Shown piece after piece: positions 1 through 64,000 of a stretch of 64,000 nucleotides of DNA. Positions within the stretch are counted from its first letter, which is position 1. Each line of letters starts with the position of its first letter. Source of the stretch: Bdellovibrio bacteriovorus (lineage in GTDB: Bacteria > Bdellovibrionota > Bdellovibrionia > Bdellovibrionales > Bdellovibrionaceae). The DNA lies in the NCBI RefSeq assembly GCF_001592745.1, contig NZ_LUKD01000006.1, positions 1 through 64,000 of the forward strand. The letters run 5' to 3'. The notes beneath the pieces were generated by a model that worked only from the letters and a program-made list of their open reading frames with translations, was not told the origin of the DNA and made no database searches. The translations under genes were made by a program, and so were the position numbers.

Positions 1-169
1 AAACGACAGTCGTAGATAATATTAGAACTATTAGTTTATAGTTCCAACTCATATAAAAATAATAACTAACTCCTAATAACATCACATTTCGAAACTTATG
101 CGGCAGTACATAATACAATAGGAATACTGTTGGCAAAAATATCGCATAAGCAAATGAATTAAAAATCAT
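1..169 (-). CDS. MBOAT-family O-acyltransferase, N-terminal 56 residues only (cut by window edge)
   Basis: An ATG at 169 opens a frame that runs off the left edge without a stop. The 56 visible residues begin MIFNSFAYAIFLPTVF and continue with an LPHKFRN turn and a YYFYMSWNYK segment. This is the characteristic start of AlgI/PatA-type membrane-bound O-acyltransferases, which pass acyl groups across the membrane to polysaccharide or peptidoglycan. It diverges from an SGNH-fold protein, the usual partner of such MBOAT proteins. An AGAAG run sits upstream of the start. The catalytic His lies outside the window, so the substrate cannot be inferred. Confidence 0.72.
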   Translation of the reverse strand, partial: MIFNSFAYAIFLPTVFLLYYVLPHKFRNVMLLGVSYYFYMSWNYKLIVLILSTTVV

Positions 170-304
170 TTCGTACTTCTTCCACGTCCATATAATAAAC
201 TTTCATTTATTTTTTAAATGAACTAATAATACTAATGCAACCAATATTCTAACTAAAAAAACAGTATGAACAGAAATTTCAAACCTAGAATCGTTAGGAG
301 AGAC

Positions 305-1207
305 ATGTCAAAGTTTATTAAAAAGATTTTTATCTTGTTTTTGCCATTTAGCTTCTTGTACTCAGTATTCATTATAAATGACTACAATAACTATTGGGGC
401 TTCCGGAGGAATTTTCACAGCTATAAAGGAATTATTATCTATCGGTTTCGTGATTACATGAGAGCTCCGAAGAAGAATATCATTATTGGCGACTCAAGAG
501 TGGCACATTTTGATGAAGCCACAGCACCATATCTTAAGGAAGACCAAAGCTACTCTAATCTCGCGTTCGGCGGAGCAAGTATGCTTGAATCTATTGAAAT
601 GTTTTGGTGGGCGGCCAAACAGCAAAAACTTGAAAATGTAATAATGTCGATCAGTTTTTATACGATGAATAAGAACTATAATACCAACAGGTTTTTTGAA
701 CGCCTTAAACTTGCTGAAAATCCAGGTAAATATCTAGTCAATTTAGAGTACTTCAAGCTTACCTTGAATGACGCGCTTTTCCCAATTGAAGCCACAGAAA
801 ATCCGGTTGCATCTTACGAAACATATAGAAAATATGCTGATGCGATTAACTCTGTAGTTGCCGATAATTATGAAATAAATATGACTGTTCTTGAAAGCTT
901 GAAGAACATCTCTGAGTACTGCAAAAAGAATAACATAAATCTTGTTTTTGTAACTCCCCCGATGCATCCGAGTATTTGGACATCCGTGGTTAATCAAAAA
1001 AAATTATTTGATGAAATCAATTTTTATAAGAACTATTTGGCACAACTAGGCCCTATTTTAGATAATGAAACTCCAAATAATTTAATTACTCTTTCCCATG
1101 CTAGCGATTTTTCTGATGGCTTTCATTTGAAACCTACGTCTGAAGGTTTTTTTAAATTTAAATCAGCCGTCATGAACTTCGCATCAACATCTAAGAATAG
1201 TCATTAG
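305..1207 (+). CDS. SGNH-fold (AlgJ/AlgX/DltD-like) membrane-anchored acyltransferase or esterase
   Basis: I start at the ATG at 305 because AGGAG lies 5 bases upstream; an ATG at 266 would add 13 residues without a ribosome site. The 300-residue product has one N-terminal membrane anchor (about residues 4-25). SGNH block I is visible as GDSR near residue 62, with a FGGAS segment near 89 (likely block II) and a C-terminal DGFH (Asp271, His274) as the catalytic Asp-x-x-His. Such proteins work at the outer face of the inner membrane, taking acyl groups delivered by an MBOAT protein. The divergent neighbour is an MBOAT protein, which supports polysaccharide O-acylation, but the substrate is unknown. 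Overall similarity to named families is weak. Confidence 0.6.
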   Translation: MSKFIKKIFILFLPFSFLYSVFIINDYNNYWGFRRNFHSYKGIIIYRFRDYMRAPKKNIIIGDSRVAHFDEATAPYLKEDQSYSNLAFGGASMLESIEMFWWAAKQQKLENVIMSISFYTMNKNYNTNRFFERLKLAENPGKYLVNLEYFKLTLNDALFPIEATENPVASYETYRKYADAINSVVADNYEINMTVLESLKNISEYCKKNNINLVFVTPPMHPSIWTSVVNQKKLFDEINFYKNYLAQLGPILDNETPNNLITLSHASDFSDGFHLKPTSEGFFKFKSAVMNFASTSKNSH

Positions 1208-1237
1208 CATTAGCAAGCGAACAAGCATGAAATTTAG

Positions 1238-1265
1238 TGAAAACACAAAAAGATAGTGTTTTTCA
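1238..1265. terminator. AT-rich hairpin between convergent genes
   Basis: TGAAAACAC and GTGTTTTTCA flank the loop AAAAAGATA with one bulged base. The hairpin lies between the convergent SGNH gene and the end of the minus-strand glycan genes and has T/A tracts on both strands, so it could end transcription in both directions. The stem is weak. Confidence 0.4.
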
Positions 1266-2612
1266 AACTTCGGCACATGTTGTTTGAGAGTTTTCCGTTT
1301 TCACCCTCTGCCGAATGATCATGGCTTTTTCAAGTGCTTCACGTCTGTCTTCGGGATTTGCGATGTTATAATAAAATGCTCTAAACCACGTTCCAAATAT
1401 AAAGCCACGACCGCTTCTGCTAGGCTTGTGAATTCCTTTCAAGAACAGGCCGTAGAATTGATGAAGTCCAAAAACCAGATAGGTTTTGATATTACTTTTT
1501 AACATGAGTTTCCATGGCAAAGTATATTCAACTTTTGTGTTGTTCGAATGAACAGCACTTAATTCCCGAACGTATTTTGTGACGCTTTCCTCATTTACAT
1601 CAAAAGAGTAAAAAGATTCCATGCAAGCGTTATCGTGAAAACCTTCATCATTCACAAAAAAATCTGTTTTCTTAAAATCTTCAAACGTTTCAATTTTTTT
1701 AATGTTGCGCATGAGAGTCAGCTCGATATCCGCAGGAATCGGAAGAGGCCTCACAACAAAATATGGTTTTTTAAGGAAATAAGCCTCAACACACGATGTA
1801 GAATACCAATTCAAAATCGAGTCGCAGAGATATGTCCAGACTCTGACACTGTAGTCAGGGATGATTCTAAAGTTCGGATATTTCTCCTGTAGCTTATAAA
1901 GAGGAAGCAAGCTGTATTCATCCGGATGAGGTCGATAAATCAGAATGTGATCAATTGTAGGCAAGTATTTATCGAGCCATTCAAGAAATAAAAGCCTTGA
2001 TTTCGTAAATAGCTCGATTCTTTCTGACAAATCAATACCAAGAAGGCGCTCATCCATCTTCCTACGATCTTCGGGCATATCGGCAAACGTGAAGCTTGAA
2101 GTAAAGAGCAACCACTTCTTCGCAGGATCAAGATTAAATTTCTCTGCGATTTCCTCCCGACTTGGGCAAAGTATAGAGGCGATTTCTTTTCTGATGAAGT
2201 CGACAGATAACGCGCCAAGAACGGGCAATTTCTCCTTGGAAATTCCAGATTTGGCAAGTTTTTCATGAGTTCTCTTTCCCCAACACACATGGTGGGCAAG
2301 TCTCGCTTCCCCTTTTGGAGTATGCAAATCAATTGCCTCGAAATCGTCGCTAAGAACTTGTTCGCATTGAAGATTAAAAATCGTATTTGCAGGACCAAAG
2401 CGTGAAAAAACTCTGGCTACATACTCTGTGTGATAAAGTTGTGGAACTATAATTACTTTATAGTTCTGCTTACCAAAAAGACTGTAGTATTGCGACTCAT
2501 AAAAGTTTGCAATGTCACAACTATACCCTAAATGCTCGAGAAAAACTTTTAATAGGTAAGCATTCTCGATTTCTCGCTTCTTCACTTCGTAAACAATTAA
2601 AAAATCTTTCAT
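1263..2612 (-). CDS. Surface-carbohydrate biosynthesis protein, GT-B-like glycosyltransferase candidate
   Basis: This 449-residue soluble protein has an N-terminal Rossmann-like half beginning MKDFLIVYEVKKRE and a C-terminal half with a YRPHPDE motif (residues 226-232). That motif is shared with the surface carbohydrate biosynthesis protein family and resembles the nucleotide-sugar-binding region of GT-B glycosyltransferases. Its start lies 2 bases past the end of the upstream polymerase-like gene, so the two are co-transcribed. Given its place next to the legionaminic acid operon, transfer of a nonulosonic acid or a later sugar is a reasonable but unproven role. No transmembrane segment is evident. 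Confidence 0.6.
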   Translation of the reverse strand: MKDFLIVYEVKKREIENAYLLKVFLEHLGYSCDIANFYESQYYSLFGKQNYKVIIVPQLYHTEYVARVFSRFGPANTIFNLQCEQVLSDDFEAIDLHTPKGEARLAHHVCWGKRTHEKLAKSGISKEKLPVLGALSVDFIRKEIASILCPSREEIAEKFNLDPAKKWLLFTSSFTFADMPEDRRKMDERLLGIDLSERIELFTKSRLLFLEWLDKYLPTIDHILIYRPHPDEYSLLPLYKLQEKYPNFRIIPDYSVRVWTYLCDSILNWYSTSCVEAYFLKKPYFVVRPLPIPADIELTLMRNIKKIETFEDFKKTDFFVNDEGFHDNACMESFYSFDVNEESVTKYVRELSAVHSNNTKVEYTLPWKLMLKSNIKTYLVFGLHQFYGLFLKGIHKPSRSGRGFIFGTWFRAFYYNIANPEDRREALEKAMIIRQRVKTENSQTTCAEV

Positions 2613-2614
2613 GC

Positions 2615-4036
2615 TTATGTAGACACCTTCCCAATAAATTCTTTATGCGGGCTTATTTTTATCAAATGTTTCAACGAATATACAATTAGTACGACTGTAT
2701 ATATCTGCGCTTGATCCACGTAATTGGATGTTGGAAGTGCAATGAGATATATGACATTTAAAAAAGTCCAACTTAAAAACAGGATAAACAGGAGCGCGAC
2801 CGCATTAAAAATTTGAACCTTATTGGCCTGCGTAAAGAACTCATCTTCTGCTTTTTTATCGCAGGAAAAAACTGCAAATGTGAATAAACCAAACAGCAAA
2901 ATGAAACCAATCACGCCGTGCTCGTAAACCAAACTTACGATCCCGGAATGACTTTTTAAATGATGAAATCCTTTATGAAGATAAAATAGATCAATCTTAG
3001 AAGAGCTTCCCAGCCCAAAGCCGATCACCGTGGATTCAACCGTTCCAAGCACCTCGGAAATACGCGTGGAACCAACAATTGTACGTAATGCGCCCGAGGT
3101 TCCTCGATTTAGGACACTCGCTAAATCGATATACCTAAAAACAACTAATAAAGCTAAAGGGACAAACAAGAGCAATACAGCTAATGAACCGACAGGCAAC
3201 GAGATTGAATAGTATCTATCCTTGGCTGCAAACAGCTTGTCCATAAGCAAAGGTCGAACACGAGTTAACATATAGTATCCAAAGACTACACCAGGAACTA
3301 AAATTATTGCTTTAACTTGAAGGCGTTGGTCTTCAGTAAAAATACTCACAGACAATAAAATATAAAAAGCGAAACCAATAAATGATTTAAAGGCAATACT
3401 ACGAAGAGTTTTCAAGTCAGGAAAATGAATACCAATGCATATCAGAAGTAACGCTTGAAGTGGCAATACATTGGACATGAGCACATGTTGACTTTTACCC
3501 ATATAAAGTATGCTTCCTATGTCACAAAATACGTACAAGGCAAAAGTAAGAAAATACACGTTAACGAGAGTTGCCAAGGTAAAGTAAAAATCCTTAGATC
3601 GTAGAATAATCCAAAAATAAGGTATCGCTATGAAGCATATGAAAGCGACGTAGGGATTAAGTTCAGATGTAGCGTGGCGAAATCCATTTAACAATTGCAA
3701 GACCAGATATAAAAGAAAAAGGCCTCCCGAAACAAAAAAAGCGCGCGTAAGTTTCACCTTTTTCTTCATGAAGAGAAAAATTGCGAACACAAAAATATAT
3801 AACGACAGATAAATCAGCGATGGGTCAGAGCCGAATTTTCTGGAAGCATGGTACAAAACGTCCCCGCTGTTGGCGATGGTGATTACAATCGAAAAAACAA
3901 TCACTTCCCAACTAGTCATTCTATTTCGTAAATTATTGAGAGAATTTTCCACTAAATCCAGCCTCAGGTCGTTGTACTTGCTTCCTTTGCGAATTCTTAT
4001 TTTACAATCAAATAAAAGTTTGCTTAAGACAAACAA
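2615..4036 (-). CDS. O-antigen polymerase (Wzy)-like polytopic membrane protein
   Basis: The product is about 445-473 residues with ten or more hydrophobic segments from residue 44 to near the end. A long polar loop (about residues 310-380) contains a GLGSSSK segment and an H-hydrophobic-KSHSGIVS segment followed by a YEHGVIGF helix. This layout is typical of Wzy/WaaL proteins, which join polyprenyl-linked glycan repeats in the periplasm. The start is uncertain: 4036 is a TTG without a clear ribosome site, GTG 3952 has AGG nine bases upstream, and ATG 3919 directly precedes the first helix. It is followed within 2 bases by the glycosyltransferase-like gene. Confidence 0.65.
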   Translation of the reverse strand: MFVLSKLLFDCKIRIRKGSKYNDLRLDLVENSLNNLRNRMTSWEVIVFSIVITIANSGDVLYHASRKFGSDPSLIYLSLYIFVFAIFLFMKKKVKLTRAFFVSGGLFLLYLVLQLLNGFRHATSELNPYVAFICFIAIPYFWIILRSKDFYFTLATLVNVYFLTFALYVFCDIGSILYMGKSQHVLMSNVLPLQALLLICIGIHFPDLKTLRSIAFKSFIGFAFYILLSVSIFTEDQRLQVKAIILVPGVVFGYYMLTRVRPLLMDKLFAAKDRYYSISLPVGSLAVLLLFVPLALLVVFRYIDLASVLNRGTSGALRTIVGSTRISEVLGTVESTVIGFGLGSSSKIDLFYLHKGFHHLKSHSGIVSLVYEHGVIGFILLFGLFTFAVFSCDKKAEDEFFTQANKVQIFNAVALLFILFLSWTFLNVIYLIALPTSNYVDQAQIYTVVLIVYSLKHLIKISPHKEFIGKVST

Positions 4037-4077
4037 CTATAATGACTCTTGGAGATAACAGAATATATGTATTCAAA

Positions 4078-4103
4078 GCACTCATGAATAGATCCATGAG
4101 TGC
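4078..4103 (-). terminator. Perfect 9-bp hairpin after the amidotransferase gene
   Basis: GCACTCATG and CATGAGTGC pair perfectly around an 8-base loop, 11 bases after the stop of the last legionaminic acid gene. On the minus strand only TTTG follows the stem. It may be an attenuating terminator or an mRNA 3' stabiliser that sets the sugar-synthesis operon apart from the polymerase and transferase genes. Confidence 0.5.
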
Positions 4104-4114
4104 CAATCGAACAA

Positions 4115-5329
4115 CTAACCTTGCTCCCAAATAGGATATCTGAGCTTCCAATCACCACTCTCTTTTGTCCATAGATGAGGAGAACGGAATTGGTCACACA
4201 ATTCGTGAAAACGCTCTGGCTTCATTTCGATATATTCCATAACTTCATTGAAGTATTTGTCAGGGAATTCACCGTCGAATTTTTTAACCAGTGCAACACC
4301 TTCGTCACGAGTCAAATGCTTATTACGAATCTCTTGAGAAGCATCGTAAGTAGCGCGTCCCAAACCAAACTTGATATATGTTGTATAGTAGTGAAGATCA
4401 TCAATCTTATCATCAATACTATTGTACTTGCTGTATGTCCCTTGTGTACGGAACGGGCGAGCTTTAAAGCCTGTGTTTTCTACTGCGTAGTAGTAAACTT
4501 CTTGAGGAGTCCATTTTAGGTAATAACCTAGGTAATGAACTTCAATTTTCTTATTTGCAAGCTCTGAAGATTCAATTGGCAAGAAAGACATCAAGTCGCG
4601 CTTCTTAATATTGTGTTTTTCTTCCAGTTCCTTAACAGAAACACCGCCGAGATAGATATCATCGATGTTTGAAAAGCTGAAATATGATTTGTCACGCAAT
4701 GAAGTCGTATTGTCCGCAATGGGATTTCCATATTCCGCTTCGTTCTCACCGTAGAAAATTAGAGGGATATCATATTTAGCCGCAATTTTCGGAGCCAAAT
4801 TCTTTTGTCCCAAAATAAACGTTTGGAACGGATGAAGAAGATTTTCGATCGACAATCTCGTCAAAGTTTTCATCACACGGCCATTGCGCGTGAAAGTCAG
4901 ATTGTCAAAACCACCGACGTCGAGCCAGTTTTTCCAATTCTTGTAACCATAGTCCGTGTAAAGAATTGGCGGCCAAGTGATTGTAAGTGGATTCATGCCG
5001 TATTTGTATTTCAAGATATGAGCTTGATAAGCACTGTCTTTTCCACCGCTGCCAGGCACGATACAATCATAGTGACCGTCATTACGGCGATATTTATCAA
5101 GAAGAGCCATTAGCTCATCTTCACGTTTCTTCCAATCAATGTTGTTTTTCATTTCAGCTGTGCGACAAGCATCACACACGCCATTCTCATCGATATTCAA
5201 AGTAACTTTTTTACTTTCAATCGTATGACGAAACTCTTGCGTAGATGCCGGTCTCTGATTCGACATCACACACTTTTTACAGTAGTGCACTTCACGCGGA
5301 AGGCCGTACTTTACTTCCAACTCACTCAT
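4115..5329 (-). CDS. N-acetyl sugar amidotransferase (WbpG/PseA family)
   Basis: This 404-residue PP-loop ATPase should convert an N-acetyl group on a nonulosonic acid (or UDP-sugar) to acetamidino, using ammonia from the HisH/HisF-like pair encoded just upstream. The PP-loop PGSGGKDS is at residues 92-99. Two CxxC pairs, CKKC (17-20) and CDAC (52-55), form the zinc-ribbon-like N-terminus seen in WbpG/PseA/PtmG proteins. The gene starts 7 bases after hisH2 ends and closes the operon. Known homologues act on pseudaminic or legionaminic acid (PseA, PtmG) or on a mannuronic acid derivative (WbpG). The surrounding leg genes point to a legionaminic acid derivative carrying an amidine, which is inference. 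Confidence 0.85.
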   Translation of the reverse strand: MSELEVKYGLPREVHYCKKCVMSNQRPASTQEFRHTIESKKVTLNIDENGVCDACRTAEMKNNIDWKKREDELMALLDKYRRNDGHYDCIVPGSGGKDSAYQAHILKYKYGMNPLTITWPPILYTDYGYKNWKNWLDVGGFDNLTFTRNGRVMKTLTRLSIENLLHPFQTFILGQKNLAPKIAAKYDIPLIFYGENEAEYGNPIADNTTSLRDKSYFSFSNIDDIYLGGVSVKELEEKHNIKKRDLMSFLPIESSELANKKIEVHYLGYYLKWTPQEVYYYAVENTGFKARPFRTQGTYSKYNSIDDKIDDLHYYTTYIKFGLGRATYDASQEIRNKHLTRDEGVALVKKFDGEFPDKYFNEVMEYIEMKPERFHELCDQFRSPHLWTKESGDWKLRYPIWEQG

Positions 5330-5336
5330 TCTAACC

Positions 5337-5963
5337 TCACAAAATATTTAACCAGTTTTTGTAAATCTTAATTCCATCCGGGCCGCTTTTTTCTGGATGC
5401 CCTTGAACACCAAAAATATTGCCCTTTCTTACCATCGTTGGATATGCAAATCCTTGATAACTACATGTACCAAGAACGCAGCTTGCATCTTTCGGTTCAA
5501 CGTAAAAAGAGTGTACCAAGAACATTTTTGACTTATTCTCAAGTCCTTCTAAAAAAGCGTCTTCCTTTTTCTTCTCAAGAAAATTCCAGCCAATAAAAGG
5601 CACGTTCAAAGAAATGTCTTTGTAGCTATTTGGGAAACGACGAACTGTACCCGGAATCAAGTCTAGGCCCTTATGGCTGCCAAACTCTTCACTTGTTGTA
5701 AAGAGAAGCTGCAATCCCAGACAGACGCCCAAAAAGGGAACGCCTTTGTTAGCTTGCTCGCGCAAAGTTTCAACTAAATTGAGCTCAACCAATTTCGCCA
5801 TTGCGTCGCCAAAGGCACCGACACCTGGAAGAAGAATTCCGTCTGCGCTTAAGATTTCATTCTTGTCGCTGGAAACAATAGGAGTACAACCATTTACTTT
5901 CAAAGCTTGGGTGATGCTAAAAATATTCCCCAATCCATAATCTACAATAACAACTTTTTTCAT
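5337..5963 (-). CDS. hisH2: HisH-like glutamine amidotransferase subunit for sugar amidination
   Basis: This 208-residue class I glutamine amidotransferase has the nucleophile elbow GVCLGLQ (Cys81) and a C-terminal GHPE supplying His189 and Glu191, so the triad is intact. It hydrolyses glutamine and channels ammonia to its partner HisF2. Its gene overlaps the end of hisF2 by 4 bases. There are no other histidine genes nearby and an amidotransferase of the WbpG family follows directly. This three-gene set is the one known from acetamidino-sugar loci, so a role in histidine synthesis is unlikely although the fold is the same. Confidence 0.85.
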   Translation of the reverse strand: MKKVVIVDYGLGNIFSITQALKVNGCTPIVSSDKNEILSADGILLPGVGAFGDAMAKLVELNLVETLREQANKGVPFLGVCLGLQLLFTTSEEFGSHKGLDLIPGTVRRFPNSYKDISLNVPFIGWNFLEKKKEDAFLEGLENKSKMFLVHSFYVEPKDASCVLGTCSYQGFAYPTMVRKGNIFGVQGHPEKSGPDGIKIYKNWLNIL

Positions 5964-6820
5964 AACGCCCTACAAACCACGCCCATTGTCTTCAATGCTT
6001 CAGAAACTTCCTTAAAGGAAACTGGTTTAATCTTCCCATAACTGCGATTCTCACTTAAGAAGCGCGTATTTCCCTCAGCCTTCTCAGAGTTGACTGTGTT
6101 ATGTTTAGAAACCACGTCATAATGAAAAATCGATCCCACAGCGATACCATTTGCTGTGGTTTCTTTTACCACACGAACAATGTCCGCAACGCTGCCTGCT
6201 CCCCCATGTGCTACGACGGGGACCTTCACTAACGAGCATACGGATTTGATAAGATCGATATCGAACCCTTCACCGGTACCTTCCTTATCAACGGATGTGA
6301 TAACAAGCTCACCAGCTCCGAGGTTTTCAACTCGCTTTACCCACTCCATCACTTCAACACCGGTATCTTCACGTCCGTTGTCAATGAAAGCTAAGTAGCG
6401 GCCATCGGGCTGCTTAATGGCTTCGACTGAAATCACAATAGTCGAGGAACCAAAGCGATGAGCTGCTTTTTCAACCAAACTCGGATTACGAATTGCCGCC
6501 GTATTCAAAGAAATCTTATCAGCGCCGCTATCCAATACTTTTTTAATATCGTCAAGCGAGCGAAGCCCTCCGCCAACCGTAATAGGAATGAAAACATCGT
6601 TCGCAATTCGCGAGACCATGTCCGTCAGACTATTGCGCTCATACAGACTTGCAACGACGTCCATGTAAAACAACTCATCCGCGCCAGCCTCATAATATTG
6701 ACGTGCGAAGACATCCGGATCGCCGAGAACTCGAAGGCCTTCTAAATGAATGCCCTTCACTAAGTTCGGCCCCTTGATATCCAGTCGGGGAATAAGTCTA
6801 ATATAACGTTGTTTTTCCAT
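5960..6820 (-). CDS. hisF2: HisF-like cyclase subunit for sugar amidination
   Basis: This TIM-barrel protein carries both HisF active-site regions: PRLDIKG near the N-terminus (Asp14) and TSVDKEGT in the middle. At 286 residues it is some 30 longer than typical HisF. Most of the extra length is a polar segment after the IAVGSIFHY strand near the C-terminus. In amidination loci HisF2 forms the ammonia-conducting barrel of a HisF2-HisH2 complex that feeds the WbpG-type enzyme. The gene starts 33 bases after ptmA ends and overlaps hisH2 by 4 bases. Confidence 0.83.
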   Translation of the reverse strand: MEKQRYIRLIPRLDIKGPNLVKGIHLEGLRVLGDPDVFARQYYEAGADELFYMDVVASLYERNSLTDMVSRIANDVFIPITVGGGLRSLDDIKKVLDSGADKISLNTAAIRNPSLVEKAAHRFGSSTIVISVEAIKQPDGRYLAFIDNGREDTGVEVMEWVKRVENLGAGELVITSVDKEGTGEGFDIDLIKSVCSLVKVPVVAHGGAGSVADIVRVVKETTANGIAVGSIFHYDVVSKHNTVNSEKAEGNTRFLSENRSYGKIKPVSFKEVSEALKTMGVVCRAL

Positions 6821-6853
6821 GAATCGCCTTCACTATTTTCTAAGTCTCTATTT

Positions 6854-7609
6854 TTAGAGCGTAAATCCGTCGTCTACAATAATATTTTGACCATTTATGA
6901 ATTCTGAGTCGGAAGAAAGCAAAAACACTAACGTTCCGGCCAGATCAGACGGCTGGAGCATGCCCTTATTTAGACAAAACTCACGATACTGATTCAAAAA
7001 CTGTTCTGGCTGCGCATCAAGAATTCCACCAGGACTGATACAGTTAACCCGAATGCCTTTGTTTTTCACATATTTCGCCATGTACTTAGTAAGATGGATC
7101 AAACCTGACTTTATGGCTGCATATTCAACAGGCATAGTCATCTTTGTACCGTCATAAACTTCAAATCGCGGCGGCACGACACCATACACTGACGAGATAT
7201 TAACGATATTTCCATGCTCCTGAGCCTCGAAATACTTAAGGAAACGCTGGGAAGTTAGGAAGTACCCCCCTAGATTCAAATTTAAGTTTTCACAAAAATC
7301 CTCATAGGTCACATCAAAGAAATGACGTCCATAATTCTTATTGCGAGGATAGGCATTATTCACAAGAGCATGGATTTTGCCAAATTTCTGAGCGACTTCG
7401 GCAATGACGGAGCTGACCGATTCTTCAGAAGTGATATCCATTTTTATCGGATATGAGTTAGGAATCTGTTCAGAGGCAGCCTGGGCATTTTCAATTTTAA
7501 TGTCTGCAACGACGACGATTCCGCCCTCTCGAGAAATGGCATTCGCAAAAACTTTTCCCAAGAGCCCCGCCGCTCCTGTTATGACCACTACTTTTTTATC
7601 GAGCTTCAT
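6854..7609 (-). CDS. ptmA: SDR-family oxidoreductase, PtmA-like
   Basis: This 251-residue short-chain dehydrogenase has the TGAAGLLGK nucleotide-binding loop (residues 11-19), a VNNAY segment, the catalytic serine in NISSVYG, and YAAIK as the YxxxK pair, so it should be active. It resembles PtmA, which sits beside the legionaminic acid genes in Campylobacter flagellin-modification loci. The exact reaction of PtmA is not settled. The gene overlaps the upstream CMP-sugar synthetase gene by 14 bases, and gene order matches the ptmE-ptmF-ptmB-ptmA arrangement. Confidence 0.75.
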   Translation of the reverse strand: MKLDKKVVVITGAAGLLGKVFANAISREGGIVVVADIKIENAQAASEQIPNSYPIKMDITSEESVSSVIAEVAQKFGKIHALVNNAYPRNKNYGRHFFDVTYEDFCENLNLNLGGYFLTSQRFLKYFEAQEHGNIVNISSVYGVVPPRFEVYDGTKMTMPVEYAAIKSGLIHLTKYMAKYVKNKGIRVNCISPGGILDAQPEQFLNQYREFCLNKGMLQPSDLAGTLVFLLSSDSEFINGQNIIVDDGFTL

Positions 7610-8297
7610 TTTTCTTCCTTAATAGCGACGTCACAATTTCGAAATCAAATTGAGTGTCAATATCCAGAGAGCGCTCCTCCGGCATTACATAGATTTTTGT
7701 TTTACCCGTAAATAAGGATTGGCTGTGAAAGAAGGACTCTCTATTCCAAACATAAATTGACGCATTAAGATCGTAACACTGAGGAGCATCCTGCCTCCGT
7801 ACTACAGGGAGATCCAATTTTTTGGACAACTCAACAAAGCCGTCTTTCAACTCAACTAAGTTAAAATAAGGAGACCGGCGTGCAGGCATGCCGGTGATAA
7901 CATTGTCACATCCTCCCGCCTCAAGCATCTCGACGGCATTAATAATGTCCTGCACATCCCGAAGTGGCGAAGTGCAGTCTAAATCTACAAATGTATCAAA
8001 CCTAATACCGCTCATCTTTTCCGCTTCTTCAGCACAATGACGGATCACGGGAATCTTAGCTGCGGTATCAGTCGCAAGCTCTGCAGGACGTTTAATAAGA
8101 TATTTTACCCCGGCATCACGTGCTGCATTTAAAATATCATCCGAGTCTGAACTAAACGCAATGGCATCAAACAGCCCTGACTTTTGCGCCTGTTCGATGG
8201 AGTAGGCCAAGAGGGGTTTTCCATCCACCTCGCGCAAGTTTTTTCCTACGACACCTTTTGACCCGCCACGGGCACAAATTGAACATAAACGTTTCAT
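7596..8297 (-). CDS. legF: CMP-nonulosonic acid cytidylyltransferase (LegF/PtmB/NeuA family)
   Basis: This 233-residue enzyme should activate legionaminic acid with CTP to CMP-legionaminic acid, the donor for glycosyltransferases. The nucleotide-binding signature ARGGSKGV followed by KN is at residues 9-19, and a DLDCTSPLR metal-binding segment sits near residue 103. The length fits LegF and NeuA. Its start overlaps the end of the Gfo/Idh/MocA gene by 4 bases. Whether the amidino group is added before or after CMP activation cannot be told from sequence. Confidence 0.82.
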   Translation of the reverse strand: MKRLCSICARGGSKGVVGKNLREVDGKPLLAYSIEQAQKSGLFDAIAFSSDSDDILNAARDAGVKYLIKRPAELATDTAAKIPVIRHCAEEAEKMSGIRFDTFVDLDCTSPLRDVQDIINAVEMLEAGGCDNVITGMPARRSPYFNLVELKDGFVELSKKLDLPVVRRQDAPQCYDLNASIYVWNRESFFHSQSLFTGKTKIYVMPEERSLDIDTQFDFEIVTSLLRKKNEAR

Positions 8298-9220
8298 AAA
8301 TTTATAAACTTTCTTTCTTGAGACGAATGTTCTGCGGCTTCAATAAGCTTCAGTACAGACATCCCATCATCAAAAGAACTTAAAGATTGAGTTCTTCCTT
8401 CAATAAGAGACCGCGCTTGCTCTAAGTAAGTGTCGGCAACTTTTAAATTGTCCAGCACGACTTCAGAATTAATCATCAGACGTCCTGCAACCATATCGAC
8501 AAATAAAGTTGCATCCTGACAGTGAACGAGAATTGTTCTTCGAGCGACACGATCTAAATAATTAATGCTCACAACGACATGGGGACTCTTTTGAGTTTTT
8601 CCTAAAAGAGTGAATACATCATCTGAATCAATCTCAAGATTGCTGAAGTGTCCACCTTGAGCCGCTAGATATTCGAAATTCCCAAAAAGCCACTGGGTAT
8701 AATCAAGCTCATGACTAAGATCGCGTAAGACGCCTCCACCTTGGTCTTTTTTTGCAGAGTAGACTTCACGATAATCACGTTGAGGCCGCCAACCCGGAAG
8801 ATACTGCCCGCAATAGACATGAGCGGTTACAACTTCACGGTTCTTCAACTCCTCTTTCAAGCGGGTCAACAGAGGGCTCCGTCTCAAATTATAAGCGACA
8901 TAAAGTCCGGCAAACGAGTGTTTAAAAGAAATGACTTTGTCCGCTAAAGGTTTTTCAACCAAGACGATACCCTTGAATCCCGCTAGCTTTAAGTTTTCCA
9001 ACGCTGCGAGATGCTTATCCGTGCTATTCGCGACGACAACAATACCCGGATTATACTCAACAACTGCCGACGAAACATCTCGATAAATTTTTTGATGAGT
9101 TACGTCTTGTTGGGTAACTACGGCTACTTCAGCGCCTGCAGCTTCAAACGCCCCGAGATGACGTTTGCCGATACTTCCGTACCCAACAATCAGAACCTTT
9201 TCCGCGGAAGTGCTAGCCAC
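8294..9220 (-). CDS. ptmF: Gfo/Idh/MocA-family oxidoreductase, PtmF-like
   Basis: This is an NAD(P)-dependent dehydrogenase with a Rossmann GYGSIGKRH loop and a VEKPLA segment typical of the Gfo/Idh/MocA family. I place the start at GTG 9220: AGGG lies 8 bases upstream, the start overlaps the ptmE stop by 8 bases, and the protein then begins just before the Rossmann strand (308 residues). A start at 9265 would intrude 50 bases into ptmE. In Campylobacter the equivalent gene sits between ptmE and ptmB, and its exact reaction is unclear. A role in a modified legionaminic acid precursor is inferred from position. Confidence 0.72.
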   Translation of the reverse strand: MASTSAEKVLIVGYGSIGKRHLGAFEAAGAEVAVVTQQDVTHQKIYRDVSSAVVEYNPGIVVVANSTDKHLAALENLKLAGFKGIVLVEKPLADKVISFKHSFAGLYVAYNLRRSPLLTRLKEELKNREVVTAHVYCGQYLPGWRPQRDYREVYSAKKDQGGGVLRDLSHELDYTQWLFGNFEYLAAQGGHFSNLEIDSDDVFTLLGKTQKSPHVVVSINYLDRVARRTILVHCQDATLFVDMVAGRLMINSEVVLDNLKVADTYLEQARSLIEGRTQSLSSFDDGMSVLKLIEAAEHSSQERKFINL

Positions 9221-10265
9221 CGAAATAACCCTCGAAATCCGCCTGCGCGCGATGGAAATCCTCAAGACGTCCTATATCAACCCAATAATCTTTCAGCTTG
9301 AAGCAACGGACCAGATTGTCCTCTTTCTTTAGTACGGTAAAGAGACTTGGCATATCAAAGAACTGCCCCTGCGGAACGTGAGTCAACGCTTCTGGAGAAA
9401 GAATGTAAATACCCGCATTTACGAAAGTCAGCTCTTTGGGTTTCTCTTCAATAGAAAGAATCTTATCGCCGTCAACCTTCACAACGCCGTACGGAATTTC
9501 CACATAGTGCTCACGCACTGCCATTGTCGCGGCCGCCCCCGTAGAAACGTGTGCATCCAACATTTCGGCAAAATTAGCTCGCGTTAAGATATCGCCATTC
9601 ATAACAAAGAAAGGCTCTTGTGGTTTATTTTTCAACATCGAAAGCCCGCCGCACGTCCCCAGAGGAGTGTCTTCGTGAAGATACTCGATAGAGACTCCCC
9701 ACTTTTCGCCATCCCGGAAATGCTCTTGAATCATTTCAGCACGATAGTTCACGACAAAAACAAACTTATGGAAGCCCAGCTCGCTAAAGCGTCGAACAAT
9801 AGTCTCTAAAATAGGACGTCCGCCGACTCTTAGTAAAGGCTTTGGCATATTGTCCGTCAAAGGGCTTAAACGTTTTCCAAAGCCGCCGACCATTAGAATC
9901 ACTTTATTGTTGCGCTTAATAAGACCTAAAAGCTCATCTGAACCTTCGATACGCACGATGCGGCCGTTGTTATCCAAGACAGGCAGATGACGAATATTCC
10001 ACTGACGCATCTTTGCGAGAACTTCATTTTTCGGTACACCTTCACCGATCGATTTAGGCGTGCGGTTCATAAATGTCTCGATTTGTTGATCCATTTGCGC
10101 GGACTTCAACAAAGCACGGCGGATATCGCCATCCGTTAAAGCGCCAACCAACCGACCATCTCTATCTACAACAAAGCAGATCTGCAGAGAGTTTTTATCA
10201 ATAATCTCCATGGCGCGACGAAGAGTGTCTTGTGGCGAAACGAAAATATCGGATGTAGCCTTCAT
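9213..10265 (-). CDS. ptmE: Glucosamine-1-phosphate guanylyltransferase (PtmE) with CBS pair
   Basis: This 350-residue protein has two CBS domains (about residues 1-115) fused to a sugar nucleotidyltransferase domain (about 118-350). The pyrophosphorylase loop reads GGFGKRLSPLTDNMPKPLL. In the legionaminic acid pathway PtmE makes GDP-glucosamine from glucosamine-1-phosphate, which commits the sugar to the GDP-linked route rather than the UDP route of pseudaminic acid. The CBS pair may sense an adenine nucleotide. The gene starts 17 bases after legG and ends in an 8-base overlap with ptmF. Confidence 0.85.
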   Translation of the reverse strand: MKATSDIFVSPQDTLRRAMEIIDKNSLQICFVVDRDGRLVGALTDGDIRRALLKSAQMDQQIETFMNRTPKSIGEGVPKNEVLAKMRQWNIRHLPVLDNNGRIVRIEGSDELLGLIKRNNKVILMVGGFGKRLSPLTDNMPKPLLRVGGRPILETIVRRFSELGFHKFVFVVNYRAEMIQEHFRDGEKWGVSIEYLHEDTPLGTCGGLSMLKNKPQEPFFVMNGDILTRANFAEMLDAHVSTGAAATMAVREHYVEIPYGVVKVDGDKILSIEEKPKELTFVNAGIYILSPEALTHVPQGQFFDMPSLFTVLKKEDNLVRCFKLKDYWVDIGRLEDFHRAQADFEGYFGG

Positions 10266-10282
10266 ATAAACCCCAAGTATCC

Positions 10283-11449
10283 TTAAATTTTATAGTCAAA
10301 GAACATTTTTTTCGGGAAAGATTTAAATTCGATCCGCTGAAGAATGTTCATCATCTTGTCAGCGGCATTCCCACTTCCGTAGACAGAAAATGATCGTGCT
10401 CCATTTTCTTGTTTAAACTTCAATGCAGCATCCATAGCTTTGGCAATTTCATTACTTTTCCCATCAACATTAAAAACCGACGCAGCCATCTCGCGACCTT
10501 TTTGCCTGTCTCCAATGTTGACTGTTGGAGTACCCAAGGCCGGTGCTTCGATAATACCGCTCGAGGAATTTCCCGCGACAACAGAGGCAAGATTTAACAA
10601 AGATAAATAGCGCTTCATTCCCAAAGAATAAACATAGGCCGTCGTTTTTGGATGGTGACTTACAAAAGAGTCAATTGCTTTGTGAATTTCTTCGTTACCG
10701 TGATCTGCATTAGCGCGCGTAAAAACAACTGTTGTGTTACCTTCTTTAATTTTTTCATCCAGCACCGTTAAGAGAGCCGCCACCTGTTCACGGTCTTTTT
10801 CCGGGTTCAATGTCTCGGGATGATAGGTAACTGCAATAACTCGCTCCTGAAGCGTAATTCCGAGACTTGCCTCGAGCTCTTCTTTGGAAAGTAACGGAAT
10901 CTTTTTGATATTATCCACACCCAACGCGCCAACATCGTGCACCCTATCTGGAGCTTCCCCTAATGAAAGAACACGCTCGCGATATCTTGAAGATGCCACA
11001 AAATGGATATAAGAAAGCTTCGTGATACAGTGACGGTAAGCCTCATCTAATGCTCCTTCGGTCACTTCTCCGCCGTGCAAATGGACGAGAGGAATTCCCA
11101 AACCGTTACAAGCAATAGCGAAAGACAATGCTTCGTATCTGTCTCCCAAAATCACGGCGACATCAGGCTTATCCTGGGCCAAAGCCTTCGCAAATCGTAC
11201 TAACGAGTTCCCCATAATACCGAGATGTGAAACCTCTGAAGAATCATTCATATCGATTTTAATTTGATAATAAGGCTTAAACCCCTGAGATATGATTTCC
11301 TGAACCGTCTGACCGTGTTCTTCCAGTAAATGCGTTCCCGTTACAAAAAGACGCAATTCGAATCCGCTCTCTTTCTCCAAGCGCTCAATTAACGGCGTCA
11401 GAATTCCGTAATCCGCTCTAGTACTAGTAAATACGCAGATCTTAGTCAT
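10283..11449 (-). CDS. legG: Hydrolysing NDP-sugar 2-epimerase (LegG/NeuC family)
   Basis: LegG removes GDP and epimerises C2 of the 2,4-diacetamido-2,4,6-trideoxy sugar. The start at ATG 11449 gives 388 residues beginning MTKICVFTSTRADYG, the family-typical N-terminus. Upstream in-frame starts reach into legI. AGGAG lies 13 bases upstream, rather far, but the start overlaps the legI stop by 8 bases, which suggests coupling. The HLHGGEVTEGALDE segment and NSSSGIIEAP near the C-terminus are signatures of UDP-GlcNAc 2-epimerase-like enzymes. Confidence 0.87.
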   Translation of the reverse strand: MTKICVFTSTRADYGILTPLIERLEKESGFELRLFVTGTHLLEEHGQTVQEIISQGFKPYYQIKIDMNDSSEVSHLGIMGNSLVRFAKALAQDKPDVAVILGDRYEALSFAIACNGLGIPLVHLHGGEVTEGALDEAYRHCITKLSYIHFVASSRYRERVLSLGEAPDRVHDVGALGVDNIKKIPLLSKEELEASLGITLQERVIAVTYHPETLNPEKDREQVAALLTVLDEKIKEGNTTVVFTRANADHGNEEIHKAIDSFVSHHPKTTAYVYSLGMKRYLSLLNLASVVAGNSSSGIIEAPALGTPTVNIGDRQKGREMAASVFNVDGKSNEIAKAMDAALKFKQENGARSFSVYGSGNAADKMMNILQRIEFKSFPKKMFFDYKI

Positions 11450-12449
11450 GGATAAGTTCATTCTCCTGGTAATCGCGCGAAGACTTTTGCCCAATGAACT
11501 CATACCAGCGCATAGGTGATACACCTGAGCCCGGTCTACGTGTTGTTAGATTTTCAGAGGTAAAGACTTCTCCCGCCTTAATGGCTTTTTTTGCGACTAA
11601 AGACTTTCGAGCGACAGCTCGATTCTTCAATTCGCTGTCCGTGGGTCTTTTTTCGCTTCGGCCTAGCGCTTGGTTGATATTGCGAATGGCTTCAACCATA
11701 GCTTTCAGCTCAGCAGGCTCTAAGGAGGCTTTGTGATCGGGGCCTGCAGCGTTACGATCTAATGTAAAATGTTTTTCAATTACTTTTGCTCCAAGAGCTG
11801 TCGCGGCTATAGGAACTTCTATTCCCATGGTATGATCCGAATAACCAAAAGAAACGTTCAGCCTTTCGCCCAAAGTCTTCATCGCACGCAAGTTCACGTC
11901 AGACATTTGCGTAGGATAGTCCGTATTACAGTGCAGAACTGTGATTTTCTCCAACGGAAGTCCCACGCCTGTGAGAACTTTGATCGCAGCTTGAACTTCA
12001 TCAAAATCTGCCATTCCGGTAGAGACAATAACAGGTTCACCTCTTCGTCCGATAATCTCAAGATAAGGAAGGTTGGTTATTTCTCCGCTAGGAACTTTCC
12101 ATTGCCCCATGTTCAGAGTTTCGAGAAATGCCAGACTTTCAAAATCAAATGCCGTAGACAAAAAACGAATATTTCTTTTTCGACAATGTTCAATAAGAAC
12201 ATAGTGATCGTCGTAGCTCAGCTCCAGTTTTTTGAGCATGTTTAACTGTGATTGCTCTTCGCCGAGATTTCGCTTCTGATATTCAGCCATCACAGCAGAT
12301 TCGGTAACGAGATTCTTGGCTTTGAAAGTCTGAAACTTAACAATATCCGCACCCGCATCGACTGCGACATCAACAAGTTTTAATGCAGTCGCCAGGTCTC
12401 CGTTATGATTGACACCAGCTTCCGCTATGATGAGAGTTTCATTATTCAT
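11442..12449 (-). CDS. legI: Legionaminic acid synthase (LegI/NeuB family)
   Basis: This 335-residue enzyme condenses the released 6-deoxy-diacetamido-mannose with phosphoenolpyruvate to make legionaminic acid. The NeuB barrel begins IIAEAGVNHNGD and includes VKFQTFKA; the barrel segments KVPSGEITNLP and HCNTDYPT are clear. A C-terminal antifreeze-like SAF domain (about 275-335, RKSLVAKKAIKAGE) closes the active site. The start overlaps legH by 8 bases. NeuB and PseI homologues share these motifs, so assignment to legionaminic acid rests on the neighbouring legB, legC, legH, legG and ptmE. Confidence 0.88.
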   Translation of the reverse strand: MNNETLIIAEAGVNHNGDLATALKLVDVAVDAGADIVKFQTFKAKNLVTESAVMAEYQKRNLGEEQSQLNMLKKLELSYDDHYVLIEHCRKRNIRFLSTAFDFESLAFLETLNMGQWKVPSGEITNLPYLEIIGRRGEPVIVSTGMADFDEVQAAIKVLTGVGLPLEKITVLHCNTDYPTQMSDVNLRAMKTLGERLNVSFGYSDHTMGIEVPIAATALGAKVIEKHFTLDRNAAGPDHKASLEPAELKAMVEAIRNINQALGRSEKRPTDSELKNRAVARKSLVAKKAIKAGEVFTSENLTTRRPGSGVSPMRWYEFIGQKSSRDYQENELIHD

Positions 12450-13032
12450 AACTCACCTTATGGAATACTCCTGCGCTTAATACAGAGTTCGCTGCAACTT
12501 TGAGCCCTTCTTTAAGAACGGCATTACTGCCGATAAAGCTTCCTTCTTGAACGTTGCAACCGCCATTAATTACGGCTGCTGTTGAAACATGACAGTGACT
12601 GCCAACAACCGAATCGTGTTCAATCAAGGACTTTGTATTGACGATACAATTAACGCCTATGATCGCGTTCGCATTCACGAGGGCGTCATGAAGAACAATA
12701 GTTCCCTCACCGATTGAAGCTGATGCGGAAACATAAGCTCGCGGCGAAATCACAGTTGCAAGTTGGGCACCAAGATTCACAAGTTGTTGAAAAATCTTTT
12801 TACGCAACTGCGGCGTTTTAATCTGCCCCACCGTTATTAAAAAAAATGTTTCTTTATTGATATACTTGGGCAAATCCGCGTCCGTTCCAATTATGGGAAC
12901 GCCATTCAACGTAGATCCTACCTTCTCGGCCAGATCAAAGATACCGCGAATGTTAAAGACACCAGTCGCTCGAATAACGTCGATACAGGAAGCACAATGG
13001 CCTCCCGCCCCTATGAGATAGAGATCTTTCAC
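12442..13032 (-). CDS. legH: Sugar O/N-acetyltransferase (LegH/PglD/NeuD family)
   Basis: This 196-residue left-handed beta-helix acetyltransferase has an N-terminal Rossmann-like domain with LIGAGGHC and hexapeptide repeats from about residue 90 to the end. The catalytic His is in IEHDS. PglD and LegH acetylate the 4-amino group made by the upstream aminotransferase. Its start overlaps legC by 4 bases and its end overlaps legI by 8. NeuD-type O-acetylation is an alternative, but the position between legC and legI favours LegH. Confidence 0.82.
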   Translation of the reverse strand: MKDLYLIGAGGHCASCIDVIRATGVFNIRGIFDLAEKVGSTLNGVPIIGTDADLPKYINKETFFLITVGQIKTPQLRKKIFQQLVNLGAQLATVISPRAYVSASASIGEGTIVLHDALVNANAIIGVNCIVNTKSLIEHDSVVGSHCHVSTAAVINGGCNVQEGSFIGSNAVLKEGLKVAANSVLSAGVFHKVSYE

Positions 13033-14171
13033 GAATGCCTCACACTGCTTGGAATATTAACGATCCGATCAGCCAGCGATCGAGCGACGGTCAAATCTTC
13101 ACTGTATGCAGATTTATACATGGGTAGGTCCGGCATAAGATTCCAAACCGGTCTGGTCATCACACCTTGACGATTTGTCTCATGCAAAAAGGCATCTCTT
13201 TCTTTTCGGTCGCTTAAAAGAATAGCGTTCAGCCAATAATTGGATTTTGCCTTCTCAGGTTCGACAAAAAATTGAATGCCTTTTTTCTCGAAAAACTGCC
13301 TATACATCTCAGCCGTCGCTCTTTTGTTTTCCACAAAAAATGGAAGCTGCTCTAACTGACCGACAATCAGTGCCGCGTTCAAGTTAGGCATACGATAGTT
13401 GAAACCGATCTCGTCATGGAAAAATTCCCACGCGTGTGGAACCTTTGCCGTTGTCGTTAAATGCTTGGCTCTCTTCCCCAGGGCCTCATCATTTGTAACC
13501 AACATCCCGCCGCCACCGGAGGTTATAATTTTGTTTCCATTAAAACTGAAAACTCCGATTTTACCAAAAAGACCTGTATGAACCCCGTTATAAAAACTCC
13601 CGAGAGACTCGGCAGCATCTTCGATAACGGGAACGTTATAGGAATCGCAGATCTTTACAATGTCTTCAATTTTTACGGGATGACCAAAGACGTGCATGGG
13701 TAGACAAGCCATAATCCGACGCCCTGTCTTCTTATTATAGCAAACACCTGCTCTGACTTCCGCATGAGATTCTAGAAACCTATGCAGAGATATCACTGAC
13801 AGCCCTAGAGTTTCGGCGTCGCTGTCGAGAAAAACAGGATGAGCTCCACAATAAGAAATAGCATTCGGTGTCGCCACAAAAGTCAGGGCTTGAGTCAGAA
13901 CTTCATCCCCGTGAGAAACACCTAAAAGGTGCAGAGCCGCATGTAGAGCCGAAGTTCCATTCCCCGTCACGACTGCTTTTTTTGCTCCGACGTACTTTGC
14001 GAATTCAACTTCAAAACGATCTACAAATGCGCCTACTGAAGAAACAAATGTCGAGTCAATAGCTTCATTGACGTATTTTTTTTCATTACCAGAAAAGATC
14101 GGAGCATGCAGGGGAATAAACTTTTCACCCTTATATAAATCCTGAATAAAACTAATAACGTCATTAAACAT
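13029..14171 (-). CDS. legC: PLP-dependent sugar 4-aminotransferase (LegC, DegT family)
   Basis: I start at ATG 14171, which overlaps the legB stop by 8 bases and gives 380 residues; a longer frame to 14249 runs back into legB. The DegT/DnrJ fold is clear: GNGTSALHAAL binds PLP phosphate, EDAAESLGS carries the pyridine-binding Asp, and FNGNKIITSGGGG contains the Schiff-base lysine. LegC should aminate the 4-keto product of LegB using glutamate. Confidence 0.86.
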   Translation of the reverse strand: MFNDVISFIQDLYKGEKFIPLHAPIFSGNEKKYVNEAIDSTFVSSVGAFVDRFEVEFAKYVGAKKAVVTGNGTSALHAALHLLGVSHGDEVLTQALTFVATPNAISYCGAHPVFLDSDAETLGLSVISLHRFLESHAEVRAGVCYNKKTGRRIMACLPMHVFGHPVKIEDIVKICDSYNVPVIEDAAESLGSFYNGVHTGLFGKIGVFSFNGNKIITSGGGGMLVTNDEALGKRAKHLTTTAKVPHAWEFFHDEIGFNYRMPNLNAALIVGQLEQLPFFVENKRATAEMYRQFFEKKGIQFFVEPEKAKSNYWLNAILLSDRKERDAFLHETNRQGVMTRPVWNLMPDLPMYKSAYSEDLTVARSLADRIVNIPSSVRHS

Positions 14172-15147
14172 TATAAATATCTGCCTTATACTTCGCCAGA
14201 TTCTGCTTGTCGGTGAACCACTCAATTGTTCTGCGAAGCCCTTCTTCAATTGAAACTTCAGGCTTAAAACCAGTCATTGAATGAATTTGCGTATTGTCGC
14301 ACCAGAGACGATGAACCTCGGAATTCTTGGGACGAACGCGTTCGGCATCATGAATAATCTTAACATCCGACTGCATAATTTTTTTGATCAACTCAAGGGT
14401 GTCTTTGATGGAAATTTCAAAATTCGATCCAATGTTGACAGTCTTGCCAACAGTCGCCTGAGACTTCGCCAATGCCAAGAAACCGCGGCAGGTATCTGAA
14501 ACATAGTTAAAGTCGCGTGTTGGCGTCATATCGCCCAAATTGATTTCTTTTTTCCCAGACGCAATCTGAGAAATAATAGTAGGAATCACTGCGCGTGCAG
14601 ACTGACGAGGGCCATACGTATTGAAGGGACGTGCAATTGTTAGCGGAAGATTGAAGGAGTTAAAGAAACTCATAGCCATGGCATCTGCCGCTATCTTGGA
14701 TGCACTATAAGGGGATTGAGGCTGCAAGGGATGTTTTTCATCGATAGGAACATACTGAGCTGTCCCGTACACTTCACTTGTTGATGTGTGAATAATACGC
14801 GAAACCCCTGCATCCATAGCCGCTTTACACATATTCAAAGTACCAGTGACATTAGTTTCAACATAACTTTGTGGAGCGATGTAAGAAAAGGGAATTGCAA
14901 TAAGAGCGGCTAGATGAAAAACAACATCTACATTCTTCGAAATCTCTTTGCAGAAAAAAGGATCACGAACGTCTCCCGTCACAACTTCGATGTCTTGCTT
15001 TATGGGCGAAGAATCTAACCAACCCCAGGAATTAAAAGAGTTGTATTGTGCCAATGCACGTACATCATATCCTTCGGCCACCAACATTTCAGTTAAATGA
15101 GAACCAATAAAACCATCAGCACCCGTAACAAGAACCTTTTTTGACAA
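14164..15147 (-). CDS. legB: NDP-N-acetylglucosamine 4,6-dehydratase (LegB)
   Basis: I start at TTG 15147 because GAGGTG lies 6 bases upstream and the protein then opens with KKVLVTGADGFIGSHL, the Rossmann loop. The in-frame extension to 15312 has no ribosome site. The 327-residue extended SDR has STSEVYG and YSASK, so the catalytic Ser/Thr, Tyr and Lys are present, along with the RPFNTYGPRQ and PTRDFNYV sugar-binding segments. LegB removes water from GDP-GlcNAc to give the 4-keto-6-deoxy sugar, the first step after PtmE and acetylation. It opens the twelve-gene operon. Confidence 0.86.
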   Translation of the reverse strand: MSKKVLVTGADGFIGSHLTEMLVAEGYDVRALAQYNSFNSWGWLDSSPIKQDIEVVTGDVRDPFFCKEISKNVDVVFHLAALIAIPFSYIAPQSYVETNVTGTLNMCKAAMDAGVSRIIHTSTSEVYGTAQYVPIDEKHPLQPQSPYSASKIAADAMAMSFFNSFNLPLTIARPFNTYGPRQSARAVIPTIISQIASGKKEINLGDMTPTRDFNYVSDTCRGFLALAKSQATVGKTVNIGSNFEISIKDTLELIKKIMQSDVKIIHDAERVRPKNSEVHRLWCDNTQIHSMTGFKPEVSIEEGLRRTIEWFTDKQNLAKYKADIYNV

Positions 15148-15984
15148 AACAACACCTCGCTGAGCCGCAAATCTTATCTCTGAGGAATTCTTGAGTCTAT
15201 TCAAAGGATTAAATGACTTAAAGCAATATTCTGACGTACAAAAAACTCTGCAGCTTAGTTCGCAATTGTATATAAAGAGGCTGTTGGGCGTCGCATTAAA
15301 AATGCTGAACACACCACCTTCTCAAAACCCAATTAATGCGTAATACCGATAACAAACCTCGGTGTAAAATCGACTCATTCCTGAGAGAGTGTGTACCCCA
15401 CATCATTTTTTCGACATGGTAAAGTTCTTTGTTATGTCATATTGAATTCTGCATTCACCTAAAGTCTCTAATTTTGAGCAACAACACTCCCTCACTGATG
15501 GTTGCGAAATCTTTTAAGATCTATCTACATTTACCCTGCGTCCGACTCAATCACGACGCTCGCGACCCAGCGCTTTTGGTTTAAACTAATGAACAGAACA
15601 CATCTTCCAAACAACTGGTTGAACATGCTTACAAAGCCTGAATGCATCCATTAGCAAATGAACAATAAATTTTCTATTGAAAGATCAAACGACTCGATCC
15701 ACTCAATGCCGAGACAATATCACGCATACTCGAGTTTACAACTAACTGCTCTTGCCTTAACTTTTCTAGAACATAAAAAAATAGTATTCAGCTAGTGTTA
15801 AGATTTTTTTCACTTAATTAAGTGTCGAGTAAGCAACTTCTTATAATGAATCTGGTCGCGTTCGATTTGTAGGTTTATACATCAAGCTAAATAAGGACCA
15901 TAAGAAAGATCGCCGCGCGTCATCACATCTTTAGAAAACCAACGCTAAGCATTGACTTATAATTAAGAGTACTATCACTGTGTA
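15148..15984. other. Long divergent intergenic region upstream of the leg operon
   Basis: About 840 bases lie between divergent legB and the ligase-like gene, with no convincing coding frame. It must hold the promoters of both sides, but I see no clear -35/-10 pair. A TATAAT at 15958-15963 is the best -10-like match toward the ligase gene and lacks a good -35 element. I found no ops/JUMPstart-like element. The region looks as AT-rich as the flanking glycan genes and could also contain remnants of lost genes. Confidence 0.5.
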
Positions 15985-16023
15985 ATGCTACTACAACTAT
16001 CAAATGACGGTTTTTATTTTACT

Positions 16024-17313
16024 ATGCATGAAACAAAACACAATCTGGTATCTACCCTAGCAACGATACTATTCACTCTTTGTCTTGTTGTAAGTTTGTT
16101 CTCTAGAAACCTAGGCGAGTATTCGTTCGACCTTATTATTATATTCATTATTATTGTGACGCTGGCTAAAGCAACACCTTGGTCATGGAACACCCTTAGC
16201 TATCATACGGGGTTCTATAAATGGGTATATTTTTTTTACTTTTGGATATTTTTAACGATTCTATTAAACCCTCCAATTCATGTAAAAAGTTTTGGATATT
16301 TGTTAGAGTTTCTTTGGATTCCAGCTTTGCCATTATTTGCTCGCGTACTTTCTTTGTGGCGTCCAGAAAAATTTTTTGTTCCGGCCTTTGCTATCATCAC
16401 TTCGATTTCCGTGTCCGCCATAATTGCACATTATTTTTTGGTACCAGAAAACCCTAATTTTTTTGGCTACCCAAATCGGCTCCAAGGGACATTTACAAAT
16501 ATAAATTTTTTAGCGCATTCTTATTTTTTAGTATTTCTTTTGGTATTAGGTCTGTTGGTCACGCACATTCAATCAAACCAGAGGCGCTTGGCTCTTATCT
16601 TAGGTTTTACAGCCCTAACTCTACTCTTATCCCTATTTTTGACATTTACCCGGACAATATGGATATCAGTAATACTGGCAATGCCTATTATGTGCTTCCT
16701 CGTAAACAAGAGGACTGCCCTGAGAATATTTTTAGCTTCGTGTGTAATTTTCGGAACGTTATTTATCTCGGACGCAGGAGGAACCAGGGGGCGCATTGTC
16801 CAAACTCTCTCAACAAATAAGGGCGACACGATTAGACTTACTCTGTGGAGAACTTCTCTAAAAATTTTCCGTGACAACCCCATTTTTGGAGTTGGCTATA
16901 TGAACAATAAACGGGATATCATGACGTACCTTAAAAAGTACGAGGAGCAGAATGTTACAACAGAATTTGACACACATCCGCACAATGAAATTCTATCGTT
17001 TCTAGCAGGGACTGGCCTTATAGGAACGGTTCTGTACATAGGTAACTTCGTACTCTTCTTTTTACTTGGCTTAAAATCATTTCGGTTGGTCGGCTTGAAT
17101 GAGCCGGTAAAAAGAGGACTTCTACTTGGGGCAATCACTATACAGCCAGCTTTTTTGATTGCAGGTTTCGCAGATAATAACTTCGAAATTCACGTCGCCC
17201 GCAATTGGCTGGTTATCTCCTGGGCTATTTTAATTTGGATCGCTACTGAGACCAAAACTACTATAAATATAAATATTAAAAAACTATATAGAAAACCCGC
17301 TGTCACAAGGTAA
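16024..17313 (+). CDS. O-antigen ligase/polymerase (WaaL/Wzy_C)-like membrane protein
   Basis: This protein of about 429 residues (442 if it starts at 15985) has ten to twelve hydrophobic segments. The large periplasmic loop carries NPIFGVGY and, later, HPHNEILSFLAGTGLIG, the hallmark of the Wzy_C/O-antigen ligase superfamily. Such proteins transfer polyprenyl-linked glycans to lipid A core or protein, or polymerise them. Neither possible start has a clear ribosome site. It is followed, 90 bases later, by the arabinofuranose-donor cassette, so it could act on a glycan containing that sugar. Ligase and polymerase cannot be told apart here. Confidence 0.7.
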   Translation: MHETKHNLVSTLATILFTLCLVVSLFSRNLGEYSFDLIIIFIIIVTLAKATPWSWNTLSYHTGFYKWVYFFYFWIFLTILLNPPIHVKSFGYLLEFLWIPALPLFARVLSLWRPEKFFVPAFAIITSISVSAIIAHYFLVPENPNFFGYPNRLQGTFTNINFLAHSYFLVFLLVLGLLVTHIQSNQRRLALILGFTALTLLLSLFLTFTRTIWISVILAMPIMCFLVNKRTALRIFLASCVIFGTLFISDAGGTRGRIVQTLSTNKGDTIRLTLWRTSLKIFRDNPIFGVGYMNNKRDIMTYLKKYEEQNVTTEFDTHPHNEILSFLAGTGLIGTVLYIGNFVLFFLLGLKSFRLVGLNEPVKRGLLLGAITIQPAFLIAGFADNNFEIHVARNWLVISWAILIWIATETKTTININIKKLYRKPAVTR

Positions 17314-17403
17314 GGGACTCTGAAGATGTTGTGTCACCGCACCATTGCTTGCCATGCACAATTTAATCTTGCTCAAGTCCTTATAAATAAATAAATTGCC
17401 ACA

Positions 17404-18819
17404 ATGAAACATTTCATTGTGTGTGATCTGGACGACTGCCTCTTAAAAACAGACTTGCTATACGAACAATGGCTTGTACTGCTTAAATCAAAGCCTCTGG
17501 TATTTTTGGCAAGCCCATTCTGGCTCATTTATGGCAAGGCGCACTTTAAGACGAAACTTGCACAGCACGTTCCGCAGACTCCACACCTCGTTCCCCTTAG
17601 AAATGACGTTGTCACTTATTTGAAGGAACAACGCGATCTAAATAAGTGTGACTTGATACTCGCCTCGGCTAGTCCCTATGTTTGGGTAAACGAGATCTCT
17701 CAACGCTTAGACCTTTTTAGCCACGTTATTGGAAGTGACGCAAACACAAACCTAAAGGGTCTACAGAAGTTGAATGCGATTAAAAGCTCCATAGGCTCAA
17801 CACCGTTTTCGTACGTGGGCGATGCTTTCGCTGATCTAGCCATCTGGCGCGAATCGACAGAAGTCGTTGCTGTAAATCCTTCAAAGGCTTTACAGCATCA
17901 GATTGCAAAGTTAAATAAGCCAACAACCATTCTCAAAGACGAAACAAAACCCACTTGGAAGTTGCTTGCCAAGCAGATTCGGCCGCATCAGTGGATAAAA
18001 AACATCTTAGTTTTTTTACCTGCCTTGGCTGGACATAAATTCTTAAATTATCAAACTATACTTCTAGGCTTATTGGCTTTCGCTGGATTTAGTCTGGCTG
18101 CTTCTTTCGTCTATGTTTTGAATGACCTTCTTGATCTAAAATCCGATAGAAACCACCACACTAAAAAATATCGTCCCTTCGCTTCTGGCGATCTTAAGAT
18201 AAAATGGGGAGTTCTACTCTTATCCTCCCTTTTACTCGGAGTTGCTTTAATTTCATCGTATTTGCCGATTCAATACTCTGGTTGGATAATAACTTATCTT
18301 ACACTCAATCTCGCTTACTCATTTTATCTTAAACAAAGTGTCGTTGTAGATATCTTAATTCTATCTATGATGTACACGCTGCGCATCTTTGCTGGGTCAG
18401 CGGCAACAAGCGTTCCCGTTTCAGAATGGCTGTTAAGTTTTTCAACCTTGTTTTTCTTCAGCCTCGCCTGCGTGAAACGGTATACGGAGATTATACGCAG
18501 TAAAAATAAGATCACTCTGGACGGAAGAGGCTACCGACAAATTGACTATCCCATGGTTCAGGGGTTGGGAGTTGGGTCAGGGCTCTTATCAGTTTTAATA
18601 GTCTTGCTCTACCTTCAAAGCAGCGATGTTAGATCTCTTTATAGCACTCCTCAAAATCTTTGGTTCACCACGCCAGTACTGTTATTCTGGATCTCTCGCA
18701 TCTGGATATTGACCAATCGCGATGAGATCCACGACGATCCTGTTGTCTTTGCCGTTAAAGACAAAATTAGTTGGATTTGTTTGGCAATACTAGGTCTTGT
18801 ATTCGGGACAGCTTTGTAA
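17404..18819 (+). CDS. HAD phosphatase fused to UbiA-family polyprenyl-phosphate phosphoribosyltransferase
   Basis: The 471-residue product has two parts. Residues 1-180 form a HAD phosphatase with DLDDC (Asp8, Asp10) and GDAFAD (from 139). Residues 190-471 form a UbiA membrane domain with IRPHQWIKN and NDLLDLKSD (240-248), the Mg-diphosphate-binding motif. UbiA homologues of the Rv3806c type move 5-phosphoribose from PRPP to polyprenyl phosphate. A fused HAD could then remove the 5-phosphate, giving polyprenyl-phosphoryl-ribose. The DprE1- and DprE2-like genes that follow directly support this. The stop overlaps the next start by one base (TAATG). The order of reactions is inference. Confidence 0.8.
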   Translation: MKHFIVCDLDDCLLKTDLLYEQWLVLLKSKPLVFLASPFWLIYGKAHFKTKLAQHVPQTPHLVPLRNDVVTYLKEQRDLNKCDLILASASPYVWVNEISQRLDLFSHVIGSDANTNLKGLQKLNAIKSSIGSTPFSYVGDAFADLAIWRESTEVVAVNPSKALQHQIAKLNKPTTILKDETKPTWKLLAKQIRPHQWIKNILVFLPALAGHKFLNYQTILLGLLAFAGFSLAASFVYVLNDLLDLKSDRNHHTKKYRPFASGDLKIKWGVLLLSSLLLGVALISSYLPIQYSGWIITYLTLNLAYSFYLKQSVVVDILILSMMYTLRIFAGSAATSVPVSEWLLSFSTLFFFSLACVKRYTEIIRSKNKITLDGRGYRQIDYPMVQGLGVGSGLLSVLIVLLYLQSSDVRSLYSTPQNLWFTTPVLLFWISRIWILTNRDEIHDDPVVFAVKDKISWICLAILGLVFGTAL

Positions 18820-20123
18820 TGGATTATCCGAGCTGGGGTTTTTACCCCGTTATAAAAAATCAAAGTGTTTACACTGTGCCAAGCCGAAATGCACAGATTC
18901 CTTCATTTGGTTCCTCCAGCCTACCTCGGGGGCTAGGTCGCTCTTACGGGGATTCATGCTTAAATGAAGACGGTACTTTATTGCTATCCAATCAATTAAC
19001 CCACTTTATCTCCTTCGATGAAAATACAGGCATACTCCGCTGTGAGGCCGGAATAAGTTTCGATGAAATTCTTCAGTTTGCTGTCCCTCGTGGATGGTTT
19101 CTCCCCGTCACTCCAGGCACAAAGTTTGTGACTGTTGGCGGAGCTATCGCCAACGATGTTCATGGAAAGAACCATCATCGCGCAGGGAATTTCGGGCATC
19201 ATGTTTTATCGTTTGAACTGATTCGTTCAACAGGTGAAAGAATAGTTTGCTCACGTAGCAGTCATAGTGATTTCTTTTTCGCTACGATTGGCGGGTTGGG
19301 TTTGACGGGATTAATAACCTGGGCTGAGTTTCGACTCACGAAAATTCTTTCTTCTTCAATCACCCAAGAACAAATCCAATTCAATTCCTTGAGTGAATTC
19401 TTCGTACTGTCAGAACAATCAGAGAAAGAATTTGAGTTCACTGTATCTTGGGTTGACTGCGTAACTGACAGCAAAGACGTGCGTGGGATCTTTATTCGCG
19501 GAAATTATTCCGACTCTGCTGAATCTAATAGTCTTTCAGTGCACAAAACAGAAACATTTAAAAACATTCCACTGTTTTTTCCCGATTGGATCTTAAATAG
19601 CTTTTCGATACGCGCATTCAACGAACTTTATTATCGAAAAAATCTTACTTCCCGCAAAAGGAATATTGTTCACTACGAGCCGTTTTTTTATCCGTTGGAT
19701 TCTATCTATAACTGGAATAAAATTTACGGAAAAAGGGGCTTCTTGCAATACCAATTCGTCATCCCATATAAACAAGATGCGGGTGCAGCTCTCAAAGAAA
19801 TTTTCAATCTACTTAAGAGAAGCCAAATGGGGTCATTCTTGGCGGTTTTAAAAACATTTGGCTCCATTCCGTCGGAAGGATTACTCTCTTTCCCGAAAGA
19901 AGGCGTAACACTTGCACTTGATTTTCCAAATCATGGAGAAACGCTTTACAGAACGCTCGAACAGTGTGATCAGATCGTTCGTTCCGTGAAAGGTGCTGTA
20001 TATCCAGCGAAAGACGCTCGTATGAGCAAAGAAAGTTTTGCGGAGTTCTATCCCCGAATCAATGAATTTGAAAAGTATATTGATCCGAATTTTTCCTCTA
20101 GCTTCTGGAGACGTGTAAAATGA
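18819..20123 (+). CDS. dprE1: DprE1-like FAD-dependent polyprenyl-phosphoryl-ribose 2-oxidase
   Basis: I start at ATG 18819, overlapping the previous stop by one base, giving 434 residues. The VAO-type FAD-binding region includes GLGRSYGD (38-45) and VGGAIANDVHGKNHH (ending near 120), matching DprE1. Lys398 in AKDAR corresponds to the substrate-binding Lys of mycobacterial DprE1. The residue aligned with the benzothiazinone-target Cys387 of the tuberculosis enzyme appears to be Ala366, within LALDFP. The enzyme should oxidise C2 of polyprenyl-phosphoryl-ribose. Its end overlaps the DprE2-like start by 4 bases. Confidence 0.84.
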   Translation: MDYPSWGFYPVIKNQSVYTVPSRNAQIPSFGSSSLPRGLGRSYGDSCLNEDGTLLLSNQLTHFISFDENTGILRCEAGISFDEILQFAVPRGWFLPVTPGTKFVTVGGAIANDVHGKNHHRAGNFGHHVLSFELIRSTGERIVCSRSSHSDFFFATIGGLGLTGLITWAEFRLTKILSSSITQEQIQFNSLSEFFVLSEQSEKEFEFTVSWVDCVTDSKDVRGIFIRGNYSDSAESNSLSVHKTETFKNIPLFFPDWILNSFSIRAFNELYYRKNLTSRKRNIVHYEPFFYPLDSIYNWNKIYGKRGFLQYQFVIPYKQDAGAALKEIFNLLKRSQMGSFLAVLKTFGSIPSEGLLSFPKEGVTLALDFPNHGETLYRTLEQCDQIVRSVKGAVYPAKDARMSKESFAEFYPRINEFEKYIDPNFSSSFWRRVK

Positions 20124-20857
20124 AAAAAATCCTAGTCATCGGTGCCACTTCAGCGATAGCGCAAGAAGTAGCTAAATTGTACGCGACGGAGAAAGAAGAG
20201 CTGATTCTTTGGGGCCGCAACCCCCAGATGCTTCAAATTATTGCTCAAGATCTTAAAGTCAGAGGAAGCTCAAAAATTTCTGTCGTAAGCCATGATCTAA
20301 ATGACCTTTCAGTACATGCTTCAAAAATAGAAGAAATTTGGAGTGAACATATCAATATAGATATCGTATTCTTAGCTCACGGTGTTTTGGGAGATCCTAG
20401 AAAAGCCGAAATTGATCAAGATGAAATGTTAAATATTTTAACTAGCAATTTTATTTCTCACGCCTCTTTATTAACCTATATTGCACAGAAAATGGCGCGA
20501 CAGACCTTCGGCACTATCGCTGTCATTTCCTCTGTCGCCGGTGACAGAGGAAAGCAATCAAACTATGTCTATGGCTCTGCCAAAGCTGGCATGACTGCAT
20601 TTACGGATGGCCTAAGAAATCGTCTGTACCCTACGGGGGTGCACGTACTCAATATCAAGCTTGGCCCTGTAGACACCCCGATGACGAAAGATCACAAAAA
20701 AACGCCTTTGTTCGGGAAAGCACCTGCTGTAGCTAAGGGAATAGTGACGGCGATAGAAAAAAAGAAGAACACCGTCTATTTAACTCCTATCTGGCGTTTG
20801 ATCATGTTCATCATTAATAACATTCCAGAGACAATTTTTAAGCGCCTTAAACTTTAA
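20120..20857 (+). CDS. dprE2: DprE2-like SDR, keto-sugar reductase of the arabinofuranose donor pathway
   Basis: This 245-residue SDR has a GATSAIA nucleotide loop (8-14), Ser138 in SSVAGDRG, and Tyr151/Lys155 in YGSAK. The stretch SSVAGDRGKQSNYVYGSAKAG closely follows the mycobacterial DprE2 pattern. DprE2 reduces the 2-keto intermediate from DprE1 to give polyprenyl-phosphoryl-D-arabinofuranose. The gene overlaps dprE1 by 4 bases. The 3' end overlaps the convergent FkbM gene by 4 bases. A hydrophobic C-terminal stretch (about 225-240) may hold it at the membrane. Confidence 0.83.
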   Translation: MKKILVIGATSAIAQEVAKLYATEKEELILWGRNPQMLQIIAQDLKVRGSSKISVVSHDLNDLSVHASKIEEIWSEHINIDIVFLAHGVLGDPRKAEIDQDEMLNILTSNFISHASLLTYIAQKMARQTFGTIAVISSVAGDRGKQSNYVYGSAKAGMTAFTDGLRNRLYPTGVHVLNIKLGPVDTPMTKDHKKTPLFGKAPAVAKGIVTAIEKKKNTVYLTPIWRLIMFIINNIPETIFKRLKL

Positions 20858-21711
20858 GGGGCCTTTTCAACAGGGAAAAAGAATAGATCAAAGTACTTGT
20901 TTGTTCCAGATTTCTCTCTCAAGGCTTCTCTGGCGCTATCTAAGGAATATGATTTTTCTTCGATAGGATCAAAAACCATATAGTCAAGCCCCTCGAAGTT
21001 CTTAAAAATATCTCGGTCTCCACCGATATTAACGGTATTGCACTCCACAAGAACTACGGGTCTGTACTTACGCAGACTCTTCGTCGCCCCCTTAAGGACA
21101 TCGAATTCATGCTCTTGAACGTCAATCTTAATTAGATCTACTTGCTTTAGACCGCGATCAGATACAAACCTATCCACAGTTGTAAGTTGAACATTCACTT
21201 GCTCTAGCCCTGTCTGCCCACCAGGAATACTCTCCTGATTGAGTGAATTACCCCCATGATTCTCGGAGTCCAGATAAAGTACGCCACTGCCAACGTCACC
21301 AGAAACCGCATATGGCAAAATTTCAATATTAGATATTCTGTTGCTCACCACGCTGGCAGTAAGACATTCCCTAGCATTTTCATCTGGATCGAACGCGTAA
21401 GCTTTTATTTCCGAACTTTGCATTGAGGCTACGATAGAGAAAATTCCAATATTCGCACCGATATCAAGAAAAACACCCTCTTGCCCTAAAACTTTTTTAA
21501 TAAACTTTTGATTGTAAGGCTCGTAACTGGAAACACCCCAGTGCATTAAATGGTATGAGGGCCCGTACAGATCGCCCAAGAAAAGATAAAATTTCTTGCC
21601 CTGATATTTTACGTACGCAATCCCCTTTGACTTAATTCCAAACGACCGCTTAATCCAGCGTGGCTTGTTGAATTGAAGTAAGAGAAAATTACGAACGGGC
21701 TCTAAAATCAT
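20854..21711 (-). CDS. FkbM-family SAM-dependent methyltransferase
   Basis: This 285-residue protein contains the FkbM methyltransferase core: VFLDIGANIGIFSIVAS is the SAM-binding motif, AFDPDE the acidic motif II, and IKIDVQEHEFDVLKGA the family-typical segment. FkbM proteins O-methylate sugars and polyketides; here a surface glycan is the likely substrate. It is convergent with dprE2. The adjacent minus-strand glycosyltransferase gene ends 139 bases upstream, so the two may share transcription. No substrate can be assigned. Confidence 0.8.
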   Translation of the reverse strand: MILEPVRNFLLLQFNKPRWIKRSFGIKSKGIAYVKYQGKKFYLFLGDLYGPSYHLMHWGVSSYEPYNQKFIKKVLGQEGVFLDIGANIGIFSIVASMQSSEIKAYAFDPDENARECLTASVVSNRISNIEILPYAVSGDVGSGVLYLDSENHGGNSLNQESIPGGQTGLEQVNVQLTTVDRFVSDRGLKQVDLIKIDVQEHEFDVLKGATKSLRKYRPVVLVECNTVNIGGDRDIFKNFEGLDYMVFDPIEEKSYSLDSAREALREKSGTNKYFDLFFFPVEKAP

Positions 21712-21850
21712 GCGTAAATCTTTCAGGGTTTTCTCAAATGAAAAACATACACTGCCAAACTTTCACAAGTCTACAAAATGACTGCCGGAATTTGGGTGAC
21801 GCCATGCAATGATTCTGTTTTGGCGCTGGCATTCTGAGTTCTTAGTGATT

Positions 21851-23380
21851 TCATCTGCATTTATAAACGGCAAAAAATTCAGTATTTCGTTCGAAAACGT
21901 ATGCCGATTTAAACGCACTTTTAAATTGATCATCAAACAACGGCTTTTCAGTATAAAAGCTCAAGATGCTCCAAGGCTCTTCCCCTTTCGGAAAAACAAA
22001 ATAGGAGCGACAAGACTTTATTTCCGCTATCGTAGAATCCGGAATACTTATACCTGACGCTGCCATGTCCATCAGAGCGGCGCCGTCTAGAAGCATTCCC
22101 TTATTACGACCAATTAACGCGGATTTATAAAAAGTGGATTCATAGGTTTTGTTTCCCGCGAAACCTAGTTCAACATTACCTGGTAAAGACGTCGCTAGGT
22201 TCAAAAGATCCGAGAACTCTCTTTCTCGCACGGATGTTTGTGCAAGAAATTTAGCAATTTGTTTTTGTCTGTTAACGCCGTTAATAGCTAGCGTTAACAA
22301 AAACGCAGCAGCGAAAAGATGAAATCTTGAACGCCCCAAAGAATCCATTGAAAAATATTGTTGGATGGCCAACCACAATATTAACGGAACAAAGGGTAAA
22401 AAATGATGCTGACCCGCTCCCGGCTTACTTGCAACGACGGCGACCAAGAACGATACGACACACAAAGCGATAAACGAGAGCTTAAATTTTTCGTTAAAAC
22501 GCGAAAAATACAAAAATAATAAAAAGCTCGCAACAAAGCTAATATTCTTTAAGAAAATTTCAAGTACCAATCCATGTTTTGATGCCATTTGAAGCCACAA
22601 CAAATAATTCTCAGCTCCAATGTTAGGTAATAGAAAGGGCATCACGAGCGCACAAAGAAATGCAATCGCCGCCAACAGAATTTTGGTCCAATATCGTCGG
22701 AATCTATAAGTTTCAAAAAAATAAACTGCGACGGGAACAAAATAAAGGCATGCATGAAGTTTACTATTAGCAGCCAAACCAGCTAATAATCCTACAAGTA
22801 GAGAAGTCCCCCAGAAACTGATTCTAGGCGCGAAGCTCACAACCGTGAAGGCACAAAATAAATTAGCCATGATATAACTATCAGGACGATTCCAATAACT
22901 GAAATTGTAGTATCCCAAGAGAGCAAGAGGAATAACGCAAATACTTAATAGTTTCTGAAAAGCCGAGCCTTTGATCTTCGTGCTTAAAATATAAGTGCAG
23001 CCTACTAACAAGAATAGGTTGATCACACCCGGCAACTTCGCCGCTAAAATCATATTACTGATAAGCGATTGAAAAAAAGCCACGACCAAATACGGCCAAG
23101 GACCGTATAACAAAGAATATCTCGATGGCGCACTTAATTCTGTGTAGATCTCAAGCCCCTTTCCATAAAGGGCTCCCACAGATGCAATATTTGCTTCCGC
23201 ATGGTCGAAGATCAATGGCGTGAACAAATAGCCTAAGCTCGTTAGGAGCAACCATCCGCACCCTATAAGCAGAGCCCCCTTCAATAGAAAATCCAACGTC
23301 CTAGAGACGACATGAAATTTTTTGAAATAATAGCCGACGATCACAAACAATAAAAAATTGATAAGGAGTGATGAGATCAT
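21851..23380 (-). CDS. GT-C-like polytopic membrane glycosyltransferase
   Basis: The 509-residue product has about twelve hydrophobic helices and a soluble C-terminal part. After the second helix a short loop reads FDHAEANIAS, with acidic residues where GT-C enzymes keep their metal or catalytic Asp/Glu. A conserved-looking PGAGQHHFLPF segment precedes later helices. GT-C enzymes use polyprenyl-phosphate sugars on the periplasmic side. Because the polyprenyl-phosphoryl-arabinofuranose cassette lies 1 kb away, this is a candidate user of that donor, but similarity to known arabinosyltransferases is not visible by eye. Confidence 0.55.
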   Translation of the reverse strand: MISSLLINFLLFVIVGYYFKKFHVVSRTLDFLLKGALLIGCGWLLLTSLGYLFTPLIFDHAEANIASVGALYGKGLEIYTELSAPSRYSLLYGPWPYLVVAFFQSLISNMILAAKLPGVINLFLLVGCTYILSTKIKGSAFQKLLSICVIPLALLGYYNFSYWNRPDSYIMANLFCAFTVVSFAPRISFWGTSLLVGLLAGLAANSKLHACLYFVPVAVYFFETYRFRRYWTKILLAAIAFLCALVMPFLLPNIGAENYLLWLQMASKHGLVLEIFLKNISFVASFLLFLYFSRFNEKFKLSFIALCVVSFLVAVVASKPGAGQHHFLPFVPLILWLAIQQYFSMDSLGRSRFHLFAAAFLLTLAINGVNRQKQIAKFLAQTSVREREFSDLLNLATSLPGNVELGFAGNKTYESTFYKSALIGRNKGMLLDGAALMDMAASGISIPDSTIAEIKSCRSYFVFPKGEEPWSILSFYTEKPLFDDQFKSAFKSAYVFERNTEFFAVYKCR

Positions 23381-23557
23381 GAAAATAACTCCACGCTATT
23401 GGAAAGCTTTCTCTAAAATGTAATCGCCTAATATTGGAGGCACTTCATCCTCCCAGAATTGGGATCCATCGTCATCTTCCTGAATTGTAGCCTGAAGTAT
23501 TGCTGCAGAGCCTCACAAAAGAAATTGCCCACTCCTTAAGCACCTTGGGAGCTGCAA

Positions 23558-25225
23558 TTAATCGAATAATAAATTCCCGTACGCTTCTTCGGAAAATACT
23601 GAATCTATGACGGCCTTGTCTACCAGCTCGACCGACGGACGTTTACAAACAGTGTCCAAAAAGCGGTAATACTCATGATGTACATTGATAAATTTTGTTA
23701 AAACGCTCGGTAAACAGTACAGCGGCTTATCATGGGAAGTCCTTGCGATTTCCTTCGCGAGTTCGCCGTTTTTAACGTTTAAGGACTTGATGAACACAGG
23801 GACTCTTCCGTAAATCATGCGCTGTGATTCGCTCAACGAGGAAAATCTGAATCCGTCATTTCTTTCTCCCTTGGATGAGAAGAAGTCGTCACTAAAAACA
23901 TGCTTTTTGTAAAATGAGATCGTCATGGCAGGCTTATGATCACCGAAAATTACAAATATGACTGGCCGACTGTTCTTTTGCGCCAATTCATAAACTTGTT
24001 TTTGAAATCTTAAAAACTCTTTTAAAGATTTTTCTAACTTAGCCTTGTAATCGCCCTCTCCCCCATCATCCTCCACCTCTTTGTAGGGGCCATGCGTATG
24101 AATAGTAATAAGAAATGCGAATGTGTTCTTTTTCCCATCAAGATTAGATTTATACTGTTTCAGTGCACTTTCGAACAAAATGTCGTCTTCAGGGGTCACC
24201 GATAAATCCGGCCAGTTCATCTCTTCTAAGAAAATAGACTTCTGAAAACCAAATTTAGGGTGAACTAAATCCCTGCGCCAAAAGAAACCTTTGTTGTTAT
24301 GAGCAGAAAAAGATGAGTATCCATTTTTTACGAATACTCGTGGAAGCCCCATGGCTTCATGTGAGTAACTTTCTGCAAAGTACTGAAAATCAATCCCTTT
24401 ATATCTTTGACTTGGAAGACCAGTCAAAACTTCAAACTCTGCCTCCGCTGTCATTCCACCATATACCGGGGAAATCATTGTGGATCGTTCGAAGCCCTCT
24501 TTTTCTAATTCAGCCATTGGAGTTACAAACTTCGACGAAGAACTCGTATAGCACGATTCACACAAAATCAAAAAAACATCAGGCTTTAAAGGAGCATGTG
24601 GCGAAACTGCTATCTGTCTTTCACCTAACCGAGCAGGTCCTTTAGCTGGAATCTGCCCCATCGGAAGGGTTAAAAACACATGATTTAAGATGCCATTTTC
24701 TTTGATGTTTGTTGCAAAATTCCAATCGACGTAATGAACCTTGGCGAGAGAAAAAAGAAAGCTGATCGGGTTGCTCGTACTTTGTGTGGGATTACGTTCC
24801 TGTACACATGACGTTGTCACAAGCAACACGGCCGGTAAGAAGGCCAATTGACGCTTTCGCAGTGCAAATCCTTTAACAAAACAAAATACCAGCCCAATTC
24901 CAAGAGCGGGAATCAGAAAATCCGTGTAACCTTTCAAAAAAAAAGCCTGCTTCCAAGCAAAAATATCCGAAGCCTCAAAGGCCGTATTCGTGTGCGACAT
25001 TTTCATTATGTGAACTCTTAACAGAATTGATTCGATCAAAAAGACAGTTATAGCCGAATAGTAAGGTCGCAAAACTATCAAAAAGGAAAAGTAAAGTAGC
25101 CATGGAAGAATTAATTTGGATGGTAAAATATATCCGAACACTATCCCCTGTAAAGACAAGCTTAAGATACTAAGAAGTACTAACCCTAAGGGGGACTGAT
25201 ATTTACAATGCCATCTCATTTCCAT
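23558..25225 (-). CDS. LtaS-type phosphoglycerol transferase / sulfatase-fold envelope enzyme
   Basis: The 555-residue protein has about five N-terminal membrane helices (to residue 138) and a periplasmic sulfatase-fold domain (about 210-500). The metal site and nucleophile of the LtaS/MdoB group are present: Glu223 in LCESCY, Thr259 in GGMTAEAEFE, then SAHNNKGFFWRRD and FGDHKP. The enzyme should transfer phosphoglycerol or phosphoethanolamine to a cell-surface glycan. It is the last gene of the glycan region. Sulfatase activity is less likely because the nucleophile is Thr in the LtaS context. Confidence 0.8.
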   Translation of the reverse strand: MEMRWHCKYQSPLGLVLLSILSLSLQGIVFGYILPSKLILPWLLYFSFLIVLRPYYSAITVFLIESILLRVHIMKMSHTNTAFEASDIFAWKQAFFLKGYTDFLIPALGIGLVFCFVKGFALRKRQLAFLPAVLLVTTSCVQERNPTQSTSNPISFLFSLAKVHYVDWNFATNIKENGILNHVFLTLPMGQIPAKGPARLGERQIAVSPHAPLKPDVFLILCESCYTSSSSKFVTPMAELEKEGFERSTMISPVYGGMTAEAEFEVLTGLPSQRYKGIDFQYFAESYSHEAMGLPRVFVKNGYSSFSAHNNKGFFWRRDLVHPKFGFQKSIFLEEMNWPDLSVTPEDDILFESALKQYKSNLDGKKNTFAFLITIHTHGPYKEVEDDGGEGDYKAKLEKSLKEFLRFQKQVYELAQKNSRPVIFVIFGDHKPAMTISFYKKHVFSDDFFSSKGERNDGFRFSSLSESQRMIYGRVPVFIKSLNVKNGELAKEIARTSHDKPLYCLPSVLTKFINVHHEYYRFLDTVCKRPSVELVDKAVIDSVFSEEAYGNLLFD

Positions 25226-25392
25226 AACGAAGCCCTTCAGTAGCAGCCATATTCTAACGACCGTACCACATCTTTCAGATCAATCTCCTAGCGTAAAGCA
25301 ATAAAACCACCCATTCCAGAGATTTTCATGCAAACAGATCTGTAATCCGAGTTTTTTCTGGTCCTCGACGTATAAACAATTTATTTTTACAT

Positions 25393-25411
25393 AAACAAAT
25401 ATAGTTTGTTT
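25393..25411. promoter_or_regulatory. AT-rich inverted repeat upstream of the tail-collar gene
   Basis: AAACAAA and TTTGTTT flank TATAG, 51 bases before the tail-collar start. It could be an operator or a weak hairpin in the leader. Only symmetry supports it. Confidence 0.3.
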
Positions 25412-25462
25412 TTGGAGAAGCCGACTTTTAGCATTTTTCTACAAAAGAAAAGGAGTTCTTTT

Positions 25463-26143
25463 ATGTCAAAAAAAATCGTTTTTATTTCAATTCTTGCCGT
25501 CTGCTTCCTTGGTTTTAAAGGTAAAGACAGCTTCAAAACGTTGGGTTTAAAGTTTTCAGCACCAACTGTATTTGGGAAAACCAACGTAACTAACCCAGAA
25601 CCAGGAGAAATCGTTTATGACTCATCGGATAATAAATTCTGGGGTTACGATACGTCTAACAACTGGGTTGAACTAAGCAGTGGATCAGCGATCGTACCCG
25701 TCGGCGTGGTACTACCGTTCGGTGGCACTACTCCGCCAAATGGCTATCGCTTTGCAAATGGCGACCTTCTTAATATTGCTGATTATCCAGATTTATTTGC
25801 TGCTATTGGCACGGCATTCGGTGGTGACGGCGTATCGACATTCCGCCTACCAGATCTTCGTGGCCGCTTTTTACGTGGCGTTGATGGTGGCACAGGAAGA
25901 GATCCAGATGCTGGCAGCCGTTCAGCTATGAACACTGGTGGTAATGCCGGTAATGCGGTGGGTTCAATTCAAGCCGATCAGTTACGTTCACATACACATA
26001 GTTTCACTGTTGGCCTGTCTGGTGGCGGTACGGTTCCAGCGAATGGAGCGGGTAGCTACGTTTCCAATACGACTTCTGCAGCTGGCGGCAGCGAGACTCG
26101 TCCTGTTAATGCTTACGTAAACTTTATCGTAAAAGTAAACTAA
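25463..26143 (+). CDS. Secreted phage tail-collar-domain protein
   Basis: The start at ATG 25463 follows AAAGGAG by 7 bases, giving 226 residues with a signal peptide (MSKKIVFISILAVCFLG). A middle part holds a GEIVYDSSDNKFWGY segment common in fibre-like proteins. The C-terminal half is a phage tail-collar domain: PVGVVLPFGGTTPPNGYRFANG, FRLPDLRGRFLRG, an HTHSF, and TRPVNAYVNFIVKV at the end. In phages this fold caps trimeric tail fibres. In predatory bacteria, fibre-like proteins with such tips act as surface adhesins, so prey contact is a plausible role. No other phage genes are nearby. Confidence 0.8.
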   Translation: MSKKIVFISILAVCFLGFKGKDSFKTLGLKFSAPTVFGKTNVTNPEPGEIVYDSSDNKFWGYDTSNNWVELSSGSAIVPVGVVLPFGGTTPPNGYRFANGDLLNIADYPDLFAAIGTAFGGDGVSTFRLPDLRGRFLRGVDGGTGRDPDAGSRSAMNTGGNAGNAVGSIQADQLRSHTHSFTVGLSGGGTVPANGAGSYVSNTTSAAGGSETRPVNAYVNFIVKVN

Positions 26144-26150
26144 GCTTAAA

Positions 26151-26180
26151 TTTTACGGGGGCGATTCAGCCCTCGTAAAA
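26151..26180. terminator. Bidirectional hairpin between the tail-collar gene and the RfbG-like gene
   Basis: TTTTACGGGGGC and GCCCTCGTAAAA pair with one mismatch around GATTCA. The outer A/T pairs provide a T run on each strand. It includes the stop codon of the convergent minus-strand gene and should end both transcripts. Confidence 0.7.
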
Positions 26181-27242
26181 ACTTCTTAAAACCCCCGTCA
26201 ACTCCTCCACCGACGAGTGCCCCGCATAATACCCCTGATACCATTTCGCCGTCTCAACCAGCGCGCGAGACAAATCCCACTGCGGTTTCCAACCAAGCTC
26301 CGTCAAAGCCAGCTCACTATTCAGCTGACCATGAATCGAAAGAGATTTCGAGGAATCCGCGACAGAGACCGAAGACCAAGTCTTCCCCCACGCCTCACTA
26401 AACTCTTTCATCACTTCGCCAACCGACTCATATTCGGAGGCGCCCAAATTATAGGTCGCCGACGAAAGCTTAGGGCCTTTTTCAAAAAGCCCCTGAGCCA
26501 CAGACAAAATCCCCGAAACCTGATCCAAAACATGGATCCAAGGTCGGACGGATTGAGGATTGCGAACTTCAAAAGTTTTCTTTCCCAAAAAACTTTGCAC
26601 CGCTTGAAAAATCAAACCTTCAGAAGAAAAATCCCCGCCACCTATGGCCGAAGAAATCCGCGCTGTCGCGATAGCCACTTTATGTTTATTATATTTCTCT
26701 GGAGAGAAAAACGAATCACGATACGAAAGCGCAATAAATTCAGAACAAAGTTTCGACGTCGCAAAAATTCCCGAAGGCCCCACCGCAGACGATTCGCTCA
26801 CCGCTGCATTATCGTTAGCACGGACATAAGCTTTATCTGTACCCAATACGACAACGGATCGAACCGACGCCGTTTCACGAAGAAGCTCCATCAACTGCGC
26901 TGTTCCCAACACAGATTTAGAGATCAATTCTAATGGTCGTTGCTCGCCGTCTTTTAAAAATCCCGTCTCACCAAGATGAAGAACGACGTCGGCTTGCGCA
27001 AATTGCAAAGCCTGACGCAAAGATTCTTCGTTGCGAAGATCTCCGTACGTCATAGCAATGGTCTGTCCAAGGTTTGTAAGATCAAAAAGATTTGGCGAAG
27101 ATTCTAAAGATTCACCAAAACCAAAAACTTGTGCTCCGAGGTGCTGAAGAGATAAAGCCGTCCACGCTCCTAAAAAAGAGTTCGGGTAAGTTAAAAAAAC
27201 CCGTTTGCCTTTCCAAAAAGCCGCGGACGTTGAAGAATTCAT
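26166..27242 (-). CDS. CDP-glucose 4,6-dehydratase (RfbG)-like protein with lost catalytic residues
   Basis: Length (358) and layout match RfbG: FWKGKRVFLT, a PNLFDL segment, GDLRN and the SDR core. However, the Rossmann loop expected to read TGxxGFxGSW is TYPNSFLGAW here (18-27), losing the first Gly. The active-site YxxxK is FATSK (160-164), so the catalytic Tyr is Phe. The TSDK segment is GTDKAY (134-139). The substrate-binding half, with RPWIHVLDQVSG, is well kept. It may be a non-catalytic binding protein or have a new reaction. The start ATG directly follows the stop of a GNAT-like gene. No other CDP-sugar genes are nearby. Confidence 0.72.
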   Translation of the reverse strand: MNSSTSAAFWKGKRVFLTYPNSFLGAWTALSLQHLGAQVFGFGESLESSPNLFDLTNLGQTIAMTYGDLRNEESLRQALQFAQADVVLHLGETGFLKDGEQRPLELISKSVLGTAQLMELLRETASVRSVVVLGTDKAYVRANDNAAVSESSAVGPSGIFATSKLCSEFIALSYRDSFFSPEKYNKHKVAIATARISSAIGGGDFSSEGLIFQAVQSFLGKKTFEVRNPQSVRPWIHVLDQVSGILSVAQGLFEKGPKLSSATYNLGASEYESVGEVMKEFSEAWGKTWSSVSVADSSKSLSIHGQLNSELALTELGWKPQWDLSRALVETAKWYQGYYAGHSSVEELTGVLRSFYEG

Positions 27243-27554
27243 CTAAGAACCTAAAAGTCCCTGTTCGACACCTTGATTACGATGTTCCGGATGCACCCAG
27301 TGCGCAAGCACCTGCCCCTGAAACTTCCAGTAAAATCCAATCGGATCTGTATCAAAGATAGCCACGCGAAGCTCGCCCTTACCTTCAGTTGCCTTCATTT
27401 TAAGCAAAGTCTGCGCAAGAGATTCTTGATTAAGACTTCCGGTGCTCGCCGCCGGAATGCAGTGCTCTTCATAAAGACGAGCCAACAAAGAAAGCTCGAC
27501 CAAGTTGTAAAGCGATTCGCGAATAAAATATTTATCAGAGTGCAGTGACTTCAT
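27243..27554 (-). CDS. Truncated GNAT-like protein, coupled to the RfbG-like gene
   Basis: This 103-residue protein ends in LAHWVHPEHRNQGVEQGLLGS, which looks like acetyl-CoA-binding motif A of GNAT acetyltransferases (VxPxxRxxGxGxxLL) with the second Gly replaced by Glu. It stops right there, so the C-terminal half of a normal GNAT of about 150 residues is missing. Its TAG is immediately followed by the ATG of the RfbG-like gene, suggesting coupled translation and joint function. It may be a remnant or a small partner protein. No good ribosome site is seen at 27554. Confidence 0.5.
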   Translation of the reverse strand: MKSLHSDKYFIRESLYNLVELSLLARLYEEHCIPAASTGSLNQESLAQTLLKMKATEGKGELRVAIFDTDPIGFYWKFQGQVLAHWVHPEHRNQGVEQGLLGS

Positions 27555-27890
27555 AGATATTTAGGGTATCGAGGGAAATGTATGGGAGGTATCTTTTTCG
27601 GCAGGAAACATCGCAGCAGGACCACCGCCAGGTGACTTTCCTGGAGCTTACGACGACAACCCGACAAGGCGAAACATTTAAGTCTTCGCAAATAGCTTCG
27701 ACTTCCGTGGCTGTGTCGCGCGGACTCCAAGAAATACTTAACTACGGTACGGGATCCAATCCGAAAAGAGTACTTAAGTTCCTGTAAGGATGTTGACGGT
27801 TGCCAAAGGTCAGCAATGAGGACTAATCTTTGGGACCAATACATTTTGTCAATCGTCCCATAATCTTGAGTGTTCATCACGGAGGACGTC
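27555..27890. other. 336-base gap with possible decayed minus-strand coding sequence
   Basis: No intact gene is convincing. On the minus strand one frame from about 27868 gives a protein-like stretch (MNTQDYGTIDKMYWSQ...) and a neighbouring frame gives another further down (DTATEVEAICEDLNVS...), as if a small gene had suffered a frameshift. The composite frame would overlap the GNAT-like start as ATGA. It could equally be chance. The promoter for the plus-strand zinc-ribbon gene should also lie here. Confidence 0.25.
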
Positions 27891-28274
27891 ATGGAAACTA
27901 CCGGAGAAAAAATCCAAGTCACCGCCAACGTCGGTGACGAAAGAATTCAAAATGGAGTCGTTTACATCAAGTGGTTCGCGCCACCTGAAAAGATGTCTCA
28001 AGCTTTAAAAAAGCTCGCACTCTTTTGGGGAATCGCCTTGGTCTCTGTTTTAATCCCCGTCTTTCACTTTGTAAGTGTGCCCTTATTCTTTGGCCTTGGA
28101 ATTTTCTTCGCCCTCCGAAGCTACAAGAGTGAAGGAAAAGTTTTAAGTGGCGCGGTTCCATGCCCTCACTGTTTACACGAAGTCCAAGTGAAGCCGGCAG
28201 AGCTTCAGTGGCCGATTTCAGAGATCTGCCAGAATTGTGCTCGCGTAGTCAGAATGGAAAAATCTGTTGTGTAA
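27891..28274 (+). CDS. Small membrane protein with C-terminal zinc ribbon
   Basis: The ATG at 27891 has GGAGG 5 bases upstream, giving 127 residues. About 40 polar residues come first, then two hydrophobic segments (about 44-85) forming a membrane hairpin, then a cytoplasmic tail with CPHC and CQNC, a four-cysteine zinc ribbon. I do not recognise a named family. The following outer-membrane gene starts 30 bases later, so the two are probably co-transcribed. Confidence 0.65.
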   Translation: METTGEKIQVTANVGDERIQNGVVYIKWFAPPEKMSQALKKLALFWGIALVSVLIPVFHFVSVPLFFGLGIFFALRSYKSEGKVLSGAVPCPHCLHEVQVKPAELQWPISEICQNCARVVRMEKSVV

Positions 28275-28304
28275 GTACGCAAAAAACTTCTATGCTGACA
28301 AAGC

Positions 28305-29252
28305 ATGAAACACGCTTTTGGCATTTTAGTTTATTTGTTACTCTTCACATCCCAAGCTTACTCTCAAGGAATGATGGAGGGACTTACTCCCCCCGGCCAA
28401 CAACGAACTATTCTTTCGTATACAGGTTTGTTTTTTGATAAAGCGGAGTTCCCGCAAGAGCGCGCATCGACATCTTATCAATCGTTCGACTTTACCACGC
28501 CCGTTTATAAAACTGACTTGCAGTCGGTCTCTTTGAACTTAAGCGGCTCTCAATATCTCGTCGATCCCGCGCAAAATGAAATCTACGGCCTTTACGATAT
28601 TAAATTTGGCTTAGGATATACGCGTGTGATCGATGATAAGCGCCTATGGTCCGTCAATGCACGCTACGGTTCCGCAAGTGACAGACCTTTTGAAAGTGCC
28701 GACGTCACCACTTTGGGAGTCACCGCATTTTATTCTTATCCCGATGATGAATCCAGTCGCTGGCTTTTGCTTGTCGACTATTCAAACAACCGCCCGATTC
28801 TAAATAATATTCCATTGCCGGGTTTTGCTTACTTCTACAATCCATCAAAAGAATTTCGTTCGGTGCTAGGAATTCCTTTTGCGACCTTCAACTGGCAATT
28901 TGCTGAAAAGTACGGTTGGGATTTTTTCACGTTGGTCCCTTGGATCATCAAGACGTCGGTGTATTACAAAGTCACCGACTTCGCGAAGCTTTACGCCGGC
29001 GTGGATTTTTCACAAATCACGTACTATCTTTATGGAAGACAAAACAAAGACGACCGTCTTTTCTATGATGACAAAAAAATCTTCGTCGGAATTAAATCCC
29101 CGATCAGCAAACAAATCTTCGCCGATCTAGAAGCCGGCCACTCCTTCGACCGTCGTTTCTTTATAGACGAAAACTACGTTCCCGATCCCGACAATGCCGT
29201 GTCGATTGGAAACGCCTTTTACTTTAAGCTGAGCCTAAGATTCATACTCTGA
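28305..29252 (+). CDS. Outer-membrane beta-barrel-like protein of unknown function
   Basis: This 315-residue protein has a signal peptide (cleavage likely after SQAYSQG) followed by alternating aromatic/polar strands such as SVSLNLSGSQYLV, WSVNARYGSAS, KTSVYYKV and AFYFKLSLRFIL, ending close to a C-terminal aromatic. The pattern resembles the DUF6268-type outer-membrane proteins. The ribosome site is weak. It lies downstream of the zinc-ribbon membrane gene and is followed by a strong terminator. No function can be assigned. Confidence 0.65.
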   Translation: MKHAFGILVYLLLFTSQAYSQGMMEGLTPPGQQRTILSYTGLFFDKAEFPQERASTSYQSFDFTTPVYKTDLQSVSLNLSGSQYLVDPAQNEIYGLYDIKFGLGYTRVIDDKRLWSVNARYGSASDRPFESADVTTLGVTAFYSYPDDESSRWLLLVDYSNNRPILNNIPLPGFAYFYNPSKEFRSVLGIPFATFNWQFAEKYGWDFFTLVPWIIKTSVYYKVTDFAKLYAGVDFSQITYYLYGRQNKDDRLFYDDKKIFVGIKSPISKQIFADLEAGHSFDRRFFIDENYVPDPDNAVSIGNAFYFKLSLRFIL

Positions 29253-29280
29253 CCCAAAATCCCATGTCCGAGACTTGATT

Positions 29281-29304
29281 GCCCCGCCAAGAGCGGGGCT
29301 TTTT
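29281..29304 (+). terminator. Rho-independent terminator
   Basis: A perfect 7-bp GC stem, GCCCCGC with GCGGGGC, around the loop CAAGA is followed by five T residues. It ends the outer-membrane gene transcript. Confidence 0.88.
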
Positions 29305-29349
29305 ATTAACAAGTTATTCAATCACACAACTTGCATTGCCATCCAAGTA

Positions 29350-29378
29350 TTGACCAATTCTATAATTATGTATATACA
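29350..29378 (+). promoter_or_regulatory. Promoter with palindrome over the -10 box, upstream of the antitoxin-like gene
   Basis: TTGACC (29350-29355) and TATACA (29373-29378) are spaced by 17 bases, a good sigma-70-type promoter. The perfect palindrome TGTATATACA (29369-29378) covers the -10 box, as expected for an operator through which the encoded ribbon-helix-helix-like protein would repress itself. The operator role is inference. Confidence 0.6.
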
Positions 29379-29438
29379 ATATATGACTGTATTTTGAATG
29401 CATCCTTTACGTGGTCTACACTTCTAGGAGGTCAGGAT

Positions 29439-29744
29439 ATGAAGAAAAAATCGAGTATCATCGAATTATCAGTGCCCGAATTGCTAGTAAAAATGAAAGG
29501 CAAGCGTATAGCCAGAAAGGTTGATGATAAAGATATCGACTTTTCTGAGATGCCGGAGCTTTCCAAAAACCAGCTTAAAAAAATGAAAAGAGCTGGGCGC
29601 CCGCTTTTGGGAGACGTACCTAGGAAAGCCATTTCTATCCGGGTGGATGAGAACGTATTAAAGAAACTAAAAGCAAAGGCTAAGAACAAGGATATTCCTT
29701 ACCAAAGCCTCATCAATGAAATTCTAAAGAAAGCGGTTGGATAA
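29439..29744 (+). CDS. Orphan BrnA/CopG-like ribbon-helix-helix antitoxin
   Basis: The ATG at 29439 has a full AGGAGGT 6 bases upstream and gives 101 residues. The C-terminal part carries RKAISIRVDENVLKKLKAKAK and then YQSLINEILKKAV, a beta strand plus two helices matching ribbon-helix-helix antitoxins of the BrnA/CopG group. The N-terminal half is basic with an acidic patch and may bind a toxin. No toxin gene is visible on either side: a terminator lies upstream and convergent pstB downstream. It could be an orphan regulator or an antitoxin left after toxin loss. Confidence 0.68.
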   Translation: MKKKSSIIELSVPELLVKMKGKRIARKVDDKDIDFSEMPELSKNQLKKMKRAGRPLLGDVPRKAISIRVDENVLKKLKAKAKNKDIPYQSLINEILKKAVG

Positions 29745-29753
29745 CCAGAGCTT

Positions 29754-30533
29754 TTACCCAAAACGACCCGTGATATAGTTTTCAGTACGTTGATCTTTTG
29801 GGTTCGTGAAGATCTGATCACTCGCCCCAAACTCAATCAAGTCCCCTAAGTACATAAACGCCGTATAATCAGAAACACGCGCCGCTTGATGCAGACTGTG
29901 CGTAACAATCGCAATCGTCACGTCACGACGAAGCTCCCCGATAAGCTCTTCGATATGACGAGTGGAAATAGGGTCCAACGCCGACGTGGGCTCATCCAAC
30001 AACAAGATTTCAGGCTCTGTAGCCAAAGCACGAGCGATGCAAAGACGCTGCTGCTGACCGCCCGACAAAGCTGTCGCCGAAGAAGACAAACGATCCTTCA
30101 CTTCGTTCCAAAGACCGGCTTGTTGCAAGGAACGCTCAACACGTTCTTCGATAAAGCTTTTCTTTTTTACGCCACGAACTTTCAATCCGTAAGCGACGTT
30201 TTCATAAATACTTTTTGGAAATGGATTGGGCTTTTGGAAAACCATTCCGATACGCATGCGCACTTCCATCGGGTCGATCTCTTTACCCAAAATATTTCTT
30301 TTATCCGGGTGCAGAAGGATCTCGCCTTGATAGTTCGCATTGGCATAAAGGTCATGCATACGATTAAAGCAACGAAGCAAAGTCGTCTTACCGCAACCCG
30401 AAGGGCCGATCAAAGCCGTCACACGGTTTTCGTAGATAGGTAAAGTGACTCCGTTAAGGACTTTTTTATCCCCGTAAGAGAAAAGCAAATTTTTAACTTC
30501 GGCGCGAAGCTGTAGTTCCATATCTATTACCAT
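29754..30533 (-). CDS. pstB: Phosphate ABC transporter ATP-binding protein
   Basis: PstB powers high-affinity phosphate uptake. GPSGCGKTT is the Walker A motif, [14 protein letters not shown] the ABC signature, [12 protein letters not shown] Walker B, and the late His of VTHS is present. The start is either ATG 30533, overlapping the pstA stop by 7 bases, or ATG 30521; neither has a strong ribosome site. It is the last gene of pstSCAB. No phoU follows; the next gene is convergent. Confidence 0.95.
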
Positions 30534-31444
30534 TTCATCTTTTTACGGAAACGAGAACGTAAATAAATCGCTCCGCCATTCATAATCAGGGTCATCACTA
30601 AAAGCACAACCCCTGTCGCCGCTGCATTCACATGGAATTCCGGCTGAGGACGCGACAACCAGTTAAACATTTGAATCGGCATCACAGTAAACGGATCCAT
30701 GAGCCACTTAAAGTTCACAAAAGGAAAATGCCCCTCAATCGGAGGCGTAGGCAAGAAGGCAATAAATGTCAAAGCACCAATCGTAATCAAAGGGGCTGTT
30801 TCACCGATGGCACGAGACAAAGAAATGATCACACCCGTTAAAATACCGCCAGAAGAATAAGGCAAGATATGGTAGCGAATGGTCTGCCACTTAGAAGCGC
30901 CCATCGCGTAACTTGCCTCACGAATGGTATTAGGAATCGCGCGAATCGCTTCACGTGTGGTCACGATAATGATGGGCAATACGAGAAGACCCAAAGTCAG
31001 GCCTGCCGTCAAAATACTCTGCCCTAACTTCAATTTATATACGAAAAGACCTAAGGCCATTAGACCGTAAGTGATCGAGGGAATACCGGCAAGATTGATG
31101 ATATTCAGTTCAATGATTTGGGAAATCCAATTTTTCTTAGAGTACTCTTCAAGGTAAACTCCAGCTGCGACCCCTAATGGAATCGCGCAAAAAGCCGTCG
31201 TCAACATGATACAGAAAGACCCTACCCACGCAGATAAAATCCCCGCGCGATCAGCGAAACGAGAAGGAAAGTTCGTAAAGAAGTCATAGTTAATACGCGC
31301 AACACCTGTCATGGAAAGATCCACGATCAAAGTCAGAAGCGTAATAAGTGCGAACAATAAAGACATCAGCCCGCACAAAGCAAAAACAAAGTCCCACATC
31401 TGACGGCGTTTGATATTCGCCAAAATATCTTGTTGGACTTCCAT
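30527..31444 (-). CDS. pstA: Phosphate ABC transporter permease PstA
   Basis: This 305-residue inner-membrane permease has six helices after an N-terminal soluble stretch. It carries the EAA loop characteristic of binding-protein-dependent permeases ([19 protein letters not shown]) and the AIGETAPL segment typical of PstA. The start codon overlaps the pstC stop by one base. Confidence 0.94.
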
Positions 31445-32382
31445 TATTCCTTCTCCTGAAACTTCTTACGAAGATAAAGTCCGATAATATTAAAGCACAA
31501 AGTCAGAACCAAAAGACTTAAACCAGCAACATAAATAGACTGATAACCGATAGAGCCGTGAGGAAGATCTCCTAAGCTCACTTGCACGATGAATGCGGTG
31601 ATCGTTGCCGCTGGTTCTGTCGGATTCATCGTTAGATTAGGTTGCATGCCGGCAGCAATTGCTACAACCATGGTTTCACCCAAAGCCCGCGAGATACCTA
31701 AAATATAAGCAGAAGTAATTCCCGAAAATGCTGCCGGAATCACCACGCGGAAAGCCGTTTGCATGCGTGAAGCACCCACGGCGAAAGAAGCCTCTCGCAA
31801 ATGCCCGGGCACCGAGCGCATGGCATCTTCACTTAAAGAACTGACATAAGGAACAATCATCACCCCAATAACAAGTCCCGCACTAAGGACGTTAAATCCG
31901 CCTAAAGAAGGAATCAGTTTTTGCAAAAGAGGTGTTACAAAAAGCAAAGCAAAGTATCCGTAAACAACCGTTGGCACCGCCGCCAAAAGCTCCAGAATCG
32001 GTTTTAAAATCTCACGGAATGAAGGACGAACATATTCACTTAAAAATGCTGCCGCCACTGTTCCCAGTGGAATGGCTACTAACAAAGCAATGATCGTTGA
32101 AAGAAAGGTTCCGCAAAGCAAAGGCAAAATGCCATAACGAGGATTTTCAAAAAGCGGAGTCCACTGCGTGTCCGTTAAAAATTCAACGATCGACACAGTT
32201 TTAAAAAATGGAAGACTTTCCGTAACCAGGATACCGACGATACCGATAGTTACCAAAACAGAAGACGCCGCCGCCAAAAACAAAACTGTTTCGATAGCGC
32301 GTTCTCTTAAACGACGCATCCGCCGTACCGGGTGGTCGGCGGATGTAAACTCATTTAGTTTTTTGAGTTGATTCTTATTCAC
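31444..32382 (-). CDS. pstC: Phosphate ABC transporter permease PstC
   Basis: This 312-residue permease has an N-terminal cytoplasmic extension of about 30 residues, six helices, and the EAA loop ASFAVGASRMQTAFRVVIP followed by ALGETMVVAIAAG, which marks PstC. It lies 9 bases after pstS and joins pstA through a one-base overlap. Confidence 0.94.
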   Translation of the reverse strand: MNKNQLKKLNEFTSADHPVRRMRRLRERAIETVLFLAAASSVLVTIGIVGILVTESLPFFKTVSIVEFLTDTQWTPLFENPRYGILPLLCGTFLSTIIALLVAIPLGTVAAAFLSEYVRPSFREILKPILELLAAVPTVVYGYFALLFVTPLLQKLIPSLGGFNVLSAGLVIGVMIVPYVSSLSEDAMRSVPGHLREASFAVGASRMQTAFRVVIPAAFSGITSAYILGISRALGETMVVAIAAGMQPNLTMNPTEPAATITAFIVQVSLGDLPHGSIGYQSIYVAGLSLLVLTLCFNIIGLYLRKKFQEKE

Positions 32383-32391
32383 AGACGTAAA

Positions 32392-33390
32392 CTACAACGA
32401 ACCTTCACGTTTCAGCAACTCTTCAATTTTAAGACCTACTTCAGAGTGCCCACCGAAAACTGTTCCCAGTTTGTTCTTTTTCACGTGTTCTTTGCCTAAT
32501 TCATAGGCTTTTGCCGGAAGTGGAACGTATTTTACTTCAGGAACGATGGAAGCTGCGTTGCTTAAATAGAAGTTCACGAAGTCTTTAACTTCCGTTTTCT
32601 TCATAGAAGCTTCATTCACATAAATGAAGATCGGGCGAGAAAGTGGGAAGTAAGTACCCGCCTCTACTGTTTGACGAGAGGGCGTCACCGCTTCTTTTTT
32701 AGGAGCTTTATCGCCGCCGATGATACCAACGACTTTAAGCTTTGCTTTATTCTCTTCATAATAAGCAAGAGGAACGTAACCCAAAGCGTGAAGGTCGTTT
32801 GAAACACCCGTTACAAGCGTGTTGTCATCTTCGCTGGCAGTGTAATCACCACGAGAAGACTTCGATTTACCGACGATAGCTTCCGTGAAGTAATCGAAGG
32901 TCCCAGAGTCAGAACCCGCTCCGTAAAGTTTCAAGTTTTCTTTAGGCCAAGCTGGGTTGATATCACTCCATTTTTGGATTTTACCTTGAGCTGCGGGCTC
33001 CCACATTTTTTTTAGGTCGGCCACAGAAATCGAGTTCAACCATTTGTTTTTTGGGTTCACAACCACAGCTGTTGCGTCATAAGCAACGGCTAGCTCTAGG
33101 AATTTGATTCCCGCTTTACGGCAAGCTTCAAGTTCAGAAGATTGAATCGGACGAGACGCATCTTGGATGTCAATTTCGCCACGGCAGAATTTTTTGAAGC
33201 CGCCACCTGTACCGGAAATACCCACAGTAACGCGAACCTTCCCTTTTTGTGCCGTTTGGAATTCTTCAGCCATCGCCTCTGTGATTGGAAACACAGTGCT
33301 CGATCCATCGATTTTAATAACTGGAACTTGCGCGTGAGCTGCGGACGCACCGAGAACCACACACAATGATAGAATTGCATTCTTAATCAT
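32392..33390 (-). CDS. pstS: Periplasmic phosphate-binding protein PstS
   Basis: The ATG at 33390 has AGGAG 5 bases upstream; a GTG 6 bases earlier would sit on the ribosome site. The 332-residue product has a signal peptide ending ASAAHA, then [15 protein letters not shown] and [14 protein letters not shown], the phosphate-binding loops. It captures phosphate for PstCAB. The gene heads the operon and diverges from a PAS histidine kinase. I could not find a clear Pho box in the 115-base intergenic region. Confidence 0.94.
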
Positions 33391-33505
33391 ACACACTCCT
33401 GTATAAGATATTGGTCTAGCACTAGATTGCTGCTCTGTATTGTTAAGGTTTTATTTAGATTTAGCCGTTTCGCGTTACCCAATGCTAGAGTAAACTCGAA
33501 CCAGT

Positions 33506-35014
33506 ATGGATACAAAATCGCCTAAAGAACAAGCAACTCTTCTGGAACAGATTCATAGAACGATGTCTGACAGCGTTTACATCTTCGATGTGAATGAAGA
33601 AAATCTCGTATGGATCAACGAGCGTGGCGTAGCTCGCTATGGGTACACTTTGGAAGAGATTCGCAAGATGGGACCGGAGTACTACACCCGCACGATGCAC
33701 CCCGAAGACATCGACTCACTCCGCCAAAGCGTTAAAAAATCCAAAGACCTCAAGGATGGCGAGGTTTTGAATGTCGAATACCGTTTTAAAGATCACAGTG
33801 GCAATTATCACTGGCTGAGTGATCGGATCACTGTTTTTTCTCGGAACGAAAAAGGCGAGGTCGCTACCCTGCTGGGAGTCGCCACAGAAATCGATGCCCG
33901 CAAAGCCTACGAAGAAACTTTAAAAAAAACGATTCAAAAACTGAATCTTTCCCTGTCGGCGGCCAACATGGGGACGTGGGAGTGGGAATTAGAAAAAAAT
34001 GTGCTTCTATGGGATTCTCAGATGTACCGCATTCACGGAATTCCCAACAATCCGGATCTGTCTCCTCTTGAAGAAGTGTGGAAGCGCTCCAACCGCGCAG
34101 ACATGGAAGTTGTAAATATGCGAGTGCGTGAAGCCGCTGAGAAGCATCAAGACTTCTATGTCACCTATCGCATCACGTGGGAAAATAAAGAAGTCCATCA
34201 TATTCGCTGCTACGGAAAATTCATGGCCGATGACGCCTCTCGAATGTACGGAGTTGCCTGGGATTCGACAGAAGAAGTTTTGACCGAACAACAAATTGCG
34301 GAAGCCAAAGCAAAGCTGATCTCTGCAACTAAAATGGCCGCCCTTGGAGAAATGTCTGGCGGTATCGCTCATGAAATCAACAACCCCCTGACCGTCATAC
34401 AGGCCCGCGCTTTTCAACTTCAACAAATGGTCGAAAACAACAAACTTGAACCTGAAAAAATCAAACAATCGGCCGAAAGTATCAGTCGTACAGCTGACAA
34501 GATCGCGCGTATTATTAAATCATTACGCTCTTTTGCACGTGAAGGTTCTCATGATCCATTTGAGATTGTGCCGGTAAAAAAGATCGTCGAAGAGACTTTA
34601 GAGTTTTGCCGCACCCGTTTTTACAATCACGGTGTCGAAGTCGAAGTTCCCGATATTGATCCCGAGCTCGAAGTTGAATGTCGTATTATCCAGATCGAGC
34701 AGGTGCTTTTGAATCTTTTGAATAATTCATTTGATGCGATCTCTCAGCTCGATGAAAAATGGATCCGCATGGATGTGAAAGAAACGGAGGACGCTGTTGA
34801 GTTTTATATTATCGATTCAGGGAAAGGCATTCCGGAAGAAATTGCCGAACAAATCATGCTCCCCTTCTTCACCACAAAAGATGTGGGCAAAGGAACGGGC
34901 CTAGGGCTTTCTATTTCTGCAGGAATAATCAAAAATCACCAAGGTCATCTTTCGTTAAACAAAGATGCGATGAATACGACTTTTGTTTTTATTCTTCCGA
35001 AAACTCAAGAATAA
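33506..35014 (+). CDS. PAS-domain sensor histidine kinase
   Basis: This 502-residue kinase appears soluble, with no transmembrane segment. Two PAS domains (about 15-135 and 145-265) are followed by a HisKA helix with [11 protein letters not shown] (phospho-acceptor His289) and a HATPase domain containing [17 protein letters not shown] and [11 protein letters not shown]. No response regulator is next to it. It diverges from pstS, which makes phosphate sensing conceivable but unproven, since the PAS input could be any small ligand or redox state. It ends directly against the convergent Fur-family gene. Confidence 0.9.
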
Positions 35015-35482
35015 TTATTGACAGCGCGAGCACACGCCAAAGAAATCAAGACGGTGGGATACTTGTTTATATCCCATTGTCTCAACCATTTTTATATGCG
35101 GATCTAAATCGCAGATATGAATCGGCTCTACACGCTGGCATTGACGGCAGATGACATGGTGATGATGGTGCCCCGATTCTAAAGCCAGCTCAAAACGAGC
35201 GACACCGTCGCCAAACTCCAGACGAGAAACAAGCCCCGCCTCTTCAAACTTCTTAAGAATACGATAGATTGTGACAAGGTCCATCCCGTCGGACTTATCA
35301 TCGAATTTTTTAAAGATTTCATCTGCCGAAATAGGATCAGGATGACCTAAAAGAATCTTAAGCATCTGTGTACGCTGCTGGGTGAGCTTCATCCCCGCCT
35401 TACGAACTCTTTCATTTAAAGAGTCAATATCGATATTTTTGCGTTCACTTCCACACTTAGACATAGGGGATAAATACACCAC
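35015..35482 (-). CDS. Fur-family metal-dependent transcriptional regulator
   Basis: The 155-residue protein has the Fur winged helix (KLTQQRTQMLKIL, then a VTIYRILKKFEEAGLV recognition region) and a metal-binding dimer domain with HHHHH, CRQC and a C-terminal CSRC. These supply a regulatory metal site and a structural zinc site. Whether it responds to iron, zinc or peroxide cannot be decided from motifs alone. The start may be GTG 35482 or ATG 35464; neither has a strong ribosome site. It is convergent with the kinase, with adjoining stop codons. Confidence 0.88.
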   Translation of the reverse strand: MVYLSPMSKCGSERKNIDIDSLNERVRKAGMKLTQQRTQMLKILLGHPDPISADEIFKKFDDKSDGMDLVTIYRILKKFEEAGLVSRLEFGDGVARFELALESGHHHHHVICRQCQRVEPIHICDLDPHIKMVETMGYKQVSHRLDFFGVCSRCQ

Positions 35483-35499
35483 TTACCCCCGGAAATCCA

Positions 35500-36225
35500 C
35501 TAGGATTCGCCCTTTCGCAGAGACTGTAAAGCATTTAGACAGTAATACGTGTAAGAAAGAGCTAATAGAACCGGCACAAAGAAAAAGGCCAGTGGAATAT
35601 ATGAAAGGAGCCCTAATAAAAGCCCCAAGCCATAGAGAGCCTTAGAGTTTCTTGCTGCAATAAGATGCCTTTCATCCTTACTCGCATAATCCTGGAGGAC
35701 GTCGTACAAAAAGACTTTTTTATTCAGCCACGAAGCGAGCATAAGCGGAACAACAATTTGTAGTCCCGGTAAAAACCACAGCGGCAAGGTCACCACAAAG
35801 AGCATCAAAAATATCAAGGTCGCCGAAAGGGTATTCCAAACACTGCCGATCAACGTGCCCCCTTTTTTCTTTTCGAGCCCACGGAAGTCCACGTCACCTA
35901 CCCACTTTAAAACTATGGGCATAACAAAAAGAGATGTCATGACAACCGCAAACAAAAACACCATCGGAATGAATAAGAGGATCAAAAAGACAACGCTGCA
36001 CCAGTAAGCAAAGTCCGTCAGTCCCGTTATTGATGTCATCCAGCTCACCGCAGTCAAAGATGAAAAAAATCCGGTCAGCCCACTGATCCAGGCAGGCCAA
36101 AAACTGACAAAGAGAGCGAATAAAAATACAAACGATAGCACCGGCGGCAGAAATATCAGAAGCGCCATGCGCGGTCGGGCTAAGGCTTTAAGAGATTGGT
36201 GCAAAGAAGTCAAAATGCTGTTCAT
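35500..36225 (-). CDS. EI24/CysZ-like integral membrane protein
   Basis: This 241-residue protein has four to five long hydrophobic segments and a polar middle with DFRGLEKKKGG. The pattern matches the EI24 domain family, which includes the CysZ sulfate permease. A KALYGLGLLLGLLSYIP segment precedes the last helix, as in that family. Its role here is unknown; no cysteine-synthesis genes are nearby. It ends 17 bases before the Fur gene start and may be transcribed with it. Confidence 0.75.
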   Translation of the reverse strand: MNSILTSLHQSLKALARPRMALLIFLPPVLSFVFLFALFVSFWPAWISGLTGFFSSLTAVSWMTSITGLTDFAYWCSVVFLILLFIPMVFLFAVVMTSLFVMPIVLKWVGDVDFRGLEKKKGGTLIGSVWNTLSATLIFLMLFVVTLPLWFLPGLQIVVPLMLASWLNKKVFLYDVLQDYASKDERHLIAARNSKALYGLGLLLGLLSYIPLAFFFVPVLLALSYTYYCLNALQSLRKGES

Positions 36226-36279
36226 ATTTAAATCTTTTCTCTTTATGCAAAGACATGCAAGTGATTCAATAGAGACATT

Positions 36280-36873
36280 ATGCTAAAGACCATCCATCTT
36301 TTTCGCCACGGACAGACGGACTGGAATGCCATTCGTCGCATTCAAGGACACACAGATATTCCTTTAAACTCAGAGGGCCAAACCCAAGCTCTTCAACTGC
36401 AATCGTATTTTCAAGAAAATGCGGTCGATTTGTTCGTCACGAGCGATCTTGTGCGTGCGCACGAAACAGCTCGTATTGCGAACTCTCTTTTAGCAAAGCC
36501 TCTGCATGTTTCACCGGCCTTTCGCGAAGTGAATTTAGGAGAACTGGAAGGACTGACTTTGCAAGAAGCTCACGAAAAGTTTGGCGTGGAGTCTTGGGAA
36601 AAGTGGACATCCGTAGATCCGGCTCATTCTGAATTCTGTTTTCCAAAAGCCGAAAGCGCTAAAAAGTCCATCGAGCGTTTTACAGCAGCTTTAAAAGATT
36701 TGTGCCTGAAGCACGAGTTCAAAAGTGCAGGACTTTGCACTCACGGTCTTGTCATGCGTCGCTTTCTGCACAGCCTTCGCCCCGAACTTCAAGAGCTTTT
36801 ACCCATTCCCAATTGTGTGGTTTACAAAATAGAATGGGATTCTGAAAAAGAGCTTTTTCATTTTAACTCGTAA
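36280..36873 (+). CDS. Histidine phosphatase (phosphoglycerate-mutase superfamily)
   Basis: This 197-residue enzyme has the branch-1 histidine phosphatase motif LFRHGQTDWN (phosphorylated His at 10), a VTSDLVRAHETA segment, FREVNLGELEG, and a second His in LCTHGLVMR. Candidate substrates include small phosphosugars or cobalamin intermediates such as alpha-ribazole phosphate, but nothing nearby narrows this. Its 3' end overlaps convergent cti by 16 bases. Confidence 0.85.
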   Translation: MLKTIHLFRHGQTDWNAIRRIQGHTDIPLNSEGQTQALQLQSYFQENAVDLFVTSDLVRAHETARIANSLLAKPLHVSPAFREVNLGELEGLTLQEAHEKFGVESWEKWTSVDPAHSEFCFPKAESAKKSIERFTAALKDLCLKHEFKSAGLCTHGLVMRRFLHSLRPELQELLPIPNCVVYKIEWDSEKELFHFNS

Positions 36874-39188
36874 CGAGTCAAATCCAAATATCCGAAGTTC
36901 ACGGGATCGGTGCGACGATAATGGGAATTCAGCTCATCGTAATGAGTCCAAAACGCCTGATTAGAACGACGAATGCCAAAGGTTGTAACGAGTTTCTGAT
37001 AGTCTTTTTCGGATTTCACTTTTTGTGCGGCTGTTACGAAAGTTGAGAGATCGTTCTCCTTCACATCAAAAATAATATTCGGGTAAGGGCCCCAGAAACC
37101 TTCGTAAACTGTTAAACTGTCTTCTTTTGGAGCCATTCTTAAAGACTCTGCCAGAATCCAGGAAACACTTTCATGCTCTTTATTGTGGATCAAAGAATAA
37201 ACTTTTAAATCCCCAGAGTTCATCACGACTTTCAGATATGCGACATCAGGAAAATACTGCGCAAAGGGAGTTTTCCCGTCAGCTTTGATTGCCGCGATCT
37301 TTCTTAGCTCTGCGTTGAACCCCTCTACCCGGAATTGGGGCTGCATACTTTCAGGAACCTGCAAGGTCTTCCAATTGACGGTGTCTAAGCGGCCTCTGAC
37401 TTTTTCATTCAGATGAAAGAAAAGGATTTTTTCGACCATTTGTTTTTTTGTTTGTCCCTCTTCTGTAAAGCGAACTGCCGTGGGTTCGGAGGAACCGATG
37501 GTCGGAAACACATAAGTCATTTTCACTTGAGTTAAAAGCCCCTTGTACCACTCACGGCGATACTGCAAACGCTCTTCGGGAGGAAGGAACATCAAGAACA
37601 ACTCTTCAGCTTCCATGCGAATCATATCCATATAGACTCGTGTTAAGAGCTGGTGACTGACATTCCCGAAGACATCAAAGTTTACGACGAGATTATAAAC
37701 CAAACGCTCAAATAACGGATAATCTAAAATGAAAACTGTCTTAGAAAGATCACCCACCGCCCCTTTTAAAACGACAGCATTGTCATCGTGACGGAACACC
37801 GTCAAAACAGCGTTCGGATTTACCGCATCACCATTCCAAATATCCGAAAGTGCATAGCCTTCGGGTTTTAATTTTTTTTGCTCTTCCGCACGCGCTCTCC
37901 GGTAGTTCTCTCGGTGATCAATCAGTTTTTTGTAAAAGACCGGAGTCTCTTTAATGTCAACATCACTGCCGAAAACTCCTGGCAGCATCAAAAGATTTTC
38001 TACTTTACCCACGTACTCTTTGGAAAGAACCATGTTGTCTGATTTTGGATTTAAGAAAAACACATAAAATTGTTCCTGAATGGAGTTTACCGCCATGCTG
38101 CCATTACAAACCGGTCCTTTAATAAAAGTACTTACGTGGTATTGAGCATCGTCTAACAAAAACTGATAACGAGCTTTCACAGGTATATCTTTAAATGCAA
38201 TGAACGGGTTTTCCGCGACGCCTGATTCATAGGAAGGCATGGCGCTGACCTTCCAAGATTTTTCCCAGAATATTTTTTTGATACGATCCAGCTTGGCCGG
38301 GCTTAAAGCATAGGGAATGTGGGTTTTCATGACCACCGTACCCGGGAATTTCGTAAAACAATAAAAAAACTTTTTTACTCCGGGATCGTCATTAGGTCGA
38401 CGGGTGGAGATTTCCTGCACACCATTCTGGCAAGGTGTTCGTGAACGCACCAGACGGAAGAATATATCGTTTGCTTCCGGAAAATGAAGGTGCGCTAAGA
38501 ACAAGTGCTCATATAAATAGCGGCTGACCAATTTATGAGTTGGGTCCGTCTGATTTAAAAATTTTTGCCAAACTTGAATTTGTTTTTGTATTTCTACAGG
38601 AACACGAGCGAGTTCCTTTTGCGCTTCAGAGTTGGGGCCTTGAGCTCCTCCTTCAATCCAAGTTTGGATCGTGTCTATCTCCATAGCATTTAACGGCGGC
38701 AGTCCATAGGGCATTCCAAGATAAGGAGCCTGCTTTTGCAATTTCTTAAAATCTTCTGCGGGAGAAGCACAGATTTGGGTTTGGGCGACCTGCTTTTCGA
38801 TTTCGATGTTCTGTTTTTCTGCGCGTAAATTGAGAAAACTCAAAAACAGATTTCCCTCTGATTTTCGAGAGTTATTCAAATCAAAGAAGCCTTTTTCCTG
38901 CCAGGCTTTGGCGCCATGAGCATCAATCCACAGTCGTGATGGAGGCACGCTTTGGGTGCGAGTTCCATCGTAGACATTCAACTTATTGGCACCTCTTTGA
39001 AACCCCTCAAAGTTCTGCAAATTCAACTGGCAGGGAGCATTAAAACAGCTATGGCAGGCTACGCAGCGGTTATCGAAAATGGGTTGAACTTTGCGTGTAT
39101 ACAGGTCGAAATTTGGTTCTTCTGCTTTTGAGACGCTTGTCATCACAACTGAAATAAAACAAAGCACAAGCATGTTAATAAATTGCAT
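36858..39188 (-). CDS. cti: Periplasmic fatty acid cis/trans isomerase
   Basis: This 776-residue protein has a signal peptide (ending near MTSVSKAEE) and a cytochrome-c-type haem site, CVACH, at about residue 42-46, within NRCVACHSCFNAPC. The length and the haem site near the N-terminus match Cti, which converts cis to trans unsaturated fatty acids in membrane lipids without ATP and stiffens the membrane under solvent or heat stress. The following conserved stretches (GANKLNVYDGTRTQS and SRLWIDAHGA) fit the family. It stands alone. Confidence 0.85.
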   Translation of the reverse strand: MQFINMLVLCFISVVMTSVSKAEEPNFDLYTRKVQPIFDNRCVACHSCFNAPCQLNLQNFEGFQRGANKLNVYDGTRTQSVPPSRLWIDAHGAKAWQEKGFFDLNNSRKSEGNLFLSFLNLRAEKQNIEIEKQVAQTQICASPAEDFKKLQKQAPYLGMPYGLPPLNAMEIDTIQTWIEGGAQGPNSEAQKELARVPVEIQKQIQVWQKFLNQTDPTHKLVSRYLYEHLFLAHLHFPEANDIFFRLVRSRTPCQNGVQEISTRRPNDDPGVKKFFYCFTKFPGTVVMKTHIPYALSPAKLDRIKKIFWEKSWKVSAMPSYESGVAENPFIAFKDIPVKARYQFLLDDAQYHVSTFIKGPVCNGSMAVNSIQEQFYVFFLNPKSDNMVLSKEYVGKVENLLMLPGVFGSDVDIKETPVFYKKLIDHRENYRRARAEEQKKLKPEGYALSDIWNGDAVNPNAVLTVFRHDDNAVVLKGAVGDLSKTVFILDYPLFERLVYNLVVNFDVFGNVSHQLLTRVYMDMIRMEAEELFLMFLPPEERLQYRREWYKGLLTQVKMTYVFPTIGSSEPTAVRFTEEGQTKKQMVEKILFFHLNEKVRGRLDTVNWKTLQVPESMQPQFRVEGFNAELRKIAAIKADGKTPFAQYFPDVAYLKVVMNSGDLKVYSLIHNKEHESVSWILAESLRMAPKEDSLTVYEGFWGPYPNIIFDVKENDLSTFVTAAQKVKSEKDYQKLVTTFGIRRSNQAFWTHYDELNSHYRRTDPVNFGYLDLTRYELK

Positions 39189-39288
39189 ACAGCCTTACTC
39201 CCCGTGTATTCTGCAACTATAAAGCCCTTTCTTGTTTAATGGAAAGAGTTTAATAGCTAGAAAAACGCGCAAATAAAAGAGGTCGACG

Positions 39289-39807
39289 ATGGATAGAATT
39301 CCGTTTCAAACAGTGCAAAATTCAATTGATGATATCTGCGGCATCACGGAAGAAAGTGATCTTGAAAAAGCGTCCCAGCATCTTTTTGACGTGCAACCTG
39401 ATCTTGCGGGTTTCTTCATGGAGTTCATCGAAGACATGAGCGAAGGCGCTCAAGATTTGGGCTTTATGATGGCGTTGATCTTGAATCGCTCTTTTGAAGA
39501 TCAGTACAAAGATCTTCGCGCGATGACGGAAGAAGAAGTGATTTCGCGCTTTGAAAAGAACGAAGCTGAATTCGAAAAATATTTGGCTTTGAACGACGAC
39601 ATGATCGCGGATCTTCAAGCTAAATCAGCAGCGGAAGGTCAGCCAGAAATCCTGAACTACATCATCGAAGAACTTTTCATGTCTCCAGAGCTTGAACCAA
39701 GCCTAGCAGCAAATGAACAAGTTCACTTGTTCATCATCTGCAAGTTCTTTGTTGATTGCTTGCATGAGCTTGCGAACGAAAAAGCTCCTGAGCTTGTTCG
39801 TCACTAG
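39289..39807 (+). CDS. Acidic soluble protein of unknown function
   Basis: This 172-residue, strongly acidic and largely helical protein starts at an ATG with GAGGT 5 bases upstream. It has no membrane segment and no motif I recognise. Runs such as EEEVISRFEKNEAEFEKYLALNDD suggest helices, perhaps an adaptor or a phosphorelay-related helical bundle, but no conserved histidine motif stands out. Its end overlaps the convergent HD-GYP gene by 4 bases. Confidence 0.7.
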   Translation: MDRIPFQTVQNSIDDICGITEESDLEKASQHLFDVQPDLAGFFMEFIEDMSEGAQDLGFMMALILNRSFEDQYKDLRAMTEEEVISRFEKNEAEFEKYLALNDDMIADLQAKSAAEGQPEILNYIIEELFMSPELEPSLAANEQVHLFIICKFFVDCLHELANEKAPELVRH

Positions 39808-40793
39808 ATCACTTTTTTAACCGCGATCGGAGCAGGTCCTTGCAGGGCCTGCTTCAAAGCCTGAAATGCCGGCTTATGAAACGGCTGCCCTAATGTGATT
39901 TCGATATATGCCACGGCCTGAGCCGGCGTCTTGGGATGGGGATTATTCACCGACTCCATCACCACATCCGCAAAACAATCAGCTAGCGCTACTACTCTTG
40001 CAAACGGATTCATTTTAATATCTCTTAATCGGCGTGGATACCCCTGACCGGGAGCATTTTCATGATGCTCTAATACGATGGCGATAATGTCGTCCGAAAT
40101 GGAAGGCATGCTTCTTAAGATTTCCACTCCTCGGTAGACATGGGACTCGTAAGCGGCAGTTTGGTCACGGGTCATAGCATGCCTTGGTGTTTCAAGAATT
40201 TCATCGGGAAGTTCTTTCATACCGACGTCATGAAGAAGAGCCCCTAGGGCCAACTTTTCTAAGTTCTGCGCAAGCGTCCACTTCATGTTCTTTGCGATAA
40301 TCACCGAAATCGCCGAAACCATCATTGCATGACGAATCAACTCGTCGTTGAGATTTGACATCATGTTAATAACGGCAGAAATGTCTGGCTTATTATCGAC
40401 AAGGGTTTGAATGGAGCGGCTGACTATCTTTGAATGCTCTAAGGCCTGATGGTCAAAGCCCAGATGTTCGATCTCTTTAAAAATCGAATCTGCGGCTTTA
40501 GAAAGAAAGATCGTTTTCTTTTCAAAACTGATCTTATCACTTTCAAGAACGATACCCGCAATGCTGAGATTTTGTCCCACGCATTTGTGATAATCACTGC
40601 GACGCACATAAAGCCATTCGGCTTTTTCCGGAAAATGCATTTGTTCAAAGTGAACCTTCGCACCTTCCTTCAAGATCATCACATAGTTTGTTTCAGAGAG
40701 TTTTAAAAAGATATCCACGGGCACTTGCATGCCGGCGACAAACTCATCCCTTGATACGGCAACGTAATCGTCCTGATTTAAACTTGCATCCAT
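39804..40793 (-). CDS. HD-GYP domain protein, probable cyclic-di-GMP phosphodiesterase
   Basis: The 329-residue protein has an N-terminal domain of about 140 residues without a clear family and a C-terminal HD-GYP domain. The metal-binding HD is at 188-189 (LLHDVGMKELP) and HHENAPGQGYP at 243-253 carries the GYP-type signature, so hydrolysis of cyclic-di-GMP is likely. The first His of the domain is in ELIRHAMMVS (155). In predatory bacteria cyclic-di-GMP controls the lifestyle switch, so this could be a regulator of that kind. Confidence 0.87.
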   Translation of the reverse strand: MDASLNQDDYVAVSRDEFVAGMQVPVDIFLKLSETNYVMILKEGAKVHFEQMHFPEKAEWLYVRRSDYHKCVGQNLSIAGIVLESDKISFEKKTIFLSKAADSIFKEIEHLGFDHQALEHSKIVSRSIQTLVDNKPDISAVINMMSNLNDELIRHAMMVSAISVIIAKNMKWTLAQNLEKLALGALLHDVGMKELPDEILETPRHAMTRDQTAAYESHVYRGVEILRSMPSISDDIIAIVLEHHENAPGQGYPRRLRDIKMNPFARVVALADCFADVVMESVNNPHPKTPAQAVAYIEITLGQPFHKPAFQALKQALQGPAPIAVKKVI

Positions 40794-40856
40794 AGGAAGC
40801 TTATCGGCACTAAACGAAGTTTCCTAGAGGATGTGTCTCAATTTAAGGCACAGTTT

Positions 40857-41606
40857 TTATTCTAAAAAGCGGCTTTTCCACTGATCTCGTTTATGGGCCG
40901 TTAGAGCGTATTCGTGCTCAAAAAAGCTTTCATAGCTTCCATAACGAGAAGTGATTTCTCGCAATGCCGTATGCAGAAAATTCTCATTGGCTGACATCAT
41001 GTATTCAAAACGCTCTTTGGCCTTTTCAGTCAAACGAGGTTCGATCACACTCAAGATTTTTAATTTAAAAGGCAAAAGAGTTTGTTCAGTGACGAGATAA
41101 TCTTGAAGAACAGTATCTTGAGGTACGCCTAAAGAAAGAAGTAATAACGCCGAGCCCACTCCCGTGCGGTCCTTGCCAACAGCACAGTGCTGCACGATCG
41201 CTCCTTGATTTAGGGAATCCACTTTGTGGAAAAGTTTTTTGTAGGCCGCATTTGCAAAAGGCAATTGGCGGTATAAAGACTCCATAAAGTCCGAAGGCAA
41301 AGCTTCTAAACTTTCAGAGCTAAAAAAATCACCATGATCAGCGTTCGTCGCGTGACTTGCGGGATTTGCCGGGCAGCACTCATACTGCACGCCATCCCAT
41401 AAGATGTCTTGGTCTTTACTCGATTCGTGGTGATCGCGATAGTCAATAATATGTTCGATCGAAAAGGCTTTAAGATATTCACAATCTTGCGGAGTTAAGC
41501 GAGACAAAGAGCCCGAGCGAAAAAAGAAACCCTTTTTGACTTTACGTCCGTCCAAAGTTTCATATCCACCCATGTCTCTAAAATTAATTCCACCCTCAAG
41601 TCTCAT
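40857..41606 (-). CDS. Tyrosine-phosphatase-like (Y_phosphatase3 family) protein
   Basis: This 249-residue protein has the family N-terminus GGINFRDMGGYETLDGRKVKKG and the catalytic P-loop HCAVGKDRTG (His140, Cys141, Arg147). The group includes dual-specificity tyrosine phosphatases and phosphoinositide phosphatases such as MptpB. No signal peptide is visible, so it acts in the cytosol or is exported by an unusual route. There is no partner kinase nearby. Confidence 0.87.
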   Translation of the reverse strand: MRLEGGINFRDMGGYETLDGRKVKKGFFFRSGSLSRLTPQDCEYLKAFSIEHIIDYRDHHESSKDQDILWDGVQYECCPANPASHATNADHGDFFSSESLEALPSDFMESLYRQLPFANAAYKKLFHKVDSLNQGAIVQHCAVGKDRTGVGSALLLLSLGVPQDTVLQDYLVTEQTLLPFKLKILSVIEPRLTEKAKERFEYMMSANENFLHTALREITSRYGSYESFFEHEYALTAHKRDQWKSRFLE

Positions 41607-41662
41607 GAATTCTCCTTAAAAGAAAATCATATCACGACAAGATGTGGGAGGGACTCACTATT

Positions 41663-42250
41663 CTAACTTTTCATAAACTCAATGAGCGGTGCGTAGTTTT
41701 CAGAGCGATCTGCAATCTGAAGCACTTGAATGTATTGCGCTCGTTTCTGTCCCATCTGTCCAAGGTTCACCTGCCCCCATGTGGGTCTAGATTGACCAAT
41801 GTGTTCCATCAAAAGATCTGCCGCCAGTCGAGAAAAACGTCCATTTCCATTGGGAAAAGGATGAATCCAAACCAAGCGATGATGGAAGCGGGCCACGATT
41901 TCTTCTGTGGAAAATGTGTTATGTGTAAGCCAGTATTTTACGTCTCCCAACAGCTGACCCAACTCGTTTTGAATTTTCTCTGGAGACACACCGATATTTG
42001 TTTCGCGGCGACGAAAAGTCCCCGCCCACTCCCAAGTGTCTTGAAACATTCTTCGATGTAAAAGACACAGCCCTGAAGCCGAGAGCAGATCTTTTTTTAA
42101 GGTGCGACTATTAAAAGCCCAAAGAAGAGCGCGTGCTATTCCCGCAGCTTCAAACTCATCCAGTTCGCGATAAGTGGTTAGCCCGGGAATCAATCCTTGC
42201 AAAGTTTCATCGTCGAGAGGTGTGGCCCCTGGAGGACTTTGAATTTTCAC
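41663..42250 (-). CDS. mmyB: Fic-domain protein, mobile mystery protein B family
   Basis: The 195-residue protein has an intact Fic motif, HPFPNGNGRFSR (130-141), which transfers AMP or another nucleotide group to target proteins. The N-terminus with LTTYRELDEFEAAGI matches mobile mystery protein B. T25-TYR-E29 resembles the inhibitory [S/T]xxxE motif of self-inhibited Fic proteins, although the usual Gly/Asn after Glu is Leu. The gene overlaps the HTH partner gene by 44 bases, as in a toxin-antitoxin-like operon. Its cellular target is unknown. Confidence 0.85.
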   Translation of the reverse strand: MKIQSPPGATPLDDETLQGLIPGLTTYRELDEFEAAGIARALLWAFNSRTLKKDLLSASGLCLLHRRMFQDTWEWAGTFRRRETNIGVSPEKIQNELGQLLGDVKYWLTHNTFSTEEIVARFHHRLVWIHPFPNGNGRFSRLAADLLMEHIGQSRPTWGQVNLGQMGQKRAQYIQVLQIADRSENYAPLIEFMKS

Positions 42251-42719
42251 GCTTCGTTCTCCATATTCTGCGATCTTCTTTCATTAAAAGTTCTTGTGCG
42301 ACACTTTCAAGCAAGTGCTGTTGCGCTTGCTTGGATGTATCTTGAGCTTCAAGGCCCATCGTGTGTTCAGTGCTCTTCACTATTTCGCGTGCCGCCTTCA
42401 ACGCTTGATTCTCTAAACTCTTTTGCAAACCTTCGCCCTTCGGAACAAAGAAATATACAAGTTCGCAATCCAGAGCTTCCGCCGTATCTTGCAGCGTTTG
42501 CAGCGTCACTTTGCCGGCGATTTCATCCTTCTCAATGCGCTCGATACGCTGCTTGATCACACCTAAGCGTTCACCCAAATCCTGCATCGTCATTCCTAAA
42601 GCTTCGCGGATCTCCTTCACCCACCCGTACTTGGGAGCTGGCATAGAGAGCACGGCCGTGCTTTGTCGAAAAAATCGATCCAACTGATGTCGACGAAGTT
42701 TTGCTGTTTTTGCACCCAC
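42207..42719 (-). CDS. mmyA: HTH protein, mobile mystery protein A family
   Basis: The start is a GTG with GAGG 5 bases upstream. The 170-residue product has an XRE-type helix-turn-helix (about 33-90, with LGMTMQDLGERLGVIKQRIERIE) and a C-terminal LDCELVYFFVPKGE region typical of mobile mystery protein A, followed by a basic tail. It is the usual partner of the Fic protein and should repress its own operon. Three similar 18-base repeats upstream are the likely binding sites. The pair is known from genomic islands, which fits the mixed content around it. Confidence 0.85.
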   Translation of the reverse strand: MGAKTAKLRRHQLDRFFRQSTAVLSMPAPKYGWVKEIREALGMTMQDLGERLGVIKQRIERIEKDEIAGKVTLQTLQDTAEALDCELVYFFVPKGEGLQKSLENQALKAAREIVKSTEHTMGLEAQDTSKQAQQHLLESVAQELLMKEDRRIWRTKRENSKSSRGHTSRR

Positions 42720-42737
42720 GCGGTCCTCGCTTCTTTA

Positions 42738-42755
42738 GTCTATCTATATATAGAC
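42738..42755. promoter_or_regulatory. Operator-like repeat 1 upstream of mmyA
   Basis: GTCTATCTATATATAGAC is an inverted repeat with GTCTAT and ATAGAC arms and a 6-base centre. It lies 19 bases before the mmyA GTG. A -10-like TATAAT on the minus strand (42763-42758) lies between this and the next copy. Confidence 0.65.
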
Positions 42756-42770
42756 TTATTATACATTATC

Positions 42771-42788
42771 GTCCATATATAGGTAGAC
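42771..42788. promoter_or_regulatory. Operator-like repeat 2 upstream of mmyA
   Basis: This copy is in reverse orientation: its complement GTCTACCTATATATGGAC matches repeat 1 at 16 of 18 positions. It starts exactly 33 bases after repeat 1 starts. Confidence 0.6.
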
Positions 42789-42803
42789 CTTTAGACAAAA
42801 TAT

Positions 42804-42821
42804 ATCTACATATATATAGAC
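42804..42821. promoter_or_regulatory. Operator-like repeat 3 upstream of mmyA
   Basis: ATCTACATATATATAGAC matches repeat 1 at 15 of 18 positions and starts exactly 33 bases after repeat 2. With the others it forms an array at three-turn spacing, all on one DNA face. Confidence 0.55.
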
Positions 42822-42980
42822 GAAATGTGTGGGTGTGAGATGTAATTAGCTCTTACTGAGCACTTCTTTACGGTAATCACCATAAAAACAAGTGTCAAAC
42901 GAATATGTAAATTATGTGTAATTAAAATGAAAGGTCTAGGTCTGCGGCCCCGGCTGAGACCGCAAAAGGATGTTTGACGC

Positions 42981-43268
42981 TTATCGAACTTCTAGGCATC
43001 TGAAGGTTGCATAGGAGTTTCTTTCGGAAACATAGCGGCCCTTTAGGGTATCCACACGTAGGTCACGACCCGCTCCACTCGTTAATAAAAGTTGAAATTG
43101 TCCATTTGAGCCCTCGAATCGGCAGTTGAAAGTTGTGTGCGTATCTTCGGCACAATCGGCTCTTGGGGCGCACATTGTGCTTTCGGCTGGACATTGTGTA
43201 CAAGTGACTCCTCCTGCGAAGCCGGTGCTGCCTGAGAGAATCGTTAAAAGAATAGCGAATGTTTTCAT
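42981..43268 (-). CDS. Small secreted cysteine-containing protein
   Basis: This 95-residue protein has a signal peptide (MKTFAILLTILSGSTGFAG) and a good ribosome site (AAAGGAG about 6 bases before the ATG). The mature part has six cysteines, including CTQCPAESTMCAP, suggesting a disulfide-stabilised periplasmic or secreted protein. I do not recognise the family. It diverges from the LysR gene. Confidence 0.65.
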   Translation of the reverse strand: MKTFAILLTILSGSTGFAGGVTCTQCPAESTMCAPRADCAEDTHTTFNCRFEGSNGQFQLLLTSGAGRDLRVDTLKGRYVSERNSYATFRCLEVR

Positions 43269-43385
43269 CTTATCTCCTTTGTTTTAGTTTATTTCCAAGT
43301 ATTTAATTCTCGGTATCGAGGTTTTTTCTTATAGCCAAACTGATCTCATTGAAAAAGAAATGAAATGGAAATATTCATTTCGATT

Positions 43386-44261
43386 ATGGAAATATTTGAA
43401 CTTCGCTATTTTATTGCCGTCGCTCAAACTGAAAACGTCAACCGTGCGGCGGAAGCCATCAACGTTTCAGCCGGCTCTCTGAGTAAAGCTATATCAAGAC
43501 TTGAGGACGAGCTGCAAACGCCTCTATTCTTCAAAACTGGCAGAGGAATTAAACTTACGCCAGAAGGTCTTATATTGAAGAAAAAGGCCGCGCAAATACT
43601 TCAATTGGAGGAAGATGCGAAGCTTGAGTTGCGTGGCAAAGAGTCCGGCAGTCTCAATGTTTTTATTTCTTCTGAAGAAATACTACAAAGTTACTTCGGT
43701 ATTGAGATCGTTCAAAAAATCTCGAAAATTTATCCCCAAGCAAAAATCCAGTTTTTAATCCGCTCTGACGAAAGCGCTATTGAGCAGGTCAAAAATGGCG
43801 AAGCCCATTTAGCTCTCATCACTTCAGAAAGTCCTATAGAGCTTTCTTCAAAACTCATCGCAAAAGTCGAGTTCAAAACGACGGCGTCGAAAGTGCATCC
43901 ACTCTACAAAAAGTACGGATCTCAAAAAGCCATCCCCCCCGAAGAGCTGCTTCAGCACTCATTCGTTTCACCAGACTCTGCCGTTTTAGGAAAAATAACA
44001 AAATCGGATTCGATTGACGGCTGGAGAGACGACAAATTTCCAAGAAAAATTCGCTACAAGGTGTGCGGTCTTAAGCTGATGGAGAACTTAGTCGGCACGG
44101 GTGCGGCTCTTGCCTACTTGCCTGATTACTTTGTTAAAAGTGCTGATTTAGAAGTGCTGAAAGTGACTGGTTATCCGTACTCTTGCCATCAAAATGTCCG
44201 ACTAATCACTAAGGATCCGTCCGCACTAGGATGGCTGAACAAGCTATGGGATCAACTTTAG
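43386..44261 (+). CDS. LysR-family transcriptional regulator
   Basis: This 291-residue protein has the LysR winged helix at the N-terminus (YFIAVAQTENVNRAAEAINVSAGSLSKAISRLE) followed by a linker helix and a periplasmic-binding-protein-like effector domain. I prefer ATG 43386 because MEIFELRYF is a typical LysR start; ATG 43365 is possible, and the two starts sit in a 21-base near-repeat. The divergent small secreted protein gene is a plausible target. The inducer is unknown. Confidence 0.88.
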   Translation: MEIFELRYFIAVAQTENVNRAAEAINVSAGSLSKAISRLEDELQTPLFFKTGRGIKLTPEGLILKKKAAQILQLEEDAKLELRGKESGSLNVFISSEEILQSYFGIEIVQKISKIYPQAKIQFLIRSDESAIEQVKNGEAHLALITSESPIELSSKLIAKVEFKTTASKVHPLYKKYGSQKAIPPEELLQHSFVSPDSAVLGKITKSDSIDGWRDDKFPRKIRYKVCGLKLMENLVGTGAALAYLPDYFVKSADLEVLKVTGYPYSCHQNVRLITKDPSALGWLNKLWDQL

Positions 44262-44288
44262 AAATGTATCTATAGTGTTGTGAGAGAA

Positions 44289-44365
44289 TGGTCTGCGTGA
44301 CTGGATTTGAACCAGCGACCTCTTGCACCCCAAGCAAGTGCTCTACCAAGCTGAGCCACACGCAG
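44289..44365 (-). tRNA. tRNA-Pro (anticodon GGG)
   Basis: The minus strand folds into a full cloverleaf: acceptor CTGCGTG/CACGCAG, D-arm GCTCAGCTTGGTAGAGC, anticodon stem CTTGC/GCAAG with loop TTGGGGT (anticodon GGG), T-arm with TTCAAAT, discriminator A and an encoded CCA (44289-44291). It reads CCC and CCT proline codons. It stands alone, downstream of the LysR gene. Confidence 0.95.
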
Positions 44366-44456
44366 ACGATTGCTGTGTAAAACTTTACTAAAGGAAAAAT
44401 CAGCGCACAAGTTTTCGCGCCGCTCGTCATTTGGTGCACATAAGTTGAGATATTAT

Positions 44457-44480
44457 CTTACCTGCCACGGCGGCAGTAAG
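44457..44480. terminator. Hairpin downstream of the KTSC-like gene
   Basis: CTTAC-CTGCC and GGCAG-TAAG pair with one bulge around ACGGC. No strong T run follows, so termination is uncertain. Confidence 0.3.
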
Positions 44481-44507
44481 CATTAGCGTCAAAAGCTCCC
44501 AAAGAAC

Positions 44508-44735
44508 TTACGCTATCTTCCGGGCATACTTTTCACGAACTCGAGTGCTGATAAAGGTACTAAGCCCCTTCCCTTCGACCGCGAGAGCCTTCATCGCCTC
44601 CACGTTTTCTTTTCCGGTCGACTGATAGGAGTATTCATACACATCTCCTCCGGCAAAAGTCACAAGGATCGAATCTTTTCGAATTTCATAGGCGATCACA
44701 CCCGAGTTTCCACTTTGGTTTTTATATCGAGGCAT
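44508..44735 (-). CDS. KTSC-domain-like small protein
   Basis: This 75-residue protein shows the KTSC-like layout: IAYEIRKDSILVTFAGGDVYEYS, then a helix, then a C-terminal STFISTRVREKYARKI where KTSC proteins have FN..I...Y. KTSC domains are found near nucleic-acid enzymes, with no assigned activity. It starts 3 bases after the upstream secreted protein gene ends, so they are co-transcribed. Confidence 0.65.
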   Translation of the reverse strand: MPRYKNQSGNSGVIAYEIRKDSILVTFAGGDVYEYSYQSTGKENVEAMKALAVEGKGLSTFISTRVREKYARKIA

Positions 44736-44738
44736 CAG

Positions 44739-45206
44739 CTACCTCTCATACCCACACTCATCACCCCATTTAGCGGTGACGGAGCATCGAGGATTCACCG
44801 CATATCCGCCCTCCCCTTTGCGATGAACTTTGCAAATGATATTCTTGGCTTTGATATTTACATGACTCATTCCACCCTCGGGCATAACACCTAACTCGGC
44901 CAAGGCATCGAAAAAATCTTTGGCGGCAATCAGCCCGACTTTCGCTGGTTTTGTGCAAGCGAAAGTAGGAAGTACATCAGGATTCACGCCGCGAATTGTT
45001 TGCACACACTGAAGGTCTGGCAATATCCAAGTCGCGACATATCCTTCATTCGTCTTCTTCGCGAAACTGGTGTTTTTCAGAAGATAGGCCATGGTCACGG
45101 CTTCATCCCCGGAAAATTCGCGAGTGACTTCGTCTCCGCAGTCGGCTTGTACAGACAAAGACAAAAAGAAAATCGAAAATGCGAAAACGCAAATCTTAGA
45201 GAACAT
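44739..45206 (-). CDS. Secreted protein of unknown function
   Basis: This 155-residue protein has a signal peptide (MFSKICVFAFSIFFLSLSVQA) and a mature part with six cysteines, among them CVQTIRG, FACTKP and NIICKVHR. It looks like a periplasmic protein with disulfides. No known domain is recognised. It leads the two-gene unit with the KTSC-like protein, and AAGGGAG lies upstream of its ATG. Confidence 0.65.
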   Translation of the reverse strand: MFSKICVFAFSIFFLSLSVQADCGDEVTREFSGDEAVTMAYLLKNTSFAKKTNEGYVATWILPDLQCVQTIRGVNPDVLPTFACTKPAKVGLIAAKDFFDALAELGVMPEGGMSHVNIKAKNIICKVHRKGEGGYAVNPRCSVTAKWGDECGYER

Positions 45207-45419
45207 AAAAACTCCCTTTTCTCAATCTAGGATGGGAATCTTTTCCAAGACCCGCAAGAACTCCTCGGGCTCACTAGCAAAAGTCATGTGGCGGAATCTG
45301 GAAAGTCATCCGGAAATTCAGACTCATTCAGCGCCAAATAAAATCTATACGAGATGAACACCTGATGCGGGGGCACGGTTGTCGCTTTACACCTTTCGTA
45401 AGAACTAAAGGAGTCCGTT

Positions 45420-45653
45420 ATGAAAGAAAGAGTTCTAAAATACGCCCCCTACTACGCGCTTCTTGCCCTTGCTATTTTTGTGAAAGGCGACGCTCAAGAA
45501 GGCTTACAAATTGCGATGATGATACTAGCTTTGGCGTATTTGCCGCCATGGGAGGAAACTAAACAGAAGGCCTTAAAAAATAAAGTCGGCCACGTAATTC
45601 TTGTATTATTATTTTCAGCTTCTTTGGTTCATTCACTGACAATGGTTCTATAA
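45420..45653 (+). CDS. Small two-helix membrane protein
   Basis: This 77-residue protein has AAAGGAG 6 bases before its ATG. It has hydrophobic segments at about 9-21 and 57-75, plus a middle hydrophobic stretch (IAMMILALAYLPPW) that may be a third. No family is recognised. It stands alone and is followed by a strong terminator. Confidence 0.6.
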   Translation: MKERVLKYAPYYALLALAIFVKGDAQEGLQIAMMILALAYLPPWEETKQKALKNKVGHVILVLLFSASLVHSLTMVL

Positions 45654-45657
45654 AGAA

Positions 45658-45689
45658 AAAGGTCTCTGCTTCCAGAGACCTTTTTTTTG
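45658..45689. terminator. Strong bidirectional terminator
   Basis: AAAGGTCTCTG and CAGAGACCTTT pair perfectly around CTTC, with eight T residues on the plus strand and A residues giving a U run on the minus strand. It separates the small membrane gene from convergent oligopeptidase B. Confidence 0.9.
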
Positions 45690-45692
45690 TTT

Positions 45693-47747
45693 TTACTTCT
45701 TAATTCCGAAGTGATTTAAAACAAACGCGTATTCTTCCGCGTTTTCATAAAGATGGTCAAAGCGACCTGAGCTTCCGAAGTGTCCAGCCCCCATATTCGT
45801 TTTAAAAATAATTAGATTATCGTCCGTCTTTTTATCACGAAGTTTCGCAACCCACTTTGCTGGCTCCCAATAAGTCACGCGCGGATCATTGAGGCCGCAA
45901 GTCACATACAAAGTCGGATAATTCTTTTCTTCGATATTGTCATACGGAGAATAAGACTTCATGTAGAAGTAGTACTCACGATCCTCAGGGTTCCCCCATT
46001 CCTTGTACTCAGTTTGAGTTAAAGGCAGATCTTTATCCAGCATCGTATTCACGACGTCTACAAAAGGAACGTGCGCCACAACAACGTCAAAAAGATCCGG
46101 ACGCATATTCATACAAGCACCCATCAACATTCCACCCGCGCTGCCGCCGGCAATCGCCAATTTCTGCGGATGAGAATAACCTTTATCCTTCAGGTATTCG
46201 GCACAAGAGATAAAGTCTTTAAAAGTGTTTGTTTTCTTCAAAAACTTAGCGTCCTCATACCATTGACGCCCCATCTCGCCGCCTCCACGAATATGAGCCA
46301 GGGCGAAGATACAACCACGATCGACTAGACGGAAGATGTCGCGTCTTTCCGGAAAGGAGTCTGGAATAATCGCACCGTAAGAACCGTATCCATAAAGATA
46401 CGTGGGATTGGTTTTATTTTTCTTAAGACCTTTTTTGTATGTGAGAACCATAGGAATCTTAGTCCCGTCATGGCCTGTCACCCACACGCGCTCGCAAACA
46501 TAATTTGCCGACTTATGACCTTTCACCTGTTTTGTCTTAAGGGTCTTTGTCGCCTTAGTACGCATATTGTATTCAAGAATTGTCGGCACCGTGATCGGGG
46601 ACGAATAATTCAAGCGCAAACTTTCAGTTTTATATTCATAATTATCCGGCGTAATGCTCACATTGAAAGCCGCATCCTTGAATTTAATGGTGTGATCTTT
46701 TTGCTTTTGCAAATCAAAGATACGCACCTGCGGAAGGCCATTTTCACGCTCACCAAGAACCAGGAAGTTTTTAAACAGATGAAACTCACCCACAAAAATT
46801 TCTGGCTTGTGCGGAACAAAGTCTTTCCAATGATCTTTTTCTGTCGCCAAAAGACCCGTTGTCATAATCTTAAAATTTTGCGCCTCTAGATTCGTGCGGA
46901 TCCAGAATTTATCTGCGGCATGATCGACATCGTATTCAAGACCTTCGATACGAGGCTGAATGCAACGAGCTGGTAGGCTTGGATTATGAGCATCCAGATA
47001 CCACACTTCTGACGTGATCTTTCCGTAACTGCCGATAAAGATAAAGTTGTGAGACGCAGACTTACTAAGACCCAAAAACTGCTTAGCGTCCTTTTCATGA
47101 TAAACAAGTTCATCCTGTTCAACCGGATTTCCCAGTTTGTGACGATACACTTGATAAGGACGAAGATTTTCATCCAAACGCACGTAGAAAACAGTTTCAT
47201 TGTCTTCCGCAAAAGCCACGGCCCCGTTGCAGTTTGGAATAGTGTCTTTAAGAAGTTTACCAGTGGTTAGATCTTTAAAATAAACCGTGTAGCGTTCGGA
47301 GCCATCGAAGTCCGCGCAGTAAGAAAGAAGATCATGCTCTGGACTCACTTTCACTGAAGTGACATCACAGTACTTCTTCCCTTTCGCCAGCACATTTTTA
47401 TCCAGAAGAATCTGCTCTTTGCCACCGGCTTTCAACTTACGGCATTCATAAGAGTACTGTTTCCCTTTTTTATAACGAGTGTAGTAAAGATACTCGCCGT
47501 ATGGTGCCGGAACAGAAGAATCATCCTCTTTGATTCGCGCTTTCATTTCTTTAAAAAGCTTATCTTTCAGTGAAGCCAATGGTTTCATGTGCGCCTCATA
47601 ATAAGCATTTTCGGCGTTCAGATATTTCAACGTCTCGGGATTTTCTTTTTCGCGCAACCAGAAGAACGGATCCACGCGAATATCTCCGTGCAGTTCAAGA
47701 TTTTTTAACTTTTGAGGTGCCTTAGGAATGGAAATTTTATTTTTCAT
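45693..47747 (-). CDS. ptrB: Oligopeptidase B-like prolyl oligopeptidase (S9A)
   Basis: This 684-residue serine peptidase has an N-terminal RVDPFFWLREKENPETLKYL stretch typical of oligopeptidase B, a beta-propeller domain and a C-terminal alpha/beta hydrolase domain. The catalytic Ser is in GGSAGGM, with GYGSYG and HIRGGGEMG near the oxyanion site and a late GAGHFG carrying the His. It cuts short peptides after basic residues. No signal peptide is seen, so it is cytosolic. In a predator it might help digest prey peptides. Confidence 0.9.
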   Translation of the reverse strand: MKNKISIPKAPQKLKNLELHGDIRVDPFFWLREKENPETLKYLNAENAYYEAHMKPLASLKDKLFKEMKARIKEDDSSVPAPYGEYLYYTRYKKGKQYSYECRKLKAGGKEQILLDKNVLAKGKKYCDVTSVKVSPEHDLLSYCADFDGSERYTVYFKDLTTGKLLKDTIPNCNGAVAFAEDNETVFYVRLDENLRPYQVYRHKLGNPVEQDELVYHEKDAKQFLGLSKSASHNFIFIGSYGKITSEVWYLDAHNPSLPARCIQPRIEGLEYDVDHAADKFWIRTNLEAQNFKIMTTGLLATEKDHWKDFVPHKPEIFVGEFHLFKNFLVLGERENGLPQVRIFDLQKQKDHTIKFKDAAFNVSITPDNYEYKTESLRLNYSSPITVPTILEYNMRTKATKTLKTKQVKGHKSANYVCERVWVTGHDGTKIPMVLTYKKGLKKNKTNPTYLYGYGSYGAIIPDSFPERRDIFRLVDRGCIFALAHIRGGGEMGRQWYEDAKFLKKTNTFKDFISCAEYLKDKGYSHPQKLAIAGGSAGGMLMGACMNMRPDLFDVVVAHVPFVDVVNTMLDKDLPLTQTEYKEWGNPEDREYYFYMKSYSPYDNIEEKNYPTLYVTCGLNDPRVTYWEPAKWVAKLRDKKTDDNLIIFKTNMGAGHFGSSGRFDHLYENAEEYAFVLNHFGIKK

Positions 47748-47915
47748 GTTGCTACTCTATACACAAGAAATTGGACACTCAATGAGAATTACGCCCGCAT
47801 CTTGAGTAAATTACTATGCTTGGACGGAAAAAACCAATGGGAGCCAGTCAAAACTTCCTACACATTTTGCGAAGACAAATTGAATCCGCGCCTACTTCCG
47901 TGTAAACTAACTTTT

Positions 47916-48647
47916 GTGAGGACATTATTTTTTATTTTCTTACTCTGGAACGTTACGGCTCTTGCTCAGGATAAATCCCTGACATTAGGAATTCCGTATC
48001 AAGTCAAACGAGTGACCTCTATCATCGAATATCAAAACTTCGTGCAAAAAGCCTTGAAGGATGCGGGCTTTGAATCTCGTATCAAAGTTACTTCTGGCAA
48101 AATTCCCTATGACGAGATGCTTTCGGGCGGTGTCGATGGAATCCTTTACGATGATCTGCATATAAAGAAGGATCGCAAAAACACAGTAAGTACTTCGTTT
48201 CCTTTAATAAACACACGAAGCCGTTTCTTTTACCGCAAAGAAAACCCGAAATTTAAAAATAAGAATTTTTCCAATGCTGTCTTGGCAGAGTTAAAAGGCT
48301 GCGTTTCTTCGGCGAATAAGATCATCGAAGAAGAAGCTCTTCGTCGGAAGCTTAATTTCATAAACTCGAACAGCCCGCTTCAAAGCGTCACCGCCGTTCT
48401 TGAGGGCAAGGCAGACTATTTTATCGCGATTGAAGAAGTCGGAAAAAGCGCGGTGAATTCTCACCCTGAAGCAAAAAATAAAATCGTTTACAGTGAGGAA
48501 GTATTCAAAGAAGTTCCGCTCTATCTTACCTTCCACAAAAAACACGCCAAGGACATGCCAAAAATCGAAAGAGCTTTGGTGAAAAACCTGCGCGGCGACC
48601 TACGGCAGTATCCACAAATCTCAGAAAACCTGAATAAAGATCCCTAG
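47916..48647 (+). CDS. Periplasmic solute-binding-like protein (family 3 type)
   Basis: I start at GTG 47916, which gives a signal peptide (VRTLFFIFLLWNVTALAQ) and 243 residues; the frame upstream lies in the promoter region of ptrB. The mature part resembles extracellular solute-binding domains: LTLGIPYQVKRVTSIIEYQNF, DGILYDD, and ADYFIAIEEVGKS. No transporter permease is nearby, so it may be a stand-alone sensor or ligand carrier. Its end overlaps the convergent antiporter gene by 4 bases. Confidence 0.65.
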   Translation: MRTLFFIFLLWNVTALAQDKSLTLGIPYQVKRVTSIIEYQNFVQKALKDAGFESRIKVTSGKIPYDEMLSGGVDGILYDDLHIKKDRKNTVSTSFPLINTRSRFFYRKENPKFKNKNFSNAVLAELKGCVSSANKIIEEEALRRKLNFINSNSPLQSVTAVLEGKADYFIAIEEVGKSAVNSHPEAKNKIVYSEEVFKEVPLYLTFHKKHAKDMPKIERALVKNLRGDLRQYPQISENLNKDP

Positions 48648-49846
48648 GTCACGGTCTGTTCGAACCTTTTTTCGATATTTTTTTGTTCCAACAGCTTCTT
48701 CACAATAAGAATAAAAACGCCGGTAAGAATAAGATTTAGTGCCAAAGACAAAAAGCCAATTGTCACATGAGCCCCAGTGATACCGTAAGAAAGGGATACT
48801 GCCAATACACCAGCACCCACTTCGCCCCTAGGAAATAGTGAAATAGAAACAGCCAGTCGCTCTTTGAAGGTAGCCTCTTTCCTATAGCAAAATGCTGCAA
48901 ACAATTTTCCAATATTAGCCAATAAAGTTATCATCACTACGTGAAATAAGGTTTCTAAAACACCCATTTCCAAGGCTACTAAACGGCGTTCACCAAAGGC
49001 AGCAGGCATCGACAATCCGACTAAAAACATGAACGCACTTGATACTATCAAGCCTACAGTTTCTTCGTCTGAACTGCCTGGTGTATCTTCTCCTGGAGTT
49101 GTGATTTCTTCTTTGGACTCGGATGGTTTAAAAATACAACCTAAGACAAAAGCCGGTAGCAACACTTCAATGTGCGATCCAACAGTGGTGACGGGATCCT
49201 TCGTTAAAAAATAAATTCCCTCACTCATTGCCGTGATTGAAAATGAGTATAAAAGCACCCACGGCCAAGAGGTGGGAAGACTCACCTTACGGTACAGTTT
49301 CACGCCAGCTATAAGTATAAAAGCAATTGCAACTAAATCGACTCCCAATTGCCATACGAAACCCGCAATTATCACTTTAAGAGGAATCATTAATAAAACC
49401 GTATCCAGATCATCAAAAATGGCCAAAATACGCGTTTTTTTAAAGGCCCAGGTTGAAGCCAAACCCGCAGCCGCCAGCATAGAGAACAAGACTCCAGCCG
49501 ACGTTGGCGCTGCAAAACGTCCTACCAACAAGGACTCTACCAAGGGACCTTTTTCGGAGGCTTCTGCTCCTGGCATAAGAATCCAATAGAAATATAAACT
49601 GCAGAAAATCCAGGGGAATGCGGCCGCTGTCGCTGCGACGAAATAATCCCATCCATACTCCCGCTTTTTTTTAAGATTAATTTCAAATTCGCGACCGACT
49701 TCAATCATGATGTAGGCTAAAAGAACCATGGTAATGAATTCGCGCAACTCCGACACCCAAACGGGAATGCTAAGTAGCAATGGGAGAACCTGAGAAAGAA
49801 CCAAGCCTGCTAATAGCAATGCGCTAAGTAATATGACTCTTTTCAT
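48644..49846 (-). CDS. Cation/proton antiporter-like membrane protein (CPA family)
   Basis: The 400-residue protein has about eleven hydrophobic segments. A helix containing ILAIFDDLDTVLL shows the paired aspartates typical of electrogenic Na+/H+ antiporters, and ALEMGVLETLFHVV and PRGEVGAGVLAVSLSYG fit Na+/H+ exchanger families. It should exchange monovalent cations for protons at the inner membrane. It is convergent with the solute-binding gene, with no regulatory TrkA-N domain. Confidence 0.8.
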   Translation of the reverse strand: MKRVILLSALLLAGLVLSQVLPLLLSIPVWVSELREFITMVLLAYIMIEVGREFEINLKKKREYGWDYFVAATAAAFPWIFCSLYFYWILMPGAEASEKGPLVESLLVGRFAAPTSAGVLFSMLAAAGLASTWAFKKTRILAIFDDLDTVLLMIPLKVIIAGFVWQLGVDLVAIAFILIAGVKLYRKVSLPTSWPWVLLYSFSITAMSEGIYFLTKDPVTTVGSHIEVLLPAFVLGCIFKPSESKEEITTPGEDTPGSSDEETVGLIVSSAFMFLVGLSMPAAFGERRLVALEMGVLETLFHVVMITLLANIGKLFAAFCYRKEATFKERLAVSISLFPRGEVGAGVLAVSLSYGITGAHVTIGFLSLALNLILTGVFILIVKKLLEQKNIEKRFEQTVT

Positions 49847-49962
49847 TGAGCTATATTATCACTGAGAAAATAAGCGCGAAGCTGTATTTACACACCCGAC
49901 CTCTAGCTGCGACACAAGGGCAAAAAGAACATCTACAATAGAGTGGAAGATTGAGAGGCGTT

Positions 49963-50367
49963 ATGAAATTTATTCTGACCCTATCCTTATTTTTTGTGTT
50001 GTCAAATCCATCAAAAGCCAACTCAGCAAAAGCTGAATTCGACAATCTGGGACAGGTCTTTCTGGAAGACACTGCAAAGGGGCTAAAAACTTCTTTGAAT
50101 TTACAGCTAGAGCCATGGGCTCATTATTTAATTAAGCTTCAAACGTCGTGCGAAGCACGTCAGGTTCGGGAGTTTCGGCGGAGCCTTGAGTACGACTTAA
50201 AAACTAGACAGAACGGTGAAGTTAAAAGGTCTTTTTATTTTATGGGAGTCCACAGTGCCGACTTGCGATCGCAAAATATTCAAGCAATCGCAATTTACGT
50301 TTCTGATCGAACCCGATGGAGATCACTTCAGTGCTCTCCATTAAATTCGGATTTTGATTCTATTTAA
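49963..50367 (+). CDS. Small secreted protein of unknown function
   Basis: The ATG at 49963 lies 4 bases after GAGAGG. The 134-residue product has a signal peptide (MKFILTLSLFFVLSNPSKA) and a mixed polar mature part with two cysteines (QTSCEARQ and LQCSPL). No family is recognised. It is divergent from the antiporter gene and its end overlaps the convergent merR gene by 8 bases. Confidence 0.6.
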   Translation: MKFILTLSLFFVLSNPSKANSAKAEFDNLGQVFLEDTAKGLKTSLNLQLEPWAHYLIKLQTSCEARQVREFRRSLEYDLKTRQNGEVKRSFYFMGVHSADLRSQNIQAIAIYVSDRTRWRSLQCSPLNSDFDSI

Positions 50368-50884
50368 ACATTTGGCGAACGCGGCGAATATCCATAATCA
50401 ACTCTTCAACCGTCTCGTTGAAGTTTTCAAGCTTATGAATCACCTGGCTCATATCTTTTTCTTTGCGAACATGAGCTTTAAGTTCTTTCATCGCATTTCT
50501 TGCGCCTTCAATCGAGAAACGATCGCGGTGCAAAAGTTTACGGATCAACAACGCATTTTCGACATCTTTACGAGTGTACATACGTTGATTGTTAGAGGCT
50601 TTTTTAGGGCGAAGGATTTCAAACTCTGTTTCCCAGTAACGAAGAACATATTGTTTGATACCCAAGATTTCAGCAACATCGCCGATTTTAAATCCCATTT
50701 TATCCGGGATGGCATTGATCTCTTCCAAAAGCTTGTCATCACAAAGCATTGCCGGAATCGAGATCGGAGCCGTCGCAGTCACCGGAGCAGCTGCGGACTC
50801 TTCAATGAAATCAACGTGGCTATCACCAAGAGACAACTCGGAACTATCCATTTCGAGTTGTTCTGGCTCACTATTCGTTGTCAT
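50360..50884 (-). CDS. MerR-family transcriptional regulator
   Basis: This regulator has an N-terminal extension of about 60 residues, an MerR winged helix (FKIGDVAEILGIKQYVLRYWETEF, then RMYTRKDVENALLIRKLLH) and a C-terminal dimerisation helix. I place the start near 50884, where ATGATGACA overlaps the ihfA stop; further ATGs upstream are part of the repeat encoding the IHF acidic tail. The pheS-pheT-ihfA-merR order is common in bacteria, and the target is generally unknown. Confidence 0.85.
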   Translation of the reverse strand: MTTNSEPEQLEMDSSELSLGDSHVDFIEESAAAPVTATAPISIPAMLCDDKLLEEINAIPDKMGFKIGDVAEILGIKQYVLRYWETEFEILRPKKASNNQRMYTRKDVENALLIRKLLHRDRFSIEGARNAMKELKAHVRKEKDMSQVIHKLENFNETVEELIMDIRRVRQMFK

Positions 50885-51239
50885 CATAGTCGTCGTCATC
50901 ATCATCGTCCTCATCTTTTAAGTGAGCGTACTCTTCACCGTTCAACATCGCTTTTAAAACTTGCGAAGGACGGAACGTAAGAACACGGCGAGCGGAAATC
51001 TTGATCTGCTCCCCTGTTTGAGGGTTGCGACCAATACGTTCGTTTTTGCCGCGAACAACGAAGTTACCAAAACCAGAGATTTTTACTTTGTCGCCGTTTT
51101 GTAAAACGTCTTTCAAAGTATCGAAGCAAAGCTCAACAAGCTCGGAAGCTTCTTTTTTCGAGAAACCGATCTTTTGATACACGTTCTCGACGATATCGGC
51201 CTTAGTCACCGTTGATTTACCTAAGTTCTGGCCAGCCAT
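50871..51239 (-). CDS. ihfA: Integration host factor alpha-type subunit with acidic tail
   Basis: This 122-residue HU/IHF fold has KADIVENVYQKIGFSKKEASELVELCFDTL at the N-terminus and the DNA-bending arm GRNPQTGEQIKISARRVLTF. It is longer than typical IHF-alpha (about 100) because of a C-terminal tail rich in Asp (from about residue 109, DEDDDDDDDYDDNE). The tail is written with repeated GAT/GAC codons and may moderate DNA binding. The gene lies 96 bases downstream of pheT. Confidence 0.9.
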   Translation of the reverse strand: MAGQNLGKSTVTKADIVENVYQKIGFSKKEASELVELCFDTLKDVLQNGDKVKISGFGNFVVRGKNERIGRNPQTGEQIKISARRVLTFRPSQVLKAMLNGEEYAHLKDEDDDDDDDYDDNE

Positions 51240-51255
51240 GATTTATACTCCATTT

Positions 51256-51282
51256 CCGCCTTCGCACTCCGTGCTTTGGCGG
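51256..51282. repeat. Interrupted palindrome (REP-like hairpin) between pheT and ihfA
   Basis: CCGCC-TTC-GCAC-TCC-GTGC-TTT-GGCGG: two paired stems (5 and 4 bp) with a symmetric 3x3 internal loop and a 3-base loop. It sits just upstream of the ihfA start and could be an attenuating leader, an mRNA processing site or a dispersed repeat. Only one copy is in the window. Confidence 0.55.
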
Positions 51283-51335
51283 GATTAACCATTTCTATTA
51301 CAAAGGGTAACAAGTAACTGAAAACAATCAAGAAT

Positions 51336-53780
51336 TTATCTCACAGAAAGATCAAAATTCTTTTTCAAGCTCTCAAGCACCTTGTTTGTCGTCTCTGCGA
51401 TTTGCGCTTCTTGCAGTGTGGCATTTTTGTCTTGCAGCCAGAGGCGGATCGCGACGGATTTCTTACCCGCCTCCATCTTTTCGCCTTCATACAAGTCAAA
51501 GACGTCCACATTCACTAGCAATGAACCCGCGGCTTTACGAATATCCTTAAGCACATCGCCGACTTTCAAAGTTTTCGGCATCACAAACGCAAAGTCGCGC
51601 TCTACCACCGGGAACTTTGAAATACTTTGGATGCGGTAAGGACGAGGTTGGCCTTTGTAAAGCAGATCTAAATCAAGCTCTGCCAATGCCGCAGGCACAC
51701 GAATCTTATTATCATCCAAAAGAACCGGATGAAGAGTTCCGATGAAGCCCACCTTTTTACCTTCAACTAAAAGTTGAGCATATTGTCCTTGATGCAAGAA
51801 AGCTGGCACTTCTGCTTTGTTTGCTGGTGTCACCCACGTGTAAGCAGAAATATTCAAAGACTTCAGCAACACTTCAACGGCTGCTTTAAGTTCGAACACC
51901 ACAGGATAATCCAAAGATTTATTCCAAAGGTTAGATGCACGCCCCCAAAGAGCTAATGCCAAACGACTTGTTTCGCCGTATCCACCGTCCTCTTTCATAA
52001 AGAACGAGTTTCCGATCTCAAACAAACGACCTTGCATATTGCCTGCGTGGAAGTTTGTATTCAGATTTTTGAATAGCCCGAAGCTCAAAGAAGTTCTCAT
52101 CACATCCATTTCTTCATTCAATGGATTCATGATGCGGATTTCTTTTTCGGAAACAGACAAGCCTGCTGCTTTCAAAGTTTCCACAGAACCTAAGAAAGCT
52201 TTTTCAGCTTTAGAGCCCACGAACGCAAAGTTCACGGCCTGCTGGAAACCTTCGGCACGCATCAACTCGCTCGTCGTGCGATTCAGCATAAATGCTTTGT
52301 CGTGATGAGACGGCATGGTCTTAAACACCGGCAAAGACTCCGGGATGTGCTCATAACCATTCAAACGAGCGTACTCTTCAACCAAATCCATGTCTTGCTC
52401 AAGGTCAAAGCGGAATGTCGGAGGAAGAATTTTATAAGAACCCGTTCCTACCTGTTCAAGCTGGCACCCCAAACGCTTCATGAAATCCACAAATTTGTGT
52501 TCTTCCGCCTGGTAGCCCAATCGATCCGTCACCGTTTGTACAGAGATCGTCACCGGAGCTTTCTTCACTGGATTTGGATAGAAATCATGGTGATCACCGA
52601 AAGCTTCACCACCCGCAACTTCTAAAATCAAAGCCGTCGCACGATTCAACCCACGAAGTGCACCATCTGGATCCACACCGCGAGAAAATCTGTAAGCTGA
52701 ATCCGTATCAATACCATGTGTACGAGATGTTTTACGCGCACTCATCGGTAGGAAGTAAGCAGATTCCAAGAAAACTTCCGTCGTAGAATCCGTGACGCCC
52801 GAGTTCTTTCCACCAACCACACCGGCAAGACATGCGGGATGAGTCGTATCACGAATTGTGAGTTCATCACCCGTCAAAGTAATTTCAGAGCCATCAAGAG
52901 TGATGAACTTTTCACCTTTTGTCGCGCGATCCACGATCACTTTTTTACCGGCAATGAAAGCGGCATCAAAAGCATGAAGAGGCTGACCTAATTCCATCAT
53001 CACATAGTTTGTCACGTCGACGATGTTATTAATAGAGTTCATACCCACACTTTCAAGACGCTTTACCAACCACTCTGGGGAGGGACCGACTTTCAAGCCT
53101 TTTAGGTATCGACCCGTATAGCGAGGACATAAATCAAAAGCCTTCACATCCAAAGAGATCTCACTCTTAGTCGATTGCGAATTTACTTTTGGTTCGGCCT
53201 TTGGAACTTTCAACTCTTTACCATACAGGCAAGCCACTTCACGCGCCAAACCGTAATGGCTTAAGCAGTCCGCTCTATTGGGAGTCACTTTTAATTCGAA
53301 AGTGATGTCGTCATAACCCGCGTATTCTGCGTAAGGTTTTCCGACCGGAGCATCTGCAGGAAGAATCGCGATACCTTCAGATTCTTTCGCTAAGCCTAGC
53401 TCTTTCAAAGAACAAAGCATGCCTGCTGAATCCACACCACGAACCGCAGATTTTTTAATCGCAAAGTTACCTGGCAATACAGCCCCCGGCAAAGCCACGA
53501 TCACACGGTCCCCGGCTTTGTGGTTTTGCGCTCCACACACGATCTGGTGAACAACACCTTCACCTGTAGAAACGCGGCACAAAGAAAGTTTATCCGCATT
53601 GGGATGTTTATCTTTTTCTAAGATGTGACCTACAACCACGTGGTTAAAGTCTTTCGCACGATTGGTGATTTCTTCCACCTCAAGACCGGCGCGAGTTAAA
53701 GCTTCACCCAACTCTTCCGGTTTTTGAAAGAACTCAGTCACATCAACATAATCTTGGAGCCATTTTAAACTGATCTTCAT
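51336..53780 (-). CDS. pheT: Phenylalanyl-tRNA synthetase beta subunit
   Basis: The 814-residue protein begins [14 protein letters not shown] and has the tRNA-binding domain (about 40-150), B3/B4 editing domain, the B5 domain and a C-terminal anticodon-binding FDX-ACB domain (from about 720, [20 protein letters not shown]). Together with PheS it forms the heterotetramer that charges tRNA-Phe and clears mischarged Tyr. Its start overlaps the pheS stop by 4 bases. Confidence 0.96.
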
Positions 53781-54802
53781 TTTACAAACTGCCTTAAGAA
53801 ACGCACATCATTTTCAGGGAACAAACGAATGTCTTCGATGCCGTATTTAATAATCGCCATACGCTCAACACCGAAGCCGAACGCAAAACCTTGCCATTTT
53901 GGATATTCGATTTTCGCCGCTTGGAACACTTTCGGATTCACAAGACCGCAACCGCCGATTTCAATCCAGCCCGATTGTTTACAAAGACTGCAGCCTTTTC
54001 CTTTACAGATGGGGCATGAACAATCCACCTCTGCCGAAGGTTCGGTGAAAGGGAAGAAACTAGGACGGAATCTTGTTTTCAAACCAGGACCGAAGAACTC
54101 ACGAACGAAGAAACTGATCGTGCCTTTAAGATCGGCCATTGAAACTTTCTCATCCACACACAAAGCTTCAATTTGATGGAAGTTTGGAAGATGTGAAATA
54201 TCGCTATCACAACGGAACACCGGGCCCGTACCAATCACACGCAATGGCAACTGTTCGGTTTCCAAAGAGTGGATTTGAATCGGAGATGTGTGCGTGCGAA
54301 GAACATGGCTTTTATCGATAAAGAAAGTATCTTGCATATCACGCGCAGGGTGATCGGCAGGAATATTCAAAGCCTCGAAGTTATAATAATCTTTTTCGAT
54401 AAGTGGACCGGTGCGCACGCTGTAACCCAAACGCGCCATCACCGTAAAGATTTCTTCCACGACGATATTCACTGGGTGAGCCGAGCCTTTTGCTTGCGAA
54501 GCCGCAGGCAAAGTCAGATCGATTTCTTCGGCCGCCATTTTTGCCGAAATCTCTTTTTTCTTCAGAGTGTCTTCGGCTTCCGTGTAAGCAGCCTCAAGAA
54601 GCTGCTTCACCTCGTTCACTTTTTTACCAAACAGAGGCTTTTCCTCTTTCGGCAAAGAGGCCATTTCTTTCATGATCTCTGTAAGTGAACCGCTTTTCCC
54701 CAGGTATTGAACCTTGAGGTCGTAGAGGTCTTTAGATGTTGGAGCAGCTTTAAAAGCCGCCAGGGCTGTATCTTTGATGGAATCAAGTTTGGTCGTGGAC
54801 AT
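53777..54802 (-). CDS. pheS: Phenylalanyl-tRNA synthetase alpha subunit
   Basis: This 341-residue class II synthetase subunit has an N-terminal coiled coil and a catalytic core with [21 protein letters not shown]-type motif 2 (here VLRTHTSP), [16 protein letters not shown], and [16 protein letters not shown] motif 3. [13 protein letters not shown] zinc-knuckle-like insert is visible near residue 257. No leader peptide or T-box was found. It diverges from rsmG across 111 bases. Confidence 0.96.
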
Positions 54803-54913
54803 AGGGTCTCATAATCACCTCAGAGGCCCGTATTTTCAAGCATTTAGCTTTTACACACAGCGCAGAAAATCCTTGAGGTTTCAGGGCTTTCCCCCTATCT
54901 TCCCAGGACCCTT

Positions 54914-55765
54914 ATGGCGCATAAAAATAAATCGAACTACAGTCCCTATAAAGCCCGTCAAGAAGCCCGTGGAAACTTCTCCCCTTCGAACATGGGTCGT
55001 CATAAGAAGCCTGAGCTGATTTATGAGCTCAATGAGGCCAACGACCGCCTGGCCGATGTCTTCCGCAATCACGGTTTCGATATGGTGAACCACGAGCAGC
55101 GCATGCAATTGGCACATTTTTACCGTCTTTTGATGTTAAATCAGGAAAAAGAGAATTTCACTCGCCTGCTGAAACTGCGCGACGTCGCTATTAAACATTT
55201 CATCGATAGCATCATCATCCTGAAATACACGAAACTCCAGTTTCCGCTTTTAGACGTAGGCACGGGCCCAGGCTTTCCGGGGATTCCTTTAAAAATCATG
55301 CTTCCCGACGAAAAAATTCTTTTGGGAGAAGGCGTTCAGCGCCGGGTGGAATTTTTAAAGCACGTCCGCTCTGAAATGAAGCTTCAAAACCTCGATATTT
55401 TGGGTCGCAATATCAACCAACACTGCATGTATCCCGTGAATGGAGCAATTACTCGCGCGGTGGAAGATATCGGCAATACTTTGGGGAACGTGATCAGTTG
55501 CCTTCAAACGGGCGGCCGCGTTTATTTCATGAAAGGCCCTGGAGTTGATCCAGAAATCAAAGCCTTTAAAGAAACTGAGTGGTCTGAGTATTACAAACTT
55601 GTTGAAGACGTCGCCTACACTCTTCCCCAAACTCCGCATGAGCGTCGCTTGGTTGTTTACGAAAAGATCAAAAACAAGCCTCTGCCTGAAGAGGATGAAG
55701 GCGAAGAGCTTTTATTTGACGAACTTTCCGGAGACGAGAAAAGACGTTGGGCCAAATACACTTAA
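54914..55765 (+). CDS. rsmG: 16S rRNA (guanine-N7)-methyltransferase RsmG
   Basis: This 283-residue protein has the GidB/RsmG core: NLTRLLKLRDVAIKHFIDS-like segment (FTRLLKLRDVAIKHFIDS), SAM motif LLDVGTGPGFPGIPLKI and a GAITRAVED stretch. A basic N-terminal extension of about 60 residues and an acidic C-terminus extend the usual length of about 210. It should methylate G527 of 16S rRNA. It is not with gidA or parAB as in many genomes, but diverges from pheS. Confidence 0.88.
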   Translation: MAHKNKSNYSPYKARQEARGNFSPSNMGRHKKPELIYELNEANDRLADVFRNHGFDMVNHEQRMQLAHFYRLLMLNQEKENFTRLLKLRDVAIKHFIDSIIILKYTKLQFPLLDVGTGPGFPGIPLKIMLPDEKILLGEGVQRRVEFLKHVRSEMKLQNLDILGRNINQHCMYPVNGAITRAVEDIGNTLGNVISCLQTGGRVYFMKGPGVDPEIKAFKETEWSEYYKLVEDVAYTLPQTPHERRLVVYEKIKNKPLPEEDEGEELLFDELSGDEKRRWAKYT

Positions 55766-55840
55766 CCCACGCCTCCCTCGCGGCAAGTAAGAAATTTTAA
55801 GAATTGACTCTCTTTCCCCATAGAAATAGAAACCCGAACG

Positions 55841-56965
55841 ATGACAAATCTTCCCCACCTTTTACAACTAGCCAAACTGCAGTCCCGCAATGGGGATATG
55901 CCAGAGGCTCGTGAAACGGCGGCGGAAGCTTTGCATACATTTGCGAAGACGGAACAACATTCCTTCTGGATTGAAAGCGCGCGAGTTTATCTTCAATCTT
56001 GTATTGAGCTTGAAGACATTGCCACGGCTGAAAAAGTCATGCTCGAAGCTTTGGAGCTTTTGGCTTCGGGCAAACTTTCTGAGTCTCTTCAAGCCTCTGT
56101 GCAGACTTTGATTGCCTCTTGGTTTTTAGCTCAGGGAAAAGCGGCTGAATCACAAGCCTATCTGGATTCGGCGATCAACAAAGCAACCCACAGTCGCGAT
56201 CTTGAAGTTCTAGCAAGAGCGCTTTTAATCAATGCATTCCAACTGTCATTCAATCAAAAAACTTTCACGCAAGCCCTTCAGCTTTTAAGCAAGATCGAAA
56301 CTCTGCTGGCGGAAATAGAAAATCCCGAGCTTTCCCTGATTGCAAACAATGTTCGCGGTTATATTTATATTGAATCTCAACAGTACGAAGCAGCCTTAAA
56401 CACGCTTTGGAAAAATTATGAGACGGCAAAACGTCATGGTTACCAAACGTCGATTTCCTCTGTTTTAGGAGAGCTGGCACTCGTAGCCCGCGCACAACAA
56501 CAGCACGAGCACTACCGCCTTTATGCCGAGCTGGCCTTAAAAGGTTTAAATCCGCAAAAGACGCCACGCCTTTATAAACGCATCCTCAAAGTCTATCCGG
56601 AAAGCGAGCGCAATCATAAAGCTCACTATGACTTTGAGATCGACGAAAAAAATCGATTTGTGCGCGAAAGAACTAAAGGCCCGATTGATTTTAAGAATCA
56701 GCATATTCTTTTTGATATGGCTTTGATGTTCATCAAACATCCAGGCCAACGCTATTCAAAGGAAGATTTAGCGGAAAAAATCTGGTCGCAAGTTTACGAC
56801 CCCGATCTGCATGACAATTTGATCTATGTTTCGATCAAACGTCTGCGCACTTTGCTAGAGCCGGACTTAGAAAGTCCGCGCTACATCCTGCGTGATCGCA
56901 AAGGTTATTACTTCAACTCACAAACCCATGTTCATTTTAAGAATTTAGAGGAAGCTCCACTATGA
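55841..56965 (+). CDS. TPR-repeat protein with OmpR-type winged-helix C-terminus
   Basis: The 374-residue product has helical tetratricopeptide-like repeats over about residues 5-245 and a C-terminal Trans_reg_C winged helix (about 270-360) with HILFDMALMFIKHPGQRYSKEDLAEKIW, then NLIYVSIKRLRTLLEPD. There is no receiver domain, so input probably comes by protein or ligand binding to the repeats. Its end overlaps a secreted-protein gene by 4 bases, so that gene is under the same control. Targets are unknown. Confidence 0.8.
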   Translation: MTNLPHLLQLAKLQSRNGDMPEARETAAEALHTFAKTEQHSFWIESARVYLQSCIELEDIATAEKVMLEALELLASGKLSESLQASVQTLIASWFLAQGKAAESQAYLDSAINKATHSRDLEVLARALLINAFQLSFNQKTFTQALQLLSKIETLLAEIENPELSLIANNVRGYIYIESQQYEAALNTLWKNYETAKRHGYQTSISSVLGELALVARAQQQHEHYRLYAELALKGLNPQKTPRLYKRILKVYPESERNHKAHYDFEIDEKNRFVRERTKGPIDFKNQHILFDMALMFIKHPGQRYSKEDLAEKIWSQVYDPDLHDNLIYVSIKRLRTLLEPDLESPRYILRDRKGYYFNSQTHVHFKNLEEAPL

Positions 56966-57378
56966 AACTCCTAAGCTCTTTTATGGCCGTCTTCATCATG
57001 ACCTCTTTCAGCTTTGCCGGACCTGGCGATGGACCTATCGTTCCTTGGCCAACCAGTGTGGTGCGCGAAGCTTTGAATGAAACGACCATCTATGGTGATT
57101 GGGTCGCTTACGAACACAATGCCGTTTGGTATATCAACATTCAAAAAGATCCGTTAGAGATCGGACGCGCTTCCATCGCGATTTCTTCTGGTGCTGTTTT
57201 CACACACAAAGCTGTCGGCTCCCTTTACCGTGGAGACAACGTCTTCTGGGGTAAGCTGGTCATGGATGCCAACCACTCGGCAGCCATCGTTCTTTACAAA
57301 GACTATGAAGGCACGAAACTCCGTATTGCCAAAGGTCACAACCGCTACGTTGACGTGAAGCTGTATCGTCAGAAATAA
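56962..57378 (+). CDS. Secreted protein of unknown function
   Basis: This 138-residue protein has a signal peptide (MKLLSSFMAVFIMTSFSFAG) and a mature part with GPGDGPIVPWPTSVV and several short beta-like stretches. No domain is recognised. It overlaps the TPR regulator gene by 4 bases and precedes the RNA methyltransferase gene by 11 bases, so it probably belongs to a three-gene unit. Confidence 0.65.
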   Translation: MKLLSSFMAVFIMTSFSFAGPGDGPIVPWPTSVVREALNETTIYGDWVAYEHNAVWYINIQKDPLEIGRASIAISSGAVFTHKAVGSLYRGDNVFWGKLVMDANHSAAIVLYKDYEGTKLRIAKGHNRYVDVKLYRQK

Positions 57379-57389
57379 GGATTTGCGCC

Positions 57390-58145
57390 GTGATTGAGAT
57401 CAGTTCGAAAAGCAACGACCACTTTCGCCGCTGGGTGGATTTATCTTCTGCCCGCGGAATCAAAAAACACCACGAGTTCATCCTGATGGGAGAAAAACTG
57501 ATTGGTGAGTTTTTAGAAAACCCAAATTTCAAAGTGAAGGCAGAACTGGTTCATGAAGATCTGAAATCTTTGACAATGACGGCGGCCTCTTTAAAAGGTC
57601 AGCGCATTCCGGTCTTCAAACTTCCCAAAGCTCTTTTTAACGAAGTCGATGTGATTGGCACACACTATAATCTTTTGGTCTTGGAACCGAAGGAAATCCC
57701 CGCTTTGTCGGCCGAGAAAACGCAAGGTTTGGAAGTGCTTTCGCCTTTGGGAGATCCATCGAATCTGGGCGCTTTAGCTCGCTCGGCTTTGGCTTTTGGT
57801 GCAAGCAAAATGATTCTGACTGAAGAAAGTTGCAATCCATTTCACCCGAAAGCGATTAAATCTTCAGCGGGAGCTCTTTTAAAATTGCCTCTTTATCGCG
57901 TCGGTAAATTCACGGACTTTGTTGCAGGCAATGAAGATGTTTACGCCCTAGATATGAAAGGCGAAAATGTCGCTACTTTCAAATGGCCCAAAAACATCCG
58001 CTTAGCTATTGGCGAAGAGGGACCTGGATTTAGTGGCCTTAAAGGCTTAAAGCGCTTATCAGTCGCTACTCAAAGCGTGGAATCCTTGAATGCGACGGTG
58101 GCGGCAAGCATTGCTCTTTTCAGCTATTCTGTTTCTCAGAAATAA
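57390..58145 (+). CDS. SpoU/TrmH-family RNA methyltransferase
   Basis: This 251-residue protein has an N-terminal RNA-binding-like domain and a C-terminal SPOUT domain with the knot motifs: LGDPSNLGALARSALAFGA, LAIGEEGPGF, and VESLNATVAASIALFSYS. Such enzymes 2'-O-methylate ribose in tRNA or rRNA; the exact site is not clear. The start is GTG 57390, with AAGGA upstream. Confidence 0.85.
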   Translation: MIEISSKSNDHFRRWVDLSSARGIKKHHEFILMGEKLIGEFLENPNFKVKAELVHEDLKSLTMTAASLKGQRIPVFKLPKALFNEVDVIGTHYNLLVLEPKEIPALSAEKTQGLEVLSPLGDPSNLGALARSALAFGASKMILTEESCNPFHPKAIKSSAGALLKLPLYRVGKFTDFVAGNEDVYALDMKGENVATFKWPKNIRLAIGEEGPGFSGLKGLKRLSVATQSVESLNATVAASIALFSYSVSQK

Positions 58146-58168
58146 GCTTCCCCTGAAGGCAGCTTATT
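58141..58168. terminator. Hairpin between convergent RNA methyltransferase and protease genes
   Basis: AATAAGCT and AGCTTATT pair around a 12-base loop. It contains both stop codons. There is no long T run. Confidence 0.4.
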
Positions 58169-59000
58169 TACACAGTAAACTTTTGATTTCAGCTTCAGGG
58201 ATCTGTTGGGTCATCTGACAGATCTTTTGATCTAAGACTCCGTAAACATCCCAATTTGAAAACAAAGTCTCAGCACGGCCTTTGGTCACGCCGATTTGCT
58301 TCCACTGAGTCCCGACTCGAGCAAATAATGGTGCCCCACTATCACCGGGCTGTACGCGCGATGTGGATTTAGACTCATAAGTGCTAGAGCTTTTTGTAAT
58401 ACGATCTAAGCGTGCCATTCTTTTTGTGTCCGTCGTTGCGATTTCTTCGATTGGATTGATCGTAACAACTGTCGGCCAGTAATTGATCAACTGCGAATGA
58501 ATCGACGGCAATTCCCTCTGAGCAACAATTTGAGTGAATTGAAAATCTGCTTTCAGCGCCAATGGCTTTTCAAAAACAACAATCGCGATATCCTCCGCAG
58601 GACCGATTCGCAAACGCAAGCCTTGCACATCCAAACGGCGTTTAAGATCCGCGGAATATATAAATCTCGCTTTCACAGTCTCACGGTATTTTGTCATATA
58701 GCCGATGCGGCGAGTTTCGCCTGTCGGCGCTTTACGATAGATGTATTCACCGACTTGGATGTCGATTTCCCAGGACTTCAAAACTTCGGATTGATAAACA
58801 CAGTGGGCCGCGGTCACCATCACTCGGTCCGACAAAAGATTTCCATTACACATGCCGGAAACAGTGTCTTTGCTGTCGGGGTCATATCCTAAGGCGCTGA
58901 AGAAAACGACGGATTCAAGCTCTGGCGTTTCCGCAGGAACGGCATTAGTTAAAGCCCAAGATTGTGTCGCTAGCAGCATGGTGAATAAGAAAATCTTCAT
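58164..59000 (-). CDS. Secreted trypsin-like serine protease
   Basis: The ATG at 59000 lies 4 bases after AGGGGG, giving 278 residues with a signal peptide (MKIFLFTMLLATQSWA). The S1 triad is present: His in TAAHCVYQ, Asp in EDIAIVVF and Ser in PGDSGAPLF. A start at 59039 would lack the signal peptide. It acts outside the cytoplasm; in a predator it could help digest prey proteins. Confidence 0.88.
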   Translation of the reverse strand: MKIFLFTMLLATQSWALTNAVPAETPELESVVFFSALGYDPDSKDTVSGMCNGNLLSDRVMVTAAHCVYQSEVLKSWEIDIQVGEYIYRKAPTGETRRIGYMTKYRETVKARFIYSADLKRRLDVQGLRLRIGPAEDIAIVVFEKPLALKADFQFTQIVAQRELPSIHSQLINYWPTVVTINPIEEIATTDTKRMARLDRITKSSSTYESKSTSRVQPGDSGAPLFARVGTQWKQIGVTKGRAETLFSNWDVYGVLDQKICQMTQQIPEAEIKSLLCK

Positions 59001-59092
59001 AGAGCCCCCTCTGAAAGAAGGAGCTATTTCAGCTCTCAAGCCAGGTCACCAAAAAAGGCGGCGATGACACCCGTGATCACCGCCAATGTTCA

Positions 59093-59797
59093 TTAATTAG
59101 ATTTGAGCGATAAATAGTAAAGACGATCCTCTTTAGGAAGTCTTTCAATCGCATAACGAAGCATGGTTCGAGGCATTTTTGCAGCGTGAAGATCAAGAAA
59201 ATGACGAAGATCTTTTTCGCTGACTCTTTTACCTGCTTCTCGCAACATCCAACCACTGGCCTTATGAATCAAGTCATGACTGTCATTCATTAGAATTTTT
59301 GCGATTTTAAATGTGTCTTTCACTTCCCCTTTTTTGATGAAGTGAAATGTGGATAGCATGGCGATCCGACGCTCCCAGACACTTTTTGATTTTGCTAACT
59401 TCTGCAAAATCTTGCGGTCGCGATTGTACAAAAAAGCACCGACGATGTATTCTGCCGAAGAATCAACGAGGTCCCAATTGTTGATATATTTCGTGTGTTT
59501 TAGATAAAACTTATAGATCTTTTCTTGCTCTACTTCAGAACTTTTCGGGAATTGACTTACTAAGATTAAAAGACCAATCAGGCGCTCTTCATGATGCGGG
59601 GATTTAACCAGAAGGCTGACTTCTTTCAGAGGCAGATCCTTGTACTTCTTAGCTATCAAACGGCTTTCCGGCACAGTCAAACCTAAGAAGATATCCCCTT
59701 CCGCATAGTCGCCAGGCCCCGTCTTAAAGAAACGTTGCAGAGTCTTAGCGCGGGCAGGTTTTCTTTTCTTAAGAATGTCTTTTTGGATCGCTAACAT
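59093..59797 (-). CDS. AlkD-like DNA glycosylase (HEAT-repeat DNA alkylation repair)
   Basis: This 234-residue helical protein matches the AlkD family: FLGLTVPESRLIAKKY, HEERLIGLLILV, YINNWDLVDSSAEYIVG, then WERRIAMLSTFHFIKKGE and KASGWMLREAGK. AlkD enzymes remove bulky or cationic alkylated purines without flipping the base. It stands alone between the protease gene and the mevalonate operon. Confidence 0.87.
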   Translation of the reverse strand: MLAIQKDILKKRKPARAKTLQRFFKTGPGDYAEGDIFLGLTVPESRLIAKKYKDLPLKEVSLLVKSPHHEERLIGLLILVSQFPKSSEVEQEKIYKFYLKHTKYINNWDLVDSSAEYIVGAFLYNRDRKILQKLAKSKSVWERRIAMLSTFHFIKKGEVKDTFKIAKILMNDSHDLIHKASGWMLREAGKRVSEKDLRHFLDLHAAKMPRTMLRYAIERLPKEDRLYYLSLKSN

Positions 59798-59885
59798 TTC
59801 TTGAGGGTACGAGAGAAGCCTCGTCAGCGCAACACCCTAGTATTCTCGTTCATCCTTTAGTTTCGAAAGAATATTTCCAAATCAA

Positions 59886-59910
59886 CAGACTTCCGTTCTG
59901 CAGAAGTCCG
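59886..59910 (-). terminator. Hairpin after the mevalonate operon
   Basis: CAGACTTC and GAAGTCCG pair (one G-T) around a 9-base loop just after the mevalonate kinase stop. On the minus strand TTGATTTGG follows, a weak T run. Confidence 0.45.
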
Positions 59911-59914
59911 TCTA

Positions 59915-60802
59915 TTAACAAGGAATCAATTTTTCAAGGACGTCTTCGGACGGAACCTTACTCCACAATGACAGCACGTAGCCACCGCCACCAGAACCCG
60001 TCGGTTTCACGGCAAGAGCGCCTTTTTCTTTCAGCCATTGTATATGTTTACCGGGAGCCCCTTCATTCAGGCCCCACTGCTCAAAACATTCTCCACCTTC
60101 TTCAATGGCTTTTGCCAGAAGAGGAAGCCCATCTTGCATATCGAGTTTTAATGCTTTTTCGGCTGTAGCCACAGCTTCGGCCATTTGCTTATCGATTTTT
60201 TCACCGACTTCGGGATTCTGTAAAAGAAGGTCTTTAACTTTATTCACAGCATCCACCGTTACGCCACGCTTGCCCGAATAGGAAATATACCAATGCGGTT
60301 TCCAAGACGTTGATAATGGCTTACGCTCCCCATTTCGTACGAAGTATAAACCCTCGCCCGATAAAGCGACGGCGATATCCACCCCACTGCTTTCACCATG
60401 AAATAGATTTTCTAGATCACGTGCAAACTCGTAGTATTCACTTTCCTCAACATATCCCAGATAACCCAGCCAACGAGTGAGCGCGACACAAAGAGCGGCC
60501 GACGCCCCCATACCTGCGCCCACTGGGATGGAGGATTCCAAAAGCAGAATACCTTTGAGTTCTTGGCGAGAGATTTTTTTAAGCTCACAAGCTTTTTCCA
60601 GAACTCCCCAAACCAGAAGCTGAAGATCTTTACCATGGTCTCCGACCAGACGAAGCTCTAAAGAGGATTCCGTACGCGTGTAACTCAGTTCTAAGTTGCG
60701 CGACTGAATGGGAAAAACCAACGCGGGAACACCGCGAAGTACCGCGTGTTCGCCCGCAAGGATCCACTTTCCAAAAGACTTACAGGTGAAATCAATGGAC
60801 AT
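59915..60802 (-). CDS. mvk: Mevalonate kinase (GHMP family)
   Basis: This 295-residue GHMP kinase starts with KSFGKWILAGEHAVLRGVPALVFP, where GEHAV is typical of mevalonate kinase, and has motif 2 IPVGAGMGASAALCVAL and motif 3 PTGSGGGGYVLSL. It phosphorylates mevalonate. Its start overlaps the decarboxylase gene by 11 bases, and it is the last gene of the operon. Confidence 0.85.
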   Translation of the reverse strand: MSIDFTCKSFGKWILAGEHAVLRGVPALVFPIQSRNLELSYTRTESSLELRLVGDHGKDLQLLVWGVLEKACELKKISRQELKGILLLESSIPVGAGMGASAALCVALTRWLGYLGYVEESEYYEFARDLENLFHGESSGVDIAVALSGEGLYFVRNGERKPLSTSWKPHWYISYSGKRGVTVDAVNKVKDLLLQNPEVGEKIDKQMAEAVATAEKALKLDMQDGLPLLAKAIEEGGECFEQWGLNEGAPGKHIQWLKEKGALAVKPTGSGGGGYVLSLWSKVPSEDVLEKLIPC

Positions 60803-61772
60803 CGGATTTCACACCTTCGAATGCCAAGACTTTGAATTCTTTTTTGAAAAGCTCGCGATAAGTTTCAAAAGACTTCTTCTGATCATTCCTGAAAAGCATA
60901 TGCACATTCGCCCCGGCATCCATTGTCACCAAAGGACCGTCCTGCCACTTATTCCAAAGCTTTTGGCATTCTTCCAAAACTTTTTTGGATCCGTCCGTCA
61001 TATAGCTGAACGCCGGCGTGCTTGTTTCAAACAAGCGGTGCATATCGATGAACTCGTCCCAGACAATCTGACGGGCCATATGCCAGTCATCAAACTGCAA
61101 AGCTTGCGAAAGATCTTTAAGGCGAATTTCCGCACGTTCCACACGACCTTCGAAACGAGGACTCGTCGTCACAAGCTTATGAGCTTCCGAACTAGAAACT
61201 TCCTTCTTTGAGTCTTCCACCACCACCACGATGTGATGCATATCCTTTATCGGAAGATTCATGGTTTCTGCATACTCATGCAACCAAAGCGCCCACGGAG
61301 AGAATAGAGAACGACAGGAAGATCCCGATCCCTGACGAGACAGCTCGGACAAGACTTTCTTATCCTCGCCCCACGGTTGCGGATGGATCTTTTGAAACAT
61401 CTGCGCAGCAGCCAAAGTCAACGCAGCAAAACTTGAAGCGGAGCTAGCAAGACCGCAATCGGAAGGAAAATTATTTGCTGACTCCACGAGGAAGTTTTTC
61501 GTAACTCCCCACTTGTCTTTTAAATTTTGCAGGTGCTTTAAAAAGCGCTGCTGCCCTTTTTCAGAAAGATCCATTTTTTCTAGATCTTCTCGAACCAAGA
61601 GCTTCCATTGATCCTTACCACCCTCAATCTCTGTCAGGCGAACAAAGGTTCTTAAATTCTCCAGAGTGTAAGATAAGGAGCCATTCGTTGGCTTATTACC
61701 GGAACCTTCGATTTTACCCATGTACTTGATCAGAGCGATATTAGAAGGCGCAGACACTAAAACTTGATTCAT
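60792..61772 (-). CDS. mvaD: Diphosphomevalonate decarboxylase
   Basis: This 326-residue protein has the family N-terminus VSAPSNIALIKYMGKIEG, the LSYTLENL segment, and the ATP-binding FPSDCGLASSASSFAALTLA, followed by RQGSGSSCRSLFSPW, where the catalytic Arg and Ser lie. It turns diphosphomevalonate into isopentenyl diphosphate. Its start overlaps the upstream kinase gene by 4 bases. Confidence 0.92.
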   Translation of the reverse strand: MNQVLVSAPSNIALIKYMGKIEGSGNKPTNGSLSYTLENLRTFVRLTEIEGGKDQWKLLVREDLEKMDLSEKGQQRFLKHLQNLKDKWGVTKNFLVESANNFPSDCGLASSASSFAALTLAAAQMFQKIHPQPWGEDKKVLSELSRQGSGSSCRSLFSPWALWLHEYAETMNLPIKDMHHIVVVVEDSKKEVSSSEAHKLVTTSPRFEGRVERAEIRLKDLSQALQFDDWHMARQIVWDEFIDMHRLFETSTPAFSYMTDGSKKVLEECQKLWNKWQDGPLVTMDAGANVHMLFRNDQKKSFETYRELFKKEFKVLAFEGVKSDVH

Positions 61773-62668
61773 AGAGTTCCTCGAACTTGCAAACCATTGG
61801 CGATCTTTTGCGAAGAAGCCATTAAGGATAATTGGCGTTGTTGGCAGAACTGTTTTAGCTCTTCGGACTCGTTTTTACGAGTCACAACCAGGACCACGTC
61901 GGCACCTAAAGCTCCACAGCCCTTGGCCGCCACGACGCCAGAAATTTGCTTGATATCATTTAACAAAGATAAAGTTTCATTGCAGGTAAAGCCCAAGGAC
62001 TTTAAAGAATCCGCATAGGCATTTATACCTGAAACAAAAATAGAACCGTCTTGTGTATCAAAAGACTCGCGAATCATCGCGAAACTTTTTTCTAAAGAGC
62101 TGGCATCAAAAGTTTTTAAATTCTTCAGATGCTCGTGGGTGGCGACTTTATTTCCGGTGTGCAGAAGGTGGATTTCCAAATCTTCAAACGGCCAGCTCTT
62201 GACCGAGATCAGACCTTTGCGCTTTTCAAAGAAAGTTAAAGCGCCTTTGAGCTGTCCCACAAGATCAGCACCACTAGGACGCTGTCCTTCACCATTCCAT
62301 GCGACTTCGTAATAGGCTTCTAAAAGATGTTTAAAATCCAGAAGCTTTTCCATGTCCTGTTGAGGAGCCTCTTTATAAAGCCACAAAGCATAGACACCTA
62401 AAAACTGCGCCGTAGAAGCACCAAAGCCGCCCTTACCCGCGTAAGGATCTTTAAAACCAAGATCAAATTGAGAGAAATAGTCTTGATGCTTACGAATATA
62501 AAGACCGGCTGGAGACTCCGGATGAATCGACCCCAGGTTGCCACTTCCCTTATGGGCTTCAAGTTCAAAACAAGGCTGCGACAAAAGGACCAGGGTCGGT
62601 CCTTCTTGCAATGCGAGGTATTCACCCGCGATAAAAGTTTTGCCGGGAACGGAGAAGACCAGGGACAT
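61769..62668 (-). CDS. GHMP kinase, probable phosphomevalonate kinase
   Basis: This 299-residue protein begins FSVPGKTFIAGEYLALQEGPTLV, matching the phosphomevalonate kinase type (GEYLAL rather than GEHAV). Motif 2 is unusual: GKGGFGASTAQFL instead of the common PxxxGLGSSAA. Motif 3 reads AAKGCGALGADVVLVV. Given the other two GHMP genes, phosphomevalonate kinase is the missing step, but the loose motif 2 leaves room for doubt. AGGAG precedes the ATG by 5 bases. Confidence 0.75.
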   Translation of the reverse strand: MSLVFSVPGKTFIAGEYLALQEGPTLVLLSQPCFELEAHKGSGNLGSIHPESPAGLYIRKHQDYFSQFDLGFKDPYAGKGGFGASTAQFLGVYALWLYKEAPQQDMEKLLDFKHLLEAYYEVAWNGEGQRPSGADLVGQLKGALTFFEKRKGLISVKSWPFEDLEIHLLHTGNKVATHEHLKNLKTFDASSLEKSFAMIRESFDTQDGSIFVSGINAYADSLKSLGFTCNETLSLLNDIKQISGVVAAKGCGALGADVVLVVTRKNESEELKQFCQQRQLSLMASSQKIANGLQVRGTL

Positions 62669-62676
62669 GGCCTCTC

Positions 62677-63993
62677 CTAGCTGTGAGTGTGTGTTGTCGT
62701 CGTCGCTCTTTGCGAAGAACGAAGTTCTTTAAGCACGTCAATCGCATTGCTTAAAGAGATGCGTTTACGAACTGCTAAGATTTCTTCAAGCTTCTTTTGT
62801 ACAAGAGGAATTTCTTTTTCTTCCGCACCCGCACCCAAAGCCAAATTCTTCGTGTGAAGTTTCATATGACCTTCGATGATACCGACAGTAGTTAGGGCTT
62901 TTAAAGCCCCTAGATTTTGCACCAATCCAACTGCGGCAATAACTCGCGAAAGTTCGTTTGCCGATGTCGTTCCCAACATCTTCATACACATCATCGCTGT
63001 CGGATGAAGAGTTGTTACGCCACCGACGGTGCCCACGATCAAAGGAGCTTCAAAGATACCTTTAAGTCCACCCTCTCCATCACGGAACCAACGAGTGATC
63101 GAACGGTATTGTCCATCACGTGAAGCATAGGCATGGATACCCGCCTCTACCGCGCGCCAGTCATTTCCCGTCGCGATAAGAACCGGGTCAATCCCGTTAA
63201 GAACGCCTTTATTGTTCGTCGCTGCACGATAAGGGTCTTGCTGAGCGAACAAAGAAGCTTCTTCGATTTTTTCAGCAAGTTCAGGGTCGATGTCTTTGAT
63301 GTGAACCGTAGCGCGAGTGACTTTCGAATCCACAAGATTCGAAAGAATACACATCGTCACTTTTTCACCAGTAAACTGTTCGATCGGTTCTTTAAGGAAC
63401 TCACAAACTTGGTTCATGATGTTGGCACCCATGGCATCGCATGGATCCATCAACACATGAACAACGGCCATGTCCGTTCCGTCACCACGAGGTACACGGC
63501 GAACTTGGATATCACGGACACCACCGCCACGGCGAACAAGACCGAACGCCACTTCACGGTTTGAAATTTCAATTAAGAAGTTTTTCTGAGACAGGATTTG
63601 CTTTTCAAATTTCGCAAAGTCTTGAATCTTTGCACACTGGATTTGACCGATGATATCGTTCCCCACAACTTCCGTTGTGATGGAACCTGATTCACGAATC
63701 CATTTCGCCGATTTACAGACTGCCGCCACGATAGAAGTTTCTTCTACCGCCATAGGAATGACGTAGTCTTTGCCATCGATATTGAAGTTTGTTGCTACTC
63801 CCAAAGGTAACTGGAAATAGCCGATGACGTTTTCAATAAACTTTTCGCCCAAAGAAGTGTCGCGCAATCCGCCCTTAGACAGATACTCCACATCGGAATC
63901 ATGAAGAACGCCAACGTCCATCAACGCTTTCAATCTTTCCTCGCGAGAAAGTTTTGAGAAACCTTTAAAGATGTCTAGAAGCTGCTTTTTCAT
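62677..63993 (-). CDS. mvaA: Class II (degradative-type) HMG-CoA reductase
   Basis: This 438-residue reductase has the class II N-terminus (IFKGFSKLSREERLKAL), the ENVIGYFQLPLGVATNF substrate loop, DPCDAMGANIMNQVCE, GTVGGVTTLHPTA and, at the C-terminal flap, GHMKLHTKN with the catalytic His. It makes mevalonate, the committed step of the mevalonate route. It lies 8 bases ahead of the kinase gene. The start is 7 bases from the right edge, so its ribosome site and any upstream operon genes are not visible. Confidence 0.93.
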   Translation of the reverse strand: MKKQLLDIFKGFSKLSREERLKALMDVGVLHDSDVEYLSKGGLRDTSLGEKFIENVIGYFQLPLGVATNFNIDGKDYVIPMAVEETSIVAAVCKSAKWIRESGSITTEVVGNDIIGQIQCAKIQDFAKFEKQILSQKNFLIEISNREVAFGLVRRGGGVRDIQVRRVPRGDGTDMAVVHVLMDPCDAMGANIMNQVCEFLKEPIEQFTGEKVTMCILSNLVDSKVTRATVHIKDIDPELAEKIEEASLFAQQDPYRAATNNKGVLNGIDPVLIATGNDWRAVEAGIHAYASRDGQYRSITRWFRDGEGGLKGIFEAPLIVGTVGGVTTLHPTAMMCMKMLGTTSANELSRVIAAVGLVQNLGALKALTTVGIIEGHMKLHTKNLALGAGAEEKEIPLVQKKLEEILAVRKRISLSNAIDVLKELRSSQRATTTTHTHS

Positions 63994-64000
63994 CGAATCA

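Follow-up and report, generated by a model that had tools for sequence, protein, structure and literature searches.

In a 64,000-nucleotide stretch of Bdellovibrio bacteriovorus DNA, referred to here as the window, three adjoining genes very likely encode a pathway that would convert PRPP and polyprenyl phosphate to polyprenyl-phosphoryl-D-arabinofuranose, as judged from sequence comparisons and structure models. D-Arabinofuranose is a rare sugar, best known from mycobacterial walls and from DprE1 as a drug target. The pathway is already described and widespread, and the cassette is a well-supported further example of it; the only new element is a candidate GT-C family, represented by a neighboring protein. 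In the first step of the proposed route, a protein that fuses a HAD domain to a UbiA-type domain would convert PRPP and polyprenyl phosphate to polyprenyl-phosphoryl-ribose. By homology, a DprE1-like enzyme with FAD would then oxidize C2 of the lipid-bound ribose, and a DprE2-like enzyme with NAD(P)H would reduce the ketone to the opposite configuration, giving D-arabinofuranose. The core of this route, from PRPP through the ribosyl lipid to the arabinosyl lipid, had been proposed in an initial annotation of the window, and it is supported by family and PDB matches, by pocket and catalytic residues, and by gene order.

Organization of the locus

The genome that carries the cassette is 3.76 Mb in 12 contigs and is reported to be 99.99% complete. 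At 17404-20857, we confirm three tightly joined ORFs on the + strand, as first annotated, with overlaps of 1 base (18819) and 4 bases (20120-20123). The first (17404-18819, + strand) encodes the 471-aa HAD-UbiA fusion, a predicted polyprenyl-phosphate 5-phosphoribosyltransferase (PPPRS) and phosphoribose phosphatase similar to ORF15 of Citrobacter and matching NF006088. It consists of a putative HAD phosphatase domain (aa 1-180; 17404-17943, + strand) and a UbiA-fold PRPP transferase domain (aa 184-471; 17953-18816, + strand), the latter with an NDLLDLKSD motif at 18121-18147. The second (18819-20123, + strand) encodes the DprE1-like FAD oxidase, which is 434 aa long from the ATG at 18819; an alternative 450-aa frame with a TTG start is also present. 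The third (20120-20857, + strand) encodes the 245-aa DprE2-like SDR reductase. A promoter scan gave a number of sites no higher than in shuffles.

Just 5' of the cassette lies a gene for a Wzy_C protein of the O-antigen ligase/polymerase superfamily (15985-17313, + strand; PF04932, E = 7e-24). On the other side, an FkbM-family methyltransferase gene (20854-21711, - strand; TIGR01444, E = 1e-28) is convergent with the DprE2-like gene, which it overlaps by 4 bases. This methyltransferase gene, which is absent from the equivalent position in two related loci (L037 and L041), here sits between the DprE2-like gene and that of the candidate GT-C arabinofuranosyltransferase (21851-23380, - strand), a 509-aa protein recognized by its predicted fold. 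Genes for a legionaminic-acid-type nonulosonic acid and for amidotransferases occupy 4115-15312 (- strand; LegB, LegC, NeuB, NeuC, WbuX, HisH and HisF-like), and the products of all but the HisF-like gene score above their NCBIfam cut-offs.

The fusion protein and its predicted PRPP pocket

The fusion passes the curated cut-off of NCBIfam NF006088 (545 bits against 351; E = 1.4e-163), and its sole PDB sequence match is Rv3806c, the phosphoribosyltransferase of M. tuberculosis. In an AlphaFold2 model built from only 16 sequences (pLDDT 89.6), residues 184-471 align with donor-bound Rv3806c (8j8j) at Z 28.9 and rmsd 2.7 over 282 aa, with the next-best UbiA protein well below at Z 20.4. Residues 1-180 of the model match HAD phosphatases at Z 14-17.6, including SerB-like proteins (Z 14-15) and 3fvv (Z 17.6). 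Because no Pfam HAD family matches the N-terminus at E<=1e-3, the HAD assignment rests on this fold match. The HAD residues D8 (the nucleophile), D10, K122, D140 and D144 are invariant in 16 relatives of the fusion.

The residues with which Rv3806c binds PRPP and lipid have been listed (PMC10994848), and 11 of 12 ligand-contact residues are identical in the UbiA domain of the fusion: R193, K199, Y237, N240, D244 and K254 correspond to R22, K28, Y70, N73, D77 and K87 of Rv3806c, and R257, Y305, K310, Y324 and K358 to R90, Y138, K143, Y157 and K191. The one changed residue is Q135, which contacts ribose O3 and is N302 in the fusion. This comparison is discriminating because equivalents of five of these residues (R22, Y70, K87, Y157 and K191) are missing from a UbiA-family paralogue encoded elsewhere in the genome. 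A non-ribosyl pocket, which the initial annotation had named as one finding that would overturn its reading, is thus not seen. That the UbiA domain is instead an ordinary aromatic or lipid prenyltransferase, with the FAD and SDR enzymes doing unrelated chemistry, is suggested by UbiA being the sole Pfam name and by the breadth of the UbiA, FAD_binding_4 and SDR superfamilies, but we reject it as extremely improbable, given that Rv3806c is the best match in both sequence and structure, that its PRPP and polyprenyl-phosphate residues are retained here and differ in the paralogue, and that the three-gene order is constant across phyla. The suggestion that one fused protein would make the ribosyl lipid was already borne out for a fusion of the same design, the Citrobacter HAD-UbiA protein that makes farnesyl-P-ribofuranose (PMC11127046).

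The DprE1-like oxidase and DprE2-like reductase

As with Rv3806c for the fusion, the best PDB relatives of the other two proteins agree with the identities first given to them. The oxidase matches DprE1 (4aut) at E = 1e-73, with the next non-DprE1 chain at 3e-8, while the reductase matches DprE2 (21gq_C) at E = 5e-31, with the next chain at 1e-13. Both proteins score under the curated equivalog cut-offs, the oxidase with 358.7 bits against 500 for the DprE1 model NF053785 (E = 5.7e-107) and the reductase with 199.8 bits against 250 for the DprE2 model NF053786 (E = 5.5e-59). Strict NCBIfam equivalog membership is rejected on these scores, and for this reason we keep the names DprE1-like and DprE2-like and rest the assignments on homology, residues and operon context. 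The NF053785 cut-off is missed by every DprE1 relative in 148 related genomes, and the reductase is over the cut-off of NF005489/PRK07102 (284 bits against 267). Comparison with 60 relatives of the oxidase and 55 of the reductase shows that catalytic and substrate residues are conserved: the former retains equivalents of DprE1 Y60, H132, K134, Q334, Q336, K367 and K418, and the SDR triad S138-Y151-K155 of the latter is invariant. In DprE1, C387 is the cysteine with which benzothiazinones react. Unlike in mycobacteria, the corresponding residue here is alanine (A366), as it is in 54 of the 60 relatives, and by analogy with DprE1 pharmacology this change should prevent formation of the covalent adduct.

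Evidence against the donor reading includes the asparagine in place of Q135 at the ribose site of the fusion and the equivalog scores of the DprE1- and DprE2-like proteins. The same scores would fit a different lipid-linked pentofuranose, with the DprE1/E2-like pair acting at C3 to give a xylo product or being inactive and leaving ribofuranose. Two loci of the same genus (L038 and L040) have fusion relatives without DprE1/E2, one of them with a neighboring NAD-epimerase-family gene, and Citrobacter has both xylofuranose and ribofuranose versions of the system (PMC11127046). In the xylofuranose loci, however, there is a single GalE-like epimerase, whereas DprE1/E2 homologues track Araf and are carried by the Araf-containing loci (PMC11127046). 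With the catalytic residues of both proteins also kept, we consider another pentofuranose improbable and D-arabinofuranose the expected product.

Distribution and gene order

Among the 148 related genomes, the fusion exceeds the cut-off in 16, of which 14 have a strong DprE1 match. Strong DprE1 matches are confined to these fusion genomes (14/14; p ~1e-17 ignoring phylogeny), and only two weak matches (E = 5e-40 and 1e-33) occur outside them. Within the genus, the fusion is found in 9 of 24 genomes and the fusion with DprE1 in 7, and the cassette is patchily present between species. The DprE1 proteins of the genus form one group with a support of 93 in a quick tree, as all trees here are.

Beyond these relatives, the initial annotation's mention of a few Gram-negative loci proves to be a large understatement, as genomes of named species hold at least 573 fusion relatives, including those of Pseudomonadota, Myxococcota, Chlorobiota and Planctomycetota. 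Of the best 80 of these relatives, at least 36 come with both DprE1 and DprE2 partners. Of the 44 loci that hold all three genes, 42 have the fusion first, then DprE1 and then DprE2, all on the same strand, and in 34 of them the gaps are <300 bp. A search for phage-borne copies in a phage collection gave only one partial match.

Surroundings and the likely acceptor

Because Wzy_C and legionaminic-acid-type genes surround the cassette, a surface polysaccharide is favored as the acceptor. Wzy_C homologues are found near the fusion in seven other loci of the genus. The legionaminic genes are shared with one genome (G007) and, unlike the GT-C family, are not seen beside the other cassettes examined. 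Of the two acceptors initially put forward, a surface glycan is thus favored by the polysaccharide and nonulosonic-acid locus, while pilin finds no support.

Transfer of the sugar to a protein, for instance pilin or flagellin, would be consistent with some of the same neighbors: flagellins can be targets of legionaminic acid, whose genes lie close by, and some Wzy_C proteins are O-ligases that act on proteins. The pilins of Pseudomonas paraeruginosa also bear D-Araf through a related pathway, with TfpW as the transferase (PMC12369383). Against a protein acceptor, the cassettes of relatives are surrounded by Wzy_C and further polysaccharide genes, the characterized fusion serves O-antigen (PMC11127046), and a non-systematic look at the ORFs near the cassette recognized no pilin gene. 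We therefore regard protein glycosylation as unlikely and continue to favor a surface polysaccharide. In the literature, we found no glycan chemistry for this bacterial group.

A candidate GT-C arabinofuranosyltransferase

The cassette was first described as complete, which holds for the donor but not for a flippase, which is not in the cluster, or for the likely transferase at 21851-23380, which lies outside 17404-20857. In a third and weaker step of the proposed route, a protein encoded elsewhere would flip the lipid donor to the periplasm, where the GT-C protein may transfer arabinofuranose to an acceptor, most likely the surface polysaccharide of the surrounding locus. Drawing on the predicted fold and on co-occurrence with the cassette, we lean slightly toward this step, with flipping from elsewhere and the 21851-23380 protein as the likely arabinosyltransferase. 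No flippase was found in the cluster in ORF lists, nor nearby among the genome's GtrA, SMR and LPG_synthase_TM families. The whole genome has no GtrA-family protein, and two SMR proteins and one LPG_synthase_TM protein are encoded elsewhere in it. In some relatives' loci, a GtrA-family gene lies between the fusion and DprE1, which independently hints at flipping of the lipid.

Searches of Pfam and NCBIfam gave no family match to the 21851-23380 protein. Its AlphaFold2 model (pLDDT 81), built from only 6 sequences, has ArnT as the nearest solved fold (E = 3.6e-6, with a Z of 17.9, an rmsd of 6.0 over 432 residues and 10% identity); the arabinosyltransferases EmbB, AftA and AftB match at Z 11-12, although other GT-C enzymes score as well. 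Seven residues are invariant even in distant GT-C homologues: D59 and E62, which follow the first long helix, R87, R165, H269, H325 and H326. The DxxE pattern of D59 and E62 is common to the GT136 enzyme ORF12 (D31 and E34), for which the comparison is by this pattern only.

Within the genus, five genomes and no more hold strong relatives of the GT-C protein, its own genome included; this count leaves out a weak match in G016 (E = 1.5e-6). All five carry the cassette, against 7 of 24 genomes across the genus (p = 5e-4 ignoring phylogeny). The GT-C gene is convergent with and adjoins DprE2 in loci L037 and L041, and two copies lie near the cassette in L034. These placements, and the restriction of strong genus relatives to cassette genomes, argue against the arabinosyltransferase being some other membrane protein, such as one whose gene lies elsewhere. 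Such a protein is nonetheless a serious contender: in the genus, the GT-C family is missing from two genomes that do carry the cassette (G008 and G015), and G361, a distant genome, encodes two GT-C homologues but no fusion. Exclusive association of the family with the fusion is not upheld outside the genus, as G361 illustrates, and because of these three genomes a strict link between the family and arabinofuranose does not hold. We tentatively suggest that the 21851-23380 protein could found a new GT-C family of D-arabinofuranosyltransferases, seen so far in one genus and as distant homologues, that decorates surface polysaccharide, in which case sister species without DprE1/E2 might use ribofuranose or xylofuranose.

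Relation to known systems

When compared to the three-component system of Citrobacter youngae O1/O2, which consists of the ORF15 PPPRS, the ORF14 flippase and the ORF12 GT136 (PMC11127046), the locus described here likewise has an N-terminal HAD domain fused to a UbiA-type PPPRS, a nearby GT-C protein and a surface-polysaccharide setting. In that 2024 study, the GT-C enzyme (GT136) uses farnesyl-P-ribofuranose in the periplasm (PMC11127046). The loci differ in that a DprE1/E2 pair is present here, whereas O1 has no epimerase and O2 has the GalE-like ORF13 (PMC11127046), and in that no gene in the present cluster corresponds to the ORF14 flippase.

The mycobacterial decaprenyl-P-arabinose pathway (Rv3806c, Rv3807c, DprE1, DprE2, Rv3789 and Emb/Aft) follows the same reaction series as proposed here, and the UbiA domain and both redox enzymes have homologous counterparts in it. 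The phosphatase, however, is a HAD domain fused to the transferase rather than a separate Rv3807c, and the lipid carrier is probably undecaprenyl rather than decaprenyl. Unlike the Emb proteins, the 509-aa candidate transferase has no large extra domains.

The pilin system of P. paraeruginosa (PSPA7_6245-6251 and TfpW; PMC12369383) is similarly Gram-negative, with a UbiA-type enzyme, a D-Araf donor pathway and a GT-C transferase, but its PPPRS is not HAD-fused (PMC11127046) and its acceptor is pilin, for which no gene was recognized near the present cassette. Pilin arabinosylation in P. paraeruginosa predates the 2024 Citrobacter work. Finally, ArnT, the undecaprenyl-P-Ara4N lipid A transferase, resembles the 21851-23380 protein in fold but draws on an aminoarabinose donor that comes from a separate biosynthetic route.

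What the present locus adds is breadth, together with one testable candidate arabinosyltransferase. The cassette also supplies natural DprE1 homologues with alanine at the cysteine attacked by benzothiazinones. In this bacterial group, the uneven occurrence of an intact donor operon among species of a single genus points to gain or loss of the sugar as a source of surface-antigen variation.

Comparison with related loci

The HAD-UbiA fusion protein of the window cassette (17404-18819) shares 83% identity with its counterpart in L041, a locus from another genome of the genus, versus 72% with that of L037, likewise from the genus, whereas the DprE1-like oxidase (18819-20123) is 82% identical to that of L037 and 70% to that of L041. 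Because the fusion is nearer to L041 but the oxidase nearer to L037, this sequence comparison suggests that recombination occurred near position 18800 of the cassette (17404-20857). At a further locus, an AAA_14/DUF4143 ATPase gene (L036:10568-11833) is placed between the fusion and DprE1 genes. The DprE1 cysteine attacked by benzothiazinones is replaced by alanine in 54 of 60 DprE1-like proteins (the window protein and 59 relatives).

Elsewhere in the window, the genes at 4115-15312 encode a legionaminic-acid-type pathway that includes an amidotransferase module (WbuX/HisH/HisF-like), and part of this set is also found in genome G007. The sulfatase/LTA-synthase-like membrane protein (PF00884) at 23558-25225, which is 73% identical to the product of a gene neighboring the L037 cassette, could add a phosphoglycerol-type group. 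A solitary gene for a phage tail collar domain protein (25406-26143; PF07484; 245 aa) lies beside the sugar locus.

Distribution of the fusion

Shorter fusion-related proteins (~330-390 aa, with several predicted helices) at L019-L022 (genomes G128, G116, G112, and G124) score far under the fusion cut-off (NF006088, 351 bits); found in one family of the order, they are possibly a different membrane phosphatase. Within the genus, two genomes carry the HAD-UbiA fusion without DprE1 or DprE2 (L038:9130-10551 and L040:9054-10457), and in L040, a NAD-epimerase-family gene adjoins it. These two genomes may add ribofuranose or xylofuranose in place of arabinofuranose.
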